Source: Deltaproteobacteria bacterium (lineage in GTDB: Bacteria > Desulfobacterota > Desulfuromonadia > Desulfuromonadales > Geopsychrobacteraceae). Taken from it: DNA of 64,000 nt. Of this stretch, positions 1-64,000 are shown piece by piece. Where the stretch lies: the NCBI GenBank assembly GCA_024280335.1, contig JAJRQI010000061.1, forward strand, positions 1 to 64,000, in the 5' to 3' direction. The translations under genes and the position numbers were made by a program. The stretch's first letter is position 1. Each line of letters opens with the position of its first letter. The notes under the pieces were generated by a model. It saw only the letters and a list, made by a program, of their open reading frames with translations. It had not been told where the DNA came from and made no database searches.

Positions 1-141
1 GAAATGGAAGCGGTGCAAACCGGGTACCTGCCTCAGAATTATTGAGGTGAAGAATAGGCAGGAGCCGTATACGAGGCCCGTACGTACGGTTCTGTGAGAG
101 GGATGAGGCGAGCCTGATCTGCTCGCCTCACCCTACTCGAT
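1..141 (+). mobile_element. group II intron, 3' end (domains V and VI)
   Basis: The sequence carries a domain V hairpin at about 62-92 (starts GAGCCGTA, ends TACGGTTC, the typical catalytic-core sequence). A domain VI helix follows at 96-138. In domain VI, GAGAGGG (96-102) pairs with CCCT-A-CTC (131-138), leaving A135 bulged as the expected branch-point adenosine 6 nt before the last intron base; 104-113 pairs with 121-130 above it. The intron should end at T141 (CTACTCGAT). The rest of the intron, including any reverse transcriptase gene in domain IV, lies left of the window. Whether it is active cannot be judged from here. Confidence 0.85.
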
Positions 142-178
142 TGTCTGGGTTGCCCTTTTTCTTTTTGGCAGAGAGCGT

Positions 179-184
179 TATAAT
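179..184 (+). promoter_or_regulatory. -10 box candidate for the OmpA-family gene
   Basis: A perfect TATAAT lies about 45 bp before the start codon. No good -35 sits at 16-18 bp; only a T-rich stretch is present. The box is 38 bp downstream of the intron 3' splice site, so the intron is inserted just upstream of this promoter region. Confidence 0.35.
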
Positions 185-230
185 CGGCAGGCAAGTTTGA
201 TCGAATCTACTTGAAAGTGGGGAGTTGATG

Positions 231-908
231 ATGCGTCTCAGAAGATTATCTATGTTGTTTTTGTCGGTGATATTGCTGGCTGGTTGTGCGACCAATACCA
301 CCCACGAGAATACCAAAAAAGGGGCTGGGATCGGTGCACTGGTCGGTGCTGTTTCCGGCGCGATTATCGGTTATCAGAATGATCATTCCGGCGGTGCTCT
401 GCGCGGGGCTCTGATTGGTGGTGCAGCTGGCGGAGCCATCGGTGCCGGCACCGGGGCTTATATGGATAAGCAACAGACTGAATTCGAACAGCAGTTGTCC
501 TCTGAGCGTGCCCAGCAACAGATTGAAATCGAGCGGCAGCAAAATGAAATTCTCAAACTGACGATGAGCAGTGAGGTTTCATTCGATTTCAACTCGGCAA
601 AAATCAAACCGACTTTCCGGCCACCGCTCGACAAGATTGCCGGAATCTTGAACCGTTATCCACAAACCGAGATCGTTGTTGTCGGTCATACCGATAATGT
701 CGGCTCCGAACAGTACAATATGGACCTTTCCAGCCGACGGGCCATCGCTGTCGCCGATTATTTAGTCCTACGCGGGGTTGCCTCTGCACGAATGGGGACC
801 GAGGGGCGCGGAGAGCTTGAACCTCGGGCCGGCAATGCCACTAATGAAGGGCGGTCGCTGAATCGCCGCGTTGAAGTTTTTGTCGTGCCGAACCGCGATA
901 TTAAATAA
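231..908 (+). CDS. OmpA-family lipoprotein with glycine-zipper region (YiaD-like)
   Basis: This is predicted to be an envelope lipoprotein that binds peptidoglycan. The N-terminus is a signal peptide ending in a lipobox (LLAGC), so the Cys should be lipidated. A Gly/Ala-rich glycine-zipper segment follows (GIGALVGAVSGAIIG and a second similar block), then a short coiled stretch rich in Gln and Glu. The C-terminal OmpA domain of about 110 residues shows the usual VSFDFNSAKIKP entry, the GHTDNVGS turn and the NRRVEVFV ending. Three starts are possible: TTG225, ATG228 and ATG231. ATG231 lies 6 nt after GGGGAG (219-224), so it is preferred. YiaD of E. coli has the same architecture. A strong terminator follows the gene. 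Confidence 0.9.
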   Translation: MRLRRLSMLFLSVILLAGCATNTTHENTKKGAGIGALVGAVSGAIIGYQNDHSGGALRGALIGGAAGGAIGAGTGAYMDKQQTEFEQQLSSERAQQQIEIERQQNEILKLTMSSEVSFDFNSAKIKPTFRPPLDKIAGILNRYPQTEIVVVGHTDNVGSEQYNMDLSSRRAIAVADYLVLRGVASARMGTEGRGELEPRAGNATNEGRSLNRRVEVFVVPNRDIK

Positions 909-935
909 AGTTTGTGTCCAAAAATGGTGACGTGT

Positions 936-980
936 AGAGCAGGCGAGCCAAGGATTAAGGCCTTGCCTGCTCTTATTTTT
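936..980 (+). terminator. rho-independent terminator after the OmpA-family gene
   Basis: A perfect 9-bp stem AGAGCAGGC/GCCTGCTCT (936-944/965-973) contains an inner CAAGG/CCTTG pairing and is followed by TATTTTT. It overlaps the end of the convergent NRDE gene by a few bases. Confidence 0.8.
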
Positions 981-1734
981 CGGCTCTGAAGTGAAATATT
1001 GCCGGTTCAGCTTGACTTTGCGCGACCGGTTGTTCATGAAATGTGACCTGCCCTTGCTGATCGATCATGATAAGGGTAGATACTTGGGTGCCATATTCCG
1101 CCCCGGTGATGCGGATCGCTGAGAGTTGTCGTTCCCATTCGAGGCTGACTCCGGTCGCGGGGAGTTCGTTGTCGGTTGCCAGTTCGGTCGAAGAGAGAAT
1201 CTCCAGCAGCTGCTGCATCTCGGGTTGCGGTTGTCGGATCAGTCTTCCCAGCCGTTGCTTGCCATTTTTTACTTTCGGCCAGGGGGTATTGAGGCTGGCG
1301 TTGCTGAGCCCGTGAATCCCCGGATTCAGTCGTCGTGCGGATTCTTGCCGATTGCTGAAGTAATACAGATTGTCATAGCTGCCGAACAGCAGGTTATAGC
1401 CCTGATACCCGGCAATAGACTGTTTCAGGGTGCTGATGAACTGTTCAGGAGAAGATGCCCCGCACAAATAGTTGAGCGGCAGCAAGCCTCGTGAGTGTAG
1501 AGCCTTGGCTGCTTTGGCCGACTCGCGGAGATTGGTGACGGCGGCAATGCGGCCGCTGGCGGTTATGCCGAGCCAGGTCCCGCCGGCCTGCAGATCTTTT
1601 CCGGCCAGCAGCTGTGGCTGATCCGGCCACCAGTGGGCTGCCTGAGAAGGGCGCGAGTGGAATTCATCACGATTTGCCGCCAGAATCAGTGGATATTGCG
1701 GATGACATTGATAGGCCAGAAGGATCAAGCACAT
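973..1734 (-). CDS. NRDE/TANGO2 family protein
   Basis: The protein has 253 residues and starts MCLILLAY. An ANRDEF motif at residues 19-24 gives the family its name (NRDE, TANGO2 in eukaryotes). Cys2 is exposed after Met removal and is followed by an N-terminal-nucleophile-like strand pattern, a feature proposed for the family. It also keeps the GTWLGI and VTNLRE signatures near residues 52 and 67. Its biochemical role is not settled; the eukaryotic homologue has been linked to haem and lipid handling. No signal peptide is visible, so it should be cytoplasmic. It stands alone between a convergent lipoprotein gene and a methyltransferase gene that ends in its own terminator. Confidence 0.85.
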   Translation of the reverse strand: MCLILLAYQCHPQYPLILAANRDEFHSRPSQAAHWWPDQPQLLAGKDLQAGGTWLGITASGRIAAVTNLRESAKAAKALHSRGLLPLNYLCGASSPEQFISTLKQSIAGYQGYNLLFGSYDNLYYFSNRQESARRLNPGIHGLSNASLNTPWPKVKNGKQRLGRLIRQPQPEMQQLLEILSSTELATDNELPATGVSLEWERQLSAIRITGAEYGTQVSTLIMIDQQGQVTFHEQPVAQSQAEPAIFHFRAEK

Positions 1735-1760
1735 AACGTCTGTCTGTTCTTGCGGTGCTG

Positions 1761-1795
1761 AAAAAAACCAGGAGCCGACAGTTGCGGCTCCTGGT
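1761..1795 (-). terminator. rho-independent terminator of the methyltransferase gene
   Basis: An 11-bp perfect stem (1767-1777/1785-1795) is followed on the minus strand by seven T residues (A-run 1761-1767 on the plus strand). It ends transcription of the methyltransferase before the NRDE gene. Confidence 0.85.
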
Positions 1796-1812
1796 GGTTT
1801 GGTTTGTCCCGG

Positions 1813-2607
1813 TTATTTTTTTTCTTTTTCTTTGCGGCTGGCAAAGATCAGCAGTTTCTGGTCTGTGTAGGTTTCCACTTCGCCGGCAAACGATTCGATT
1901 TTAAAGAAATCGTGAATTTTCTGCGGCGCATCCATGAAAAACTTATTCAGGTTCTGTATTTCTTCCCGGTTCATCCCGGCGCGCTTTGCCCACTCCTGAA
2001 AATCGTGGGTTTTAGGGATAACCAGGGTTTCGTGCAGGATCAGTTCCGAATCGTTGATCATCTGCGTCCATTCGTCTTCGTTGAAGGCTCGAATGTGGGT
2101 CGGATCACGCATCTGTTCCATGCTCTGATAAAATTCGGCAATTTCCGGGTCGGACGGCAGCAGGGTGTCGATGATCGCCATCCGGCCGCCGCGCCGCAGG
2201 ACCCGGTGGAATTCACGCAGGGCGCGTGGGACATCAGGAAAATGGTGGGGAGCAATACGGCAGGTCAGCAGAGTGAAAGAGCCGGCCGGAAAGGGGAGGT
2301 CTTCGGCGTCAGCTTCGCGAAAGACAACGTTATCGAAGCCGCCTTCCTCAGCCAGATGCTCCTGGGCTTTTTTCAGCATCTGCATGGTCAGGTCGGAGGC
2401 GACAACCTGCCTGACTAGCGGGGCAAAATACAATGCGGTGTGCCCGCCGCCGCAAGCAACGTCAAGCATATTGTCATCTTGTGACGGTTGCAGCAGCCGC
2501 ACTGCTTCTTCCAGATCTTTACCGCCGGCAAAGTGGGCAGCCTGAACATAAGCTTGGGCTGTTTTGCCGAATTGTTCTCGGACCCGGTTCTTGAATTTGC
2601 TGTCCAT
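1813..2607 (-). CDS. class I SAM-dependent methyltransferase (UbiE/MenG-like fold)
   Basis: The protein has 264 residues. Motif I (LDVACGGGHTAL, around residues 48-60) binds SAM, ASDLT forms the acidic loop, and ADAEDLPFPAGSF and LREFHRVLRRGGR are motifs typical of the Methyltransf_11/UbiE group. The substrate cannot be read from the sequence. The C-terminal 80 residues, which include an NKFFMDAPQKIHDFF segment, are not found in UbiE itself, so a quinone substrate should not be assumed. The tail is lysine-rich (KEKEKK). The gene is transcribed alone and has its own terminator. Confidence 0.85.
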   Translation of the reverse strand: MDSKFKNRVREQFGKTAQAYVQAAHFAGGKDLEEAVRLLQPSQDDNMLDVACGGGHTALYFAPLVRQVVASDLTMQMLKKAQEHLAEEGGFDNVVFREADAEDLPFPAGSFTLLTCRIAPHHFPDVPRALREFHRVLRRGGRMAIIDTLLPSDPEIAEFYQSMEQMRDPTHIRAFNEDEWTQMINDSELILHETLVIPKTHDFQEWAKRAGMNREEIQNLNKFFMDAPQKIHDFFKIESFAGEVETYTDQKLLIFASRKEKEKK

Positions 2608-2899
2608 TCAGCTTCCTTCCTGCAATTTAGACAGCAGTATATCATTGAAATCAAAAAAGTCTTGGAGATATTTGACCATTATGGTGTTTTTTCGCCCTTG
2701 TCCGTGGCGCTTCCACAACAAATAAGGCACGGCTTTTGCTGTTCTCTCGCAGGGTTCGAAAAGCGACTGGCTGTACTCCCCTAAAGCGCGGGATCTGCCG
2801 TTTCTACTCGGGCGGAAACTTGTCATTTGACGGATATGGTTGATCGACAATCCGCCGCACCGGATTCTATATAACCTTAAGATCAGGGATCGTACTTAT
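2608..2899 (+). other. intergenic region between divergent genes
   Basis: This is the divergent promoter region of the methyltransferase and the permease. An 80-codon minus-strand reading frame (2608-2850) covers most of it, but its composition is unlike a conserved protein, so it is not called. No clear promoter or structured RNA was recognised. Confidence 0.4.
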
Positions 2900-3886
2900 A
2901 TGGATATTACTGTCATTGCAAAAGAGTTGCTGGTTGGGATCTGGGATGAATTTATCTACGTGCTGCCTTTTATGGCGATCGGAGTTTTGCTTGAGGCGAC
3001 GATTCGAACCCTCAAGTGGCACGTTAAAATACGCCATGCCCTGACCCGCTTCGGAGGCTTTGCCATTATCCTGGCGACCCTGCTGGGTGCCGTCAGTCCG
3101 CTCTGCGCCTGTGCAACCTTGCCGTTGGTGATTTCGTTGCTGGTAGCCGGGTTGCCGCTGGCTCCGGCCATGGCTCTGCTGGTGACCTCGCCATTGATGA
3201 GCCCGGCCGGTTACACCTTGTTGAATTGGGAGCTCGGCCCGGTTTGGGCGAATACCGTACTTTTTTGCGCGGTGGCATTAGGTCTGTTTGCCGGCTATCT
3301 GACCCACCTGTTGCGACCCTACGGTTTCAGCGAAGAAGTCATTTTTCGTAAGCAGTTGCCGCAGGGTAATTTTCATGATCCCGACTATCCGGTCGAAGAG
3401 TTGCGCTGCGATTGCGGCAAGCAGTTGTCGCACCGGGTCGATCGCTGTACCCACAATAAACTGTATGTCTTCCTGGCCAAGTTCTGGGAAGGGATGCTGA
3501 AGATCGGCAAGTTCGTCCTGATCGGCATCACCGTAGAGGTTGTTGCCCTGCAGTTTATCCCCAATGAGTGGATTTCGATGCTGCTGGAGGGGACCGGGGT
3601 GCTGCCGATCTTTGCCCTGACTTTTGCGACCATCCCGTTGCACATGCCGCAGGTGACCGCAGCAGCAATGCTTTACGGCTTTGTTTCGCCGGAATTCGGC
3701 GAGGGAATCAAGCTGTCGAAAGGGGCAGGGATTGCATTGCTGATCGGTGGCCCGGTCACCGCGCTGCCGGTTATGGCGCTGTTTATCGCCATGTTCCGCA
3801 AGCGGGTGCTGGCTCTTTATCTGATGATCTGTGTCAGCGGGACCTTGCTCCTGGCCTTCGGTTATCGCTGGCTGCCGTTTTTTTAA
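2900..3886 (+). CDS. permease of the SO_0444/DUF318 type (putative metal or metalloid efflux)
   Basis: The membrane protein has about 328 residues and around eight predicted helices in two halves. The conserved CACATLPL segment near residue 72 and the following PLMSPAGYTL match the permease family that includes ArsP/YraQ and SO_0444, which is linked to Cu/Zn or organoarsenical efflux. A central hydrophilic loop holds CDCG plus further Cys and His (about residues 170-190), a plausible metal site. The second half carries LHMPQVTAAAMLYGF. ATG2900 is chosen because the hydrophobic domain starts soon after it; an in-frame ATG at 2840 would add 20 unlikely residues. Substrate specificity is inferred only. 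Confidence 0.75.
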   Translation: MDITVIAKELLVGIWDEFIYVLPFMAIGVLLEATIRTLKWHVKIRHALTRFGGFAIILATLLGAVSPLCACATLPLVISLLVAGLPLAPAMALLVTSPLMSPAGYTLLNWELGPVWANTVLFCAVALGLFAGYLTHLLRPYGFSEEVIFRKQLPQGNFHDPDYPVEELRCDCGKQLSHRVDRCTHNKLYVFLAKFWEGMLKIGKFVLIGITVEVVALQFIPNEWISMLLEGTGVLPIFALTFATIPLHMPQVTAAAMLYGFVSPEFGEGIKLSKGAGIALLIGGPVTALPVMALFIAMFRKRVLALYLMICVSGTLLLAFGYRWLPFF

Positions 3887-3903
3887 CGATATTTCAACCT
3901 GAA

Positions 3904-3967
3904 CAGGCGATCTAGCAGATCGCCCCTACACTTGCATCGGCAGGTAGGGGCGCCACGCTGGGGCGCC
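3904..3967. repeat. REP-like palindromic repeat
   Basis: Nested inverted repeats lie between convergent genes. GGCGATCT (3906-3913) pairs with AGATCGCC (3917-3924), and GCCCCTAC (3922-3929) pairs with GTAGGGGC (3944-3951). GGGGCGCC then occurs twice (3947-3954 and 3960-3967). The two stems are mutually exclusive. GTAGGGGCG-type palindromes are common extragenic repeats; this copy may also serve as a transcription barrier. Confidence 0.6.
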
Positions 3968-3972
3968 CTGGT

Positions 3973-4638
3973 TTATCCGTTGTCGGTCTCTTCCCGCTGT
4001 TCTGCCAGAACCAGTTCCTGCCGATGCAGCTCGTTCATCAGTTCGTGCAGCCCATTGCTGAATTGCGCGGCTAAACCCTCCAGCTCTTCCAGCTGGCTTT
4101 CCAGTCGTCGGGCGGTCGTCAGTGTGCTGCGGAGCTGTTTTAATGGATCGATGTCTGGCGGATTGCGGATCATCGCGACTTCACGGAACTGCTTTTGCAC
4201 CGTCGGCAGGCTGCGTTCCTGTTCTATGACCGAATCACGCAGCTGGGCGTATTCATCCTCGCTGAACTGCTGTTCATCACGTGCCTGCCGCAACAGATCG
4301 ACGGCCCGATAGTCGGGCAGTGGCTGCAGTCGTCGCTCTGACCCGAGCAGCGCCGGTTCCTCCTGTTCAAGATAGCGGTAGGCCAGGGTCAGTTTGCGGG
4401 CGGTCTCCTTGCGGATGCGAATCTCTTTGGCGCAGTAATCATCAAATGATTCATAGCCCCAGCCCTGAAATTCGCCATCATTCTTGACTTTGAGCAGTTG
4501 TTCTCCCAGTTCGACCCAGGATGATTTGAACTGCCGGGCCACCGCCAGCACCTGATAGCGCGGCGTAGTTGGATCCAGTTCGCGCATCAACTGTTCGATG
4601 ATCAGTTCACTTTTACTCTTTGCGGTTTCACGCATCAC
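3973..4638 (-). CDS. hypothetical protein, helical, possibly DNA-associated
   Basis: I do not recognise this 221-residue soluble protein. It is strongly charged and predicted almost entirely helical. The middle (WGYESFDDYCAKEIRIRKETARKLTLAYRYLE, split here only for description, about residues 60-95) resembles the helical domain in plasmid and phage proteins where a short helix-turn-helix follows a F-DYC segment. The C-terminal 80 residues are a likely coiled coil rich in Leu, Glu and Arg. There is no signal peptide or membrane segment. It is a single gene that starts at ATG4638 or ATG4635. Confidence 0.6.
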   Translation of the reverse strand: MMRETAKSKSELIIEQLMRELDPTTPRYQVLAVARQFKSSWVELGEQLLKVKNDGEFQGWGYESFDDYCAKEIRIRKETARKLTLAYRYLEQEEPALLGSERRLQPLPDYRAVDLLRQARDEQQFSEDEYAQLRDSVIEQERSLPTVQKQFREVAMIRNPPDIDPLKQLRSTLTTARRLESQLEELEGLAAQFSNGLHELMNELHRQELVLAEQREETDNG

Positions 4639-4759
4639 TCAGACTCCATTCGATTCTTTTTTTTGCGAGACCGTTCATTCTTGATTCGTTGGTTCGCGGC
4701 GAAGATAGCACAGCTATCGTTCATCGCACAGGGCGTTTTCTCTGGACACGTCATGTGTC

Positions 4760-4926
4760 CAGGAGGCTGTCAGAGAATACTATGACCAGCTGTAAACCCA
4801 GCTGTTTGGCCCATATTTCAGCTCCTTTTCGGCCCATAGCTATGGCTATGAGCTCTCAAACGAACTAAAATCTGTTCTCAAACTTCTGGGTTTTCGCTTC
4901 GGCCCCTATTCTCGGTCAGCCTCCTG
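4760..4926. repeat. imperfect inverted-repeat element, about 167 bp
   Basis: The left end CAGGAGGCTGTCAGAGAATA (4760-4779) matches the reverse complement of the right end, TATTCTC-GGTCAGCCTCCTG (4907-4926), with small differences. Inside, AAACCCAG (4794-4801) pairs with CTGGGTTT (4886-4893), and the centre has CATAGCTATGGCTATG. A separate hairpin TGGACAC/GTGTCCA lies just to the left. This fills most of the 321-bp gap before rlmI and overlaps the rlmI upstream region. The layout suggests a non-autonomous palindromic element. Confidence 0.55.
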
Positions 4927-4959
4927 CGGTAGAATCCAGGACCTTTTTACGGAGGCTTT

Positions 4960-6156
4960 ATGAAAAGTTGTCAGGTCGGGCCGGATACGCTGCGGATGTT
5001 GCAGTTGGGGCACCCCTGGGTGATCGCTGATCGCTATACCAAGCAATGGCCGGCGGGGAAAGCGGGAGAACTGATCTCTTTGCAGGATCAGCAGCAGCGG
5101 CATCTGGCGACCGCACTCTATGATCCGCAAAGTCGCATCGTTGCCCGGGTGCTGGATCGCCGGAAAATAACGATAGATAGCAGTTGGCTGGAAAAAAAGT
5201 TGCGCAGCGCCGAACTGTTGCGCCGGCAGCATGCCTTGCTCGATGAGACCGACGCCTACCGGCTGGTCAACGGGGAAGGGGATGGGCTGCCGGGAATCAC
5301 CGTCGATCGTTATGGCGATTACTTGATGGTGCAGCTGTATAGCGAAGCCTGGGATCGCCACCTGTCGGTATTGAATACTGCGCTGCAAACCGTCTTTAAG
5401 CCCGCTGCGATCTATCGCAAGCTGCGCCCGCAAGAGACCCGCCAGCTGGAAGCCAAAAGTCGCAGCAAGGAATACAGCCGGGTGGTGGTCGGCGAGGCGG
5501 CGGCGGTGCCGTTACAGGTTCAGGAAAACGGCCTGAACTATCTGGTCGATCTGCGTGAAGGCTTAAATACAGGAATCTTCCCCGATCAGCGGCGTAATCG
5601 GCGTGAACTGATGTCCCGCGCAGCCGGTAAACGGGTGCTCAACCTGTTCGCCTTTACCGGGGCGTTTTCCGTTGCCGCCGCTGCCGCCGGGGCAAAAAAA
5701 GTGACCAGTATCGACGTCTCGCAGAAATACCTGGATATCGCTCGGGAGAACTTTTCCATCAATCGGCTCAATCCCAAGCGGCACCAGTTTATTGTCGGTG
5801 ATGTGTTTGCCGAGCTGAAAAGACTGCGCGAAGCCGGACAGCGTTTCGATATCATCCTCTTCGACCCACCCTCCTTTTCCACCACCAAAAAAAGTCGCTT
5901 TTCCACCCACGGCGGCACGGCAAAGCTGGTCGCTGAAACCCTGCCGTTGCTTGAGTCCGGCGGTTTGCTGATGAGTTCTTCCAACCATCAGAAGGTGTCG
6001 ATGGATGACTACTTAAAAGAGCTGCGACGTGGATCGTTGCAGGCCGGGGGTGAGTTGAGAACGATCTTCGTCGGCGGTCAACCAGAGGATTTCCCCTGCC
6101 CGGTGACTTTTCCCGAAGGGCGCTATCTGAAGTTTGTGATCAGCAGTAAACTCTGA
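4960..6156 (+). CDS. rlmI: 23S rRNA (cytosine) methyltransferase, RlmI-like
   Basis: The protein has 398 residues. The N-terminal PUA domain (about residues 1-75, with GHPWVIADRY) is followed by the central EEHEH-type domain and a Rossmann methyltransferase domain from about residue 190. Visible signatures are NTGIFPDQR, LFAFTGAFSVAAAAAGA (motif I), SIDVS, and FDPPSF (motif IV), which together mark the RlmI/YccW family. E. coli RlmI methylates C1962 of 23S rRNA. The start is supported by ACGGAGG ahead of ATG4960. The family also includes proteins acting on other rRNA sites, so the exact target is inferred. Confidence 0.85.
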   Translation: MKSCQVGPDTLRMLQLGHPWVIADRYTKQWPAGKAGELISLQDQQQRHLATALYDPQSRIVARVLDRRKITIDSSWLEKKLRSAELLRRQHALLDETDAYRLVNGEGDGLPGITVDRYGDYLMVQLYSEAWDRHLSVLNTALQTVFKPAAIYRKLRPQETRQLEAKSRSKEYSRVVVGEAAAVPLQVQENGLNYLVDLREGLNTGIFPDQRRNRRELMSRAAGKRVLNLFAFTGAFSVAAAAAGAKKVTSIDVSQKYLDIARENFSINRLNPKRHQFIVGDVFAELKRLREAGQRFDIILFDPPSFSTTKKSRFSTHGGTAKLVAETLPLLESGGLLMSSSNHQKVSMDDYLKELRRGSLQAGGELRTIFVGGQPEDFPCPVTFPEGRYLKFVISSKL

Positions 6157-6219
6157 TGTTTTGGCATGCTTGGATAAGCAGCGGGGGATTGTTCCCTGCG
6201 CCAGCAGTCCGATCTCCGC

Positions 6220-6579
6220 TCAAGTGATCGGTTTTTGACCCAGATTTTTCAGCAAGCGGTTCACCGCTTCGCGTGCCCGTTTGCGCTGTATCCAGGCATT
6301 TAACCCACCTGATTCGAGTCCACCTTCAGGCGGCTTGCCGGTCATCAGATTCATGGTCAGATAAAGATCGGCTTTGAGCCAGGTTTGCAGGGTTACCCGG
6401 TCGCCATCCTGACGAATTTCCACAATAGTTGGTGCCATCAACAGCCAGCGGCCCTTTTTATAACTGCGAAACGAGTCCTCTTGTTGTTCAAGCGTGAACT
6501 CGGCGCCCGCTGCCCAGCTGTCGACGACCGACCACAGGTCGGATTTATAGGTAAATTCGCGGATCGTACGTTTTTTCAT
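6220..6579 (-). CDS. hypothetical protein
   Basis: The protein has 119 residues and is not recognised. It looks like a small globular cytoplasmic protein with an N-terminal beta-rich half and a basic helical C-terminus (QRKRAREAVNRLLKNLGQK). A MNLMTGKPPEGGLESGG loop separates the halves. The composition matches its neighbours, so it is probably a real gene. It converges on rlmI. Confidence 0.6.
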   Translation of the reverse strand: MKKRTIREFTYKSDLWSVVDSWAAGAEFTLEQQEDSFRSYKKGRWLLMAPTIVEIRQDGDRVTLQTWLKADLYLTMNLMTGKPPEGGLESGGLNAWIQRKRAREAVNRLLKNLGQKPIT

Positions 6580-6588
6580 CGATGGTCC

Positions 6589-6795
6589 TTATGCTCGGGA
6601 TTGCAAGGGTTTGCGAGAGCGGATACCGGCCAACGAACCACCTTGGCGTGAAGGTTTCAGCTCCTCGTGCCGCAGGATATCCCAACTGGAAAAGATCCTC
6701 AACCGTTCTTCGGGGTGCCGGATGAAGTGCGAGTCGAGTTCGCCGGGCAGGAGACTGCCAACCCGGCTGAAAGTGCGTAAGCTGCTTGCCTTCAT
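6589..6795 (-). CDS. possible small hypothetical protein upstream of the 119-aa gene
   Basis: The frame has 68 codons, starts at ATG6795 and stops 9 bp before the next gene on the same strand. Its segment HPEERLRIFSSWDILRHEEL reads like a short amphipathic protein. No good ribosome binding site precedes it, and a same-length plus-strand frame overlaps it. It may be only the leader of the downstream gene. Confidence 0.3.
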   Translation of the reverse strand: MKASSLRTFSRVGSLLPGELDSHFIRHPEERLRIFSSWDILRHEELKPSRQGGSLAGIRSRKPLQSRA

Positions 6796-6855
6796 CGGGC
6801 GCTTTTGCTAAAAAGGACCATTCTTTACACTGATGTTCAAGGAGACCGAAGAATT

Positions 6856-7623
6856 ATGGGACTGATGACCGGAAAACGGGGCATTATTTTTGGCGTTGCC
6901 AATGACAAGAGTATCGCTTGGGGTGTCGCCCAGCAGTTGCATGAAGCAGGTGCCGAGTTGGCTTTTACCTATCTGAACGGGGCGCTGGAAAAGCGCGTCC
7001 GTCCGCTGGCTGAAAGCCTGAATGCAAATATAATCCTCCCCTGCGATGTGCAGAATGAGGAAGAGATGGTCGCGGTTTTTGCTGAGCTGGAAAAGCAGTG
7101 GGGCAAGATAGACTTTGTCGTTCACGCTATCGCTTTTGCCAATCGTGAGGATTTGAAAAAACCCTTCAGTCAGACCAGCCGTGATGGCTTCCGCTTGGCT
7201 CTCGACATCAGCGCTTACTCACTGGTGTCGATGACCCGCTGCGCCCTGCCGGTGATGAAGGAGGGCGGCAGTATCGTCACCATGACCTATCTTGGCGCGG
7301 TTCGCACCGTTCCGGCTTATAATGTCATGGGGGTTGCCAAGGCGGCGCTTGAATCTTCAGTACGATATCTGGCTGCTGAACTGGGTGCGCAGGGGATCCG
7401 GGTGAACGCCGTCTCCGCCGGTCCGATCAAGACCCTGGCGTCTTCGGGGGTTGCCAACTTCAAAGAAAAACTGCGGGTGGCCGAAGCCCGTTCTCCGCTG
7501 ACCCGGCTGGTAAATCAGGAGGAGGTCGGCAAGTCGACCCTCTACCTGTTGTCCGATTTGGCCTCCGGAGTCACCGGTGAAATCCATTATGTGGATGGTG
7601 GTTTCAATATTGCGGCAGGTTAA
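6856..7623 (+). CDS. fabI: enoyl-[acyl-carrier-protein] reductase (NADH), FabI
   Basis: FabI carries out the last reduction in each cycle of type II fatty acid synthesis. The 255-residue SDR protein begins MGLMTGKRGIIFGVANDKSIAWG, the FabI nucleotide-binding start (shown here in part: GVANDKSIAWG). The catalytic set is Tyr145, Tyr155 and Lys162 (Y-x6-K), matching E. coli Tyr146, Tyr156 and Lys163. AVRTVPAYNVMG and the substrate-loop region SAGPIKTLAS are typical. ATG6856 is preferred over ATG6805 because it fits the family's N-terminus; GGAG at 6841-6844 can act as the ribosome binding site. A terminator follows. Confidence 0.95.
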   Translation: MGLMTGKRGIIFGVANDKSIAWGVAQQLHEAGAELAFTYLNGALEKRVRPLAESLNANIILPCDVQNEEEMVAVFAELEKQWGKIDFVVHAIAFANREDLKKPFSQTSRDGFRLALDISAYSLVSMTRCALPVMKEGGSIVTMTYLGAVRTVPAYNVMGVAKAALESSVRYLAAELGAQGIRVNAVSAGPIKTLASSGVANFKEKLRVAEARSPLTRLVNQEEVGKSTLYLLSDLASGVTGEIHYVDGGFNIAAG

Positions 7624-7650
7624 CTTGAGCGACCGCAACCCTAGTCAATC

Positions 7651-7687
7651 ATGGAAAGGCCCCTTTTTACGGGGCCTTTCCCATTTT
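7651..7687 (+). terminator. rho-independent terminator after fabI
   Basis: An 11-bp perfect stem GGAAAGGCCCC/GGGGCCTTTCC (7653-7663/7671-7681) is followed by CATTTTT. It separates fabI from hflX and shows that the ATG at 7651 is not the hflX start. Confidence 0.85.
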
Positions 7688-7698
7688 TGGGGCCAGCA

Positions 7699-9342
7699 AT
7701 GATCGAAGGTAAAACTACCGGTCTGAAGGCCAGTCAGATCAATGCGTTAGAACGGATCTATCGGCGGAAGCTCCCCGCCGGGGAGCTGATCACCACTGAA
7801 CTGGCGCGCTATCTGACCGAACTCTCTCATGAGATTCAGCGCCAGCTCGGCCTGATCATCGACCGTTCCGGCAGCATCCGCTACGTGATTGTCGGGGATA
7901 ACCGGGAAATTGTCATCCCCGACCTGTCCGGCTACAGCCTCGGGCGCAGCGGCCTGCGTGGCCTGCGCTGCGTGCATACCCATCTGAAACAGGACCCCTT
8001 AAGCCGCGATGACCTGACCGACCTGGAGTTGCTGCGACTGGATCTGATGGCGGTGATCGGGGTGCGCGAGGATGGACTGCCGGGCCGGCTGGAGTATGCA
8101 CACTTGCTACCGACGGCCGAAAAGGCTCAGATCGAAACGGTTGTCCTGGGCGATTTTTATCAGCTTGACCTCGATTATTCCGCATTTATTCAGTCGCTTG
8201 ATCAGCAGATGGAACGGGTTTCCGCCGAAACCGTTGACCTGTCGGATGGTCGGGAACGGGCACTGTTGATCTCGGTGCCGCGCGGCAATCGTCAGCAGGC
8301 CGAGGATTCGATGGACGAGCTGGAAGAGTTGGCGCGTACTACCGATCTGGCGGTGATCGACAAGGTTATTCAACGGCCGCGCAAGCTCAATCCACGGTTT
8401 CTGGTCGGCGAGGGAAAGTTGCGCGAAATTGTCATCAGTGCCCTGCAACGGCGGGCAACGCTGTTGATTTTTGATCAGGATCTGACTCCCAACCAGGTCC
8501 GTTCCATCAGTGAAGTCACCGAAATCAAGGTCATCGACCGCACCCAGTTGATTCTCGATATCTTTGCCAAGCGGGCCCAGTCGCGTGACGGCAAGGTGCA
8601 GGTTGAGCTGGCCCAGCTCAAATATATCCTGCCGCGTCTGGCGGGGAAGGGGACGGCGATGTCGCGCTTGATGGGCGGCATCGGCGGACGTGGCCCCGGA
8701 GAAACCAAGCTGGAGATCGACCGGCGGCGGATCCGCGATAAAATCCGGCGCTTGGAGAAGCAGCTAGACAGCCTCGGCCGGGGTCGTCTGCAGCGTCGTC
8801 AGAAACGGGTGCGGGCTGGATTACCGATTATCTCCATCGTCGGCTATACCAACGCCGGCAAGTCCACGCTGCTCAACGCTATGACACAGAGCGAGGTGTT
8901 TACTGAAAACCTGCTGTTTGCCACCCTTGACACTTCATCTCGGCGGTTGCGTTTTCCGCTCGATCGCGAAGTGATCATCACCTACACCGTCGGCTTTATC
9001 CGCGATCTGCCGAAAAGCCTGCTCGGGGCCTTTAAAGCAACCCTTGAAGAACTGGAAGATGCCGATCTTCTGCTGCATCTGGTCGATCTGTCCAATCCAC
9101 GATTTAACGAACAGATCGAATCGGTCGATAAGATTCTCGAAGGCCTCGATCTGGGCACCCGGCAGCGCTTGCTGGTCTTCAATAAAATCGATCAGGTGGA
9201 TCCGCACGAGGTGCAGCATCTTTGTCGCCGCTATCAGGCGATTCCGCTGACTGCATTTGATCGCAACAGCTTTCAACCGCTTTTGGATGAATTACAGCGG
9301 CGCTTCTGGTCGGAAGAAGAGGGCGGCAGCGGCTCAACTTGA
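7699..9342 (+). CDS. hflX: GTPase HflX, long form
   Basis: HflX is a ribosome-associated GTPase that splits stalled or stressed 70S ribosomes. The C-terminal G domain has G1 GYTNAGKSTL, a DTSSRRL switch, a G3-equivalent in YTVGF-RDLP, and NKID as G4. It is preceded by the HflX-specific domain with GGRGPGETKLE. The protein has 547 residues against about 426 in E. coli. The extra length is an N-terminal domain of about 190 residues that also precedes HflX in some other deltaproteobacteria. ATG7699 is chosen because the earlier in-frame ATG7651 falls in the fabI terminator. Confidence 0.92.
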   Translation: MIEGKTTGLKASQINALERIYRRKLPAGELITTELARYLTELSHEIQRQLGLIIDRSGSIRYVIVGDNREIVIPDLSGYSLGRSGLRGLRCVHTHLKQDPLSRDDLTDLELLRLDLMAVIGVREDGLPGRLEYAHLLPTAEKAQIETVVLGDFYQLDLDYSAFIQSLDQQMERVSAETVDLSDGRERALLISVPRGNRQQAEDSMDELEELARTTDLAVIDKVIQRPRKLNPRFLVGEGKLREIVISALQRRATLLIFDQDLTPNQVRSISEVTEIKVIDRTQLILDIFAKRAQSRDGKVQVELAQLKYILPRLAGKGTAMSRLMGGIGGRGPGETKLEIDRRRIRDKIRRLEKQLDSLGRGRLQRRQKRVRAGLPIISIVGYTNAGKSTLLNAMTQSEVFTENLLFATLDTSSRRLRFPLDREVIITYTVGFIRDLPKSLLGAFKATLEELEDADLLLHLVDLSNPRFNEQIESVDKILEGLDLGTRQRLLVFNKIDQVDPHEVQHLCRRYQAIPLTAFDRNSFQPLLDELQRRFWSEEEGGSGST

Positions 9343-9426
9343 CAGCCACAGCGGCTATCTATTAGGCTGCCAACGGTGTTTTTTGCACCCTTTTTGCTGA
9401 ACCGAAAGTTTTTCTCTGGAGATTGC

Positions 9427-11052
9427 ATGTTGAAGATATTTTCTGCTCTGTTGTTGCTTCTGTTGCTTGTCGGCTGTTTTTCGCCAGCGCAGCATCAGGT
9501 GCAATTGAATGATTCGCTGCCTGAACAGCCGGTCGTGGTTGTAGAGGTCCCTGATGTTTCGGCAGAGCTTCCTGTGGCAGAGGTTGCCGGCAGCCCGGCC
9601 GAAGTGATTACGGAGAACGTTGCTGCCGAGGTGACGACGGTTGCAGCAGCGCCTGCTGTCGAGCCGGTTAAACCGGCCCTGCTTCCGTATGTTGGAGACT
9701 TTCCTTTAGCGGATCATCCGCGTATCGACAAACTGCTGAAACGTTACACCGGTAAAGGTCGCAAAACCTTCGGCACCTGGCTGGAGCGGGCCGGACGATA
9801 TATCCACGGGATTCAGGAGATCTTTGCCGAGGAAGGGGTGCCGCTCGATCTGGCCTATCTGGCGATGATTGAATCAGGATTTAATCCACGCGCCTACAGT
9901 TGGGCGCATGCGGCCGGGCCCTGGCAGTTTATTGAAAGCACCGGCAATATTTACGGTCTGAAGAACGATTGGTGGCGTGACGAACGTCTCGATTTGGGAA
10001 AATCGACCCGGGCGGCGGCCAAGCATCTGAAATATCTGCATGCACGTTTTGATGGTGACTGGTATCTGGCGGTTGCCGCCTACAACGCCGGCGGCGGCAA
10101 GGTCCGCAGGGCGGTCAAGGCGAGTAACAGTCGTGATTTCTGGGTACTGACCGAGGGGAAGGTGTTGCGCGAGGAGACCCGCGATTATCTACCGAAACTG
10201 CTGGCTGCTCTGCGCGTGGTCAAGGATCTGGAAGATTATGGTTTTGCCGATCTCGATTTTGCCGAACCGCTGACGTATGAAACGGTCAGCGTTGCGACGG
10301 CGACCGATCTGGAGGTTGTTGCGCGCCTTTGCGGTGTCAGCTATGCCGATCTTAAGCAGCTCAATCCAAATCTGAAGCGCTGGAGCACCCCGCCGCAGCT
10401 GCGCAATTATCCACTGCATGTACCGCTCGGCACTGCTGAGCAGTTTCGTTCTTTGTATGCCGAACTGCCCGAGGATCAGCGCGCCAGCTATCATCGCCAC
10501 CAGATCAAGGCGGGTGACAGCCTGCTGGCGCTGGCAAAAAAATACCGGATTCAGGTCGATGATATTATTACCCTGAACCGGATCAAGAATCCGCGGGCAT
10601 TGCAGATCGGCGACAACCTGATTCTACCGCTGCAGGAAGGCTTTACCCGCCTGCCGGTTGCCGAGTTGAGCGACAAGTATGTGCGTTCGCGGCGTAAAAC
10701 CTACCGGGTGCGGAGCGGGGATAGCCTCTGGAGCATTGCCAATCGTTTTGACGTAACCCAAAAGCAGCTGCGCGTCTGGAACAAACTCGGCTGGAGTAAT
10801 CTGATTAAGCCGGGGCAGACTTTGGCCGTCTCGGCACGTGGCAAGCGACGCGTAGCAAAGGTCAGTCGCCAACCGGTCGTTTCACGCAAACTGATCTACA
10901 AGGTTATGTCGGGCGATACCCTGTGGGGGATCGGTCGACAGTTCGATGTTGAAACCGAGATGATTCGAGTCTGGAACGATCTGTCGAACAGCCATCTGCT
11001 GCACCCGGGGCAGACGCTGACGCTGATGGTGCCGATCAGTCGGCAAGGTTGA
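9427..11052 (+). CDS. mltD: membrane-bound lytic murein transglycosylase, MltD-like, with three LysM domains
   Basis: The enzyme is predicted to cleave peptidoglycan glycan strands to 1,6-anhydro products at the outer membrane. The 541-residue protein has a lipoprotein signal (LLVGC) and a Pro/Val/Ala/Glu-rich spacer to about residue 90. An SLT domain follows with catalytic Glu149 in MIESGF and the AAGPWQF and AAYNAGGG signatures. Three LysM repeats sit at about residues 357-402, 424-467 and 487-532. E. coli MltD has the same order with two LysM domains. ATG9427 is preferred over ATG9376 because it starts the signal peptide and has TCTGGAG upstream. The next gene starts 3 bp after the stop. 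Confidence 0.9.
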   Translation: MLKIFSALLLLLLLVGCFSPAQHQVQLNDSLPEQPVVVVEVPDVSAELPVAEVAGSPAEVITENVAAEVTTVAAAPAVEPVKPALLPYVGDFPLADHPRIDKLLKRYTGKGRKTFGTWLERAGRYIHGIQEIFAEEGVPLDLAYLAMIESGFNPRAYSWAHAAGPWQFIESTGNIYGLKNDWWRDERLDLGKSTRAAAKHLKYLHARFDGDWYLAVAAYNAGGGKVRRAVKASNSRDFWVLTEGKVLREETRDYLPKLLAALRVVKDLEDYGFADLDFAEPLTYETVSVATATDLEVVARLCGVSYADLKQLNPNLKRWSTPPQLRNYPLHVPLGTAEQFRSLYAELPEDQRASYHRHQIKAGDSLLALAKKYRIQVDDIITLNRIKNPRALQIGDNLILPLQEGFTRLPVAELSDKYVRSRRKTYRVRSGDSLWSIANRFDVTQKQLRVWNKLGWSNLIKPGQTLAVSARGKRRVAKVSRQPVVSRKLIYKVMSGDTLWGIGRQFDVETEMIRVWNDLSNSHLLHPGQTLTLMVPISRQG

Positions 11053-11055
11053 TCT

Positions 11056-11817
11056 TTGTCTGTCGAACGGGCACTTTTTCTTTCCCGCTGGCCGGGGCAG
11101 CTGGCTGACGGATACCAGCGACTTTACTTCGGCAGTGAATTTTGCAGTTGGGCCTTCCCCCACCTTTCCCAGATTGAACAAGCCTTAAGAGGCAGTCGTG
11201 ATCGCGGCCTCGGGTTTACACTGGTGACACCGGTTCTGCGTGAAGAGTCGCTGGCCGAACTGCGCAACCTGTTTCAATCACTGCAGGCACAGCTTCAGCC
11301 CGGCGATGAAGTGGTGATTTCAGATTTCGGCGCTCTGGAGTTGGTGCGCGAGCTTCTGCCGCAGGCCGAGCTGGTCCTCGGCCGTGCCTTGTCGGGTCAG
11401 AAGCGGGGCCCACGGATCGAAACCTTAGAGCTGGGCGAAGAGGCCTTGAACTATTTCCGGCAGGGTCGCTGGTATAGTGCTGAAGCGGTCAAGCTGTTGC
11501 ATGAGCTTGGTATCCAGCGGATCGAGCTGGACAACCTGCTGCAAGGGCTCGAGCCGCTGCCGACTGCGCTGAAAGGAACCCTGCACACTCCGTATGCAAT
11601 GGTCACCTCCAGTCGCAACTGTCCGTTTCATCCCGATAAAAGCGGCCGGCGTTGCTCCGTCAGTTGCGGCGAAGCGTTCCGCCTGACCACGCCGCAGACC
11701 CGGCAGCCGCTGTTGCAGGCCGGAAACAGTCAGTTCCTCGAGATTCTTCAACTACCGGCCGACCTTTTCTCTCTCGGGATCGATCGTCTGGTTTTTCATC
11801 CGCAACTGCCGCGTTAA
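11056..11817 (+). CDS. U32-peptidase-like protein with four conserved cysteines (UbiV-like, likely 4Fe-4S)
   Basis: The protein has 253 residues. The first half reads as TIM-barrel strands and helices of the U32 family. Four cysteines are spaced like those that hold the 4Fe-4S cluster in UbiV: Cys30, then Cys189-x10-Cys200-x3-Cys204 (E. coli UbiV uses Cys39, Cys180, Cys193 and Cys197). Known U32 proteins act in oxygen-independent hydroxylation of ubiquinone (UbiU/UbiV), tRNA hydroxylation or proteolysis; this one cannot be assigned. The start is TTG11056, 3 bp after the mltD stop; no in-frame ATG comes before Met183. It is probably translationally coupled to mltD. Confidence 0.65.
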   Translation: MSVERALFLSRWPGQLADGYQRLYFGSEFCSWAFPHLSQIEQALRGSRDRGLGFTLVTPVLREESLAELRNLFQSLQAQLQPGDEVVISDFGALELVRELLPQAELVLGRALSGQKRGPRIETLELGEEALNYFRQGRWYSAEAVKLLHELGIQRIELDNLLQGLEPLPTALKGTLHTPYAMVTSSRNCPFHPDKSGRRCSVSCGEAFRLTTPQTRQPLLQAGNSQFLEILQLPADLFSLGIDRLVFHPQLPR

Positions 11818-11930
11818 GCTTTGACATTTCAGACGCAGATTGCTACAGTTCAGCGCCGAAAAGCGTCACTTGTCGGCCCGTTTTCCCGTTGTCCGGCGCA
11901 AAACAAATCTGCCTTAAAAGGATAGTTTTC

Positions 11931-12656
11931 ATGCTTAATATGTTTATTTCACTGGCGATATCAGCCCTGTGTTCCGCGCTGGTGGTCCGGTTTGTCACCG
12001 ACAGTATGCCGATCGTTGCCGCAGTCTCGATTGCTTTCTTCTTTTTGCCCTTTATCCTGATCGTCCGGGTGGTGATGAAGAAAGTTGAAGCCTTGATGAT
12101 GGCTGCCCAACGTGACGTGCAGGCGAATCGTGCCGAAAAAGCGATCGCCAACCTGCAGTCCGGTTTCAAATTCGGCGCCTGGCAGTTTTATGTCAAGCAG
12201 CAGATCTATTCACAGATCGGCAGTATTCAATATATGACGCGTGACTTCAATGCTGCGATCCCAAACCTGGAAAAAGGTTTCGTTCGCAACTGGGTCAGTA
12301 TGGCGATGCTCGGTATTGCCTATATGAAGAAGAATAAAACCAGTAAAATGGCCGAAACCTTCGACAAGGCGATTTCCGGCAGCCGCAAAGAGCCGATGGT
12401 TTATGCCCTGTACGCCTTCTGCCTGGAGAAGATCGGCGAGCGGGCCAAGGCAATCGCCACCCTGGAAAAGGGCTTGAAAAAGACTGCCGCTGATGAACGC
12501 CTGCAGGAGAATATCGAACGGTTGCAAGCAGGTAAAAAGATGAAGATGAAGGGGTTCGGCGACATGTGGTACCAGTTTCACCTTGAGAAGCAGGGTGCGA
12601 TTATAAAAAAACAGACCAAAGCGATGACCGGTCGTCGTAAGCAGGTGGTGCGCTGA
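11931..12656 (+). CDS. TPR-repeat membrane-anchored protein
   Basis: The protein has 241 residues. Two N-terminal membrane segments (about residues 3-20 and 25-45) are followed by a cytoplasmic region of about three tetratricopeptide-like helical repeats (for example AMLGIAYMKKNKTSKMAETF and YALYAFCLEKIGERAKAIAT). The C-terminus is basic (GRRKQVVR). TPR proteins usually scaffold protein contacts; the partner is unknown. ATG11931 is chosen over upstream frames because the membrane segment starts immediately and AAAAGGA lies about 7 nt ahead. The Smr gene follows after 12 bp, so the two form an operon. Confidence 0.75.
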   Translation: MLNMFISLAISALCSALVVRFVTDSMPIVAAVSIAFFFLPFILIVRVVMKKVEALMMAAQRDVQANRAEKAIANLQSGFKFGAWQFYVKQQIYSQIGSIQYMTRDFNAAIPNLEKGFVRNWVSMAMLGIAYMKKNKTSKMAETFDKAISGSRKEPMVYALYAFCLEKIGERAKAIATLEKGLKKTAADERLQENIERLQAGKKMKMKGFGDMWYQFHLEKQGAIIKKQTKAMTGRRKQVVR

Positions 12657-12668
12657 AGAGGGACCTTA

Positions 12669-13361
12669 ATGGCAAAGAAAAAAAAGCCACAAACAGTAAA
12701 AAATACAGAGTTTGCCCGCATCCCCTTCAATTCGTTGACGGGGTTTGCTGTTTCTACCCCGGCCCCGCCGCAGCAGGCTCAAGCGTCGGATAGGGCGACT
12801 GAGAAGTCTGCAGAGCGGTATGGTTCCTTTGTCGAAGAGATGGCATTTCTCGATGTCAAACGACTGAACCCTTCCGCCGCTGATGAGGATGAGGATTCCC
12901 GCGCGAGCCCGTCTTCGCAGATCAAGCCGCCGCGAGTTGCAGAACCGCAGGATGAAGAAGAAGAGTTCCTGCAGGCTTTGGGCGAGCTAGAGGTGCGTTT
13001 CAGCGATCAGTTCCCGGACGCAGACCGGTCGCCGGTAGCACCCGCCCGACGGATGAAGCAATTGAAACAGGGCAAGTTGACTCCGCAAGCATCCCTTGAT
13101 CTGCACGGCTTGCTACGCACTGCGGTCGCCGAAAAATTGCGTTTTTTCCTCCAGAATGCACAACATCAAGGCTGGTCGACTCTGTTGGTGATCACCGGCA
13201 AGGGGTTGCATTCCGAAGGCGGAGAGCCGGTTTTACGCCAGGAAGCGGAACGGTTTCTGGCCGGGGAGGGCCGCAAGTGGGTTGCAGAATGGGGGCGGGC
13301 CTCAAAGCAGTATGGCGGTGACGGGGCGCTGGTGTTGTTTTTACGCAAGCGCCCCTGTTGA
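12669..13361 (+). CDS. Smr domain protein
   Basis: The protein has 230 residues. The N-terminal 140 residues are variable, charged and probably disordered (KKKKP start, then acidic stretches). The C-terminal Smr domain (about residues 142-230) carries LDLHGL, the LLVITGKGLHS core with its glycine loop, and a GGDGALVLFLRK ending, as in MutS2 C-termini and E. coli SmrA/SmrB. Smr domains are nucleases acting on DNA junctions or on mRNA at collided ribosomes (SmrB). The stand-alone form here could do either. It is coupled to the TPR gene upstream. Confidence 0.85.
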   Translation: MAKKKKPQTVKNTEFARIPFNSLTGFAVSTPAPPQQAQASDRATEKSAERYGSFVEEMAFLDVKRLNPSAADEDEDSRASPSSQIKPPRVAEPQDEEEEFLQALGELEVRFSDQFPDADRSPVAPARRMKQLKQGKLTPQASLDLHGLLRTAVAEKLRFFLQNAQHQGWSTLLVITGKGLHSEGGEPVLRQEAERFLAGEGRKWVAEWGRASKQYGGDGALVLFLRKRPC

Positions 13362-13413
13362 GCCGGTTGTTTAGTTGAAGGTCGTTGAATGATTCTTTTA
13401 TCTGTTTAGGTTC

Positions 13414-13442
13414 TTGATTAATTTGCTTTGTTACTTTATATT
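13414..13442 (+). promoter_or_regulatory. sigma-70-type promoter of cysK
   Basis: A TTGATT -35 (13414-13419) and a TATATT -10 (13437-13442) are separated by exactly 17 bp in an AT-rich stretch. Transcription would start about 90 bp before the cysK ATG, which has a near-perfect AGGAGG site at 13530-13535. Confidence 0.65.
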
Positions 13443-13540
13443 TCTGTTAACAACATGGTTCATGACGGAAACTAGCGGTTATGGCCTACGGGTAAAGTGA
13501 TCGTTTCTGTTTGGACATAACCTAGAAATAGGAGGAAAAA

Positions 13541-14494
13541 ATGGCCCAGATATACAATGATAACTCGCTGTCGATTGGGGATACGCCTCTGGTGCGTTTG
13601 AATCGTGTCGTCCCTGCGGGTGGTGCCAATGTTTATGGCAAGGTTGAAGGACGGAATCCGGCCTATTCGGTAAAGTGCCGGATCGGTGCCTCGATGATCT
13701 GGGATGCCCTGAAAAGCGGAACCTTGAAGCCGGGGATGGAGATCGTCGAGCCGACCAGCGGCAACACCGGTATTGCCCTGGCGTTTGTCGCGGCCGCCAA
13801 GGGGATTCCGATAACCTTGACCATGCCGGAGACGATGAGCCTGGAGCGGCGCAAGGTACTCAAGGCGTTCGGCGCCAAGTTGATTCTGACTCCCGGTGCC
13901 AAGGGGATGTCCGGTGCGATCGCCGAGGCTGAGAGGCTGGCCGAAAGCAATCCGGAGCGCTACCTGTTGTTGCACCAGTTTAAAAATCCAGCCAACCCGG
14001 CGGTTCACGAACAAACCACCGGACCGGAAATCTGGGATGCTACTGACGGCCAGATCGATGTGTTGGTTTCCGGAGTCGGGACCGGCGGCACAATCACCGG
14101 TGTCTCGCGTTTCATCAAGCAGACCAAGGGGAAGCAGCTTCTGTCGGTTGCGGTTGAACCGTCCGACAGCCCGGTTTTGACCCAGCACTTTGCCGGAGAA
14201 ACTTTGCAGCCGGGGCCGCATAAAATCCAGGGGATCGGGGCCGGTTTTATTCCTGATACCCTGGATCTGGAAATGGTCGACCGGGTCGAGCGGGTGACGA
14301 ACGAAGAATCGCTTGACTATGCCCGGCGACTGGCCAAGGAAGAAGGGCTGCTCTCGGGGATTTCCTGTGGTGCGGCAGTCGCGGTTGCAGCCCGCTTGGC
14401 GGCAGATCCGGAATTTGCCGGCAAGAATATTGTTGTCATTCTGCCCGATTCCGGGGAGCGTTATCTGACCAGCGTCCTGTTTGAAGAGGTCTAG
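13541..14494 (+). CDS. cysK: cysteine synthase A (O-acetylserine sulfhydrylase)
   Basis: CysK makes cysteine from O-acetylserine and sulfide. The 317-residue PLP enzyme has its Schiff-base lysine at Lys45 in YSVKCRIG (CysK type rather than the CysM VKDR form). The [10 protein letters not shown] substrate loop and [11 protein letters not shown] phosphate-binding loop follow, and SGISCGAA lies near the C-terminus. It sits before the SAM-riboswitch-controlled transsulfuration gene, giving a cysteine-to-methionine cluster. It has its own promoter, and the riboswitch region between the genes implies separate control. Confidence 0.95.
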
Positions 14495-14611
14495 CAGCCA
14501 GCTGCTGAATCGTTCGACCCGGCGGCCGGGACAGTCATCTGACAGAAAAAGCGGTTGACAACTGCCGGATCGGTAACTATTTTTAAGTTGGCTCCGACAA
14601 CGGGGCCGACA

Positions 14612-14742
14612 GTTTTCATCAAGAGTGGTGGAGGGACAGGCCCTGCGAAGCCACAGCAACCGGTTCGATAATTGATCGAACAGATGGTGCTAACTCCTGC
14701 TCGATGCTGCCCGTTGCGGGCAATACCGGGGAAGATGAGGAC
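14612..14742 (+). promoter_or_regulatory. SAM-I (S-box) riboswitch
   Basis: The sequence shows the S-box core: TCATCAAGAGTGGTGGAGGGA at the 5' side (given here as 14617-14636, with AGAG and GGTGGAGGGA), CCCTGCGAAGCC, CAGCAACC, and GGTGCTAACTCC in the second half. P1 is closed by 14612-14620 with 14734-14742, all nine positions pairing with two G-U wobbles. It binds S-adenosylmethionine and is expected to switch off expression when SAM is high, through the terminator at 14771. The target is the transsulfuration gene 100 bp downstream. Confidence 0.93.
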
Positions 14743-14770
14743 GGAGCTTCAGACGCTAAGTTATTCTCGA

Positions 14771-14805
14771 AGCCCCTTCTCATTCCTGTGAGAAGGGGCT
14801 TTTTT
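14771..14805 (+). terminator. SAM-riboswitch expression-platform terminator
   Basis: An 11-bp perfect stem AGCCCCTTCTC/GAGAAGGGGCT (14771-14781/14790-14800) is followed by a run of T. It lies between the aptamer and the start codon, so it is the off-switch. GAAGC before the stem can pair with GCTTC just after P1 (14746-14750), a partial antiterminator. Confidence 0.88.
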
Positions 14806-14842
14806 ATGCTCCTTCCTGATTCAATCAGCGAAAGGGATGACC

Positions 14843-15994
14843 ATGACAAAACTTGCCTCTGGCAGTTTGACGACCCGCAGTGTGCAGATCGGTGTCGGCC
14901 GCGACAACCAGACCGGTGGGATCAGCTTTCCGATCTATCCCAGCGCCACCTACCGCCACCCGGGGGTGGGGCAGAGTACCGGTTACGATTACACCCGCAG
15001 CAGCAACCCGACCCGTGATCTGCTGGAAGAGGCATTTGCCGAACTGGAAGGTGGCGCGCGCGGCCTGGCCTTCGCGTCCGGGATGGCGGCACTGACCACC
15101 CTGTTTCTGCATTTTTCCAGTGGTGACCATCTGGTGGTTTCCGAAGATCTCTATGGCGGCACCTACCGGGTTCTCGATCAGGTGTTTGGCAAGTTCGGTC
15201 TTTCGGTAAGCTACGTCGATACCACCGACAACGCCGCAGTGCAGGCGGCCGTGACGCCGCAAACCAAGGCACTGCTGGTTGAAACTCCGGGCAATCCGCT
15301 GCTCGGGGTCGCCGATCTTCGCGCACTCTCCGAACTCAGTCAAGAACAGGGCTTGATGCTGATTGTCGACAACACTTTTCTGACGCCGGTGCTGCAACGC
15401 CCGCTGGAGTTGGGGGCGGATGTCGTCATCCATTCCGCGACCAAATATATGGGCGGGCACAGTGATCTCTGTGCCGGAGCGCTGGTCACCAAAAATGCCG
15501 AACTGGGGGAACGCCTCTATTTTTTGCAGAATACCACCGGCGCAATTTTGCCGCCTCAGGACTGCTGGTTGTTGATCCGCAGCCTGAAGACTCTGCCGTT
15601 GCGCATGGAACGCCACTGCGCCAGCGCCTTGCAGGTTGCACTCTGGCTGCAGCAACAACCGCAGGTAGCCGCTATCTATTATCCCGGTTTACATGAACAT
15701 CCTGGATATGAGTTGAGCCGGCAGCAAGCTCAAGGGTTTGGCGGGATGCTCTCTTTCCGCGTCAATAGCCCGCAGCTGGCCGAACAGGTTCTGGAGAAAT
15801 TGCAGCTGATCTCCTTTGCCGAAAGTCTCGGTGGGGTTGAATCATTGATTACCTTGCCGGCGGTACAGACCCACGGTGATATCCCGGAGGCTGAACGGCA
15901 ACGCTTGGGGATCTGTAACAGTCTGCTGCGCCTGTCGGTCGGCCTGGAAGAACCGGCGGATCTGATTGCCGATCTGGAACAAGCGCTAGGTTGA
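14843..15994 (+). CDS. cystathionine gamma-synthase-type PLP enzyme (Cys/Met metabolism)
   Basis: The enzyme belongs to the Cys/Met metabolism PLP family, which includes cystathionine gamma-synthase, beta/gamma-lyases and O-acetylhomoserine sulfhydrylase. The PLP lysine is Lys201 in SATKYMGGHSD. YDYTRSSNPTRD, ASGMAA, ETPGNPLL and VDNTFLTP are the expected motifs, and SLGGVESLITLPA lies near the end. The SAM riboswitch argues for a role toward methionine (synthase), but the lyase reaction cannot be excluded by sequence reading. ATG14843 lies 6 nt after AAAGGG (14831-14836) and is preferred over ATG14837, which overlaps it. Confidence 0.88.
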   Translation: MTKLASGSLTTRSVQIGVGRDNQTGGISFPIYPSATYRHPGVGQSTGYDYTRSSNPTRDLLEEAFAELEGGARGLAFASGMAALTTLFLHFSSGDHLVVSEDLYGGTYRVLDQVFGKFGLSVSYVDTTDNAAVQAAVTPQTKALLVETPGNPLLGVADLRALSELSQEQGLMLIVDNTFLTPVLQRPLELGADVVIHSATKYMGGHSDLCAGALVTKNAELGERLYFLQNTTGAILPPQDCWLLIRSLKTLPLRMERHCASALQVALWLQQQPQVAAIYYPGLHEHPGYELSRQQAQGFGGMLSFRVNSPQLAEQVLEKLQLISFAESLGGVESLITLPAVQTHGDIPEAERQRLGICNSLLRLSVGLEEPADLIADLEQALG

Positions 15995-16092
15995 TTCGCC
16001 GTAACTATTTTATTGCCGCTCTCCACATCGGCTCAACAGTTGTGCTATCCTCGCCCGGTTAAGAACCTGAACTGCAATAATGAGGCTATGCA

Positions 16093-17877
16093 ATGCCCGA
16101 CATTTCATCCGGGGGGCTGTCCAGCGGTACTGACTCCCCGCCGCAACTGACCGAACAACTGACTCGTGCAATCGATTGCCTTGCCGGGCTTGCTAACGAT
16201 TACGCAGACCATCGGGCTGAACTGGAGCTGGTGCGCCAGCGGCTGGGCGAGGGACGTTTTCATCTGGCGGTTCTGGGTCAGTTCAAACGGGGCAAGAGCA
16301 CCCTGCTCAATGCGTTGCTCGGTGATGACCTGTTGCCGACCGATATCCTGCCGGTGACGGCAATCCCGACCTACATCAAAGCCGGAGACGAGCTGAGCGC
16401 GCAGGTTTATTTCGTCGATCGCAGCGAAGTCGAATATTTTATCCCGGAGAATAAATCGGCGCTGGCTGTTTTTCTGGCCGAGTACGTGACCGAAGCGGGA
16501 AATCCACATAACCAGCGCCAGGTCAGTCGCGTCGAGATCAGCCATCCTGCTGCCTTGTTGCGACAGGGTGTGGTGCTGATCGATACGCCTGGCATCGGTT
16601 CGACCCTCAAGCACAATACTGAGGTCGCCCATCAAATCCTCCCTCAGTGCGATGCTGCCCTGTTTCTGGTTTCGCCCGATCCGCCGATCACCGAGATGGA
16701 ACTTGATTATCTGCAGCAGATCAAGCAGCGGTTGCCGCGCACTTTTTATCTGCTGAACAAGGTCGATTTTCTTGATGAGCAGGATTTGGCGGCATCCCTG
16801 AATTTTCTGGCCGAGCAACTGCAGCGTTTTTACCCTGAAGCTCCGCCGATCATGCCGATTTCGGCGCGTAAGGGGTTGCAAGCGAGACTAGATGGTGATG
16901 CGGTCGGCTGGCAGAGAAGCGGCATGCAACCGGTTGAGCAGCAGCTGATCGATTTTTTGGCCGATGAAAAACAGCAGACCCTGCAACTTGCGCTGACCCG
17001 GCGCACCGGTGACCTGCTGGCCGAAGTAATCATGCAGCTGCAGCTGTCGCTCAGTGCTTTGAAATTACCTGAAGATGAGCTGCACCAACGTCTTGCTGAT
17101 TTCAGGCAGTCACTCCCTGCAATCGAACGTGAGCAGCAGGCTGCGGTTGATCTGCTTGCTGGTGATTTAAAGCGGGCGATTGCCCGCTTGGCTGTGGAGA
17201 TTGAGGCGTTGCGTGACCAGGTCAAGCAACAGATTCTCATCCAGGTGGAACGTCACCTGCAATCGGTGGAAGATCCGGAACAGATGGAACGCTTGGTCCG
17301 TGAAACCATTGTTGCAGAGACCGATCAATTCTTCGCCCCGGCGATGCGTACGGTTGCCGAGGTGATCCGACAGGATGCGACCCGGTTGCTGACCATCCAT
17401 CAGGAGCGTAGCAACAAATTGATTGAGCAGGTCCGTCAGACTGCTGCTGAATTGTTCGATATCCCTTATCGGGCACCGATTGCGGGGGCCTCCTATTCTC
17501 CGTTTGCGGCACCGGCCTGGAGCAATGATCTGTTCACTTCTGATATGGATCCGTTAGGGCAGAGGCTGTCGCGTAAATTTTTCACCAAGAAGTATCGACG
17601 TAAGCGGACCAGCAACCGGTTGCGTGAGGAGAGCCGCAAGCTGTTGAACCGGAACGTCGAGCAGATCAACTGGGCTTTGCGGCAGAGTCTCGATGAAAGT
17701 TTCCGCCAGTTCGGGGCCGAGTTGAGGGAACAGCTGGAAAAGACGATAACGGCCACCCGCAAAGCGATGGAGGTGGCTTTGCAGCGCAGTGTCTCCGTTT
17801 CGCGCGAAACGGCTGCTGACGAAATTCGGTTGCAGCAGGCATTGCGGACGCTTGAAGAGATTAAGGGGGGGGATTGA
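16093..17877 (+). CDS. bacterial dynamin-like GTPase
   Basis: The protein has 594 residues. The G domain spans about residues 50-280: P-loop GQFKRGKST, a switch threonine in PVTAIPTY, G3 DTPGIGS and G4 NKVD. Long helical segments follow (about 310-450 and 530-594), typical of the bundle signalling element and stalk of dynamin superfamily proteins. A short hydrophobic, Pro/Ala-rich stretch near residues 460-480 (IPYRAPIAGASYSPF) may be the membrane-contacting tip. Family members bind and remodel membranes after stress or phage attack, but the role here is unknown. It is a single gene ended by a shared terminator. Confidence 0.85.
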   Translation: MPDISSGGLSSGTDSPPQLTEQLTRAIDCLAGLANDYADHRAELELVRQRLGEGRFHLAVLGQFKRGKSTLLNALLGDDLLPTDILPVTAIPTYIKAGDELSAQVYFVDRSEVEYFIPENKSALAVFLAEYVTEAGNPHNQRQVSRVEISHPAALLRQGVVLIDTPGIGSTLKHNTEVAHQILPQCDAALFLVSPDPPITEMELDYLQQIKQRLPRTFYLLNKVDFLDEQDLAASLNFLAEQLQRFYPEAPPIMPISARKGLQARLDGDAVGWQRSGMQPVEQQLIDFLADEKQQTLQLALTRRTGDLLAEVIMQLQLSLSALKLPEDELHQRLADFRQSLPAIEREQQAAVDLLAGDLKRAIARLAVEIEALRDQVKQQILIQVERHLQSVEDPEQMERLVRETIVAETDQFFAPAMRTVAEVIRQDATRLLTIHQERSNKLIEQVRQTAAELFDIPYRAPIAGASYSPFAAPAWSNDLFTSDMDPLGQRLSRKFFTKKYRRKRTSNRLREESRKLLNRNVEQINWALRQSLDESFRQFGAELREQLEKTITATRKAMEVALQRSVSVSRETAADEIRLQQALRTLEEIKGGD

Positions 17878-17936
17878 GGGTCAGCCTCCCCCTTGATTAA
17901 AGGGGGATTTGCCCCTCAGTAAGAATCAAATCGGAC

Positions 17937-17973
17937 AAAAAAGCCGGATCTGTTAACTAGATCCGGCTTTTTT
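17937..17973. terminator. bidirectional terminator between the dynamin-like gene and rne
   Basis: GCCGGATC (17943-17950) and GATCCGGC (17960-17967) form the stem. An A-run on the left and a T-run on the right make it work in both directions for these convergent genes. Confidence 0.88.
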
Positions 17974-17977
17974 GAGT

Positions 17978-20704
17978 CTATTCTTTAGCTGCTTCCTCGG
18001 GCTTGGCAGTTTTCCTTGGCCTGCCAGGGCGTCGCTTCGGTTTTTCCTCATTGCCGGCAGACTCGACAGTTGCCGATGTCGGTTCAGCTGTCACCTGCTT
18101 TGTTGCCCGTCGCGTGCGCGGTTTCGGTTTCGGTTTTGCTGCGCTCGTTTCAGTCTTTGTTTCGCTTGAGGTCTCCTCGGCGGTTTTCTTTATTGCCCGG
18201 CGAGGGCGACGTTTCGGTGTCTCTGCCGGGACGGTTTCGGTTGCCGTAGCAGTCGTTTCGACTGGCGCTTCCGCTGCCGGTTTCTTCCGTGGTCTGCCGG
18301 GCCGCCGCTTCGGTTTCTCCTCCGGAGTCACCGCATCCAGCGGTGTAGCCGCAACTTCAGGTAGTCCCTCTTCAGGGGTCTTTTTTGTTGTCTGTCGAGA
18401 GCGGCGCTTCGGTTTTTCTGCAGGCTTTTGTCCTGGTGCGACCTCTGCCTTTGTCTCCTCAGCAGTGACCTCGACTTTTTTGCTGCTGTTACGCGTCCGG
18501 CGCTTCGGCTGCTCCTCTACGGCAGGTTCTTCCTGTGTTGCCTGGCCGGTGCTCACCGCTGTTTCTGCGATTTTATTCTCGGCAGTTTTTGTGCTGCGGC
18601 GCGGCGGCTTTTCTTCCGGCTCTGTTTCAGCGATATCAACCTCTTCGCTTACCGCTTCAGTCGGTTTCTTTGCCGGTTTGCGTCTGCGTCGTTTCGGTTT
18701 TTCCGCAACCGGGACTGCCTCGGCGGTTTTTTCTTCTGTCACTTCGGCTGCTGTTGCAGGAATCTCTGGCTCTTCAGCCGTTTTCTTTGTCGCCGGCTTA
18801 CGGGTCCGGCGCTTTTTCGGCTGATCCAAGGTTGCCGTGTCTGGCACCTCTGAGGCTTTTTCTTCTGTATCCTCTGTTTTTACATCGGCTGGCGGAACCT
18901 GAGCCAACGCTTCCGGTAGCCCGGCAATTTCAGTTGTTGGTTCGGTAACCGCTGTTTCCTCTGTCGTTTGCAGTGCTTCGGTATCTGTCGGCTGATCCGC
19001 TTTCCGCCGTCTCCGGCGACGGCGACGGCGACGACTTTTTGTTTCCCCTGCTTCCGTTTCAGTTGCCGGTTCGGTCGTTGCTTCGTCCGCTACGGAGGCT
19101 TCCTCTGTGTTCAGTGGGGTTGCCGCGGTTGTTGGCTCGGCAGTCTCTTCTTGCTGGGCTGCGGCCAAAGCGTTTTCGATCTGGTTGGCATGGGAAACCG
19201 GGGCGATTTCGCGGCTGTCCGCACCATTCTTTTCTCGTTTGTGCAGCTCGATGTCGAGCTGACCGGGGGTCATGTCGGAACGGCCGATGATGCTGACTTT
19301 CAGGTTGAGGCGTTTCTCCAAGTCAACCAGAGACTGGCGTTTGCTGTTGAGTAGATCGTTGGCAACCTCGATCGGCACGCTGGCCTCGATGTGGCCGATA
19401 TGCCCTTTGGAAGCCGCCGCATGGATCTGCCGCAGCAGCGCTACCGCCTGATTTTCAGCACTCTTGATTCGTCCTTTGCCCAGGCAGTGGGGACACTCCA
19501 GGTAGGAACCGACGCTCAGGGTCGGTTTGAGCCGTTGCCGGCTCATTTCCATCAGGCCGAACTGGCTGATTCGACCGACGGTAACCTTGGCTTTGTCATC
19601 TTTTAATGATTTGCGCAATTCCTGTTCGACTTCACGAATATGCTTGCGGTCGCGCATGTCGATAAAGTCGATCACCACCAGTCCGCCGAGATCGCGCAAG
19701 CGCAGTTGCCGACCGACTTCAGCCGCTGCTTCCAGATTTGTTTTAAAGGCGGTCGCTTCAATGCCGCTTTCGCTCGACATTTTTCCCGAATTGACATCTA
19801 TGGCGACCAGGGCTTCTGTCTGGTCGATGACGATCGAGCCGCCGGAGGGGAGTGGGATCTGGTTTTTCGCCAGAGCGTCGATCTGCTCTTCAATCTGATA
19901 GCGGGAGAAGACCGGCCGCCGCTCGCGGTGTCGTTTGACCAGTGCGGTCTGCTCCGGCATCACCAGGGCGAAGAAGTCTTTGGTTTCCTGATAAACTTTC
20001 TGATCGTCGATCAGCACCTCATCCATCTCGGTACTGAAATAATCACGAATTGAACGGATCACCAGGTTCGATTCCTGATAGAGTTGGGCCGGGGCCTTGA
20101 CCTGATCCTTGCGCGCGACGATCCCTTCAAAGAGGCGGACCAGATAGTCGAAATCACGCCTGAGTTCCTCTTTTTCCTTGCCGATTCCGGCGGTGCGGAC
20201 GATGTAACCCATCCGCTCCGGAAGATCCAGTTCGGCCATCGTGCGTTTCAGCTTTTTCCGTTCCGGGTCATCCTGGATTTTACGCGAGACGCCTTTGGTG
20301 GTGCTGTCCGGCATCAAAACCATATAGCGACCGGGAACTGATAGATTGGTCGTCAGTGCCGCCCCTTTGTTGCCGCGCTCTTCCTTGACGATCTGGGTCA
20401 GAATTTCCTGGCCGCGATGCAGAATGTCGTTGATTCTCGGCCGTCCTTTGCTTTCTTCTTTTTTCGGGTAGAGATTCGGATGGATTTCGCCAATCTGCAG
20501 AAAACCGAGTTTCTCGGCGCCATAATCGACAAAAGCGGCCTGCAGCCCGGATTCAACCCGAACCACCACCGCTTTGTAGATGTTCCCTTTGGTCTGTTCC
20601 TGCCCGGCGATCTCGATATCGAGCTCGCTTAATACCCCATCAACAACGATCGCCACCCGATTTTCCTCCGGGTGGGAGGCGTTGATCAACATCTTCTTGC
20701 TCAT
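17978..20704 (-). CDS. rne: ribonuclease E/G family endonuclease with long repetitive basic tail
   Basis: The enzyme should cut single-stranded RNA in mRNA decay and rRNA/tRNA maturation. The catalytic half (about residues 1-510) has an S1 domain (GNIYKAVVVRVESGLQAAF), the two Mg-binding aspartates in VAIDVNSG and VVIDFIDM, and the zinc-link CPHC-x-GKG near residue 405. The remaining 400 residues are low-complexity: acidic Thr/Ala/Glu/Pro stretches alternate with about ten basic blocks such as KPKRRRRKPAKKP and KRRPGRPRKK. Two blocks contain the AT-hook core RPGRPRK. In E. coli RNase E the disordered tail carries RNA-binding arginine-rich sites and degradosome contacts, so a similar role is likely here. 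ATG20704 starts with MSKKMLINA, as in the family. Confidence 0.92.
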   Translation of the reverse strand: MSKKMLINASHPEENRVAIVVDGVLSELDIEIAGQEQTKGNIYKAVVVRVESGLQAAFVDYGAEKLGFLQIGEIHPNLYPKKEESKGRPRINDILHRGQEILTQIVKEERGNKGAALTTNLSVPGRYMVLMPDSTTKGVSRKIQDDPERKKLKRTMAELDLPERMGYIVRTAGIGKEKEELRRDFDYLVRLFEGIVARKDQVKAPAQLYQESNLVIRSIRDYFSTEMDEVLIDDQKVYQETKDFFALVMPEQTALVKRHRERRPVFSRYQIEEQIDALAKNQIPLPSGGSIVIDQTEALVAIDVNSGKMSSESGIEATAFKTNLEAAAEVGRQLRLRDLGGLVVIDFIDMRDRKHIREVEQELRKSLKDDKAKVTVGRISQFGLMEMSRQRLKPTLSVGSYLECPHCLGKGRIKSAENQAVALLRQIHAAASKGHIGHIEASVPIEVANDLLNSKRQSLVDLEKRLNLKVSIIGRSDMTPGQLDIELHKREKNGADSREIAPVSHANQIENALAAAQQEETAEPTTAATPLNTEEASVADEATTEPATETEAGETKSRRRRRRRRRRKADQPTDTEALQTTEETAVTEPTTEIAGLPEALAQVPPADVKTEDTEEKASEVPDTATLDQPKKRRTRKPATKKTAEEPEIPATAAEVTEEKTAEAVPVAEKPKRRRRKPAKKPTEAVSEEVDIAETEPEEKPPRRSTKTAENKIAETAVSTGQATQEEPAVEEQPKRRTRNSSKKVEVTAEETKAEVAPGQKPAEKPKRRSRQTTKKTPEEGLPEVAATPLDAVTPEEKPKRRPGRPRKKPAAEAPVETTATATETVPAETPKRRPRRAIKKTAEETSSETKTETSAAKPKPKPRTRRATKQVTAEPTSATVESAGNEEKPKRRPGRPRKTAKPEEAAKE

Positions 20705-21160
20705 TTTCTAGTAAACCTTTCTGGCCGCCGGTTCGGCGGGACATCCCGGATTCTTCCACGCCTTGACCTCACCGCTTGATTGCGGGGTCTGCATATGGAA
20801 CATCCGGGTCAATAGTGGATGCGACCAAATAAACCGATTCGGTCGCATCAAATTTGTCAGCCTATGCTTTGCCGGTCTCAACGCAAACAGAGCGGAGACG
20901 CGAGAAAACTCGATTTGTGCCGTTACTATATCAGATAAAAAGAATCTGTAAAATCGAATAAACGCCGGAGAGAGATTTTCTGACTCGTTTCACTGATCGA
21001 GCAGATGTTGGTTACCTGATTTAACCGCTGTTTTTGTCGGTTGCGATTGGCTGGAACCTCGAGGTTAAGATATATTGTTGACTGCGAATTCACAGTGTAA
21101 ACCGTATGAAGTGCAGGTTTTTGCTACAATTAAGAGATCTCTGTCAACGGGAGCCAGCCG
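20705..21160. other. 456-bp divergent intergenic region with a strong hairpin (rne leader)
   Basis: The region lies between divergent rne and the HD-GYP gene. A perfect 9-bp inverted repeat GATGCGACC/GGTCGCATC (20818-20826/20841-20849) sits 114-145 bp ahead of the rne start and would be in its leader RNA. E. coli rne is autoregulated through leader hairpins, so feedback is possible here but not shown. No second structured RNA was recognised. TACAAT at about 21125 could be a -10 for the HD-GYP gene, with a weak -35. Confidence 0.45.
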
Positions 21161-22147
21161 ATGTTCGAAAACCACCATAATAACGAAGTGAGATCCATCC
21201 GGCGTAAGGTATTTATCGTTCTTCTCGGGATTGTTCTGGTCAGTATCTTGCATTTTATGACCCGTACCAGTGATCAGGGTCTGCATGTCTGGCATATTTT
21301 CTTTCGCAAACTCTATTTCATTCCGATTCTTGCCGGTGCGGTCTGGTTTCTCTTGCCGGGAGCCATTATTACCGCGATCGCTGTGATTGGGGTTTATGCT
21401 CTGCATCTGTTGTTTGACTGGTCTCAATTTCAGATGGAGAGAATGAACCAGATCGGCGAGATGGCAAGTTTCCTGCTGTTTTCAGTGGTGGCAGGAGTCC
21501 TGGTAACGCTTGAGCGCCGAGCTGAAACAAAAGCGGAGCGGGTCCGCAGATATGCGGAACGGGAAAAGATTGCAACGGTGGTCGCGTCGCTCAGCGAAAC
21601 CCTGGGCGCGCGTGATCCTGATACCCTTGCTCACTCTCAGCGTGTCGCCGGGTTGGCTGCGAGATTCGCCCGTTTTCTCAAGCTTGCCGAGGAAGAAGTT
21701 CAGGACCTTTACCTGGCAGGTCTTCTTCACGATATCGGTAAAATCGGGATCCGCGATGATGTGCTGCTCAAGCCCGAGGTGCTCACGGCAGAGGAGCGTC
21801 AACAGATCATGGAGCATCCGCGGATCGCTGAAAAAATTCTTAAGCCGGTCGGTTTTCCAGCGGTGAGCCGCTACGTTGCGGTGCATCATGAAAACTGGGA
21901 TGGGACAGGATATCCCGAAGGGCTGCAGGGTGCTGCTATCCCGTTGGCCGGTCGGATTCTGGCGATAGCGGATACTTTTGACGCCTTGCGTTCGGATCGG
22001 CCTTATCATCAGGGGTTGAATCCTGATCGCCAGGTCAGGAAAATCATGGCCGGTATGGCCGGCAGTAAGCTGGATGCAGAACTGTTGCAGCAGTTTTGGC
22101 GGTGCGTTGAGGAATCTCCGAGTATGGATTTTTACGAGAAGAATTAG
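21161..22147 (+). CDS. membrane HD-GYP phosphohydrolase (putative cyclic-di-GMP phosphodiesterase)
   Basis: The protein has 328 residues. About four membrane helices (residues 18-115) form an unclassified sensor region, then a short coiled linker leads to an HD-GYP domain (about 135-320). Visible metal ligands and signatures are LLHDIGKIGI, the HH pair in AVHHENWDG, the intact GYP in GTGYPEGL, and FDALRSDRPYH. HD-GYP proteins hydrolyse cyclic-di-GMP to GMP, and an intact GYP supports activity. No periplasmic domain of note is present. The gene appears to be transcribed alone. Confidence 0.9.
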   Translation: MFENHHNNEVRSIRRKVFIVLLGIVLVSILHFMTRTSDQGLHVWHIFFRKLYFIPILAGAVWFLLPGAIITAIAVIGVYALHLLFDWSQFQMERMNQIGEMASFLLFSVVAGVLVTLERRAETKAERVRRYAEREKIATVVASLSETLGARDPDTLAHSQRVAGLAARFARFLKLAEEEVQDLYLAGLLHDIGKIGIRDDVLLKPEVLTAEERQQIMEHPRIAEKILKPVGFPAVSRYVAVHHENWDGTGYPEGLQGAAIPLAGRILAIADTFDALRSDRPYHQGLNPDRQVRKIMAGMAGSKLDAELLQQFWRCVEESPSMDFYEKN

Positions 22148-22320
22148 AAAATATTTAGAAAATGCTTTTAATGGAGATAGATCGGTGTATTATAGTTTCT
22201 CCTGCGGATTAGGGTATTCTTTATGTTAAGCAGACGTTGATTGAGATCAGTCTTTTCATCCGCAGGTTGAGCTGGAAATTTCAGTAACCGTCGTAATTTT
22301 CAATAGAAAGGAATCTGTCG

Positions 22321-22848
22321 ATGTCACCTACTCCAATCCTGTTAATGCTCCTGTTCTTCCTTCCCTTTACTTCTCTAGCGACGGAAGACAATCAACAGCA
22401 ACGCTTCGATCAGATCATGAAGATGAAAATGGCACAGATCACCGAAGCGACCGAAGAATTGCTGGACCGAAAGTATCCAGATCACGATTGGGATCAGTAC
22501 AATTTTCCTGACTACGCATTTCTCAATGATGGCATTGAGATGGGGTACCGGATTGCGGTTGTTGCACCGGAGCTGCTGGGGAAGATCAATGCTGAAGCGA
22601 CCGATCAGGGGATTCCTTGCTACTGTTTTTGTGGTGCCATGGGGCATCGTGACTTATTGGCCTGCTTTCTCAAGGATGGAAAGCTCGACAACGGCTACGA
22701 CGACCATGCCTCCGGTTGTAATATTTGTTATGGCCAGGCGATGCTGGCTTTACTCTGGCAGGACGCTGGGGCCAGCCATGATGAGATTCTTGCCGGTATG
22801 AAAGTTAAGTTTGCCCGCTTGATACAGATGCGCGAAAAGAATCAGTAG
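22321..22848 (+). CDS. exported PCYCGC-motif protein
   Basis: The protein has 175 residues with a signal peptide (LLMLLFFLPFTSLA). The core has PCYCFCGAMGHRDLLACF at about residues 99-116 and HASGCNICYGQA about 20 residues later, giving six Cys and several His in a short span. This is the PCYCGC family of exported proteins, whose function is unknown; the Cys/His pattern suggests a metal, possibly copper. It lies just before the CusCBA-like efflux genes but is separated from them by 214 bp with a palindrome, so co-transcription is uncertain. AAAGGA precedes the ATG. Confidence 0.75.
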   Translation: MSPTPILLMLLFFLPFTSLATEDNQQQRFDQIMKMKMAQITEATEELLDRKYPDHDWDQYNFPDYAFLNDGIEMGYRIAVVAPELLGKINAEATDQGIPCYCFCGAMGHRDLLACFLKDGKLDNGYDDHASGCNICYGQAMLALLWQDAGASHDEILAGMKVKFARLIQMREKNQ

Positions 22849-22875
22849 CGATAACAAGATTACAGAGCTGCCACA

Positions 22876-22919
22876 AACTGTTGAATATCCTGCCCGCACG
22901 TGTAGAATATTCAACAGTT
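22876..22919. repeat. 13-bp perfect inverted repeat, possible operator or hairpin
   Basis: AACTGTTGAATAT (22876-22888) and ATATTCAACAGTT (22907-22919) flank an 18-bp spacer. No T-run follows, so it is a poor terminator. The same core (TTGAATATTCAA) forms a closed palindrome at 39622-39643, so it may be a repeat family or a regulator site. Here it sits upstream of the metal efflux operon. Confidence 0.5.
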
Positions 22920-23062
22920 CTGTTTGGGGCAGGCTTCACTTTTACGGAAAACCGGCCAGATCGTGGGCCGCAATCTGTTGGCACATAAATTGATATTGTA
23001 TTCGCAGGTAGGTGATTACCGAGGCTGGGATCCTGGCCATATTTAATTGTAGAGGAGAAATA

Positions 23063-24370
23063 ATGAAACGGATTCGGGTGATGATTCTAGCCCTGTTGAT
23101 CAGTTGTGCGTGCTTCGGTTCGGTTGCCGGGGCCACGGCGGAACCGGAGCTTTTGACGCAATTGCTGGAAGAGGCGGACCGGAACAATCCAGAGCTGCAG
23201 GCCGCTCGGGAGCGTGCCGAGATGGTCAGTTTTACCATCGACCAGGCGAACTCTCTGGATGACCCGATGCTGGGTATCGGCCTTATCAATATTCCGATTG
23301 ATAAACTGAACACCTCTTCCACGCCGATGTCTGGCGGGACCCTGACCCTGTCGCAGAAATTCCCTTTCCCTGGGAAACTGATCGCCAAAGGCGAGATGGC
23401 CAAGCAGAGAACCATCTGGTATGCCAAAGCTTATGAGGATGCTCGTCTGAAGCTGCGGCAGCAGGTGAAGGATGCCTGGTATCGGCTGCTTTATCAGCGC
23501 CAGGCGATCGACCTGACTCAGCAGAATATCGATATTCTCGATGATTTTATCCGTCTCACTGAAACCCGCTACAAGGTCGGCAAAGGTCTGCAGCAGAATG
23601 TGCTCAAGGCACAGGTCGAACGTTCCAAACTGTATGACAAACTGTTAACTCTGCAGCAGAAAGAAGAGGCCACCCTGGCTGAACTGAACAGCCTGGTTGA
23701 TCGGGACACCGACCAGCCGCTGGAAGAACAGCCGATCCCAGAGATCGGGCATAGTGCTCTTGCTCTGGCCGATTTACAGAGTCAGGCGAAGCAGCGACGC
23801 CCTCTGTTCGGGGCTTACCGCTCGCTGATCGATCAGTTCGAAGAGCAACGAAAGCTGGCCAAGCTTGATTATAAGCCGGATTTCAACGTCTGGGCCGGTT
23901 ACCGCTGGCGGAATGACCAACTACCTGACGGCGGCAGTGATTTTATCAGTACCGGCGTGACGATCAACCTGCCGGTCAAGAACCGCCGTCGTTCTGCGGC
24001 TGTTGCCGAAGCCGATTCCGGCCTGCGGATGGCCCATCGGCGTTTCCAAAACTTCCGCAGTCAGGTCGATCTGGATATCCATCGTGCTTTGACCCGGATG
24101 AATGAAGCGATGGCGCAGACTGACCTTTATAAAACCGGAATTATCCCGCAGGCGGATCAGACCTTCAAGGCGACTCTGGCCGCATACCAGGTCGACAAAG
24201 TCGATTTTCTCGACCTGCTCGATTCGTTGCTGACCCTGTACCGTTATGAAATCGACTACTACCGGGCTTTGACCGACCATGAACGGGGTCTCGCCATGGT
24301 GGTGTTTGCTGCCGGCCTTGAGAACGGGACGTTGACCGACGTTTCTCGTCAATCCAGCGAAGGACAATAA
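23063..24370 (+). CDS. TolC-family outer membrane factor (CusC/CzcC-like)
   Basis: This is the outer membrane channel of a tripartite metal efflux pump. The 435-residue protein has a signal peptide (ILALLISCACFGSVAGA) and two OEP repeats of long periplasmic helices. The LSQKFPFPGKL segment near residue 95 and TRYKVGKGLQQNVLKAQ near residue 170 are typical of the CzcC/CusC branch. No lipobox Cys is evident. ATG23063 has GAGGAG just upstream and starts the signal peptide, so it is preferred over ATG23012. The adaptor gene begins 2 bp after its stop, giving the order outer channel, adaptor, pump. Confidence 0.88.
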   Translation: MKRIRVMILALLISCACFGSVAGATAEPELLTQLLEEADRNNPELQAARERAEMVSFTIDQANSLDDPMLGIGLINIPIDKLNTSSTPMSGGTLTLSQKFPFPGKLIAKGEMAKQRTIWYAKAYEDARLKLRQQVKDAWYRLLYQRQAIDLTQQNIDILDDFIRLTETRYKVGKGLQQNVLKAQVERSKLYDKLLTLQQKEEATLAELNSLVDRDTDQPLEEQPIPEIGHSALALADLQSQAKQRRPLFGAYRSLIDQFEEQRKLAKLDYKPDFNVWAGYRWRNDQLPDGGSDFISTGVTINLPVKNRRRSAAVAEADSGLRMAHRRFQNFRSQVDLDIHRALTRMNEAMAQTDLYKTGIIPQADQTFKATLAAYQVDKVDFLDLLDSLLTLYRYEIDYYRALTDHERGLAMVVFAAGLENGTLTDVSRQSSEGQ

Positions 24371-24372
24371 TC

Positions 24373-25713
24373 ATGAAAGCCACGTTTAAACATTCTTTAG
24401 CTCTGTTCTTTTGCCTTGCTCTGATCCTTTCCGGTGGGCTGGCCTATGTTGCCGCTACCCTGAGCGGAGAACGTTCTGTTGCTGACCTCGGCCCGGCTCA
24501 GCTTCACGCCGCAGAGGAGGAGGGCGGCGAACGCAAGGTAAAATACTGGGCGGCACCGATGGATCCGACCTATATCCGGAACGAACCTGGCAAGTCGCCG
24601 ATGGGCATGGACTTGATTCCGGTCTACGAAGATGAGGTTTCCGGCGGGGCGACCATCAGTATCGATCCGGTGACCTCGCAGAATATGGGGGTTCGCACCG
24701 ACCTGGTGACGCGCGCCGATATCAGTCGTCAGATCAGTACCGTCGGGCTGGTCGGTTACGAGGAGCCGACCCAGTATTCGATCAACGCCAAGGTCGCCGG
24801 CTGGGTGGAAAAGCTCTATGTCAACGAAACCGGACAGCAGGTCAAGAAGGGTCAAAAACTGCTGGAGATCTACAGTCCCGAGCTGGTCAGTGCCCAGGAA
24901 GAGCTGCTGCTGGCCAAAAATACCCTGGTTGCGGTCTCCCGGTCCAGTTTTCCCCAGATCGTCGAAAGTGGTCGACGGCTGCTTGAGGCTTCGCGGAAAC
25001 GACTCAAACTCTGGGATGTTTCGGATGAGCAGATCCGTAAGATTGAGGAAACCGGTCAGGTTCAGAAGCGCTTGACCCTCTATTCCCTCTACGACGGCAT
25101 CGTTTCGATGAAGATGGTCAATGAAGGAATGCATATCACGCCGGGCTTGCCGCTGCTCGAAATCTCCGACATTTCAAGGGTTTGGGTTTATGCTGATATC
25201 TACGAATACGAACTGCCCTGGATCAAGGTCGGCCAACAGGCGACCATCTATCTTCCCTATGCCGACAGTAAGCCCCTGACTGCCAAGGTCGATTACCTCT
25301 ATCCCTATGTTGAAGCCAAAACCCGGACCGTCAAGGCGCGTCTGGTCTTCGATAACCCCGAGTTCGAGCTGCGTCCCGACATGTATGTCAATGTACGGCT
25401 GCAGGCCGAGGCGGTGACTGATGTCCTGGTGATCCCTGTCGAAGCGATCCTCTACTCCGGAGAGAAACAGACGGTTTTTGTCGCCCTTGGCGAAGGGAAA
25501 TTCGAGCCTCGCGTAATCAAGTCCGGTCTGCAGGACGGCACCGGCCGGGTGCAGGTGCTGCAGGGGCTGCAGGAGGGTGACAAGGTGGTCATCTCGGCCC
25601 AGTTTATGCTCGACTCTGAAAGCAAGCTGCGCGAAGCGATCCAGAAGATGCTCGAGATCGACCAGGAGGATTCCGATGCCGGATCGGCGGATGATCTGTT
25701 CGGTGACGAGTAG
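24373..25713 (+). CDS. cusB: CusB-like RND efflux adaptor with heavy-metal-binding domain
   Basis: This is the membrane fusion protein linking the inner-membrane pump to TolC. The 446-residue protein has an N-terminal hydrophobic anchor, then a heavy-metal-binding domain at about residues 57-90 (KYWAAPMDPTYI, GKSPMGMDLIPVYE). The lipoyl/barrel-sandwich halves and a helical hairpin follow, then beta-barrel and membrane-proximal domains. The Met-rich MGMDL segment is characteristic of CusB-type Cu(I)/Ag(I) adaptors, which accept metal from a periplasmic chaperone. The acidic tail (DQEDSDAGSADDLFGDE type) is variable. Confidence 0.88.
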   Translation: MKATFKHSLALFFCLALILSGGLAYVAATLSGERSVADLGPAQLHAAEEEGGERKVKYWAAPMDPTYIRNEPGKSPMGMDLIPVYEDEVSGGATISIDPVTSQNMGVRTDLVTRADISRQISTVGLVGYEEPTQYSINAKVAGWVEKLYVNETGQQVKKGQKLLEIYSPELVSAQEELLLAKNTLVAVSRSSFPQIVESGRRLLEASRKRLKLWDVSDEQIRKIEETGQVQKRLTLYSLYDGIVSMKMVNEGMHITPGLPLLEISDISRVWVYADIYEYELPWIKVGQQATIYLPYADSKPLTAKVDYLYPYVEAKTRTVKARLVFDNPEFELRPDMYVNVRLQAEAVTDVLVIPVEAILYSGEKQTVFVALGEGKFEPRVIKSGLQDGTGRVQVLQGLQEGDKVVISAQFMLDSESKLREAIQKMLEIDQEDSDAGSADDLFGDE

Positions 25714-25876
25714 GAAGAGGGCACCGAAGAGCTGTTTAAATAAACCGGGTTCGACGTTCAGGGTTCGATGTTAGAAGTCGAATGCCCTGTCTTGCCCGTA
25801 GCTGATTTGCTGCGCGCCTGAGAGCCTATGGGTTTTATGCCGAACATTAAACACCGAATAAGGGACGGGTTTTGTG

Positions 25877-28800
25877 ATGCTTGAAAATTTAATTGATTGG
25901 TCGATTAAAAATAAGTTTATGGTGATGTTGCTGACCTTCTTCATGGTCATCGGCGGGCTCTATGCCATCAGTAAAACCCCTCTGGATGCCATCCCCGACC
26001 TGTCGGATGTGCAGGTCATCGTCTTCACCGAATACCCGGGACAGGCCCCCGAGGTGGTCGAGGATCAGGTCACCTATCCGCTGACGACCCAGATGTTGGC
26101 GGTGCCGAAGGCCAAGGTGGTCCGCGGCTACTCCTTCTTCGGTTTCTCCTTTGTCTATATCATCTTTGAGGACGGCACCGATCTCTACTGGGCCCGCTCG
26201 CGGGTGCTGGAGTATCTGAACTATGCCGCCGGCAGGTTACCCAAGGGAGTCACCCCGAGCCTGGGACCTGATGCCACCGGGGTCGGCTGGGTTTACGAGT
26301 ATGTGCTGGAGAGTGATCAGCACGATCTGCAGCAGTTGCGTTCGATTCAGGACTGGTTCTTACGTTACGAATTGACCGCCGTCGACGGCGTCTCGGAAGT
26401 CGCCTCCATCGGCGGTTTCGTTAAACAGTATCAGGTCGAGATCGATCCCGATCGTCTGCTGGCCTACCATCTGACCATTCCGCAGATCAAACACGCAATC
26501 CAGCGCAGCAACAACGATGTCGGCGGCCGGCTGATCGAAATGGCCGAGACCGAGTTCATGGTGCGCGGCCTCGGCTATATCAAATCAATCGAAGATTTGG
26601 AGCTGGTGGTGATCGGGACCGACATGCGCGGCACGCCGATCCTGCTGCGTGATCTGGCACGGATTCAGATCGGACCGGAACTTCGACGTGGGGTGGCCGA
26701 GCTGGACGGCAAGGGCGAAGCGGTCGGCGGCGTTGTTATCATGCGCTTCGGCGGCAACGCTCTCAAGACCATTGAAAACGTCAAGGAGAAACTTGAGGAA
26801 CTCAAGTCCGGGTTGCCCGAAGGGGTTACCATCAGAACCGTTTATGACCGCAGTGGCCTGATCGAGCGCGCGGTCGATAACCTGGCCGAGAAGCTGCTTG
26901 AAGAGAGTATCGTCGTTGCGGTGGTTACGGCACTCTTCCTGTTCCATATTCCCAGTTCACTGGTTGCTATCCTGACCCTGCCGATCGCGATCCTGATGGC
27001 CTTCATGGTCATGTACTGGCAGGGGATCAATGCCAACATCATGAGCCTGGGCGGGATCGCCATCGCCATCGGCGCAATGATCGACGCCGCTATCATCATG
27101 ATCGAAAATGCCCACAAACACCTGGAGCGCGATCGCGGCAAAAAACCGCATTGGGAGATTATTGCCGACTCCTGCAAGGAGGTCGGGCCCTCGCTCTTCT
27201 ATGCACTGCTGGTCATTACCGTCTCCTTTTTCCCGGTCTTTACCCTGGGTGAGCAGTCGGGACGGCTGTTCAAGCCGCTGGCCTATACTAAGACCTACGC
27301 CATGGCCGCCGGAGCGCTGCTTTCGGTGACGCTGGTGCCGGTGCTGCTGGGCTGGTTTATCCGCGGAAAAATACCCGCAGAACAGAAGAACCCGATCAAC
27401 CGGTTCCTCTTTTGGGCCTATAATCCGATGGTCGATTTCGTCATCAGATGGCGTAAAATGGTGCTGCTGGTTGCGCTGCTGCTTACCCTCTCGATTGCCT
27501 TTCCGATGTCGAAGATGGGTTCAGAGTTCATGCCGCCGCTTTATGAGGGCGACCTGCTCTACATGCCGACCACCCTGCCCGGTATTTCGGTAACCAAGGC
27601 CAAGGAGTTGATGCAGCAGACCGACCGGATTATCAAAAAGTTCCCCGAGGTCCATCATGTCTTCGGCAAGGTCGGTCGCGCCGAGACCGCCACCGATCCG
27701 GCACCCTTGTCGATGATGGAAACCACCATCATGCTCAAGCCGGAGGAGGAGTGGCGTAAGGTTGAGACCGAACGTTTCTACGACACCTGGCCCGATTGGA
27801 GCCAAATGCCGCTTGGCTGGATCTGGCCGAAGCAGGTGACCATCACCGTCGCTCAGCTGATGACCGAGATGAATGATGCGATCCAGTTTCCGGGCCTGAC
27901 CAACGCCTGGACCATGCCGATCAAGACCCGGATCGACATGCTTTCGACCGGGATCAAAACTCCGCTCGGGATCAAGGTCATGGGTGACGACCTGTCGGTG
28001 CTGTCGGGCATCGGTAAGGAGATCGAGGTGGCGTTGCGTGATATCCCCGGCACCCTCAGTGTCTATTCAGAACGGGTGGTCGGCGGCAACTATCTCGATT
28101 TCGAGATCGACCGGGTGGCGGTGGCCCGCTACGGCCTGACCGTCGGAGATGTGCAGGATACTATCCAGTCGGCGATCGGCGGCATGAATGTGTCGCAGAC
28201 CGTCGAAGGTCTGGAGCGCTATCCGATCAACATCCGCTACGCCCGCGATTACCGCAACGACCTGCAGTCGTTACAGCGGGTGCTGGTCCCGATCCCCGGC
28301 GGCAAGCATATCCCGATCTCCCAGGTGGCCGAGATCGTGATCCGCAAGGGTCCGCCGAGTATCAAGAGCGAGAATGCCCGCCGCACTGCCTGGATCTATG
28401 TCGACATTACCGGCATCGATATCGGCACTTATGTCAAAAATGCGCAGAAGGTGGTGGAGGAGAAGATCCAGTTGCCGCCGGGCTACAACCTGATCTGGAG
28501 CGGGCAGTACGAGTATATGGAAGCAGCGGAGGCCCGGCTCAAGGTGGTCATCCCGTTGACCCTGCTGATCATCTTTGTCATCATCTATATCAGCACCAAG
28601 TCGTTGGTCAAGACCGGGATCATCTTCGTCGCCCTGCCGCTGTCGATGGTCGGTTGTTTCTGGTTCCTCTGGGTGCTCGATTATAATATGTCAGTGGCGG
28701 TCTGGGTCGGAATCATCGCCCTGGCGGGGATCTCGGCGGAGACCGGAGTGGTGATGCTGCTCTACTTGGATCTGGCATACGATCTCTGGAAAGAGAACAA

Positions 28801-29092
28801 CCGGATGCTCAATCGCGGTGACCTGGTCCAGGCGATCCACCACGGCGCGGTCAAGCGGATCCGGCCGAAGATCATGACCATCTGCGTCATTATCGCCGGT
28901 CTGTTGCCGATTATGTGGAGTCATGGCGCCGGTGCCGACGTGATGAAACGAATCGCCGCACCGATGGTCGGCGGGGTGGTCACCTCGGGAGTGATGGAGC
29001 TGCTGGTCTTTCCGGTTATCTACTTCATTTGGCGACAGCGGGGCCTGGATAAGACCGCCGAACCGACGGCATTGGAAGAACTTCACGACTAA
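25877..29092 (+). CDS. cusA: CusA-type RND heavy-metal efflux pump
   Basis: This is the proton-driven inner membrane pump of about 1071 residues (CusA has 1047) with twelve predicted helices and two large periplasmic loops. The second loop keeps LYMPTTLPGIS, PLSMMETT and RIDMLSTG, which carry methionines equivalent to the CusA metal-binding set (Met573, Met623, Met672). These favour Cu(I)/Ag(I) over the divalent CzcA type. Charged residues of the proton relay are visible in the transmembrane IGAMIDAAIIMIENA segment. ATG25877 is used; a GTG at 25874 precedes it. A 160-bp spacer separates it from cusB. Confidence 0.9.
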   Translation: MLENLIDWSIKNKFMVMLLTFFMVIGGLYAISKTPLDAIPDLSDVQVIVFTEYPGQAPEVVEDQVTYPLTTQMLAVPKAKVVRGYSFFGFSFVYIIFEDGTDLYWARSRVLEYLNYAAGRLPKGVTPSLGPDATGVGWVYEYVLESDQHDLQQLRSIQDWFLRYELTAVDGVSEVASIGGFVKQYQVEIDPDRLLAYHLTIPQIKHAIQRSNNDVGGRLIEMAETEFMVRGLGYIKSIEDLELVVIGTDMRGTPILLRDLARIQIGPELRRGVAELDGKGEAVGGVVIMRFGGNALKTIENVKEKLEELKSGLPEGVTIRTVYDRSGLIERAVDNLAEKLLEESIVVAVVTALFLFHIPSSLVAILTLPIAILMAFMVMYWQGINANIMSLGGIAIAIGAMIDAAIIMIENAHKHLERDRGKKPHWEIIADSCKEVGPSLFYALLVITVSFFPVFTLGEQSGRLFKPLAYTKTYAMAAGALLSVTLVPVLLGWFIRGKIPAEQKNPINRFLFWAYNPMVDFVIRWRKMVLLVALLLTLSIAFPMSKMGSEFMPPLYEGDLLYMPTTLPGISVTKAKELMQQTDRIIKKFPEVHHVFGKVGRAETATDPAPLSMMETTIMLKPEEEWRKVETERFYDTWPDWSQMPLGWIWPKQVTITVAQLMTEMNDAIQFPGLTNAWTMPIKTRIDMLSTGIKTPLGIKVMGDDLSVLSGIGKEIEVALRDIPGTLSVYSERVVGGNYLDFEIDRVAVARYGLTVGDVQDTIQSAIGGMNVSQTVEGLERYPINIRYARDYRNDLQSLQRVLVPIPGGKHIPISQVAEIVIRKGPPSIKSENARRTAWIYVDITGIDIGTYVKNAQKVVEEKIQLPPGYNLIWSGQYEYMEAAEARLKVVIPLTLLIIFVIIYISTKSLVKTGIIFVALPLSMVGCFWFLWVLDYNMSVAVWVGIIALAGISAETGVVMLLYLDLAYDLWKENNRMLNRGDLVQAIHHGAVKRIRPKIMTICVIIAGLLPIMWSHGAGADVMKRIAAPMVGGVVTSGVMELLVFPVIYFIWRQRGLDKTAEPTALEELHD

Positions 29093-29164
29093 CTGACATT
29101 ATAACTAACGTGGCGAAAGCCGAAACGCGGATAAACCGTATCAAACCTATGAATGGAGGAAACA

Positions 29165-29683
29165 ATGAAAAGAACAACAATCGCAATCCTGGCCATACTC
29201 TGTCTGTTGCTGCCGTTTACTGCTCTTGCCGGGGATGGACATGGCATGAAGATGGATATGGACAAAGGTATGAAGATGGGTAAAGACAAAGGCATGCACA
29301 TGGACATGAAGATGCCGAAGGGTATGATCATGCTGGAAAATGAAGTGGTTGAGGGTATTCTGGGGATGGGCCACCTGAAGGATCTTAAGGCCGGTATGGG
29401 CAAGATGAAAATGGGTGGCAAGATGAAGATGGACGGCACCCACAATTTTTCTGTGATGTTCCAGAACCCCGAAACTAAAGAGTATGTCACCAAGGGGAAA
29501 GCCGCGCTCAAGGTTGAATCTCCGAACGGTGAAACCGGTAAAGCGATCATGCTGATGGGGAAAGGTGGTAATTTTGCTGCAGATATCACCCTGACAGAGC
29601 CGGGCGAGTACCACTTCTATGTCGCGACCAAACTGGCCGACGGTCAGAAGCGCAAGTATCATTTTCACTACGATTTCAAATAA
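29165..29683 (+). CDS. methionine-rich periplasmic metal-binding protein
   Basis: The protein has 172 residues with a signal peptide (AILCLLLPFTALA). Residues 22-60 are a Met/His/Lys/Asp-rich stretch with many M-x-M and M-x-x-M spacings (HGMKMDMDKGMKMGK), a Cu(I)/Ag(I)-binding composition. Another MGKMKMGGKMKMDG block follows. The C-terminal half (about 100-172) reads as a beta-sandwich ending in EPGEYHFYVATKL and HFHYDF. It closes the efflux operon, where E. coli has CusF as the metallochaperone, so an analogous role is inferred; it is not a CusF homologue by visible motifs. GGAGG precedes ATG29165. A strong terminator follows. Confidence 0.75.
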   Translation: MKRTTIAILAILCLLLPFTALAGDGHGMKMDMDKGMKMGKDKGMHMDMKMPKGMIMLENEVVEGILGMGHLKDLKAGMGKMKMGGKMKMDGTHNFSVMFQNPETKEYVTKGKAALKVESPNGETGKAIMLMGKGGNFAADITLTEPGEYHFYVATKLADGQKRKYHFHYDFK

Positions 29684-29725
29684 CCGCTGAACCGGGGATT
29701 GAGTTACTTCCCCATTGTCGCAGAT

Positions 29726-29766
29726 ACGAGAAAAGCCCCACATGCCGAGTGTGGGGCTTTTCTCGT
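29726..29766 (+). terminator. rho-independent terminator of the metal efflux operon
   Basis: A 17-bp perfect stem (29726-29742/29750-29766) has a 7-nt loop. Its descending arm contains the T-rich CTTTTCTCGT and is followed by ATTTAAT. It is nearly symmetrical and could work in both directions. Confidence 0.85.
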
Positions 29767-29789
29767 ATTTAATCTATCAAGTCACTATT

Positions 29790-29939
29790 GATGCTCTCGC
29801 AAAAACGTATTAGATGGCTAAACAAAAATTTCGCCCCACAAGGCGTAGTGGGTTTTCAGGGGTGAAGGCCTACATATTGTAGGTCGAGGTCCTGAAAAAG
29901 CGCTGCAACGCAGTCGGGCGGACTTTTTGCGACGCCATC
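29790..29939. mobile_element. 150-bp MITE-like element with direct repeats
   Basis: The terminal inverted repeats read GATGNNNTCGCAAAAA (left 29790-29805; right 29924-29939 as its complement, GACTTTTTGCGACGCCATC region). The element is flanked on both sides by ACTATT (29784-29789 and 29940-29945), which looks like a 6-bp target duplication. There is no open reading frame of note inside, so it would be non-autonomous. Similar TTTTTGCGA-ended palindromes occur in intergenic regions of deltaproteobacteria. Confidence 0.6.
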
Positions 29940-30021
29940 ACTATTCAGCACAATTCGAACTATTAACAATAACGTTTGTCATCCACATGGCGCTAGTGCA
30001 CAGGGAAGATGTCAGCAAAAC

Positions 30022-30122
30022 CGGGACTGTCCCCGCGCTCTTTTGTTTTAGAGGGGGCTGTCAGGTTTTTGCGGCGCTAAACACCAGAGTTTCATGGCCC
30101 GGAAACATCTGGGACAGTCCCG
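30022..30122. repeat. REP-type inverted repeat with GGGACTGTCCC ends
   Basis: CGGGACTGTCCC (30022-30033) and GGGACAGTCCCG (30111-30122) are perfect reverse complements 77 bp apart. Each end is also a near-palindrome. This resembles REP sequences mobilised by REP-associated tyrosine transposases; no transposase is nearby. An 85-codon frame through it (29927-30184) is not a credible gene. Confidence 0.55.
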
Positions 30123-30192
30123 AGTTTACAGCGTTACTCCGGCAAAAAGAGTTTAAACTGGCGTCATTCGTCTATGCTGAATAGTTATTCTA

Positions 30193-31229
30193 TCAAGAAA
30201 AATTCCGATTCTCCTGTTCCTGCACCCGGATAAAGGTGGTGCGTTTGGTCAACTCCTTCAATGCCCCAGCGCCGACGTAGGTGCAGGTTGAGCGGACGCC
30301 GCCAAGGATGTCCCGGACCGTATCCGCTACCGGGCCGCGGTAGGGGACTTCAACGGTTTTCCCTTCTGACGCGCGATATTCAGCGACTCCACCGACATGT
30401 TTAGCCATCGCGGTTGTTGAACTCATGCCGTAAAACAGTTTGTACTGCTGACCGTCGCGCTGAACCAGCTGGCCGCCGCTTTCGTCGTGACCGGCAAACA
30501 TGCCGCCGAGCATGACGAAATCAGCACCGCCGCCGAAGGCCTTGGCGACATCTCCGGCACAGCTACATCCGCCGTCTGAAATAATCCGCCCGCCCAGACC
30601 GTGGGCCGCATCGGCGCATTCGATCACCGCCGACAGCTGCGGATAGCCGACCCCGGTTTTGACCCGGGTGGTGCAGACTGAGCCGGGGCCGATCCCGACC
30701 TTGACAATATCGGCACCGGAAAGGTGCAGCTCTTCGACCATCTCGCCGGTGACCACGTTGCCGGCAACGATGGTTTTGTCGGGAAAACTGTCCCGCACCT
30801 GTTTGACAAAATCGACAAAGGCTTCGGCATAGCCGTTAGCGACGTCGATGCAGATGAATGCCAGTTGCGGATGGCGATCGATGACCTTCAGCATGTTGCT
30901 GAAATCGGCTTCGGCAGTGCCGGTGCTGATCATGATCCGCTGGAAGATGCTTGCCTCCCGGTTTTCCAGAAAAGTATCCCACTGCTTGACACTGTAGTGT
31001 TTATGGATGGCCGTCAGTAAGCCGAACTCGGCTAACGCCTCGGCGATTTCAAAGGTGCCGACCGTGTCCATGTTCGCTGCGATCACCGGGGTCCCGTGCC
31101 ACTGCCGCTTGCTGTGCAAAAAAGTAAATTCCCGTTCCAGGTTGACCTGGGCCCGGCTTTCAGGGTCGAGCGTTTCGGACGGATCAGGACATCTTTAAAG
31201 CCGAGCTTGAGATCTGTTTCTATGCGCAT
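30193..31229 (-). pseudogene. guaC: GMP reductase, frameshifted near the N-terminus
   Basis: GuaC converts GMP to IMP with NADPH. The normal start [20 protein letters not shown] is readable from ATG31229. After STLK the frame breaks, and the expected [13 protein letters not shown] continues in another frame. One A appears to be missing from an A-run at 31158-31160 (AAA where AAAA would restore the frame). The rest is intact: [10 protein letters not shown], the catalytic Cys in [22 protein letters not shown], and a full C-terminus, about 345 residues when repaired. A TTG at 31119 could give a 308-residue product lacking the first 37 residues. It is either real inactivation or a consensus error in a homopolymer. 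Confidence 0.85.
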
Positions 31230-31468
31230 TTAATGACTCCAGTGGCCGGTTGTTTTTCAGTCGTTGTTTTCTGGTGATAATCTAACATTTATTGCAGAAC
31301 CTGTAGCGACTATGGCCGCTCCGGAACTTCCCGTCAAGGCCGTCTTCCGTCGTCCAAATAGCGAAATTCTTTGTCGGAATTTTCAGGTGCTTTCAGGTTT
31401 GCAAAATATCTGAACGGGGTTAACATGGGAGTTGTGTCAGATATTGTCTTATTTTTTCTGGAGGTCGG

Positions 31469-31978
31469 ATGAAATTTCTGTTGTTGACTGTTTCTTGTTG
31501 TCTCTGGCTGACGGCATCGGCATGGGGGCTCAGCTATTATTGCCGCGACAGCAACGGGACTGAATTCTTTGCCGACAGTCCGGAATGGTTGCCGGAGAGC
31601 TGTCAGGGAGAGATTTGGCAATTAGAACAACAGGATCCTCCCGCCGCATCGACCTCTGCGCCAGAGTCCACTGCTCCTGCAGAAAAAGAGGAGAACCTGC
31701 TGGAGCGGATGATCGAAGAAGATGTGCTAGCAATAAAGGTCGAACAACTGAAAGCGCAGACCGGAGCCGCAGTTGAAAAATATGATCAGGGGAGCAGTTT
31801 GCTTGACGTTTCCCCACGGCGCTTGCGCTACGGCCGCAGGGAACGCACGGAAAAAGGAAAAAAACTGATCCTTGAGGCGCAACAGGCCAAACAGGAAATT
31901 CTGAATGAGCTTGAAGTGTTGCAGTTGGCCCCGAAAAATCGGCAGGAGATTGAAAATCAACTCGAATTGATCAAGTGA
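31469..31978 (+). CDS. hypothetical exported protein
   Basis: The protein has 169 residues with a signal peptide ending near ASAWG. A short N-terminal module follows with two Cys (YYCRDSNGTEFFADSPEWLPESC, about residues 22-44), resembling the small DUF4124-type fold that reads a C-x-D-x-G-x-x-F-D segment. After a Pro/Ala/Thr spacer, the C-terminal 95 residues are charged and likely coiled coil (QAKQEILNELEVLQL). No partner is evident. TGGAGG lies ahead of the ATG. Function unknown. Confidence 0.65.
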   Translation: MKFLLLTVSCCLWLTASAWGLSYYCRDSNGTEFFADSPEWLPESCQGEIWQLEQQDPPAASTSAPESTAPAEKEENLLERMIEEDVLAIKVEQLKAQTGAAVEKYDQGSSLLDVSPRRLRYGRRERTEKGKKLILEAQQAKQEILNELEVLQLAPKNRQEIENQLELIK

Positions 31979-32277
31979 TGACTTTAATTCGGTGGAGAAT
32001 AGTCTACAGGTAGCTAGCGAATATTCCCCTGTTACCGCAGGGAGAAGATTTGAATCCTGGAATTAAACGACTCTTCTGCCGGATGGACTCTGCGATATCA
32101 GCAGCTTGGACCTTATCCGTAAAAATCCCCCCCTTGGCACGCTCCATGTAATAATCAATCACCACCGTACGAAGCCTTTAGCGAAACCCCTTCGCCCGGT
32201 CTTGCGCAACTGCATTCAGGCCGTTTTTATGCGGCTGGCATCTTTGAATAATCCCTCACCGTGATGGAGATGATGAC
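31979..32277 (-). other. intergenic region with a possible short coding remnant
   Basis: A minus-strand frame from about 32168 to 32004 reads VVIDYYMERAKGGIF, then TDKVQAADIAESIRQKSRL. Its amino acid composition and codon use look like a real protein fragment. It is closed upstream by a stop and has no convincing start signal. It may be a degraded gene or a small protein of 47-55 residues. Nothing else was recognised here. Confidence 0.3.
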
Positions 32278-32577
32278 GTGACCAGTGTGTTCAAAGACTG
32301 TCTCGGCTGCGGTTTGCCGACCGAAGCGCCTTCAATCCTCTGCTCACGCTGTGCGGAGCTGGTTGATCTGGATCGATATCGTCAGCCTGAGTCCAAGTTT
32401 TCAGACCGCCTGAAGATGGCAAGCCTAGGTGAAACGCTGCCCGATCTTTTGCAAAAAATGATTCCCCCCGGACTGACTCTCGTGGCAACCCTGGCAGGAA
32501 TTTTGGCGGTAAATGCCGTCCTCTGCCAGTTGTCCGGCCACGATTGCAGTTTGTTCGTTCCCTGCCTGCTTGCTTAA
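32278..32577 (+). CDS. small zinc-ribbon membrane protein, hypothetical
   Basis: The protein has 99 residues. The N-terminus has two CxxC pairs (CLGCG and CSRC, about residues 8-27), an apparent zinc ribbon. A single hydrophobic segment lies near the C-terminus (LTLVATLAGILAVNAVL). The layout suggests a membrane-anchored ribbon protein. The start is GTG32278 with a TGGAGA site upstream. Function is unknown. A clear terminator follows, which supports expression. Confidence 0.5.
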   Translation: MTSVFKDCLGCGLPTEAPSILCSRCAELVDLDRYRQPESKFSDRLKMASLGETLPDLLQKMIPPGLTLVATLAGILAVNAVLCQLSGHDCSLFVPCLLA

Positions 32578-32645
32578 AGGCAACCCAGCTCAAAAGCGTT
32601 CTTGACGCCCACACGGCAAGAGCGTTCGAGAGACCTCCTGAGATG

Positions 32646-32681
32646 GGCCCTTCCTACCTGATAGGAAGGGCCGTTTTTTTT
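32646..32681 (+). terminator. rho-independent terminator after the zinc-ribbon gene
   Basis: An 11-bp perfect stem GGCCCTTCCTA/TAGGAAGGGCC (32646-32656/32662-32672) with a 5-nt loop is followed by GTTTTTTTT. Confidence 0.88.
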
Positions 32682-32686
32682 GTAAC

Positions 32687-32812
32687 TTCAGCACATCCCG
32701 CCTTCGGCACTCTGGCGGGGTTGCTGCGCTGCTCAAATGCTCACATAACCATGTATGCTCCGCTTCTGCGCTGCTCGCGCCTTGCCAGAGCACCAAATTC
32801 GGGCGTGCTGAA
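32687..32812. repeat. 126-bp imperfect palindromic element
   Basis: The left end TTCAGCAC (32687-32694) and right end GTGCTGAA (32805-32812) are perfect inverted repeats. Imperfect pairing continues inward, including CTCTGGC/GCCAGAG. TGCGCTGCTC occurs twice as a direct repeat in the interior. The CTATTCAGCAC motif at its right end (complement) also occurs at 29941, next to the MITE-like element. It fills the gap between convergent genes. Confidence 0.5.
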
Positions 32813-32865
32813 TAGTCACGTTTTTTTGTCTCCGGTGGAAATCCCGGACAGTACTCTGGTTGATG

Positions 32866-33399
32866 TTAGTCGTGATGCAGCATAGCGGGTGCGGATGGCG
32901 CAGCCGGTTGCTTCTGCAGAGAGAGCAGATAGTTGATCAGATGCCAGCGCTCGGCGGGACTGAGATTTTTAAACGGCGGCATCCCGGTGGCACCGGTCCC
33001 GTTGCCGATAATCCAGAATTTTTCGCCCGGATTGTACATACCGCTGTGTTGTACATCGAGGAAATTTGCCGGAGCTGTCGGTAATGCCGCTGCCGCCGGT
33101 CCCTGGCCATCCCCCTTGTCCCCATGGCAGACGGTGCAGTTTCGGCCGTACAACTTCTTGCCCTGTGCCAGCGAATCCTCATCGGGGGCGATCGGCGTAC
33201 GTTCCATCACCCGGTAGTCTTCCGGAACCTTGTCCTTGACCGCTGTCATGGCCTGCATATGTTGGTTCATTTTCCCTTTTTCCGGATGCTTCTTCTTGCC
33301 GTGGGCGAAGGCAGAATCACTCCAGACGGCGGTGAAAAGGAACAGACTGCAGAGAACAGTCAGCGAAAAGAGGATGGTTTTTCTGTTGTTGGCATACAT
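32866..33399 (-). CDS. mono-haem cytochrome c
   Basis: The periplasmic electron carrier has 177 residues with a signal peptide (LCSLFLFTAVWSDSAFA). One CTVCH haem site lies near residue 88. GMPPFKNLSPAERWHLINYL gives the distal Met ligand and the C-terminal helix of a class I cytochrome c. A His/Lys-rich stretch follows the signal. It is the last gene of the minus-strand redox block, 40 bp after the seven-haem cytochrome, and is likely its electron partner. Confidence 0.85.
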   Translation of the reverse strand: MYANNRKTILFSLTVLCSLFLFTAVWSDSAFAHGKKKHPEKGKMNQHMQAMTAVKDKVPEDYRVMERTPIAPDEDSLAQGKKLYGRNCTVCHGDKGDGQGPAAAALPTAPANFLDVQHSGMYNPGEKFWIIGNGTGATGMPPFKNLSPAERWHLINYLLSLQKQPAAPSAPAMLHHD

Positions 33400-33439
33400 A
33401 GGCTCACTTCCTTCTGTTCAGGGGGCATTTCCGCCCAAG

Positions 33440-34270
33440 TTATTCCTCAAAGAGGCTCTCCGCCTCTTCCACTTTCAGTTGTTTCAGCCATTGCCGGTAC
33501 CAGGGCGGATGACCGATATCCAGCCAGGAGGGGGTGCTGTGGCACATGTAGCAATCTCCCACCCGGCCCGGCATCTTTTTGAAATGTCCCTTGAAATGGC
33601 TTTTCGGTGCCTTGTGGCACTCGAAACAATCGCTGGAGCGGCCGGTGGGATGCCGGTAGCCCGGGATCGTCCAGGCTTGCACCTGGTGGCAGGCTGCGCA
33701 GTCCCGACCGAACAGTCCGGTGTGAATATCGCTGCCCGGATGACAAGCGTAGCAGTTCAGCAGTCGCTCTTCGGCCGGCAGCTGAAAAGATTGCTCTGCG
33801 GTCATTTCGGCAGCGTCCTGGTGTTGCAGCCACATCTCGATCTGACCAACCAAGAGCCCAGGTTCATCAGTTAATGATCCGGAACTTTTCAGTCGTTTCA
33901 GGATAAGATTCGACAGCCGGGCGTGATCCATGCGGGTCGGCGGCAGGTCGCGGCCCAGATGCTCCGGGTGGCAACCGATGCAGTTGCCGATATCGGCATG
34001 AAAGATATTCTCCGGCCAGCCCAACAGCCGCTCATCAAGGGCATGGCAAGCGATACAGTCGATCTCGTCGATACCGCCGAAGCTGGAGTGACAGGCGGCA
34101 CAGTCGTTTTCCAGGCGCGCATGGGCAGCGGAGAGCTTTCCCGGTGAGGTCAGCTGCTGCCAGACGGCGGCCTGTTTAAAAAAGCTATCTTCCGGAGTCG
34201 CACTCCAGAGTATAGCTAGTATTGTCAGGCTGATGGTCGTCAATAGCCATCTGTTTGTCTTGATTTTCAT
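33440..34270 (-). CDS. seven-haem cytochrome c
   Basis: The protein has 276 residues. An N-terminal hydrophobic segment (LLTTISLTILAILWS) is an anchor or uncleaved signal. Seven CxxCH haem sites are visible: CAACH, CIACH, CIGCH, CYACH, CAACH, CFECH and CYMCH. There are three before and four after a haem-free stretch of about 80 residues, suggesting two domains like a cytochrome c3-type module plus a second cluster. Further His residues can act as distal ligands. It lies between the membrane cytochrome b-like gene and the mono-haem gene. I do not recognise a named family. Confidence 0.85.
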   Translation of the reverse strand: MKIKTNRWLLTTISLTILAILWSATPEDSFFKQAAVWQQLTSPGKLSAAHARLENDCAACHSSFGGIDEIDCIACHALDERLLGWPENIFHADIGNCIGCHPEHLGRDLPPTRMDHARLSNLILKRLKSSGSLTDEPGLLVGQIEMWLQHQDAAEMTAEQSFQLPAEERLLNCYACHPGSDIHTGLFGRDCAACHQVQAWTIPGYRHPTGRSSDCFECHKAPKSHFKGHFKKMPGRVGDCYMCHSTPSWLDIGHPPWYRQWLKQLKVEEAESLFEE

Positions 34271-34341
34271 CCTTTATTGTTCCATTACGTTAGTCAAAAC
34301 TATGGACTTTAGTCCAAGCCTTTCAGGTGCTACTCATATTT

Positions 34342-34412
34342 CGTCATTCCCGCGAAGGCGGGAATCCAGTTTTTTTTATAAAGCGTGGATCCCCGCATTC
34401 GCGAGGATGACG
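34342..34412. repeat. CGTCATTCCCGCG palindromic repeat, copy 1
   Basis: CGTCATTCCCGCG with CGGGAATCCAG at the left and GGATCCCCGC with GCGAGGATGACG at the right give two adjacent hairpins in a 71-bp snap-back. A second, longer copy is at 47831-47949. This copy lies inside the redox gene block, between the cytochrome b-like gene and the seven-haem gene, in a 219-bp spacer. Confidence 0.75.
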
Positions 34413-34489
34413 GTTGAAGTCGTTTCCGGCTTTGGTTTTAAAGGGAATTCCATTCCCCACCAAAATTCTGCACTTTAGAGAAGGGTGGT

Positions 34490-35251
34490 TTATTGAAACC
34501 ATCTCAAGCCGAAGTGCAGGCTTGCCCAGATATGGAAAAACAGCAGCAGGTAGAGCAGCAGCGAGATAGCGATATGCCACTTGAGCCAACGAGAGAACCA
34601 TTTTTTAAAACCGTCATGCATGAAAATCGCATTTTCCACATCGGCGATCGCCTCGACATGGCGCACGACCGCCAAAGGTTCGATGGTTCGCTGCCGATCG
34701 GCCGTATCAGCAGGGTTCAGCAGGGCGGTCGTCAATCTGCGCCTGAAACTGGCGAAGGGCCGGAGCGCGGCCAGCTGTCCGGGATCGGCGGCCACTGCAG
34801 TTGCCAGCTCGCTATAAGCCAGGTTCAGGGTTTGCAACTGGGCCTGCTTTTCTCTGAGCCCCCGGCCGACCCGAACGAGCAGGTAGCGGCCGACAAAGCC
34901 GCTTAAAACGACGATCAGGGTCAGCAAGGTCAGCAGCAGCCCCAGCCAACTTGCAAACTTATGGCCGGTGTGGATCAACACCAGCAGCGGCCCGACCAGC
35001 CCGGCGTAAATGTGCCAGGCCAGCAGGGTGCGCATCTTGACGCGCCTGGTGACGGCGGCTTTAAGCGGTTTGATCCGCTTGATGATGTAGTAGAGCAACG
35101 GCACCAGCATCAACAGACCACCGCTGACGCCCAGCAGGCCGCCGGTCGGACTGCCGGCAAAGCGCGGCGAGACATGCAGCAGCGCTCCGGACCAGAGGAA
35201 CAGGATGATGACGACCAGCGCCGAAGCGATCAGTTTTTCTTTCTCTTGCAT
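34490..35251 (-). CDS. membrane protein, cytochrome b-like (putative haem-binding)
   Basis: The protein has 253 residues with about five or six membrane helices. His residues are placed in helices as in di-haem membrane cytochromes: LAWHIYAG and LIHTGHKF in the third helix pair, and WLKWHIAIS and LLFFHIWASLH near the end. Between them is a soluble, charged loop of about 90 residues. This pattern suggests transmembrane electron transfer as in ferric-reductase or cytochrome b561-like proteins, though no named family is certain. The start ATG35251 lies 5 bp after the oxidoreductase stop; an earlier in-frame start would add an Arg/Gly-rich tail overlapping it. Confidence 0.7.
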   Translation of the reverse strand: MQEKEKLIASALVVIILFLWSGALLHVSPRFAGSPTGGLLGVSGGLLMLVPLLYYIIKRIKPLKAAVTRRVKMRTLLAWHIYAGLVGPLLVLIHTGHKFASWLGLLLTLLTLIVVLSGFVGRYLLVRVGRGLREKQAQLQTLNLAYSELATAVAADPGQLAALRPFASFRRRLTTALLNPADTADRQRTIEPLAVVRHVEAIADVENAIFMHDGFKKWFSRWLKWHIAISLLLYLLLFFHIWASLHFGLRWFQ

Positions 35252-35256
35252 CGCGC

Positions 35257-37203
35257 TCAAGCCTCGATGATCAGATCGGTGCGGGCCACGGCTTGACAGG
35301 CCAGGATCATCCCCTGTGCCTTGTCGTCCGGATGCAGACCCTCCTCGCTGGCCATTTCGACCTCGCCGGAAAGGAGTTTGACCGCACACATACCGCAGCT
35401 GCCGGCCCGGCAGGAGGAATCGATCTCAACCCCGAGGCGCTCTGCAGCTTCGAGAACCGTCTCATCGGTCTGCAGCTGTCCCGACTTTCCGGAGCGCTGG
35501 AAGCTGATGGTTGCGCCGGTCGTTGTTGTGCTTACGCTTTTGGCAGGCGCAGCTTTTTTCGGCGTTGCGGGTGGCCCGAACAGCTCGAATTTGATCTGCT
35601 CCTTCGGCACCCCGAGTTGCGCAAGCATGGCCTTGAGCGCCTCCATCATCGGTGGTGAACCACAGAGATGAATCCGTTTTGCGGTAATCTCAGGCACCCA
35701 TGCGGCGAGCCGCTCGCCGGTCAGCATGCCCGCGTGGAACCCATCGGTCTCCTCTGTGAGATCGCTGATGAGGATAAAGCTCTTCAGATTGGGATTGCGC
35801 CGCTTGAGGATGTTCATCTCATCGGCAAAAATGAACTCCTCGCGCGTACGGCAGGCATAAATAAAATACAACTCTCCACTCCAGCCGATGTCGAGCATCG
35901 CCCGTGCGACGCTCATCATCGGTGTCACCCCGACCCCGCCGCCGATCAGCACGATACTTTCTGCTTCCTTGCCGGTAAAGATGAAACGACCGGACGGCGG
36001 CTGCACTTCGAGGGTGTCGCCCTGTTTGACGACATCATGCAGATAGCGTGATCCGACCCCCTGTTCCTCCCGTTTTACGGTGATTTCGCAATAGTAGCCC
36101 TGGGTCGGCGAGGAGGAGATGCTGTAGTTGCGCTTGATCGTCTTCCCTGCATGCGGGATGCTGATGGTCAGAAACTGACCCGGCTGATAACTGAAGGGGA
36201 TCGAGGTGCCGTCACAGGCGACCATGCGAAAGGTTTTGACCTCGGGGGTCTCCTGGTAAATCCGCACCACCCGCAGTCGGCACAGCTTGCGTGTTCCGAC
36301 CTCCAGCAGTCCCTCGCTCTGTCCGGTCTTTTCTGCCGCGCTTGAGCAACAGCCGGGTTCGGTATCTGCGGCCGGAGGGGCCGTCCTTGCGGCTGGTGCG
36401 TCTTCGGCGGCCGCCAAAGTGGGGCCGACTGGCGGGTCGGCAGTCAACCGTGCCAGCAACTGTGAGGTCCGACGCACCTTGAGTAGATAGATGGTCACCA
36501 GGGTTAAACCGATAAGCAGGGAAAAGAGGCAGATGAACAGGGAGAACGGCGTCATGCCGAACAGCTGGAAGCCGGAGCGCATCGCGGCCGGCGGTAGCAG
36601 GTTGAGCTGGGATTTGTACCATTGTAATGCCGTTCGCTGCGGGGCAATCCCTGCGTTCAACGCCTGACGTACGGCGAGCCCGCTGCGGAAGCGGGACAGG
36701 CCTGCTTCGATAGCAGCGGCTTCAGTCCGCATGGCGGCCAGATCATCACGTCCCTGCGCCTGAGTGAAGTCGGCAAACCCTTTATGCAGTTGAGCGACAC
36801 CTGCGGATTCCATCTGTCGGGCGCGCTCAAGCAGGGTGGTGCGCTGTTCGGTTGAGAGCTCCGGAAATTTGATCAGCGTTGGAAACAGCTCGCTCGACTT
36901 GGGTCGCGCCATCGCTTTCATCATCGCTTTCATCCCGCCGCCGCCCATGCCGCCGGATTTTCCGCCCATCCCCATACCGCCGGGCTTCTTGTCCTTTTTT
37001 TCCATCCCCATGCCGGTGTCATCGGTTGTTGCGGGGGCGGTATCGCTTGCGCCGGGGTGATGGCTTTTGTGCTCCTCGGGACTGGTTTGCGCCTGGGTCA
37101 AGGCTGGCGTGAGTATCAGCGCAATCAGGGTCAGCAGGATGACGATTTTGATCAGTGGCAGGCTTTGTCGGTCAGGAGTTTTTACTGGCAGTAGTCGGGG
37201 CAT
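35257..37203 (-). CDS. Met/Gly-rich membrane FAD/NAD(P)-binding oxidoreductase with C-terminal 2Fe-2S ferredoxin domain
   Basis: The protein has 648 residues with four parts. Residues 1-100 hold an N-terminal hydrophobic segment and a His/Met/Gly-rich stretch (GMGMGGKSGGMGGGGM). A helical region and a membrane helix follow near 220-240. A ferredoxin-reductase module spans about 305-530, with FAD motif RNYSISSSP, NAD motif GGGVGVTPMMS, and CGSPPMMEA. A plant-type 2Fe-2S domain forms the last 90 residues (C-x4-C-x2-C in CRAGSCGMC plus a distal Cys in LACQA). The reductase halves resemble those of hybrid-cluster or phenol-hydroxylase reductases. The membrane-tethered, metal-rich N-terminus is unusual. 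It probably feeds the cytochrome b-like protein 5 bp downstream. Confidence 0.85.
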   Translation of the reverse strand: MPRLLPVKTPDRQSLPLIKIVILLTLIALILTPALTQAQTSPEEHKSHHPGASDTAPATTDDTGMGMEKKDKKPGGMGMGGKSGGMGGGGMKAMMKAMARPKSSELFPTLIKFPELSTEQRTTLLERARQMESAGVAQLHKGFADFTQAQGRDDLAAMRTEAAAIEAGLSRFRSGLAVRQALNAGIAPQRTALQWYKSQLNLLPPAAMRSGFQLFGMTPFSLFICLFSLLIGLTLVTIYLLKVRRTSQLLARLTADPPVGPTLAAAEDAPAARTAPPAADTEPGCCSSAAEKTGQSEGLLEVGTRKLCRLRVVRIYQETPEVKTFRMVACDGTSIPFSYQPGQFLTISIPHAGKTIKRNYSISSSPTQGYYCEITVKREEQGVGSRYLHDVVKQGDTLEVQPPSGRFIFTGKEAESIVLIGGGVGVTPMMSVARAMLDIGWSGELYFIYACRTREEFIFADEMNILKRRNPNLKSFILISDLTEETDGFHAGMLTGERLAAWVPEITAKRIHLCGSPPMMEALKAMLAQLGVPKEQIKFELFGPPATPKKAAPAKSVSTTTTGATISFQRSGKSGQLQTDETVLEAAERLGVEIDSSCRAGSCGMCAVKLLSGEVEMASEEGLHPDDKAQGMILACQAVARTDLIIEA

Positions 37204-37248
37204 GGAGCAACTCCAGATGGAAAAAAGAATCGAGTTGAACTTAGTATG

Positions 37249-37623
37249 TCAGGTCGTGGGCAGAAGCATCTCGATGGTGCGCAGCAGATCCTTGGTACTG
37301 ACCGGCTTGGCCAAAAAATGATGGCCGCCGATCAGGTTATGGCCATCGGCCGTATCATCGCGGGTGACGATGGCGGTGAGAAAGACCAGTTTTATATTTT
37401 GCAGCCGTGGCTCCGCCCGGAGCTGTTCGGCAATTGCGTCGCCGGGAAGGTCCGGCATCATGATGTCGAGAAAAATGATATCAGGATCAAAGTCGAGGGC
37501 AACCCGGATCGCATTTTTACCACAGTTTTCTGTTCTGACGGTAAACTTTCCGGTACGCTCGAGGTTCAGCTTTATCATCCGCGTCAAACCGGGCTCGTCA
37601 TCAATAACAAGGATTTTTTTCAT
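37249..37623 (-). CDS. single-domain response regulator (receiver only)
   Basis: The protein has 124 residues and only a receiver domain. DDE near residues 8-10 is the acidic pocket, Asp53 or so in IIFLDIMMPDLPG the phosphorylation site, and Lys106 or so in FLAKPVS the conserved lysine. No output domain is present, so it must act by protein contact or in a phosphorelay. It starts 12 bp after the kinase stop and ends 45 bp before the oxidoreductase start, so the three are likely co-transcribed. Confidence 0.88.
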   Translation of the reverse strand: MKKILVIDDEPGLTRMIKLNLERTGKFTVRTENCGKNAIRVALDFDPDIIFLDIMMPDLPGDAIAEQLRAEPRLQNIKLVFLTAIVTRDDTADGHNLIGGHHFLAKPVSTKDLLRTIEMLLPTT

Positions 37624-37635
37624 TTCAGACTCCCT

Positions 37636-39372
37636 CTAATCGGTTTTGAAGATAATTGTTATGCAAAGTCCACCGTTATCACGGTTGCTTAATTCGATTT
37701 CCGCCCCATGCAGATCGAGGATATTTCTGCAGACATACAGCCCCAGTCCGCTCCCTTTTCCCACTGGCTTGGTGGTGTAGAACGGATCGAAAATCTTGTC
37801 CATATCCTCTTTGCCGATACCGGGGCCACTGTCGGCAATCTCAGCGACAAGAACTTTTTTACCGGGTGAACCGGACTGATAAGTCGAAATCTGCAAGGTA
37901 CCGTTACGGGGCATCGCCTGGACCGCGTTATGCACCAGATTGATGAAGACCTGGTGGATCTTGTTTTCGTCGAGCAGGATTTTCGGCAGCTGACCTTGTA
38001 GTTGCAGATGAACCTGAACGCCGTTCTGCGACAGTATGTGCCGAACCAGCGTCAACGAGTCTTCTATCACCTTGTTTAAACTGCAGAGTTCTCTCGACAG
38101 TTTTTTCTCGCGGGAAAAATCGAGCAGACTGTTGATGACCGAATCTGCGCAGCTGACGGCAGTCTCCATATCCTGAACGACATCCTGACAGGTCTGGTCC
38201 AGCACCAATTCGTCCCTGACATAGTCGAGTCCCAGGCGAATCTGCATCAACGGGTTTTTTACTTCGTGGGCGACACCGGCGGCCAAACTGCCGATCGACT
38301 CCATTTTGGCCGCCCGGATCAACTGTAACTGTGTCTCTTTCAGCTCGTTGTGGGAGCGGTTCAACTGTTCATAGGCTTCCTGGATTTCCATCTCTGCCGC
38401 CGTTCGCCACTCCAGTTCCTTTTTCAGGTTACGGGTCCGTGCCGCAACCTGTTGCCGTAAGCTTCGATTCCAGAGAATGAAACCGAGAAAAGTCAGCAGA
38501 ACTGTCGCCAGACCGGAGAAGAGCAGGGTCCAGAAGGTTTTTCCCATGATCAGCGTCGGGGCTTTCAGGTGAATCCACTGCCGAGAAATCGCCTCATGTT
38601 CCTCATCGCTGATACCGGCCAGAACTTTCTCCATGATGCGGTTCAGTTCCGGCCAGTCTTTGCGCGTGGCAATCCCCAACTCGAGATCTTTTTCTACCCG
38701 ACCGACAATGTTGATGTCGGTCATCCCTTCACGGTGGATATAGTAGGAGGCGGTTGCCATATCACTGACCAGGGCAGTGACTTTGCCTTCAGAGATCGCT
38801 TCGAGAGCCGTCGCCACGTCCGACATGGAGGTGATCTGGAGTTGCGGAGAGTTTGCGCCGATAAAGTGGCCCCATTGCCGCCCCTTGACCACCGCGACCT
38901 TTTTTCCGGTGAGTGAGGCCAGGTCTGGATATTTGTCTCCAGCAACGATGACTCCGGGGAAGACAATGTGCGGGCGCGCAACCTGCATCGACTGTGCAGG
39001 GACTGAGGTCCGCGCCGTTGCCGCGACAATGTCAACTGCGCCGGATTTGATGTAGGCTTGCAATTGCGCCGGGTTTTCAGCCCGGAGAACTTTGAAGCGC
39101 ATCCCCAGACGCTGTTCCAGCAACGCGATATAATCGGCTGCTACGCCGCGATAGGTTCCGCTATCGTCAAAAAATTCAAAGGGATAAGACCGGGCTTGGG
39201 TGACCAGGACGATTTCCGGATGCTCAGCGAGCCATTTTCGTTCGGCTTGACTCAAGGAAACTGCCGCCGCAACATCGGTCGCCAGAGTCAGTCCTGTCCA
39301 TGGCAGCAGGCTAATCAGAAGTGAAATGAGAATCAGACGCTTGAGGTATTTACTGAGTGAATCAAACTCCAT
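37636..39372 (-). CDS. sensor histidine kinase with periplasmic solute-binding (PBPb) sensor
   Basis: The protein has 578 residues. A signal/TM segment leads to one bacterial solute-binding family 3 domain (about residues 42-270), which should bind a small ligand in the periplasm. A second TM helix (about 280-300) and a coiled coil come next, then HisKA with the phospho-acceptor His in GVAHEVKNP and a HATPase with N, G1 (DSGPGIG) and G2 (GSGLGLYV) boxes. The order is that of EvgS/BvgS-type sensors but with a simple kinase end. It heads the redox block, so it may control it or report on it. The ligand is unknown. Confidence 0.9.
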   Translation of the reverse strand: MEFDSLSKYLKRLILISLLISLLPWTGLTLATDVAAAVSLSQAERKWLAEHPEIVLVTQARSYPFEFFDDSGTYRGVAADYIALLEQRLGMRFKVLRAENPAQLQAYIKSGAVDIVAATARTSVPAQSMQVARPHIVFPGVIVAGDKYPDLASLTGKKVAVVKGRQWGHFIGANSPQLQITSMSDVATALEAISEGKVTALVSDMATASYYIHREGMTDINIVGRVEKDLELGIATRKDWPELNRIMEKVLAGISDEEHEAISRQWIHLKAPTLIMGKTFWTLLFSGLATVLLTFLGFILWNRSLRQQVAARTRNLKKELEWRTAAEMEIQEAYEQLNRSHNELKETQLQLIRAAKMESIGSLAAGVAHEVKNPLMQIRLGLDYVRDELVLDQTCQDVVQDMETAVSCADSVINSLLDFSREKKLSRELCSLNKVIEDSLTLVRHILSQNGVQVHLQLQGQLPKILLDENKIHQVFINLVHNAVQAMPRNGTLQISTYQSGSPGKKVLVAEIADSGPGIGKEDMDKIFDPFYTTKPVGKGSGLGLYVCRNILDLHGAEIELSNRDNGGLCITIIFKTD

Positions 39373-39598
39373 GCAGTTCTCCGTCCCGCATTACGGCCAT
39401 CTCAAGAGAATTTGCGAGTCCACCATCATTACTACAGAAACATGAGCACAAAACAGACCAATAAAAAGGCGGTACTTGATTCGAAACTGCGGCGCTTCGG
39501 CACAGCCAGCTCAAACTGCCTGTTTTTAAGGGATGGCAAGGAATAGACCTGCCCGATAGGCTGCGGAACGAAGCCGCAATGCTGTTGTTTTTATCCAG

Positions 39599-39643
39599 CT
39601 GCCGGACGGTCTGTCCGGCAGGATTGTTGAATATTCAACAATC
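39599..39643. promoter_or_regulatory. tandem palindromes upstream of the sensor kinase block
   Basis: A 9-bp stem CTGCCGGAC/GTCCGGCAG (39599-39607/39613-39621) is followed at once by a 22-bp perfect palindrome (39622-39643) centred on GTTGAATATTCAAC. The palindrome core also occurs as a split repeat at 22876-22919. It lies in a 348-bp gap, about 230 bp before the kinase start and 80 bp after the Omp85-type gene. It may be a regulator site, a repeat, or a hairpin. Nothing else was recognised in the gap. Confidence 0.45.
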
Positions 39644-39720
39644 ATTGAAGATTAACCGACAAATACCCTGAGTTCCCTCGGCCCTGAACCCGAAAGCAAA
39701 TGTGGAAGACGTTTCGGTGG

Positions 39721-41166
39721 TCAGAAACTCAAACCATGTGCCAGCGTGATCGAGTAGCCCTCGTCAGAGAACCCGACATCCAGGCGAAACTGAGTGGATC
39801 GCTCGAAACCGAGACGCAGACTACCGCCCCAGCTGTCATGGATCTCGGAACGACCGAGGGCTGACAGATCTTTGGCGACGGAGCCGGCATCGTAAAACAG
39901 GGCTCCGCCAAGCCGCTCAATCCGGATGGCATCGGTAAAGGTGATCCCGCGGGGGAGAAACCAGAAACGGTATTCGGCACTAGCATGCCATGCGGCATCG
40001 TCTGTCCAGCGGTTGCCGATGTAGCCGCGCAGCGTGTCGCGCCCACCCAGGCTGGGCTTCAGATAGTAGGGCAACTCGCCGTAGGTCCAGCGAAGAAACG
40101 AGTTGAATGCGAGCACGTCGGTGGGCGGGTTCTCTTCGTTTGGATCTCCGCCGTCGTGAAACAGGGCAGGCACTTTGAAGGTGTAATTTCCGTCAGCCTG
40201 CATAATCGCCGCTGCCGGTTCTCCATCCCGCCAGGGCGCCAATTCAGCTGAAATTCCGATCATTCCGCCCTTGTATGGATTGATCGGACTGTCCCGCCCG
40301 TCCAGCCGCAGACCGGCTTCCAGCCAGAAGGCAAGGTCTTCCTCTCCGGCAGCGAAAAGAGTGGGAAACGCTTCGGCCGTATTCGAGACCTTCGAGACAA
40401 ACCCGTTGGATATTTCGTGGCTCTCGAGCCGAAGGCCGGCTCGTCCAACCAGGTTCTGCATTGCCGCAAGCGGGGTGCCCTCCAGTGCCACCTCCGCCAG
40501 CCTGACCTTGTCGGAATAACTTGTCTCGTCAGCTTCTTTCGTCCCGGCTCCCAAGCCGAAAAAACGGCGGGTGAGGGTTTTTTCGTAATCGAGAATAACG
40601 CTCAGAAAAGACCTTTCCTCGAAAGCGATTCCTCCAGATGGCACTTCGATGTGATTTAACCAGCGCAGCCAGTGCGCGAAGTAGCGCTGCTGACCTTCCG
40701 TTGTATAGCTGGCCTTCAGGATGACGTGATCCCGGCGACGACTGTTTAAAAAATCGATGTCGGTGAGGGCGAATCCACCACCGGCTCCTACGTCCTCCTC
40801 AAAGAAAACCACCGGGAGGATGAAGGTGCTGACCAGAAACCGGTCAAGCAGATTGCCGGGCTTGAGGCGCCCTTCAGGAATATAGCGCCAACGTTCTGGA
40901 TTGCGCACGTTCTCGGGGAGTTTGACCCGCGTGATACGGCCGTCCTGGTCAACCCCGGCGAGTGGGTTGTATCCTTTGTCAGCGTTGGGCGCGGAGAGTC
41001 TCCGGCCGTGCGTGACATGGTCAGCCTGAGCCTGTGCGGTGATGGGTATGAAGACGCAAAGCGCCAGGATGCATGTAGCGCACAACCGAGCATAGCGCTC
41101 TACAATAGGATTCCACGACGCTGGTTTTCTGCGTAAAACAGACCTCGGTGAAAAAAATCCGAACAT
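39721..41166 (-). CDS. Omp85/BamA-TamA-type surface antigen family protein
   Basis: The outer membrane beta-barrel protein has about 481 residues with a long signal region ending near AQAQA. Only the barrel domain (bacterial surface antigen) is evident: repeated beta strands ending in aromatic residues, with LRGY in the GGRDTLRGYIG segment as the family's lid-lock motif and a final GFSDEGYSITLAHGLSF strand. POTRA domains are absent or very short, unlike BamA (about 800 residues). Such short members may export or anchor a partner. ATG41166 is used, with GGAG 11 nt ahead; ATG41202 is possible. It starts close after the phosphatase gene and is probably co-transcribed with it. Confidence 0.8.
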   Translation of the reverse strand: MFGFFSPRSVLRRKPASWNPIVERYARLCATCILALCVFIPITAQAQADHVTHGRRLSAPNADKGYNPLAGVDQDGRITRVKLPENVRNPERWRYIPEGRLKPGNLLDRFLVSTFILPVVFFEEDVGAGGGFALTDIDFLNSRRRDHVILKASYTTEGQQRYFAHWLRWLNHIEVPSGGIAFEERSFLSVILDYEKTLTRRFFGLGAGTKEADETSYSDKVRLAEVALEGTPLAAMQNLVGRAGLRLESHEISNGFVSKVSNTAEAFPTLFAAGEEDLAFWLEAGLRLDGRDSPINPYKGGMIGISAELAPWRDGEPAAAIMQADGNYTFKVPALFHDGGDPNEENPPTDVLAFNSFLRWTYGELPYYLKPSLGGRDTLRGYIGNRWTDDAAWHASAEYRFWFLPRGITFTDAIRIERLGGALFYDAGSVAKDLSALGRSEIHDSWGGSLRLGFERSTQFRLDVGFSDEGYSITLAHGLSF

Positions 41167-41213
41167 AATTATTTGTTCTCCGACAATAGAGGGCAGGTGC
41201 ATCCGACAGGTTC

Positions 41214-43142
41214 CTAGACCGCCTTGATCACGGTCAGGGTGATGTCATCCTCCTGGTGGCTATCCATCCGGAAGCGGCTGACCAGTTCCAGGATTGATGT
41301 GTGGATCTGTGCGGCCGGCTCACTTGCTCGGGAGCAGATCAGGGCTTTGAGCCGCTCGGTACCCAGCGCTTTGCCCTGCGGGTTGCGCGCCTCCCAGATG
41401 CCATCGGTGCCGACCAGCAGGATGTCGCCGGCTTCAAATACGAAGGGGACCCCTTCCTCCCAGCTGGTTTCGGCGATGATCCCCAGGGGCAGCCCGGTGC
41501 TACCGAATTCAGCGATGGTTTTATCTCGGCAACGATAGAAAAACAGCGGCCCGTGTCCCGCCGAACACCAATGCAGCATCGTGGTTTTTGCAGTCAGGAC
41601 CCCGTAAAACAGGGTCATGAACTGCTCGTCTGCGATGTCCTGACAAAGATGCTCGTTCAGGGTTGCGAAGAGTGTCGGCAGATTGAGGTCACAGCGGGTT
41701 GCATGAGAGCGTAAAACTCCCCGAGCACCGGCCATCAGCAGCGCCGCACCGATTCCGTGCCCTGAAACATCGCCGACCGCCAGGGCCAGGCAGCCATTTC
41801 CCAGTGGAATAAAATCGTAGTAGTCCCCCCCGGTTTCATCGCAGGGTTCGGATCCGCCGAAAATCTCAAATCCGCTGAGCAGAGGCTGGGTCTGCGGCAA
41901 TAGCTGACGCTGGATATCTCCTGCCAGAGCCAGGGAGCTGGCCATTCGTTCCCGCTCTTCCAGGGCTGGTCCCAACTGGTTGAAAACTTGACCAAGTTCT
42001 GCAACCTCGTCGTTGGTTTCGATCTCCACTCGGGATCGGTAATTGCCACCGGCCAAATTTTCGGCGGCCGTTACCAGGGTGCGAAGCGGGCGAGTCACTT
42101 TTTGGGAGGCCAGAAATGCGGTAAAAAAGACCGCAGTGATAGCACAAATCAGCAACACTCCAGAAATCCCCAACCCTTTGAGGATCTTTTCAACTACATG
42201 ATTTCTTGCGGCAACCGCCTGAGCGATGACCTGAGAGTGGGGCACCAGGATGAGGACGAAAGGCTCCGAATTAGTGGAGCCACTGAAGATCCAGTGAGTT
42301 TCGACCCCTTGAAAACCCATCTTCAGCGAGCCGCCGCGCCCGGTCGAGATCTGCTGCAGCAACAGTTTTTTGTCCTCGGGTTTGTCCGGCTGCAGCCAGC
42401 TCTGTGAGTGCAAATTCTGCCAGAGAGTGTCAGCATCCCCGGTTTCACGAACAGCCAGAATGCGCAGACCGCTCTCTTTTGTCCCCTCCTCCGGTCCGGT
42501 AGCAACCAGCATCTCTCTGGTTCCGCTGAACCAGTTTTCCGACAGCTTCAGATCCTCTAGCATGACTTCTACCGGACGGACCAGGGCGGTGGCGCCGATA
42601 AATTGACCGTCCGCCTCTAGCAGAGGTCTGGCAACCATAACCACCGGCTTACCGCTGACCGGGTCGTTGGCGAGGGTGCGGGTCTGGACCTGTAGCTGGC
42701 GTGTCGTCCGGTACCAGGGCATTTGCCGTGGATCGCTGGCGCCTAGACACTGCTCATGCAACGGGTAACAGGAGGAACGGCCGGTTTCAAGGATGGTGTA
42801 CTGACGCGAAACCGCCCCCGGGCGATAGCTCTGCAGGAAACTGTAAGCCAGCGGCGGAGATGGGTCGGGGGCGAAGGGGACGATCGGGGAGTTGATACCC
42901 TGAACTGCTTGAAGGTCCAGTGCGGCCTCCATTGCATGATGGTCACGTTCCTGAATGCGCTGAAAGCTGTCGATCAACTTATACAGGGCACCGTGTGCCT
43001 GACTGGACAGTTGCCGCTCGGCCTCCTCAGCCAGGTGTACACCTGAACGATAGAAATAATAATGGCTTGTGGCGATGCTGAGCAGCAGCGGAACGACGGC
43101 AAAAATCAGCAGCAGAACCAACAGCTTGTGGCGAATTCTCAT
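41214..43142 (-). CDS. membrane SpoIIE-type (PP2C) serine phosphatase with sensor and HAMP domains
   Basis: The protein has about 642 residues. A TM helix near residues 5-27 is followed by a periplasmic dCache-like sensor region (about 30-310), a second TM (about 325-345), HAMP (about 345-400) and a PP2C/SpoIIE catalytic domain (about 420-640). GDYYDF and AVGDVSGHGIGAALLMA carry the metal-binding Asp residues, and LVGTDGIWEA the later one. Such phosphatases act on anti-sigma-factor antagonists in partner-switch systems, but no STAS or anti-sigma gene is nearby. ATG43142 starts the TM helix; an earlier in-frame ATG at 43184 is less likely. Confidence 0.88.
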   Translation of the reverse strand: MRIRHKLLVLLLIFAVVPLLLSIATSHYYFYRSGVHLAEEAERQLSSQAHGALYKLIDSFQRIQERDHHAMEAALDLQAVQGINSPIVPFAPDPSPPLAYSFLQSYRPGAVSRQYTILETGRSSCYPLHEQCLGASDPRQMPWYRTTRQLQVQTRTLANDPVSGKPVVMVARPLLEADGQFIGATALVRPVEVMLEDLKLSENWFSGTREMLVATGPEEGTKESGLRILAVRETGDADTLWQNLHSQSWLQPDKPEDKKLLLQQISTGRGGSLKMGFQGVETHWIFSGSTNSEPFVLILVPHSQVIAQAVAARNHVVEKILKGLGISGVLLICAITAVFFTAFLASQKVTRPLRTLVTAAENLAGGNYRSRVEIETNDEVAELGQVFNQLGPALEERERMASSLALAGDIQRQLLPQTQPLLSGFEIFGGSEPCDETGGDYYDFIPLGNGCLALAVGDVSGHGIGAALLMAGARGVLRSHATRCDLNLPTLFATLNEHLCQDIADEQFMTLFYGVLTAKTTMLHWCSAGHGPLFFYRCRDKTIAEFGSTGLPLGIIAETSWEEGVPFVFEAGDILLVGTDGIWEARNPQGKALGTERLKALICSRASEPAAQIHTSILELVSRFRMDSHQEDDITLTVIKAV

Positions 43143-43232
43143 AGATTTCACCCCCGTCAGGGTCACAAGGAGCCCCTTGAACACAAGGTTCTATTTTAGG
43201 TGATTACCGTCACGACTCTCTCTTGAATAGAT

Positions 43233-43793
43233 CTATTTCCCCGGAATCTCAGTAAGGACCACGCATGGTGTATCCACCGGGTTTGAGGCACTCTTGATCT
43301 CAACTTTGCCGCTGACCTCTACCGCTCGCATCAGGCTGTCCATCACCGGGCAGTGTTTTTCTACCATTTCGGCCAATTGCCGGATCTTTTCCTCTGGTTC
43401 GTCAGAGACCACCTGGGTGGTAAAAGAAACCCGTGAAAATCCGGCGGGAACCTCGGCCAGGTTCAACAGGCCGCGCAGATCAAGATACCCCTTGGCGTGA
43501 ACTTCGATCCGGTCGATCTTCAAACCCATAACAGCGGCATAAGCCCGATAGACAATCTCCTGGCAACCGCCCAGGGCCGCCAATAACAGCTCGACCGGAT
43601 TGGGACCGGTGTCTGTTCCGCCCAATTCCAGCGGCTCATCGAGGGTTGTCGAAAATCCGCGAATTTGTGAACGGACCGCAAAACTGTCCTGCTCCGAATA
43701 AGCAGAGGCACGAAAGACCGAGGTCGCAACCTGCGGTTTTTTATCGATAGTTTCGATCAACTTTAAAAGAGCTTCTTTGATTTCTGCACTCAT
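43233..43793 (-). CDS. OsmC family peroxiredoxin-like protein
   Basis: The protein has 186 residues. The two redox cysteines sit in AALGGCQEIV and VEKHCPVMDSL, as in OsmC/YhfA proteins that reduce organic hydroperoxides through a cysteine-sulfenate cycle. GGTDTGPNPVELLL is the family's conserved turn. No signal peptide is present. The gene is separate from the phosphatase (90 bp gap), so it may only share the strand. Confidence 0.88.
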   Translation of the reverse strand: MSAEIKEALLKLIETIDKKPQVATSVFRASAYSEQDSFAVRSQIRGFSTTLDEPLELGGTDTGPNPVELLLAALGGCQEIVYRAYAAVMGLKIDRIEVHAKGYLDLRGLLNLAEVPAGFSRVSFTTQVVSDEPEEKIRQLAEMVEKHCPVMDSLMRAVEVSGKVEIKSASNPVDTPCVVLTEIPGK

Positions 43794-43973
43794 AACTGTC
43801 TCTGCTCCAGAATGTTTGGAATGGAAAGATCCGCCTGCACTGCACTATAGCGGGATAAAAGCCGGTTTGCAACCTGACGATCCCGATCGTAATCGTCTAA
43901 AGGCGCGGCAATCGGTGCTTTGACCAGACCCTGGGATGGGGGTAGAATTGAATCAACAGGATGGAGAGTTGAA

Positions 43974-44273
43974 ATGAGAAAACTGATCAGGGCAGGTCTA
44001 TGTTTGAGTGTGCTTATCCTTCTCGGATGTTTTGGCCCGTCCCGGCAATGGCGCTGGACTCATCCGGATTCCGGATATGCCGATCTGAACCGCCCGGCCG
44101 ACATCGCCTTCTGTGAACAGGAGACCTTAGACATTTCGACCAATGGCCCGTTCAGCGTCGAAAATTCCCGCCCCTACGGCGGTTGGGGGGATTTTATTTT
44201 TGAGCTTTGTATGGAAGAGCGGGGCTGGGAGTTGGTACAACTTAAAGCTGGCCCGACTGAGGCAGGAAAATAG
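43974..44273 (+). CDS. small lipoprotein, hypothetical
   Basis: The protein has 99 residues with a clear lipobox (LILLGC near residue 18). The mature part is aromatic and Gly-rich (RQWRWTHPDSGYADL, SRPYGGWGDFIFELC) with two further Cys, and no known domain was recognised. MEERGWELV near the end resembles small lipoproteins that carry a C-M-x-x-K/R-G-W motif. ATG43974 begins the signal peptide. The IPT/TIG gene starts 9 bp after its stop, so the two form an operon. Confidence 0.7.
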   Translation: MRKLIRAGLCLSVLILLGCFGPSRQWRWTHPDSGYADLNRPADIAFCEQETLDISTNGPFSVENSRPYGGWGDFIFELCMEERGWELVQLKAGPTEAGK

Positions 44274-44282
44274 AGGGACAGG

Positions 44283-45200
44283 GTGGTTCTTATGCTGAGA
44301 CTTGTTTCGCTGACTGCGATCGTGCTGTTGCTCCAGCTTCCGGCCCAGGCGCTGGAACTGATCTCCGTCTCACCCAGCAGGGCCGAACCTGAGACCCTGG
44401 TCACTCTCAGCGGCGGTCCCTTTACCGGTCGCTCACAGGTACTTTTCGGGAATGAAGTGTTGCGGCCGAACAGCGTCGAAAGCGGGCAGATGGCCTTCAT
44501 CGTCCCCGCTCTGCCGGCTGGCAAGTATGCTTTGCGGGTAAGTCAGGACGGCCAGCAGACCCGTCAGTTTTATAACTTTGAAGTCCTTGAGCCAACACCC
44601 CGAATTGACGCCATCACGCCCCGCAATATCGATGCATGTTTTGATATTTCTGACCAAACCATACAGGTTGAAGGGCGGGGGTTTTTGCCCGGCACAATAG
44701 TTCTCTTTAACGGCTTAACAGCAGATAAACGGATCACCGCTGCAAACAAACTTGAATTTACCCTGATTCCGGGGTTGCGTGCCGGGGTCTACGGTGTGCA
44801 GCTTAAAAATCCGTCGGGCGCTACTTCATTGCCGCATTCTGTCTGGGTGAGTGATATTCCAACGATCTACAGTGTTGAGCGCGGGGAGGATTTCGTCAAT
44901 CACTATGAGGTCATCGTCAGAGGGAAGAATTTCTATTTTGATTCAATCCTGACGGTGACAGAGCCTGAAAACGAACTGCCGAAAAACCGACACCAACCCC
45001 TCATCCTGCATGCCCATGACTCTGCTTCAGGGTCTTCAGCCTATCCACGCAATGAGAACGCCGGGCATATTATTTATCGTGACTGTCGGACCTTGATTTA
45101 TCAGCGCTATCCGACCAGTTTTCAGGAAAAAGAATTGCTCCTGCAGGTTATCAACCCCGATGGCAAGAAAACGGCCCCTTTCACGATTTCATTGCCCTGA
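44283..45200 (+). CDS. exported IPT/TIG-domain protein
   Basis: The protein has 305 residues with a signal peptide ending near AQALE. Three successive immunoglobulin-like IPT/TIG units can be traced: ISVSPSRAEPETLVTLSGGPF, IDAITPRNIDAC with the GRGFLPG turn, and PTIYSVERGEDFVNHYEV with RGKNFY. These give a rod-like extracytoplasmic protein of unknown partner. The start is GTG44283, 5 nt after AGAGGG (44272-44277); ATG44292 is the alternative. It is coupled to the lipoprotein gene upstream. Confidence 0.8.
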   Translation: MVLMLRLVSLTAIVLLLQLPAQALELISVSPSRAEPETLVTLSGGPFTGRSQVLFGNEVLRPNSVESGQMAFIVPALPAGKYALRVSQDGQQTRQFYNFEVLEPTPRIDAITPRNIDACFDISDQTIQVEGRGFLPGTIVLFNGLTADKRITAANKLEFTLIPGLRAGVYGVQLKNPSGATSLPHSVWVSDIPTIYSVERGEDFVNHYEVIVRGKNFYFDSILTVTEPENELPKNRHQPLILHAHDSASGSSAYPRNENAGHIIYRDCRTLIYQRYPTSFQEKELLLQVINPDGKKTAPFTISLP

Positions 45201-45287
45201 GTCGGCCCGCTAGAGCTCGAAAGATATGTGCGAAATGCTGCTGGTTTTGTTCGGGGGAGCGATTGCTGCGGAGGCGGTGGAGAGGAT

Positions 45288-45332
45288 AAAAAAAGCCCGA
45301 TTCAGCGGAGGGGGGTGCTAAACCGGGCTTTT
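45288..45332 (-). terminator. rho-independent terminator of pabB-pabC
   Basis: CGGGCTTTT (45324-45332) and AAAAGCCCG (45291-45299) form the stem. Read on the minus strand it is followed by seven T residues (A-run 45288-45294). Confidence 0.75.
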
Positions 45333-45385
45333 CGGGCGGTTTTGAGGCCGCTTAATATGGATTGTAATATATGTTTGCTGGCGGG

Positions 45386-46243
45386 TCAAGTGTCAGGTTG
45401 TAGTTTTGTTGTCTGCTTTTGCAACGTTTCCATTAATGATTTCCAGCGGGAGCCGCGCTTGGTGGCTTGTCCGTCTAGGCTGTGGACTGGCAGAATGTCG
45501 ATCAGTGAGTTGGTCAGAAAGATTTCATCCGCCTGTTGCAGGTTGGTCAACGGCAGCGGCTGCTCAACGACTGAAAGTCCGCTTTCAATGGTGGCATTGA
45601 TGACCTGTCGGCGCATTACTCCGGCCAGAATCAGGGAGCCGGTTGCAGGGGTGACCAGCTGGTTATCGATGACAGCAAAGATATTGCTGGTATTCCCCTC
45701 CAGAATGTTTCCTTGAGAATCGATGAAAAGGGCTTCTCCGGCTCCTTTTTGCCTGGCAAAGTCGCCGGCATACAGGCAATCGGCATAGTTGCCTCGCTTC
45801 ATCTGCGGCAGATGGTTTAACGGATTGACCCGCTGGTTGGGGGCGATGACACAGACTGTTCCTGCCCGGCGCTGTTCGTCGTTGATTTCCGTCATCGGTG
45901 TAGCGGTGATCAAAAACCAGCTCTGTTCCGCTTCCGGCAGGGTTAATCCCTGATGGCTGCCGCGACTGATGGTCAGCCGAATTCGGCTGGTCGCTGCGGT
46001 CAATCGCGCTGCCAGTTGCTGCAGTGAAACCTCGATCCGTTTGCGGTCGCAGGGGAAATTGAGCAATTTGGCTGAAAGTTCGAGCCGCTCCAGGTGCTCA
46101 TCGATCAGCAGGATTTTTTGTCCTTGCGCCTTGAGGGTTTCGAACAGGCTGTCACCGAACAGAAAACTTCCGTCACTGATCGACAGTGTTGCCGCTTCTT
46201 TTGCGATGAACTCTCCGTTCAGGCAGATCTGCATCCTATTCAC
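45386..46243 (-). CDS. pabC: aminodeoxychorismate lyase (class IV aminotransferase)
   Basis: PabC converts 4-amino-4-deoxychorismate to 4-aminobenzoate plus pyruvate in folate synthesis. The 285-residue protein has the class IV fold: SFLFGDSLFETLK near the N-terminus, the PLP lysine in QMKRGNYADCL, EALFIDSQGNILEGNTSNIFAV, and GVMRRQVI for the phosphate loop. Sequence alone does not separate it from branched-chain or D-amino-acid transaminases; the overlap with pabB decides. The start is ATG46243 or ATG46234, both overlapping or touching the pabB stop at 46236, which is translational coupling. Confidence 0.85.
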   Translation of the reverse strand: MNRMQICLNGEFIAKEAATLSISDGSFLFGDSLFETLKAQGQKILLIDEHLERLELSAKLLNFPCDRKRIEVSLQQLAARLTAATSRIRLTISRGSHQGLTLPEAEQSWFLITATPMTEINDEQRRAGTVCVIAPNQRVNPLNHLPQMKRGNYADCLYAGDFARQKGAGEALFIDSQGNILEGNTSNIFAVIDNQLVTPATGSLILAGVMRRQVINATIESGLSVVEQPLPLTNLQQADEIFLTNSLIDILPVHSLDGQATKRGSRWKSLMETLQKQTTKLQPDT

Positions 46244-47612
46244 CCGCTTCTTTCAGTACCGTGCGCAACGCTTCCCCTTTGGCCAGACATTCAAACCACT
46301 CTTTATCCGCGATCGAGTCGGCAACGATCCCGGCTCCGGTTTGATAGCTCAGCTGCTCGCCGATCCGCTGAAAACTACGGATCAGGATGTTCAGGTCCAT
46401 GCTGCCGCAAACGCTGATGTAGCCGGCGCTGCCGGTGTAGCTGCCGCGACCGGTCGGCTCCAGCTCATCGATAATCTCCATGCAGCGTTTTTTCGGCACC
46501 CCGGTTATGGTCCCGCCGGGGAAGCTGGCATGCAGCAGGTCAAAGGGGCCGAACTGCGGAGCTAGCATGCCGCGAACATTGGAGACGATGTGGGTAACGT
46601 GCGAGTAGCGTTCCAGCACCATCAGTTCGTCGACTCTGACCGATCCGGCTAGGCAGACTTTCCCCAGATCGTTGCGTTCCAGGTCGAGCAGCATGATATG
46701 TTCGGCACGTTCTTTCGGGTGGGCCAGCAGTTCGTCGCCGAGACGACTGTCGGTCGCAGCGGAACTGCCCCGTGGCCTGGTGCCGGCAATCGGGCGGGTT
46801 TCAGCTAGACCTTCACGCAGTGAGACCAGTCGCTCCGGAGAGCTGGAGATGATCTCCATCTCCGGGAAACGGAGCAGACAGGCAAAAGGGGAGGGGTTGA
46901 GTTTGCGCAGTTGCCGGTAGAGTTCTGACGAGTCTCCTTGCAGTCGACCATCAAAACGGCAGGACAGGTTGACCTGATAGACATCCCCGGCGGCAATGTA
47001 CTCTTTTGCTCGCTCGACCATCGCCTCAAATTGTGCTTGACGGATATTTGCTTTCGGCAGCCGGATAACCTTCAGCGGTTTTGCTTCCAGCGGTCGTTGT
47101 GAATTGCGGACCTGCTGTTCGAGAGCCTTAAGGTCGACGCTTGGATCGAGAGAGCTCAGGGTCAGCCGCTGCTGTTCGTGGTGGTAGACGGCAGTGACAT
47201 CTACCCAGACCAGCAGCAACTCCGGTACGGCCAAGTCGCGCTGCGCCCGTCTGGGCAACTCCTCGATCTGACCGGCCAGGTCGTAGCCGAAATAACCGAA
47301 ATAGCCGCCCAGAAATGGGCTGTCCGGCTGAACGGGTAGTGCTCGAGAGCGCAGAATCTCAGCCAGTGTCTCCAAGGGTTTTCCGGGCAGAACCTGAGAA
47401 TCGCCATTGCTGTAGCGGGTCAGAAGGTTGTCTGACAGTCGATAGCGTTCCTGGACGCGCAGCGGAACAATAGAAAAACGACCGGTTTTCGGCCGGGGGT
47501 TCAGCGATTCAAGCAGGCCGGGGCCATCCGGGCACTGGTGCCGGTAGAGCGCCAGCGGATCGAAATCGGCAAGCAGAAAGGAATGTGAATTTAGGGTCAT
47601 TCTCATCGTCAT
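46236..47612 (-). CDS. pabB: aminodeoxychorismate synthase component I
   Basis: PabB adds ammonia to chorismate to make aminodeoxychorismate. The 458-residue protein has the anthranilate synthase I-like N-terminal domain and the chorismate-binding domain with GDVYQVNLSCRF, SSSPERLV, PIAGTRPRG, ERAEHIMLLDLERNDLG and FPGGTITGVPK. PIAGTRPRG has Ala where E. coli PabB has the Lys that attacks chorismate (PIKGT); anthranilate synthases and some PabB proteins have Ala. The fused gene order with pabC supports PabB. The start is not certain: TTG47621, ATG47612, ATG47606 and ATG47600 are in frame, and the first lies in a terminator stem. Confidence 0.8.
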   Translation of the reverse strand: MTMRMTLNSHSFLLADFDPLALYRHQCPDGPGLLESLNPRPKTGRFSIVPLRVQERYRLSDNLLTRYSNGDSQVLPGKPLETLAEILRSRALPVQPDSPFLGGYFGYFGYDLAGQIEELPRRAQRDLAVPELLLVWVDVTAVYHHEQQRLTLSSLDPSVDLKALEQQVRNSQRPLEAKPLKVIRLPKANIRQAQFEAMVERAKEYIAAGDVYQVNLSCRFDGRLQGDSSELYRQLRKLNPSPFACLLRFPEMEIISSSPERLVSLREGLAETRPIAGTRPRGSSAATDSRLGDELLAHPKERAEHIMLLDLERNDLGKVCLAGSVRVDELMVLERYSHVTHIVSNVRGMLAPQFGPFDLLHASFPGGTITGVPKKRCMEIIDELEPTGRGSYTGSAGYISVCGSMDLNILIRSFQRIGEQLSYQTGAGIVADSIADKEWFECLAKGEALRTVLKEAGE

Positions 47613-47620
47613 CAGCAACA

Positions 47621-47660
47621 AAACGGGGTCAGCTGATTACAGCTGACCCCGTTTGATTTT
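47621..47660 (-). terminator. strong hairpin terminator after tRNA-Ala
   Basis: A 15-bp perfect stem AAACGGGGTCAGCTG/CAGCTGACCCCGTTT (47621-47635/47640-47654) lies between the tRNA 3' end and pabB. On the minus strand it ends in GTTTTG, and AAAAAATC precedes it, so it can terminate the tRNA transcript and insulate pabB. It touches the pabB start region. Confidence 0.75.
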
Positions 47661-47661
47661 T

Positions 47662-47737
47662 TGGTGGAGCTACGCGGGATCGAACCGCGGACCTTTTGAC
47701 TGCCAGTCAAACGCTCTCCCAACTGAGCTACAGCCCC
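47662..47737 (-). tRNA. tRNA-Ala(GGC)
   Basis: The 76-nt gene includes an encoded CCA end. The cloverleaf reads GGGGCTG acceptor, TAGCTCAGTTGGGAGAGCG D arm, TTTGA-CTGGCAG-TCAAA anticodon arm with GGC in the loop, variable AGGTC, CGCGG-TTCGATC-CCGCG T arm and closing TAGCTCC. All arms pair, with a few G-U pairs in the acceptor. Anticodon GGC reads GCC and GCU. Confidence 0.97.
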
Positions 47738-47830
47738 ATTCAAGTGGAGCGATTTATAACAAACTCGGCATTGCAGTGTCAACAGGAAAAAGTGCGGAAA
47801 ACCTTCAGTAATAATGTAAATGATGAGCCA

Positions 47831-47949
47831 CTTGCAAAAGGCTGAAGAATCAAGCGCCCGTCATTCCCGCGTAGGCGGGAATCTAGAAGTTCTCAGGGAT
47901 GGCCCAAAAACTGGATCCCCGTTTTCACGGGGATGACGACTTTTGCAAG
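47831..47949. mobile_element. palindromic MITE-like repeat, CGTCATTCCCGCG family, copy 2
   Basis: The 119-bp element is bounded by perfect 10-bp inverted repeats CTTGCAAAAG (47831-47840) and CTTTTGCAAG (47940-47949). Inside are two hairpins, CGTCATTCCCGCG-GGCGGGAAT and GGATCCCCG-CGGGGATGACG, which can also pair with each other. It matches the core of the repeat at 34342-34412. No coding capacity. It fills much of the 389-bp gap between the tRNA and selA; the remaining 177 bp holds the selA upstream region. Confidence 0.75.
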
Positions 47950-48126
47950 AGCCTCTGATCTTTGGTTTACAGGTGACATGTTGGTTGTTTCATGCCCTTT
48001 GCTTTGGGGGCGGATTTTCACTGCTCTGCATCTCTTGTCCGCGCAATTTTGGTTATTTTTATCATCTCATGTTAAGGTGCAGCGTTTTCCTGTGTGTGAG
48101 ATTTCCATGCCGAAGAGGAGTGCTTT

Positions 48127-49539
48127 ATGGGAGGACGAGAGGAGTTGTTGCGCAGGCTGCCGGCGGTCGATCGGGTCTTGCGTGAAGAGCCTTTACAGCC
48201 GTTTATCGGTCAGCTGCCGCAGCCGTTGTTGACTGCAGCGGTTCAGCAGATCCTTGAGGGACTGCGGCTGCAAATTCTCGAGAATAAGGCGCCACTGTCG
48301 GCGCAGAGTCTTGTGCCGGATCAGGTTGCGACGGCAGCGGCTGAAAAATGCCGCCAGATGCTGCGACCGTCGTTGCGAAAAGTCCTCAATGCGACCGGGA
48401 CCTTGCTGCACACCAATCTCGGTCGTGCGCCATTAGCGCCGCAAGCGGTTGCGGCAATCAGCCAGGTTGCCGCAAGCTATTCCAACCTGGAACTTGATCT
48501 TGCCAGCGGACAGCGCGGTGAACGTTTCAGTCACGTTGAAACCTTGTTGACCCAGCTGACCGGCGCAGAAGCGGCGCTGGTGGTCAACAATAATGCCGGT
48601 GCCGTGCTGCTGGCGCTCTCCGCGCTGGGAAAAGATCGCGAAGCGATTGTTTCGCGCGGTGAGCTGGTGGAGATCGGCGGCGCTTTTCGTATCCCCGAGG
48701 TAATGGCGGCCGGCGGCGTCATCCTGCGTGAAGTCGGCGCCTCGAACCGGACCCATCTGAAAGATTATCAGCAGGCGATCAGCGAGCAGACCGCGCTGCT
48801 GCTGAAGGTTCACACCAGCAACTACCGGATTGTCGGCTTCAGCCGGCAGGTGGAGGCGCGCGAACTGGCGCCATTGGCCAAGGAGCATGGTTTGATCCTG
48901 CTGGAAGACCTTGGCAGCGGCATGTTGCAGGATTTGACGGCCTTTGGCTTGCCGCAGGAACCGACGGTTGCCGAAACCATTGCCGCCGGGGTCGATCTGG
49001 TGACCTTCAGTGGCGACAAACTGCTCGGCGGCCCGCAGGCCGGTTTGATCCTCGGTCGCCGCGAATTGGTCGAGAAACTGCGCAGCCATCCGCTGGCGCG
49101 GGCTTTGCGGATCGACAAACTGACCTTGGCGGCACTCGAAGCGACCTTGCGTCTCTATCTGCAACCGGAAACCGCGCTGCGTGAACTGCCGATTCTGCAG
49201 ATGTTTGCCATCTCTCCTGAGCTGCTGCGTGAGCGCTGCAAGCGTTTAGCTGCGCGGCTTGCGGCCGAGTCGCTGCCGATCGAGATAGGTTTGGTCGAAG
49301 ATATGGCCCGGGTCGGTGGTGGGGCGATGCCGCTGACGGAATTGCCGGACTGGGCGGTGGAGATAGAATTGCTCAACGGCTCAATCGATAGTTTAATGCG
49401 CTGTATGCGAAGTTATACTCCCGCCTTGATCGGCCGGGTGCAGAATGACCGGTTGCGGATCAATCTGCGCGCTGTGGCTGCCGAGGATGAGGCGCTGCTG
49501 GCGCAAATTTTGATCGCGGCGCTCAAGGAGCAGGGGTGA
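48127..49539 (+). CDS. selA: L-seryl-tRNA(Sec) selenium transferase
   Basis: SelA converts Ser-tRNA(Sec) to Sec-tRNA(Sec) using selenophosphate. The 470-residue PLP enzyme has LNATGTLLHTNLGRAPL near residue 88, VVNNNAGAVLLAL, LLEDLGSGML and the PLP lysine Lys298 in FSGDKLLGGPQAG (E. coli Lys295). It ends in RSYTPALIGRVQNDRL-type sequence as expected. A GAGGAG site precedes the ATG. selB follows after 3 bp, so the pair is co-translated. It implies that the organism makes selenoproteins. Confidence 0.96.
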   Translation: MGGREELLRRLPAVDRVLREEPLQPFIGQLPQPLLTAAVQQILEGLRLQILENKAPLSAQSLVPDQVATAAAEKCRQMLRPSLRKVLNATGTLLHTNLGRAPLAPQAVAAISQVAASYSNLELDLASGQRGERFSHVETLLTQLTGAEAALVVNNNAGAVLLALSALGKDREAIVSRGELVEIGGAFRIPEVMAAGGVILREVGASNRTHLKDYQQAISEQTALLLKVHTSNYRIVGFSRQVEARELAPLAKEHGLILLEDLGSGMLQDLTAFGLPQEPTVAETIAAGVDLVTFSGDKLLGGPQAGLILGRRELVEKLRSHPLARALRIDKLTLAALEATLRLYLQPETALRELPILQMFAISPELLRERCKRLAARLAAESLPIEIGLVEDMARVGGGAMPLTELPDWAVEIELLNGSIDSLMRCMRSYTPALIGRVQNDRLRINLRAVAAEDEALLAQILIAALKEQG

Positions 49540-49542
49540 ACG

Positions 49543-51492
49543 GTGGCTGAAACGGGACATTTCATCATTGGCACCGCCGGCCATGTCGATCACGGAAAAA
49601 CTTCGCTGATCCGTGCGCTGACCGGGGTTGAAACCGATCGCCTGCAGCAGGAGAAGGAGCGCGGGATCTCCATCGAGCTCGGCTTTGCTCCGCTCGACCT
49701 CGGGCAGGGTCAGATTGCCGGCGTGGTTGATGTCCCGGGTCATGAAAAGTTTATTCCACAGATGCTCGGCGGGATCAGCGGCATCGACCTGGTGCTGCTG
49801 GTCATCGACGCCAATGAAGGGGTGATGCCGCAGACCCGCGAACATCTGCAGATTATGCAACTGCTGCAATTACAGCGCGGTATTCTGGTGCTCAACAAGT
49901 GCGATCTGGTGGAAGAGGAGTGGCTTGATATCGTTGAAGAAGAGATCCGTGAGCAGGTGGCCGAAACCTTTCTGGCGGATGCTCCCTGTTGTCGGGTCTC
50001 GGCGCTACAGGGGACGGGTTTGGATGAGTTGCGGGCTGAGATCAGGCGCCAGTTGGGTCTGGTCAAACCACGTGACCCCGGTGGTGCCGTTCGGTTGCCG
50101 ATCGATCGGCGCTTCAGTATCACCGGTTTCGGCACTATAGCGACCGGAACTTTGACCAGTGGTCGGGTGCAGCCGGGTGATATGCTGGAACTGTTGCCGG
50201 CGGCTATGGCCACCAGGGTGCGTGAGGTGCAGGTTCACGGTCGCTCAGTCGAGGCCGCCTCTGCCGGGCAGCGGGCTGCTCTCAACCTGACCGGGGTCTC
50301 CATCGAGCAACTGCCGCGCGGCTCGGTTCTCGGGACTCCCGGCCTGTTTCGGGCCACAGAGCGGCTCGATGTCAAACTCAAACTGCTCGATTCTGCGCCC
50401 CGGCCGGTCAAATTTCGCGACCCGGTACATTTTTATCTCGGCACATCGCGTGCCGTGGCGCGGGTGGTGCTGCTTGATCGGGAGCAGTTGCAACCCGGTG
50501 AAGAAGCGCTGCTGCAGCTGGTCCTTGATCAACCGTTGCTGGCCTATCGAGGCGATCGCTTCATTGTCCGTTCCTATTCGCCGATGCTGACCATCGGCGG
50601 CGGCACAGTGATCGATACCGAACCGCAGAAGCATAAGCGCTTTCGTGCCGAGGTGCTCAGACGGTTAGCAGACCTGGCCGCCGGAGATCTCGGTTTCTGG
50701 TTGCAGAAGCTGAACGAATTGGGCGTTGCCCGGCTGCGTGATCTGGTCAAACAGACCGGGACGGGCCGTGAGCAACTGCAGCAGGGGCTGGAAACCCTGA
50801 AAAGCAGCGGGCAGGTGGAACTGCTTGCGGATCAATGGCTGGTGAGTGAACGGTTGCGGAGCTGGATACAGCAGATCCCGCAACGGGTTGGCGATTATCT
50901 GGACCAGAACCATTTGCGCCACGGGATGCCGCGGGCAACGTTGCACTCAGCCATCTGTTCGCAACTGGCTCCAAAAGGCTTCGAGCTGTTGCTGCAGCGG
51001 TTGCAGGATCGCGGCGAACTGCTGTTGCGCGACGATCTGGTTACAACGGCCGACTGGCAGCCGCAGCCGAGTGAAGCCGAGCAGAAAATTTTGCAGCACC
51101 TGGAAAAACATTTTCGCGAGCAGGGTTTTCAGGTGAAAAACTGCAATGAGGTTCTTACCCAGCTTGGCCTTGAGGCGATCGATGCGGAACTTTATTTTTC
51201 TTATCTGATTCAGGAAGGTGTCTTGAAGCGCTTGAACCAGGTCAGCTATCTGCATGCTGAGAACTATCGACAGGCAGAGTTGCAGCTGGTTGAACTGTTT
51301 CAGCAACAGGAGACTCTGACCCTGGCAGAGTATCGGGACCGGCTGGGCAGCAGTCGCAAGCTGATTCAGGCGTTACTTGAACTGTTCGACAGCTACAAAT
51401 ATACCCGTCGGGTCGGTGAGCAGCGGGTCGCCTGGCAGTTGCCGGAAAGGCCGGTCACTGACTGTCGGCCCATCTCTGATGATTTTCAATAG
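49543..51492 (+). CDS. selB: selenocysteine-specific elongation factor
   Basis: SelB delivers Sec-tRNA(Sec) to UGA codons and binds the SECIS hairpin. The 649-residue protein has the EF-Tu-like G domain (GTAGHVDHGKTSL, DVPGHEKFI, NKCDL), domains II and III (about 175-350), and a C-terminal half with four winged-helix domains for SECIS binding. The sequence KERGISIELGFA is typical for SelB. The start is GTG49543, 3 bp after the selA stop. Its last 7 bp overlap the convergent exonuclease-fusion gene. No Sec-encoding gene was recognised in the window. Confidence 0.96.
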   Translation: MAETGHFIIGTAGHVDHGKTSLIRALTGVETDRLQQEKERGISIELGFAPLDLGQGQIAGVVDVPGHEKFIPQMLGGISGIDLVLLVIDANEGVMPQTREHLQIMQLLQLQRGILVLNKCDLVEEEWLDIVEEEIREQVAETFLADAPCCRVSALQGTGLDELRAEIRRQLGLVKPRDPGGAVRLPIDRRFSITGFGTIATGTLTSGRVQPGDMLELLPAAMATRVREVQVHGRSVEAASAGQRAALNLTGVSIEQLPRGSVLGTPGLFRATERLDVKLKLLDSAPRPVKFRDPVHFYLGTSRAVARVVLLDREQLQPGEEALLQLVLDQPLLAYRGDRFIVRSYSPMLTIGGGTVIDTEPQKHKRFRAEVLRRLADLAAGDLGFWLQKLNELGVARLRDLVKQTGTGREQLQQGLETLKSSGQVELLADQWLVSERLRSWIQQIPQRVGDYLDQNHLRHGMPRATLHSAICSQLAPKGFELLLQRLQDRGELLLRDDLVTTADWQPQPSEAEQKILQHLEKHFREQGFQVKNCNEVLTQLGLEAIDAELYFSYLIQEGVLKRLNQVSYLHAENYRQAELQLVELFQQQETLTLAEYRDRLGSSRKLIQALLELFDSYKYTRRVGEQRVAWQLPERPVTDCRPISDDFQ

Positions 51493-53636
51493 CTGACCTT
51501 GGCAAAGGGGGATTTTGCCGCAGCGTTGATGGCATCCTCCAGGGTGTGAATACCGCAGGCTTTCAGCAGCGGGATCATTTTCAGCAGTACCTCGGCGGTG
51601 ACAATGGCGTCGCCGAGAGCGGTATGCCGGCCGACGATGGTGACATTCAGTCGTTCCGCCAGTCCCTCCAGGGCGTGAGAGTCCTGATGGGGGTGGACGA
51701 TGGAAGAAAGCAGCAGTGTATCGAGTACCGGGTTGTCAAACTTGATCCCGGTTTTTTCTTCCTGTAATTGCAGAAAGCGCATATCAAATGCGGCATTGTG
51801 GGCGACCAAAACCGAATTTTCAGCAAAGTTATGGAAGTGCGGCAGTACCTTGTCGATCGTCGGCTGCCCCGGAAGTAGTGCTGGATCTATCCCGTGGATT
51901 GCCACCGAGGACGCGGGGACATGGCGCAGCGGGTCGACCAGTTGGTCGATGCTTTCATGGTGCAGCAGCTGACCGTTGACAATGCGTATGGCGCCGAGCT
52001 GGATGATTTCGTCCCCGTCTGAGGGATTCAGGCCGGTGGTTTCAGTATCGAAGACCACGTAGGTTAACTTATCCAGCGGCGTCTGGCCCAACTCCTGCCA
52101 GTCGCTGCGGTTGAACAGGTCGAATTCGTAGGAGACCGGACGGTGTTCCAGCGAAACCTGCATCGCCAGGTGTTCAGCTTCGTCGATCGGCGGGAAGGTC
52201 AAGAGGATCCCGCTGCAGAACTGTTCCAGGTAGGAAAGAGTTTTTATCGTCCCTCCCATCTGCTGGATAACATCACGGAAAGTAAGCATTTTCCCTTGGT
52301 TATCCGCCAGCAGCGGCATCGATTTCCATTCTTGCAGCAGCGCCAAGTCCACGTCTTGCTCCGGCCAGATGATGGCCAACTCCACCTTTCCCTGCTCGTT
52401 ATTGGTCAGGGTGATCAGCAGTTCCGGGGTCTGCTCGCGCCCTTTCAACAGGCCTGACAGGTGGGAGATCGCCTGGACCATCGAATAGCTGTCCAGCTTC
52501 ATCCAGAGCCCTTCGGCGGCCTGAATATTGACCTTGATGCCGGAGCGTTCAAAGATATTTTTTTTGATGACAGCCAGCAGGTTGGCCGCCAGCACGTCCT
52601 CTGTTTTGCTCAAGTCGTGCAGATGGCGGGCGTAATTGACGCGAGCCTGCTCGATCTTCTCCTGCAGGCTTTGCGAGGCATGGTCGATGGTTTTTCGATA
52701 TTTGGTCAGTTGTTCGTAGTCGAGTCGCGGTTGGTTGAGGATGGTGGTGATCGATGAGCGAATTTCATGCAGGGTGCCCTGCAGATCATCGGTCAGGGTC
52801 TGGATCAATGCGTCTCGGCGGCTGTCCGCTTCGATCTGTTTAGTCATGTCCTCCAGAGTCAGAACAAATCCGGAGATCGATTTCGTTTCATTCTGCTCCA
52901 GAAAGACCGGAGCCATATTGACTCGCAGACAGACGCCGGTGTGCAGGGTCATCATGAAGCTGCTGACCGGTTTGACCTGCCCGGATTCGAAACCTTTGTG
53001 CAGCAACTCCAGGGCATGGACAATCGGGTCCCGGTCGAGGATGCTGAACAGGGAGCGGCCCAGACCGAGAATGCCGTGCAACTGGTTCTCATCCGTCTGG
53101 TCGACGTCGAACAGCTGTTGGGTCTGTTGGTTATAGAGAAGGATCTGGCCATCGGTGTTGCAGACCAGAACCCCGTGAGGCATTTCAGACATCAGTGCCG
53201 CCAGCCGGGTTCGTTCTTCATTCAGCTTGGCTTGGGCTTCGGCGATCTGCTCGTTAACATTCCGCTGCAGGTTGGCAAAGGCATCGGCCGATTCATTGAT
53301 GATGCCAGTCAGGTAGTGGATTTCGCGGGCGCCTTTCTTGATCTGGACCCGATGTTCCGGATTGGCCGCTGAGATCAACTGAGTGCTTTCGCCCAGCTTC
53401 AGGATCGGAATGATGTAGTAATGAAACAGCTGACTGATCATAAAGCCGAGGATCAGGCAGAGGCTGACCGCACCGAGCAGAGGAAAGGGGAGCAGTTTTC
53501 CGAACAGTTTAGCAAGAATCAGCTGCTCATCCCCGTTGAGGTTGAGCCAGGCACCTTCTATACTCGCAAAAATAACGCCGAAAACAACCAGGTAGACAAC
53601 AGCAAGGAAGATCCAGTATTTGATGCTCGGTTTCAT
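51486..53636 (-). CDS. membrane PAS/kinase-like protein fused to a DEDDh 3'-5' exonuclease
   Basis: The protein has 716 residues. Two N-terminal TM helices (about 7-27 and 50-72) and a HAMP-like linker lead to a coiled coil and a PAS domain (about 145-270). A helical region resembling HisKA-HATPase follows (about 280-490), without a clear phospho-His H-box or glycine-rich ATP-binding boxes. The last 200 residues are a DnaQ-like exonuclease: ExoI VVFDTETTGLNP, ExoII LVAHNAAFDMRFL, and ExoIII with HTALGDAIVT, which supplies the His and last Asp. The nuclease acidic residues look intact. The fusion suggests a nuclease controlled from the membrane; substrate and signal are unknown. Confidence 0.85.
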   Translation of the reverse strand: MKPSIKYWIFLAVVYLVVFGVIFASIEGAWLNLNGDEQLILAKLFGKLLPFPLLGAVSLCLILGFMISQLFHYYIIPILKLGESTQLISAANPEHRVQIKKGAREIHYLTGIINESADAFANLQRNVNEQIAEAQAKLNEERTRLAALMSEMPHGVLVCNTDGQILLYNQQTQQLFDVDQTDENQLHGILGLGRSLFSILDRDPIVHALELLHKGFESGQVKPVSSFMMTLHTGVCLRVNMAPVFLEQNETKSISGFVLTLEDMTKQIEADSRRDALIQTLTDDLQGTLHEIRSSITTILNQPRLDYEQLTKYRKTIDHASQSLQEKIEQARVNYARHLHDLSKTEDVLAANLLAVIKKNIFERSGIKVNIQAAEGLWMKLDSYSMVQAISHLSGLLKGREQTPELLITLTNNEQGKVELAIIWPEQDVDLALLQEWKSMPLLADNQGKMLTFRDVIQQMGGTIKTLSYLEQFCSGILLTFPPIDEAEHLAMQVSLEHRPVSYEFDLFNRSDWQELGQTPLDKLTYVVFDTETTGLNPSDGDEIIQLGAIRIVNGQLLHHESIDQLVDPLRHVPASSVAIHGIDPALLPGQPTIDKVLPHFHNFAENSVLVAHNAAFDMRFLQLQEEKTGIKFDNPVLDTLLLSSIVHPHQDSHALEGLAERLNVTIVGRHTALGDAIVTAEVLLKMIPLLKACGIHTLEDAINAAAKSPFAKVSY

Positions 53637-53756
53637 CCGTTAACGGCCCTTTTGCAGGAGGTGTTTAGCGGTGCTGTGCGATCCTCTGGAAATAGAATGT
53701 ATGGTCACCTGAGAATTAACAGTTTGCCATAAAGGATTCGCGAGGCAAGGGGCGGG

Positions 53757-53795
53757 GTGATAAAATGCGCCGTCCGGCAAAATGCGGGACGGCGC
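53757..53795 (-). terminator. rho-independent terminator after purC
   Basis: A 9-bp perfect stem GCGCCGTCC/GGACGGCGC (53767-53775/53787-53795) is followed on the minus strand by ATTTTATC. It ends the ppiD-purC transcript. Confidence 0.75.
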
Positions 53796-53804
53796 AGGTT
53801 CTTC

Positions 53805-54686
53805 TTACACAGTGAGGCGTTTCAGCGCCTCAAGGTATTTCTCGCTGGTTTTCCGCACGATTTCTTGCGGCAGCTTCGGCGGCGGTGCCTGCTTGTTCCA
53901 GTCGAGAGTCTCCAGGTAGTCGCGCAGAAACTGCTTGTCGAAGCTCGGCTGAGAGCTGCCCGGCTGATAAAGATCTTTGGGCCAGAAGCGTGAAGAATCC
54001 GGGGTCAGGGCTTCGTCGATCCAGATCAGTTGATCGTCGATCAGGCCGAATTCGAATTTGGTATCGGCGATGATAATCCCCTTGCTGTCAGCCAGTTTCC
54101 GGGCACGTTCATAGATCGCAATACTGATATCGCTGACCTGCTGGGAGATTTCACGACCGCAGAGTTCTGCGGCCTGCTCAAAGGTGATATTTTCGTCATG
54201 TTCACCCAGCTCAGCCTTGGTCGAAGGGGTAAAGAGGGTTTTCGGCAGTTTGTCGCTCTGAACCAGCCCGGTCGGCAGTTCGATCCCGCAGAGTGAACCC
54301 TGCTGCTGATATTCTTTCCAGCCGCTGCCCGACAGGTAGCCGCGAACGATACACTCGATCGGTAACGGCTTGGCTTTTTTGGTCAGCATGCTGCGCCCCT
54401 CCAGCTGCTCACGATACTGGTGGGTGATCGCCGGAAAATCACTGACCTCGGTCGCGATCAGATGGTGCGGGATCAGGTCGGTCATCTGATCGAACCAGAA
54501 CTTGGAAACCTCGGTCAGCACGTAGCCTTTCTGCGGAATTCCCTCGTCCATAATAACGTCGAAGGCCGAAATGCGATCGCTGGTGACTATCAGCAGGTGC
54601 TCGCCGAGGTCATAGATATCACGGACTTTACCGCGGTTAACCAACTTCAGAGCGGGGCAGTCGGTTTCGGTAACAATGGGGGTCAT
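53805..54686 (-). CDS. purC: phosphoribosylaminoimidazole-succinocarboxamide synthase
   Basis: PurC (SAICAR synthase) joins CAIR and aspartate using ATP in purine synthesis. The 293-residue protein has [26 protein letters not shown] near the N-terminus (GKVRDIYDL binds nucleotide), [16 protein letters not shown], and [26 protein letters not shown] near residue 210. The length is that of the longer, eukaryote/deltaproteobacteria-type form rather than the 237-residue E. coli enzyme. The ATG overlaps the ppiD stop by 4 bp, so translation is coupled, but the damaged ppiD upstream may affect it. Confidence 0.95.
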
Positions 54687-56644
54687 GATTTTTCTCTTTC
54701 GCTGCTGATCGAGCTGACCAGCTCAGGGATCAGGATTTCAATTTCGGCCTTTTTCAACAACTCTTTCAGCTTATTGTTGACGACCGCTTCTTTTTTGCTG
54801 GTTTGCAGCTGCTCTTCCAGCTGTTGCTTTGCCGCAACATCCAGCGCGGCAAAGTCGGCCAGCTTGGCATCGCGCAGGCTGGCGACCAGGAATTTATTGT
54901 CGATGGTGTAGACCGCAGAGGCGATCGGGGTTTCCTGATTCAGTTGAAATGCAGCTTCGGCCAGTTCTGGAGCCGCGCCGATGCGTGGGATGAAACTCCC
55001 GTAGCTGCGGCTGAATTCGCCCGACTCTTCCACGGTCAACTTCAGTTCGGCGGCGGCTTTGCGCAGGCTCTTCAGTCGGCTCGCCTGGATTAACAGCTGG
55101 TCTGCCAGCTCCTTGGCCAGGGTTTGTGCCTGCTCACTGCGGAACGCCTGTTCGACGGTCGCTTTTACTTCAGACAGCTCCGGCAGGCGGCTCGGCTTGT
55201 GCTCCTTTTGGGTGAACAGGAATACCCCTTGGGTGGTCTGGACCGGACGGGCCAGCTCACCGGTCTTGATGGTGAAGGCAGCGGCACTGACCGACTCAAC
55301 CCGGCCGATACCGTCGATGGCATCCTCACGACCGAAAAAGCCGGTTTCCTTGACGCCCAGGTCATTGCTTTTTGCGGCGGCATCCAGATCTCCGGTTTTG
55401 CGGTTGATGTTGTAGGCGTCCATCGCTTTTTCGTAAGCGAGTTGACGGGCCTTCTCGACCTTGAGCCCCGCTTTGACTGCCTCGATGGCATCGACCAGCG
55501 GTTTGACGCCCGGCTCGATATATTCTTCAACCTTTATGATGTGGAAGCCGAATGGGGTCTTGACGACCCCGCTCAGTTGTCCCGGACGCAGATCGAAGGC
55601 GGCATTCTCGAAACTGCTGACCATGGTGCCGCGACCGAAGGAGCCAAGCTCCCCGCCGTCGCCGGCAGTCCCTTTATCATCGGAGTGGATCCGGGCCAGT
55701 TCAGCAAAATCAGCGCCATCGTTCAGCTGTTTCAGCAGCTCTTCTGCCAGCTCACGACGTTTCTGGGTGGTGACTTCGTCGGCATCTTCCGCAACTCGCA
55801 GCAGGATATGGGCAGCCTTGACCTGCTCCTTGATTTCGAACTGGTCGAGGTTGCGGCGATGGTAACGTTGCAACTCCTCTTCCGTGAAGCTGGAAATCTC
55901 GTTTTCATAGCGGGCCGGCTCAAATTGCAGGTAGCGCAGGGAGACCTTTTCCGGCAGTCGGAACCGTTACCGGTTCTGCGCAAAGAACTCTTGCAGCGCC
56001 TCATCACCAACCTTGACCTTGGCCTCAACCAGCGCCGGAGTCAGCCAGACATAGTTCAGGTTGACCTTATCATTCTCTTTGTGGAAAGACTCTTCCACTT
56101 CGGCCGGGTCGAGGGTGACGCCCGCTTGCAACTGGTCGCGGACTTTCTGCGTCAGCAATTGTCGATACTGTGTCGATTCAAACTGTTCCGGGGTCATTCG
56201 TTGATAGCTGAGAACCTGCATGTAGCGAGTTCGGTTGAAGGCTCCATTCTCCTGAAACGCCTCAAATTGGGCGATCGAGTTGACCAGCTCCTTTTCGCTG
56301 ACCGAGATACCCAGCTTTTCAGCCTCTTGAACCAACAGCGATTCATGGACCAGTTGCAGCAGCGCCTGCTTCGGCAGGTTGAGTTGTTTCTCGGCCTCAG
56401 CGTTGAAATTGCCCTGATAGATACTCTGGTAGAGATTGTACAGGTTGCTGTAGGTGGACTGGTATGCAGTGTAGCTGATTACGTCGTCGTTGATGCGGGC
56501 GGCGACATTGTTTCCGGCGCTGCTGCTGTCGGAGCCGGTAGGCGCAGTCAACATGGTGTAACCGATGACGAAACTGAGGATGATCAGACCAAAAGCGATT
56601 TTGATCAGGATCGATTTTTGCTTGGATCTGACAAAGTCAAGCAT
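54683..56644 (-). pseudogene. ppiD: peptidyl-prolyl isomerase PpiD, interrupted by an in-frame TAA
   Basis: PpiD is a membrane-anchored periplasmic chaperone with a parvulin domain. The N-terminal part (MLDFVRSKQKSILIKIAFG anchor, then SurA_N-type helices) runs from 56644 to a TAA at 55967-55969. The same frame continues past it with RFRLPEKVSLRYL and the parvulin domain AAHILLRVAEDADE, then FGFHIIKVEE. Total coding length is 653 codons with the stop included, near the E. coli 623. The stop stands where Glu is expected (QNR-E-RFRLPEKV), one base change from GAA. The downstream half has its own in-frame ATG at 55873. Sec readthrough does not apply, because the codon is TAA. Confidence 0.9.
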
Positions 56645-56797
56645 TGTAGGGGAACTCCTTGGTTTTATAGGCGTTGAATGGTGGATAAACAGGCCAGCAT
56701 GTTAGACCAGCAATCCGCCGAAATGCAATCATTTTTTCCCGCATAAGCGCTTGCGTGAAGGTGGGTGGTTTGCTAGAGTGATCCAGTTTTTCGATGA

Positions 56798-57895
<1,098 letters not shown>

Positions 57896-57929
57896 TTTGA
57901 GCAAGTAACCAGCTGTTCTATCTTTGCCG

Positions 57930-57957
57930 GGGAGGATCGATTTGATCCTCCCTCTTT
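57930..57957 (+). terminator. attenuator-like hairpin between mreB and mreC
   Basis: A 9-bp perfect stem GGGAGGATC/GATCCTCCC (57930-57938/57944-57952) with a 5-nt loop is followed by the weak tract TCTTT. It lies in the only long gap of the operon. It could lower readthrough so that MreB exceeds MreC, or protect the mreB mRNA end. Confidence 0.55.
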
Positions 57958-58001
57958 ACGTTGATCCCGGCGATCTTTCGGTTCGCTGTCTGGGGTAGGG
58001 A

Positions 58002-58820
58002 ATGCGCGAATTATTCAATCGCTACCGCTTCTTCTTTCTTGCAGTTGTGCTACTGCTCTCCACTCTGCTGCTCTACTCTTACAATCTGCGCAATAAAGGC
58101 GCGACCAGTTTTTTCGAACGCGCCATCCTGACCATTGCCGCCCCGTTTCAAGCCAGTCTTGATGAAAGTGCCGATTTTATTACAGGGTTGTGGGGCAATT
58201 ATCTTTGGCTGGTGGATGCTCGCCGACAGAACCTGGATTTGCTGCAGGAAAATCGTCAGTTGACCTCTGAGCTGCAGCAGGTCGAAGAGATCCGTCTGCA
58301 GAATGAACGGTTGCGCAACCTGCTGGCTTTGGTCGATGACATCGATCGGGCAGCTTTGCCGGCGCAGATTATCGGCGAGGACGCCAGCAATTGGGCACGG
58401 ACTGTGACCATCGATAAGGGCAGCAGGGCCGGGTTGCGTGCTGGTCTGCCGGTCGTCGCTGCCGAGGGGGTGGTCGGCCGGATTATCAAGACCGCACCCG
58501 GCAGCTCCCGGGTGTTGTTGGTTACCGATGCCTCGTCGAATATTGCGGCGCTGGTGCAACGAACCCGAACTCGCGGGATCGTCCATGGACTGGGGTCCAA
58601 GCTGGCACTCAAATATGCGCTTCGCGATGCTGAGGTTGCAGCCGGTGATCTGCTGGTGACCTCTGGGATGGGCGGCGTCTTCCCCAAGGGTTTAAGCCTC
58701 GGCAAGGTACAAATTGCTGAGCGTGACGAGTTAGCCCTGTTCCAGAAAATTGTCGTGGTTCCGGTGGTCGATTTTTCGCACCTGGAAGAGGTCATGGTGT
58801 TGTTGGGAGAGGACCGATGA
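58002..58820 (+). CDS. mreC: rod shape-determining protein MreC
   Basis: MreC is a bitopic periplasmic scaffold of the elongasome. The 272-residue protein has a TM helix (about 9-27), a coiled coil around 70-110 (ENRQLTSELQQVEEIRLQNERLR region) and a beta-domain beginning PAQIIGEDASNW, with [14 protein letters not shown] and SGMGGVFPKGL, all family hallmarks. The start of mreD overlaps its stop (58817). Confidence 0.95.
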   Translation: MRELFNRYRFFFLAVVLLLSTLLLYSYNLRNKGATSFFERAILTIAAPFQASLDESADFITGLWGNYLWLVDARRQNLDLLQENRQLTSELQQVEEIRLQNERLRNLLALVDDIDRAALPAQIIGEDASNWARTVTIDKGSRAGLRAGLPVVAAEGVVGRIIKTAPGSSRVLLVTDASSNIAALVQRTRTRGIVHGLGSKLALKYALRDAEVAAGDLLVTSGMGGVFPKGLSLGKVQIAERDELALFQKIVVVPVVDFSHLEEVMVLLGEDR

Positions 58821-59353
58821 GGCGCTTTCTCCTCTATCTGTTGATCGGGATCTTCTTTGTCCTGTTGCAGAGCAGCCTCTTTCCGCTGCTGCTGCCTGCC
58901 GGTCTGCGGCCGAACCTGCTGATGATCCTGATTGTCTACCTTGGGCTAAGTGAAAACTTAACCCGCGCAGTGCTGGTTGCTCTGCTGCTGGGCGGCATTC
59001 AGGATAGCTTCAGTGGCACCAGCCTGGGCCTGTATGTCACTGTCGACCTGGTGTTGTTGTTGCTGGTCCGGTTGTTGTCGACCCATCTGAATACCGAAAA
59101 TCCTGCCCTGTTATTATTGTTGATTGCCGGTGGAACCCTGGTGCAGAATCTGCTGGTCGGCTTCTGCCTGATGTTTTTTGCCGATGCCGGGCCGATCCTT
59201 TCGATCCTGTTGTCAGCCTTGCCGCAACAGTTACTGGCCAATCTGCTGGCCGCCTTGCTGATGCTTCTTCTGTTGTTACGCATTCAACCGATGTTCGGCA
59301 GTCGTTCCGGCCTGCCCGGGCTGATTTACCAGAGTAAGCGTCATGGGGCTTGA
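58817..59353 (+). CDS. mreD: rod shape-determining protein MreD
   Basis: MreD is a small integral membrane protein of the elongasome. The 178-residue protein is almost wholly hydrophobic, with about five helices and very high Leu content. RPNLLMILIVYLGL and GGIQDSFSGTSLGLY are typical of MreD. It overlaps mreC by 4 bp and mrdA by 11 bp, so translation is coupled on both sides. Confidence 0.9.
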   Translation: MRRFLLYLLIGIFFVLLQSSLFPLLLPAGLRPNLLMILIVYLGLSENLTRAVLVALLLGGIQDSFSGTSLGLYVTVDLVLLLLVRLLSTHLNTENPALLLLLIAGGTLVQNLLVGFCLMFFADAGPILSILLSALPQQLLANLLAALLMLLLLLRIQPMFGSRSGLPGLIYQSKRHGA

Positions 59354-61208
59354 TGCCCGGTGGGCCGAGTCGCCGGCGGTGCAGAGGCGTTTTCTGTTCA
59401 TCTCTGCTGCGGCTGCGCTGTTTTTTCTGTTACTGGTGTTGCGGCTCTGGTACTTGCAGGTGATCAGCTACGAGGACTACCAGGGGCGTTCCGTCCGTAA
59501 CCGGACCCGGGTATTGCCGTTGGAGGCACCGCGCGGGCCGATCTACGACCGGAATGGTCAGTTGCTGGTTGATAATCGCCCCTCTTTTCGAATTTCGGTC
59601 ATGCGCCAGGAGGTCACTGATCAGCAGCAACTGCTGGAACGGTTAGCGGTGTTACTGGAGACCGACGTCACCAGTTTGCAGCAGCGTTGGCAGGCGGGGA
59701 AACGGTTCCCGGTTTATCGACCGGTACCGCTGGCAAACGATGTCAATTGGGAAATCATGGAGCGGATTCAGGAACACAGCGTTGAACTTCCCGGGGTCCT
59801 CACCGAAGTTCGACCGATCCGTGACTATCTGGAAAAGGGTTCGGCGGCGCACTTGATCGGCTACCTTGGTGAAGTGACCGAAAATGAATTGCGCAGCGAC
59901 CAGTTTGAGCAGTATCAGCCGGGTGATTTGATCGGTAAAACTGCGCTGGAGCGCCAATTCGAACCCTACCTCAAAGGGACCAAAGGGCAACGGCTGGTCG
60001 AAGTCGATGTGAAAGGGAAGCTGCTGCGTGAATTGCAGATGGAGCCCGCCCGGCCGGGAAATAAACTCTATCTGACCCTTGATCGCGAATTACAGCGGGC
60101 AGCGGACCAGGTGTTTGCGGATCAGTCGGGGGCTGCGGTCGCCCTCGACGTCAAGACCGGTGAGATTTTGGCGATGGTCAGTCGGCCGACCTTCGATCCG
60201 GCACTGTTCGCGCGCGGGATTGCCAGTGAAGAATGGCGTGGACTGATTAACGATAGTCGCCATCCGCTACAGAACAAAGTGATTTCCGGCCAATATTCAC
60301 CGGCCTCGACCTTCAAAATGATCGTTGCTCTAGCGGCCATGCGCAGCGGGGTTGCCGGTAAAAACCGGATTGTTGATTGCGACGGTAGTTTGGAACTCGG
60401 CGGTGCCCGGTTCCGCTGTTGGAAGAAAGACGGACATGGGCGCAGCAATATGAAAAAGGCGCTGCGTGAAAGTTGCGATGTCTGGTTCTATCAGGTCGGG
60501 CTGGAGTTGGGGATCGACAAGTTGTCGCTGGCCGCCAAGGAGTTCGGTCTCGGTGCGCCGGTCGGTTATCCGCTCCCCGGGGAGCGTTCAGGGATGATCC
60601 CGTCGCAACCGTGGAAACGGGCCCGATTCGGTAAACCATGGTATGCCGGCGAAACGGTTATTGCCTCAATCGGCCAGGGATTTGTACTGGCAACACCACT
60701 GCAGCTGGCGGTGATGACCGCAGCGCTGGCCAACGGTGGAAAGGTTATGAAACCGCAGTTGATCAAGCAGATAGAAGATTGGCAGGGGCAACTTCTGGTG
60801 CAGTCGCAACCGGAAATGATCCGCCAGATAGAGTATTCTGCTGCTGCATGGAAAGCAGTGAAGGACGGTCTGATTGCCGTGGTTAACGAGCCGCGTGGGA
60901 CCGGGCGGGTGGCACAACTGCCGGAGGTCGTCGTCGCCGGAAAAACCGGCACGTCACAGGTGGTTCGGCGAAAATCGGACGAAGAGGAAGAGTTGGACGA
61001 GGGGGGCGAAGTCCCTTACCGGTTTCGCCCGCACGCTTTGTTTGTCGCTTACGCCCCGGCCGAAAAGCCGGAAATTGCCGTTGCCGTGGTGGTTGAGCAT
61101 GGGCAGCATGGGGGCAGCGCCGCCGGTCCGGTGGCCAAGGCGATTCTGAGCCGTTATTTTGATCTGAAAAAAGCAGCGCAGCAAAGGCAAAAAGGGCAGG
61201 GGCACTAG
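59343..61208 (+). CDS. mrdA: penicillin-binding protein 2 (MrdA)
   Basis: PBP2 is the class B transpeptidase of rod elongation. The 621-residue protein has one TM helix (about 17-37), the pedestal/dimerisation domain with APRGPIYDRNG and LIGYLGE, and a transpeptidase domain with Ser322-T-F-K325 as catalytic SxxK, SCD in RESCDVWFYQ as the SxN equivalent, and Lys534-T-G. The C-terminus is Lys/Gln-rich. Its partner RodA starts immediately after the stop. Confidence 0.95.
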   Translation: MGLDARWAESPAVQRRFLFISAAAALFFLLLVLRLWYLQVISYEDYQGRSVRNRTRVLPLEAPRGPIYDRNGQLLVDNRPSFRISVMRQEVTDQQQLLERLAVLLETDVTSLQQRWQAGKRFPVYRPVPLANDVNWEIMERIQEHSVELPGVLTEVRPIRDYLEKGSAAHLIGYLGEVTENELRSDQFEQYQPGDLIGKTALERQFEPYLKGTKGQRLVEVDVKGKLLRELQMEPARPGNKLYLTLDRELQRAADQVFADQSGAAVALDVKTGEILAMVSRPTFDPALFARGIASEEWRGLINDSRHPLQNKVISGQYSPASTFKMIVALAAMRSGVAGKNRIVDCDGSLELGGARFRCWKKDGHGRSNMKKALRESCDVWFYQVGLELGIDKLSLAAKEFGLGAPVGYPLPGERSGMIPSQPWKRARFGKPWYAGETVIASIGQGFVLATPLQLAVMTAALANGGKVMKPQLIKQIEDWQGQLLVQSQPEMIRQIEYSAAAWKAVKDGLIAVVNEPRGTGRVAQLPEVVVAGKTGTSQVVRRKSDEEEELDEGGEVPYRFRPHALFVAYAPAEKPEIAVAVVVEHGQHGGSAAGPVAKAILSRYFDLKKAAQQRQKGQGH

Positions 61209-62306
61209 ATGTTTGATCGTCGTCTGATTACAAATTTCGACTGGGTGTTGCTGCTGACCGTCTCGGTGCTGGCCGGGATCGGCATCCTGAACCTGTACAG
61301 CGCCACCGCAAATTGGCATGATGCGGCAACGCCGCTGTACATGAAGCAGATGCTCTGGTTCGGTGGCGGCGTGCTGTTGGCGTTCTTGATCTGTTGTTTT
61401 GACTATCGCCATCTAGAGCATTTTGCCATCCACGGCTACATCCTCAGTGTCGGCTTGCTCTTGTATGTTTTGCTGCTGGGTAAAAGCTCCATGGGGGCGA
61501 CGCGTTGGATCAACCTCGGTTTTTTTAACCTGCAACCGAGCGAAGTCATCAAAATTGTCATGGTCCTGGTTTTGGCGCGAATTTTCGGCCGTACTGCTCA
61601 TCCACTCGGTTTCAGTTTTGCCGAACTCTGGCAACCGGCCCTGTTGCTGCTGGTGCCGGTCGTCCTGATCCTCAAGCAGCCAGATCTGGGGACTGCATTG
61701 ATGGTGGTTTTTATCCCCCTGTCGATGCTGCTGTTTGCCGGTCTGCAGCGGCGCACCCTGCTCTGGCTCAGCTTGTTGGGGATCTTGACCGCCGCCGCGG
61801 GCTGGTTTGGTCTGCACGACTATCAGAAGGCGCGAATCCGGACCTTCCTTGACCCCGAGGCCGACCCGCTCGGCAGCGGTTATCATATTATCCAGTCCAA
61901 AATTGCCGTCGGCAGCGGCGGATTTTTCGGTAAGGGATTTCTGCAGGGAACCCAGTCGCAGCTCTCTTTTTTGCCGGAACGGCACACCGATTTTGCTTTT
62001 TCTGTTTTTGCCGAGGAGTGGGGCTTCACGGGGAGTGTGCTGCTGCTGTCCGGCTACCTGTTTCTGATTGTTTGGGGGCTTTATATCGCCCGCCGGGCTT
62101 CAGATCGCTTCGGCATGTTTCTCGCCATCGGCGTAACCGCGATGATTTTCTGGCACATCATTGTCAACCTGGGGATGGTCATCGGCCTGCTGCCGGTCGT
62201 CGGTGTGCCGTTGCCGCTCTTCTCCTACGGCGGCACCAGCATGGTGACCATGATGATCGGTGTCGGCCTGCTGATGAGTGTCAGCATGCGGCGGTTTATG
62301 TTCTGA
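61209..62306 (+). CDS. rodA: rod shape-determining glycosyltransferase RodA
   Basis: RodA is the SEDS peptidoglycan polymerase working with PBP2. The 365-residue protein has about ten TM helices. MGATRWINLG, LKQPDLGTALMV, the conserved SEDS segment in GFLQGTQSQLSFLPERHTDFAF (about 240-260), and GLLPVVGVPLPLFSYGGTSM are family signatures; the FLPERHTDF loop holds the essential acidic residue. ATG61209 directly abuts the mrdA stop. It ends the elongation operon, and no clear terminator follows. Confidence 0.96.
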   Translation: MFDRRLITNFDWVLLLTVSVLAGIGILNLYSATANWHDAATPLYMKQMLWFGGGVLLAFLICCFDYRHLEHFAIHGYILSVGLLLYVLLLGKSSMGATRWINLGFFNLQPSEVIKIVMVLVLARIFGRTAHPLGFSFAELWQPALLLLVPVVLILKQPDLGTALMVVFIPLSMLLFAGLQRRTLLWLSLLGILTAAAGWFGLHDYQKARIRTFLDPEADPLGSGYHIIQSKIAVGSGGFFGKGFLQGTQSQLSFLPERHTDFAFSVFAEEWGFTGSVLLLSGYLFLIVWGLYIARRASDRFGMFLAIGVTAMIFWHIIVNLGMVIGLLPVVGVPLPLFSYGGTSMVTMMIGVGLLMSVSMRRFMF

Positions 62307-62411
62307 ACTTTGTCGGGTTTTTGGAATCTACGGTTTGAAAATACTTATCGCTGGCTGAACGATTTCAGTTTGAAAATCGTAATTGGCCATTTGAGCTTCC
62401 AGTCATGCAAT

Positions 62412-62609
62412 TTAATTTCCTGTTACGGGTGAGCAAGCGCGAGGAGTTGTCAGATATACCGGGGGGCGGCAGGTAATGACGGCTTGTAGCAGCATGTGCA
62501 ACTCATCAAGCCTGATTGTATCTACGGTTAGAAAGCGTCTCCAGATTGGAGGCTTTGTGCCTTTAAGGCTGATCTTCAACTGGTACACCCTGCGAAGTTT
62601 CTTGGCCAC
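62412..62609 (-). pseudogene. truncated PRiA4b ORF-3-like protein
   Basis: The first 43 residues (VYQLKISLKGTKPPIWRRF and TIRLDELHMLLQAVI) are the N-terminal part of the plasmid pRiA4b ORF-3 family. The next residues (TCRPPVYLTTPRACSPVTGN) do not continue the family, which is normally about 170 residues or more. It is cut short by deletion or rearrangement. The family is common on mobile DNA and near toxin-antitoxin genes. It lies 42 bp downstream of the antitoxin-type gene on the same strand. Confidence 0.75.
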
Positions 62610-62651
62610 GAGATATTCTCTTCCTTTTAAAAAACAAAAAAACTTTCAGTT

Positions 62652-63026
62652 TCAATGTGTTTGTCGCCTAATGCCGAACTCGACCTGAAAATCGTAGGCC
62701 TTAACTCGTGGCACGAGTCTTCGCTGATTTTTCTCAAGTTCAACGATCCCATAGCGAGCCATTGTTTTCAGGGTCCTGGAAAGATTGCTTGAAGATCTAC
62801 CAGTCAACTCTTCAAGCTCTTTTAGGGATTGTGGGTGTTTTTCCAAAATAAGCCGCAACAGTTCCTGGTTTTCGCTGTTGAGAACCTGTGCCATCGACTG
62901 CAGAGATTCAAACCAGACTTTCGGCTCGGCACCGCGAGGAATATATTCACCCTTGGCAATCGCAATCGTTCTATGCTTGTAGTCTTCCCTGGACATGATG
63001 CCGATCTTAACAACATTATCAGGCAT
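62652..63026 (-). CDS. HVO_A0114-type winged-helix regulator, likely antitoxin
   Basis: The protein has 124 residues. The first 40 residues include AIAKGEYIPRGAEPKVWFESL, characteristic of this putative DNA-binding family. A MarR-like winged helix follows: SLKELEELTGRSSSNLSRTLKTMARYGIVEL. It is paired with a TumE-family toxin gene that begins 31 bp upstream on the same strand. In such pairs it is expected to bind DNA and neutralise the toxin; direct proof for this arrangement is limited. Confidence 0.8.
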   Translation of the reverse strand: MPDNVVKIGIMSREDYKHRTIAIAKGEYIPRGAEPKVWFESLQSMAQVLNSENQELLRLILEKHPQSLKELEELTGRSSSNLSRTLKTMARYGIVELEKNQRRLVPRVKAYDFQVEFGIRRQTH

Positions 63027-63057
63027 GGCCTTCTCCTAAAAAAGTTTCTACTGCCGC

Positions 63058-63384
63058 CTAAAAGTCTTCCAGAAGTTGACCGGCAGATTCAAATTCGTAC
63101 TCGAAAACTTTTTCCAGCTGATGCTTGTGGTCCCAAGTCACCTTCCGTACTCCAAATCGCTTCCTTTTGGGCTTGATGCCGTGAGCATTATCAAAACCAA
63201 TCACCCGGCGATTGTACTTGTCATGGAGGGGAAGGCTGTAACTGATTCCATGCGGAATCTGTGCGCTCAGATCAACCCGGTAGGCTTCCATTTTTGTCCA
63301 ATAGCCGTTCTCTAACGGAAAAACTTCACCGTTCAGATTCAGCAGGTTTTCCAGATCAAACGTGTCCAACAGGTAGCCCCTCAC
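63058..63384 (-). CDS. TumE-family (DUF6516-like) toxin of a toxin-antitoxin system
   Basis: The protein has 108 residues. The core ENGYWTKMEAYRV, then PHGISYSLPLHDKYNRRVIGFDNAHGI and DHKHQ near the end, match the subfamily of TumE toxins that lies next to HVO_A0114-type regulators. The mechanism of these toxins is not well known. Toxin-first order and a 31-bp gap are typical of some TA operons. The start is GTG63384, since the family N-terminus begins near there, but no good ribosome binding site is seen. A palindrome sits 8 bp upstream. Confidence 0.78.
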   Translation of the reverse strand: MRGYLLDTFDLENLLNLNGEVFPLENGYWTKMEAYRVDLSAQIPHGISYSLPLHDKYNRRVIGFDNAHGIKPKRKRFGVRKVTWDHKHQLEKVFEYEFESAGQLLEDF

Positions 63385-63391
63385 TACTAAA

Positions 63392-63406
63392 TATCATCAG
63401 ATGATA
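63392..63406. promoter_or_regulatory. palindromic operator candidate of the toxin-antitoxin operon
   Basis: TATCATCAGATGATA is a perfect 15-bp palindrome with one central base, 8 bp before the toxin start. On the minus strand TTGTAA (a -35-like box) lies further upstream. Antitoxins often repress their own operon through such sites. Confidence 0.5.
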
Positions 63407-63435
63407 ACTGTATCACTTTACAAATTCTCGGCAAG

Positions 63436-63474
63436 AAAAAAGCCCATTTAGCCGACTGGTCCAAAGGGGCTCTT
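63436..63474 (-). terminator. probable terminator upstream of the toxin-antitoxin operon
   Basis: AGCCC (63441-63445) and GGGCT (63467-63471) give a short stem with a 21-nt loop. On the minus strand it is followed by six T residues (63435-63440 on plus are A). It would end a transcript coming from the YidD side. Confidence 0.4.
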
Positions 63475-63785
63475 CATCATTAAGTCACTATATTTGAGAT
63501 ACAGGAACGGGGACCGCCCCCCCCCTGTTAGGTTAAGTGGCTACGAGGGAACAGCCTAAGTTTCCCCGGCCCGCGACCACCATAACGGGCAAGTCCCTTC
63601 ATGTCATTTCGCAAATTTCCTGTCAAAGGGGGTTGTCATATATCCAAAGAAATTTTGATCGCCCTGCTTTAGCAATGAAGTTATCGGACGTATCTGACGT
63701 CGTCAGGCATCCTTAACTCTGCAATCTTCAGCATTCGGCCTTGGGGAAATTTGATCGATTTTCGCACTGGATTCCGAACACCCAC
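63475..63785. other. intergenic region, no gene recognised
   Basis: This roughly 310-bp stretch has a G/C run of CCCCCCCC near 63518 and no credible open frame. Minus-strand translation around 63540-63620 (segment ARYGGRGPGKLRL) reads like eroded coding DNA, but no family is recognised. It may be the remnant of an insertion. Confidence 0.35.
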
Positions 63786-64000
63786 TTATTTTTCCCACCA
63801 GAAATCATTATCCTCCAGTGGATCATAAAAGCGGATCCGCCCCCATTTTTCGATCGGTCGGCGCCGCTCGTGCGGATCGCCTTCGCGGTAGAGTCGGTCT
63901 ACGGTGAGGAAGGTTCCAATGATCGGACCATGTTTGTGCAGTGCCTGCAGGCTGTAGCTGGAGCAGGTCGGATACATCGGACAGCGCGGCCCGTCGATGG
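63786..64000 (-). CDS. yidD: YidD-like membrane insertion factor, partial (N-terminus beyond window)
   Basis: The visible 71 codons read GPRCPMYPTCSSYSLQALHKHG, the YidD core with its Cys pair. The family then normally ends with an HPWHPGGYDPVP-type tail, but here VDRLYREGDPHERRRP and YDPLEDNDFWWEK follow. This is a divergent C-terminus shared, as far as I recall, by a subgroup of deltaproteobacterial YidD-like proteins. YidD helps YidC insert membrane proteins. The gene begins outside the window. ATG63977 within it is an internal codon, not the start. Confidence 0.8.
   Translation of the reverse strand, partial: IDGPRCPMYPTCSSYSLQALHKHGPIIGTFLTVDRLYREGDPHERRRPIEKWGRIRFYDPLEDNDFWWEK

Follow-up and report, generated by a model that had tools for sequence, protein, structure and literature searches.

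Gram-negative copper resistance is generally described as a combination of efflux and Cu(I) oxidation; Cu(I) is more toxic than Cu(II), multicopper oxidases oxidize it, and electron transfer from NAD(P)H to Cu(II) is thermodynamically favorable. The eukaryotic Fre/Steap/Dcytb metalloreductases combine NAD(P)H and flavin inside the cell with transmembrane b haems, and reduce their metal outside (PMC7558416). In Bordetella, CrpH has been proposed to be a PepSY_TM periplasmic copper reductase, with a membrane b haem, that supports oxidase function; the passages of the source that describe it refer to PepSY domains and to oxidase support rather than resistance islands, and mention no flavoprotein or multihaem partner (PMC13038864). 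CcoG is described as a membrane-associated, cytoplasmic Fe-S cupric reductase with two Fe-S clusters that serves oxidase assembly (PMC7558416, PMC13038864). The references of PMC7558416 also include a paper whose title concerns a cell-free copper reductase from Pseudomonas sp. NA. Here we analyze a locus in which three genes, FAD, CYB, and HEPTA, form what is, judged from sequence, a conserved, horizontally spread cassette separate from the genes HK, REC, and MONO that flank it. We propose, with about even confidence, that this acquired cassette uses NAD(P)H to export electrons during copper stress, most likely reducing periplasmic Cu(II).

The window, a 64,000-nucleotide stretch of DNA from a member of the Geopsychrobacteraceae, carries six co-directional ORFs on its minus strand (32866-39372). 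These encode HK (37636-39372; 578 aa), a sensor kinase with Pfam SBP_bac_3, a transmembrane (TM) segment, and HisKA and HATPase_c; REC (37249-37623; 124 aa), which matches Response_reg alone; FAD (35257-37203; 648 aa), with FAD_binding_6, NAD_binding_1, and Fer2; CYB (34490-35251; 253 aa), a membrane protein with five hydrophobic segments; HEPTA (33440-34270; 276 aa), with seven CXXCH motifs and matches to Cytochrome_C7/Cytochrom_CIII; and MONO (32866-33399; 177 aa), with one CXXCH motif and a Cytochrom_C match. The ORFs and Pfam matches bear out every sequence observation of the preliminary description, including a regulator without an output domain, and the adjoining HisKA/HATPase_c kinase and receiver constitute a two-component pair. 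From HK to MONO the intergenic gaps are 12, 45, 5, 219, and 40 bp. Because a dispersed palindromic repeat (34346-34367, plus strand; 77 copies in the genome at ≤2 mismatches) lies inside the 219-bp CYB-HEPTA gap, a single transcript across it is not assured; in G323, which has the closest homologue found, the two genes are only 3 bp apart. A scan for promoters and terminators gave nothing above shuffled sequences.

In a family member that lacks the cassette (G493), HK, REC, and MONO are contiguous and REC is 80% identical to that of the window; the HK-REC pair is also kept in a second genome, G008. Given this contiguous arrangement, the cassette probably entered an older unit of kinase, receiver, and cytochrome genes, landing between REC and MONO. 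The inferred insert, comprising the cassette and its linkers, spans 33400-37248 on the minus strand and is delimited by the G493 arrangement, together with the presence of FAD in just one of 44 family genomes, that of the window itself; we infer that the cassette was gained by the window lineage rather than lost in relatives. The older unit was itself probably copper-linked; in two relatives (G032, G027), a MONO homologue precedes copA-copB, behind a MerR/CueR-type regulator. The promoter of this unit may now drive the inserted cassette. The locus also illustrates how what looks like one neat operon may combine older genes with a mobile insertion.

Outside the family, the FAD-CYB-HEPTA order is identical at 21 of 22 loci in named genomes, whose hosts belong to the Planctomycetota, Nitrospirota, Nitrospinota, and Binatota; at the remaining locus (L021), a frameshift interrupts CYB, within which the contig also ends. 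The same order is found in all 13 plasmid regions read, and phage records gave no cassette match. Conservation in other genomes, which had been suggested as a check, was found for this three-gene core but not for the six-gene set, since no other examined locus has all six. The preliminary view of the six genes as a single system was not upheld, and a conserved six-gene system was rejected as a candidate. A respiratory system under two-component control, dedicated to Fe(III) or some other acceptor, would suit the single direction and the short gaps (save one), but we regard it as very improbable, as HK-REC-MONO stands without the cassette in G493, the cassette stands without close HK, REC, or MONO homologues at the other loci examined, and the kinase upstream of two split variants (L051, L053) has a sensor type different from that of HK.

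The motifs of the cassette proteins give good support to a predicted cofactor path from NAD(P)H to periplasmic haems, and the full path out of the cytoplasm that had been claimed is retained here. FAD is comprised of an N-terminal hydrophobic segment (residues 17-35), a Met/His/Gly-rich stretch, a helical hairpin, a second hydrophobic TM segment (222-240), FAD and NAD(P) domains, and a C-terminal 2Fe-2S domain. The Met/His/Gly-rich stretch and hairpin would lie outside, with the FAD, NAD(P), and 2Fe-2S domains in the cytoplasm. The Fer2 cysteines (598, 603, 606, and 636) and His 45, 48, and 49 are kept in 25 of 25 aligned homologues; the structure model is weak (pLDDT 67). A fused Spy/CpxP domain at the N-terminus was considered and rejected, as hhalign gave a probability of 0.3% against Spy-like neighbours, similar to that of two control profiles. 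Like NqrF and ferredoxin-NAD(P) reductases, FAD has membrane-tethered FAD, NAD(P), and 2Fe-2S domains. Unlike NqrF, its 2Fe-2S domain is C-terminal, an extra N-terminal domain precedes the TM segment, no Nqr or Rnf partners were seen beside it, and its score against the Na+-NQR subunit F model TIGR01941 (81 bits) falls below the cut-off of 295.

CYB contains two histidine pairs, His80-x13-His94 in TM3 and His226-x13-His240 in TM5, and the four residues, present in 14 of 14 aligned sequences, are proposed to ligate two b haems; the double His-x13-His spacing is presumably that of NOX/FRE. No Pfam or NCBIfam family matched CYB, and the Ferric_reduct profile, which does not match the window protein, gave 17.8 bits for the L035 homologue against a cut-off of 28. 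Foldseek returned no match at E ≤ 0.001 for the CYB model (pLDDT 77), while fold comparison returned cytochrome b561 (4o7g; Z 8.3, rmsd 4.1, 127 aligned) and SpNOX (8qq7; Z 7.4, rmsd 4.1, 122 aligned), both intermixed with unrelated helical structures. HEPTA has a hydrophobic N-terminus and, across 15 sequences, seven CXXCH motifs and seven other invariant histidines (50, 91, 104, 116, 183, 207, and 225), consistent with a periplasmic cytochrome c in which seven c haems would be bis-His ligated. Solved-structure searches with the HEPTA and CYB profiles gave nothing informative.

In its proposed layout the cassette resembles the Fre/Steap/Dcytb enzymes, with NAD(P)H and flavin in the cytoplasm, membrane-spanning b haems, and metal reduction on the outer side. 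The cassette differs from Fre, Steap, and NOX in that flavin and haem are carried by separate proteins (at the loci read, the CYB haem and the FAD/NAD(P) domains are in separate genes), in its extra 2Fe-2S domain and seven-haem outlet, and in the failure of CYB to match Ferric_reduct. CYB and CrpH would share a membrane b haem and copper reduction in the periplasm, both as proposed, and a Pfam search found no PepSY domain in CYB. Fe-S chemistry and, as proposed here, Cu(II) reduction are common to the cassette and CcoG, but CcoG has two clusters and works in the cytoplasm, whereas the only cassette Fe-S domain found by Pfam is the Fer2 of FAD, the two CcoG-type clusters being absent. Among the matches listed in a full-text literature search, no paper names the gene set in its title or the start of its abstract, which agrees with the earlier statement that no described system is known to have this set.

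The preliminary description overlooked the copper context of the cassette: copper-resistance genes near it elsewhere and, within the window, a pump of CusCBA type. Copper markers, most commonly multicopper oxidase and CopB, occur at 9 of the 22 named loci, in 12 of the 13 plasmid regions, and at 2 of 5 loci from the same phylum, against 0 of 20 control stretches, with marker queries drawn partly from the loci scored and non-random controls from genomes other than those of most scored loci. Weighing against a copper role, 13 named loci have no marker (several on truncated contigs), and the closest homologue (G323) shows none in its 17 kb, of which only 2 kb lie on one side. CopB is matched in 2885 of 72,556 plasmids, yet 27 of the 52 cassette plasmids fall within the 60 top-scoring CopB records, with CopB within 15 kb of the cassette in 25 of those 27. 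On the other side, four plasmids in these 60 have a near-identical sphingomonad CopB (≥96%) but are absent from the CYB plasmid list. In sphingomonad plasmids, a heavy-metal MerR regulator precedes the cassette, genes for DUF1622 and a copper-binding four-helix protein come after it, and the cassettes adjoin CusCBA and copA-copB.

In the window itself, a TolC-CusB-CusA efflux operon of copper/silver type (23012-29092, plus strand) lies ~4 kb from the cassette block. Its CusA exceeds the cut-off of TIGR00914 (CusA/CzcA) and scores 1227 bits against E. coli CusA versus 527 against ZneA, while the adaptor matches the CusB model best, with a score under that model's cut-off. The three methionines that we take to form the CusA copper site are kept in the alignment. 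Downstream of CusA, a Met/His-rich and probably exported protein (29153-29683, plus strand) has a homologue in the copA-copB locus of G032 (39% over 119 aa), and the window genome has a copA-copB pair of its own at C17. Judged from gene neighbourhood, the copper link of the cassette is well supported.

In the mechanism we propose, electrons would pass from NAD(P)H to FAD and on to 2Fe-2S at the cytoplasmic face, all within the FAD protein, then to the two b haems of CYB spanning the membrane and the seven bis-His c haems of periplasmic HEPTA. Most likely, these electrons would finally convert Cu(II) in the periplasm to Cu(I), either on partner proteins or, perhaps, where the outer portion of FAD is rich in Met and His, and the Cu(I) could then be handled by Cu(I)-specific proteins such as the CusCBA-type pump of the window or, in the plasmid operons, the four-helix copper-binding proteins. 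Several points count against Cu(II) reduction. The multicopper oxidases frequent beside the cassette, and the genomic copA-copB, do the opposite of a reductase; the product, Cu(I), is the more toxic form; and HEPTA, with its seven presumed bis-His haems, has no obvious open substrate site. The haems resemble a wire more than an active site, which would suit electrons feeding a periplasmic enzyme or repair system under copper stress (for oxidized methionines, disulphides, or peroxide) rather than copper, the next carrier being MONO or another adjacent cytochrome c. We consider this unlikely, though worth weighing: no repair enzyme recurs among neighbour clusters present in at least three loci, and the only periplasm-facing redox neighbours recognized in those clusters are multicopper oxidases, at 8 loci, and, identified by reading, the two members of a cytochrome b/Rieske pair, at 5 and 4 loci that are almost all from Nitrospirales.

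Other neighbours are metabolic. Glutamate dehydrogenase-like genes accompany 12 of 22 named loci, phosphoketolase and acetate kinase are near the cassette in L017, and AdhP, glucan phosphorylase, and NiFe hydrogenase are also found; glutamate dehydrogenase, phosphoketolase, and acetate kinase are also among the genes that surround the six of 22 named loci with neither copper marker nor Spy-like protein. These genes would fit a redox valve that re-oxidizes NAD(P)H through a periplasmic or extracellular acceptor when copper or anoxia blocks respiration, copper being the setting. The split variants L051 and L052 also fit, being near another seven-haem cytochrome and a possible porin of ~670 aa (a solved-structure search with the L052 protein was uninformative), as do the CYB paralogues of the window's own genome (G000; C35 and C71), which adjoin ORFs with 12 to 37 CXXCH motifs and which we take to belong to the Cbc-type cytochrome b and multihaem c clusters of metal reducers. 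These paralogues share the four histidines of CYB and a multihaem cytochrome neighbour, but no gene like FAD was seen adjoining them and their haem motifs number 12 to 37 rather than 7. Such a valve leaves the copper enrichment unexplained, and since the window ORF list contains no CXXCH ORF besides HEPTA and MONO, no multihaem outer-membrane conduit adjoins the cassette there; we rate it as rather improbable.

A reductase for another soft metal (silver, mercury, or gold) co-carried with copper islands would account for a Methylophaga cassette ~10 kb from mer genes, and Cus pumps also transport silver. With mer transport genes annotated in just one of the 13 plasmid regions read, and with multicopper oxidase and CopB the most common markers, we find this quite improbable. 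Should the cassette instead export electrons to Cu(II), as we favor, a widespread, plasmid-borne unit spending NAD(P)H would add a reductive arm to copper resistance and account for the supply of Cu(I) to Cu(I)-specific pumps and stores in an oxidizing periplasm, and periplasmic copper reduction would become testable with three genes. More tentatively, copper resistance may include a mobile and hitherto undescribed reductive branch beside its oxidase and efflux branches: a Cu(II) reductase with a seven-haem outlet, dedicated to this role, powered by NAD(P)H, and spread over several phyla and conjugative plasmids, with which cells would make Cu(I) from Cu(II) deliberately, for export or storage.

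Some homologues in the phylum lack the flavin and NAD domains, and NAD(P)H therefore need not be the general donor; G350 has a flavin-less form. A query designated A3 matched 35 of 395 genomes, mostly through a fused DUF547 domain only, and its CYB part was matched in at least six (G350, G000, G323, G386, G329, and G287), at most three candidates being scored per genome, such that some CYB matches may have been missed. The G386 sequence contains an in-frame TGA.

The six open reading frames at 32866-39372 of the window, all on the minus strand, were recovered exactly as first described, and domain search bore out their assignments. They encode, in order, an SBP_bac_3 sensor kinase (HK), a receiver-only regulator (REC), an FAD/2Fe-2S oxidoreductase (FAD), a cytochrome b-like membrane protein (CYB) that matched no family in Pfam or NCBIfam, and seven-haem (HEPTA) and mono-haem (MONO) cytochromes c, with intergenic spacings of 12, 45, 5, 219 and 40 bp. 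The preliminary description took all six as one regulated electron-transfer system, a reading that did not hold, as the genes form two units, a FAD-CYB-HEPTA cassette and HK-REC-MONO. The cassette genes are conserved together elsewhere: a FAD scan of genome_contigs (84,980 species), which detects only relatives keeping one of six short peptides, matched 22 loci in named genomes, 21 of them in FAD-CYB-HEPTA order, the exception (L021) having a frameshifted CYB within which its contig terminates. Contig ends truncate HEPTA in L018 and FAD in L033. The same order was found in all 13 plasmid regions read, comprising four of the best FAD matches (three near-identical sphingomonads) and nine chosen across genera; the regions were drawn from 52 plasmid records that match CYB, 26 of conjugative type. 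The HEPTA frame of locus L062 has three CXXCH motifs, not seven, and a Bradyrhizobium plasmid (L061) holds more than one cassette copy, the first with its FAD cut beside an IS3 transposase. Close homologues of HK, REC and MONO are absent beside the cassette in the named loci and plasmid regions, the cytochromes c near it in Methylophaga and Acetobacter being remoter (33% and 28% to MONO). REC has no output domain, and the HK-REC pair does not adjoin the cassette elsewhere. In this genome, we infer, the pair may transcribe and control the cassette through position.

Among 44 family genomes, FAD (E <= 1e-60) occurs in the window's own genome alone and MONO in four; at E <= 1e-70, FAD occurs in 2 of 395 genomes sampled over the phylum, the second being G323. 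In the family member G493 (71% complete), whose HK begins at a contig edge, HK, REC and MONO (67, 80 and 64% identical to the window's) are contiguous, with a REC-MONO gap of 44 bp, and beyond MONO come homologues of two further ORFs of the window, 31469-31978 (42%) and 32278-32577 (30%). The simplest account is that the cassette was inserted between REC and MONO, loss of the cassette in G493 being a possible alternative. A congener, G008, has HK-REC on a contig that stops just past REC. G+C content is 0.60 for FAD, 0.59 for CYB, 0.53 for HK, 0.52 for REC and 0.555 for the window flanks. The FAD tree groups the window with G323 (support 100/100) and has a single starred group that unites Nitrospirota, Nitrospinota and one Planctomycetota row (L020); the placement of several plasmid rows, which sit on long branches, is unsure. 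In G323, the closest homologue found (FAD 68% identical), the CYB-HEPTA gap is just 3 bp; the 219-bp gap of the window contains a palindromic dispersed repeat (34346-34367) with 77 genome copies at up to two mismatches. Upstream of HK (39721-43184) lie genes for an Omp85-like protein and for a SpoIIE phosphatase that also matches HAMP and, weakly, dCache; G008 carries a homologue of the phosphatase gene, 60% identical, close to its HK-REC pair.

All 25 aligned FAD homologues keep the Fer2 cysteines 598/603/606/636, the RxY[ST] flavin motif, the GGVG and CG motifs and His 45/48/49, which follow the first hydrophobic segment; Cys 285-286 is kept in 16. CYB has H80-x13-H94 in helix 3 and H226-x13-H240 in helix 5, all four histidines being present in 14/14 sequences, three remoter paralogues among them, with the spacing of NOX/FRE and similar di-haem proteins. 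As we read its Lys/Arg-rich loops, H80/H226 would face the cytoplasm and H94/H240 the periplasm. HEPTA has seven CXXCH motifs and seven further invariant histidines in 15/15 sequences, so seven bis-His haems are possible. Given this anatomy, electrons would depart NAD(P)H and finish in the periplasm, and an electron export path is very probable from sequence. A long C-terminal extension of CYB, which by topology would be periplasmic, occurs in L012 (DUF547 in Pfam) and, judged similar by reading, in L014, L018, L025, L029, L030, L031 and L032. CYB paralogues in the window's genome, on contigs C71 (L093) and C35 (L094), adjoin genes for large multihaem cytochromes, the ORFs having 30, 21, 12 and 37 CXXCH motifs.

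Four relatives in the phylum lack the flavin part. G350 encodes a 346-aa FAD homologue (L054, 2322-3362) without flavin and NAD domains, in which the 2Fe-2S domain immediately follows the N-terminal/TM part. In G329 and G287, a short TM protein is encoded apart from the 2Fe-2S protein, which has 88 aa. In G386 (L051, 8185-8455, minus strand), the 2Fe-2S frame, which lies between CYB and the gene for the short TM protein, contains an in-frame TGA exactly at the position of its relatives' first cluster cysteine, followed by a hairpin of -21.6 kcal/mol over 75 nt; this is perhaps selenocysteine in an iron-sulfur site, or perhaps a broken gene. Since CYB then HEPTA follow downstream in all four, the minimal wire may start at 2Fe-2S and run through b haems to seven c haems, with NAD(P)H as donor only where the flavin part exists, as in the window. 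Another seven-haem cytochrome and a protein of ~670 aa with no family match, a possible outer-membrane conduit, lie near the split cassettes L051 and L052; L051 also has a CHRD protein.

The window carries a Cu/Ag-type TolC-CusB-CusA operon at 23012-29092. Just before it (21161-22147 and 22321-22848) are genes for an HD-GYP-type protein, whose membrane part weakly resembles DUF4118, and for a protein with a PCYCGC motif; the L051 kinase is also DUF4118-like in part. On sphingomonad plasmids the cassette is accompanied by CusCBA, a MerR regulator of heavy-metal type, DUF1622 and a protein annotated four-helix copper-binding (DUF326 at 20.0 bits, under the cut-off of 20.4), with copA-copB additionally on L035 and L037. 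Multicopper oxidase, CopB or Cu-ATPase genes lie nearby on Variovorax, Acetobacter, Roseomonas, Spirosoma and Legionella plasmids, CopC-CopD 8 kb from the cassette on an Alteromonas plasmid, a P-type ATPase, DUF411 and mer genes on a Methylophaga plasmid, an RND system and DUF1622 on a Pontibacter plasmid, and only DUF2933 and an isoprenylcysteine methyltransferase-like gene on a Methylocystis plasmid; the Bradyrhizobium plasmid region gave no copper marker. The Alteromonas plasmid (L056) also has NiFe hydrogenase structural and maturation genes after the cassette, and the Methylophaga plasmid (L034) its own ccm (cytochrome c maturation) operon ~3 kb past it.

Copper markers were found at 9/22 named loci, 12/13 plasmid regions and 2/5 same-phylum loci, counts in which queries were drawn in part from the scored loci, L056 is scored by its own CopC and CopD, L057 and L063 on a single weak marker each, and loci are in part mutually related. 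They were found in 0/20 control stretches of 18 kb, which were set at round coordinates and came from eight genomes of the same phylum, other genomes than those with the named loci or plasmids. Spy-like Met-rich proteins occur at 15 of the 22 named loci, and six have neither. CopB matches 2885 of 72,556 plasmids; the 60 best CopB records include 27 of the 52 cassette plasmids, nearly all sphingomonads, with CopB within 15 kb of the cassette in 25 of the 27, and four sphingomonad records with the same CopB that are absent from the CYB list. A link between cassette and copper is highly likely. In G032 and G027, MONO directly precedes copA and a copB homologue, beside a copper-type P-type ATPase and a MerR/CueR-type regulator scoring under every curated cut-off; MONO is apparently copper-linked too.

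Cu(II) may be the terminal acceptor, reduced to Cu(I). Its reduction is energetically downhill from NAD(P)H, and it would fit for this reason, for the correct compartment and for a product that Cus pumps and Csp-type stores bind. Multicopper oxidases often near the cassette, copA-copB in this genome and metabolic neighbours at Planctomycetota loci speak against it, and Cu(II) as direct acceptor is at best an evenly balanced proposition. Cu(I) is the form bound by those pumps and stores according to an excerpt of the review PMC7558416, where the bacterial cupric reductases named are CcoG and, as a suggestion, CupA, and whose reference list includes a title on a Pseudomonas copper reductase. CrpH, a periplasmic copper reductase proposed in 2026, differs from the cassette in belonging to another family and serving oxidase function, going by an excerpt of PMC13038864.

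Glutamate dehydrogenase-like genes (two checked by Pfam) lie within 8 kb of the cassette at 12 of the 22 named loci, phosphoketolase and acetate kinase genes near it at L017, and genes read as cytochrome b and Rieske-type at L015, L016, L019, L024 and L025.
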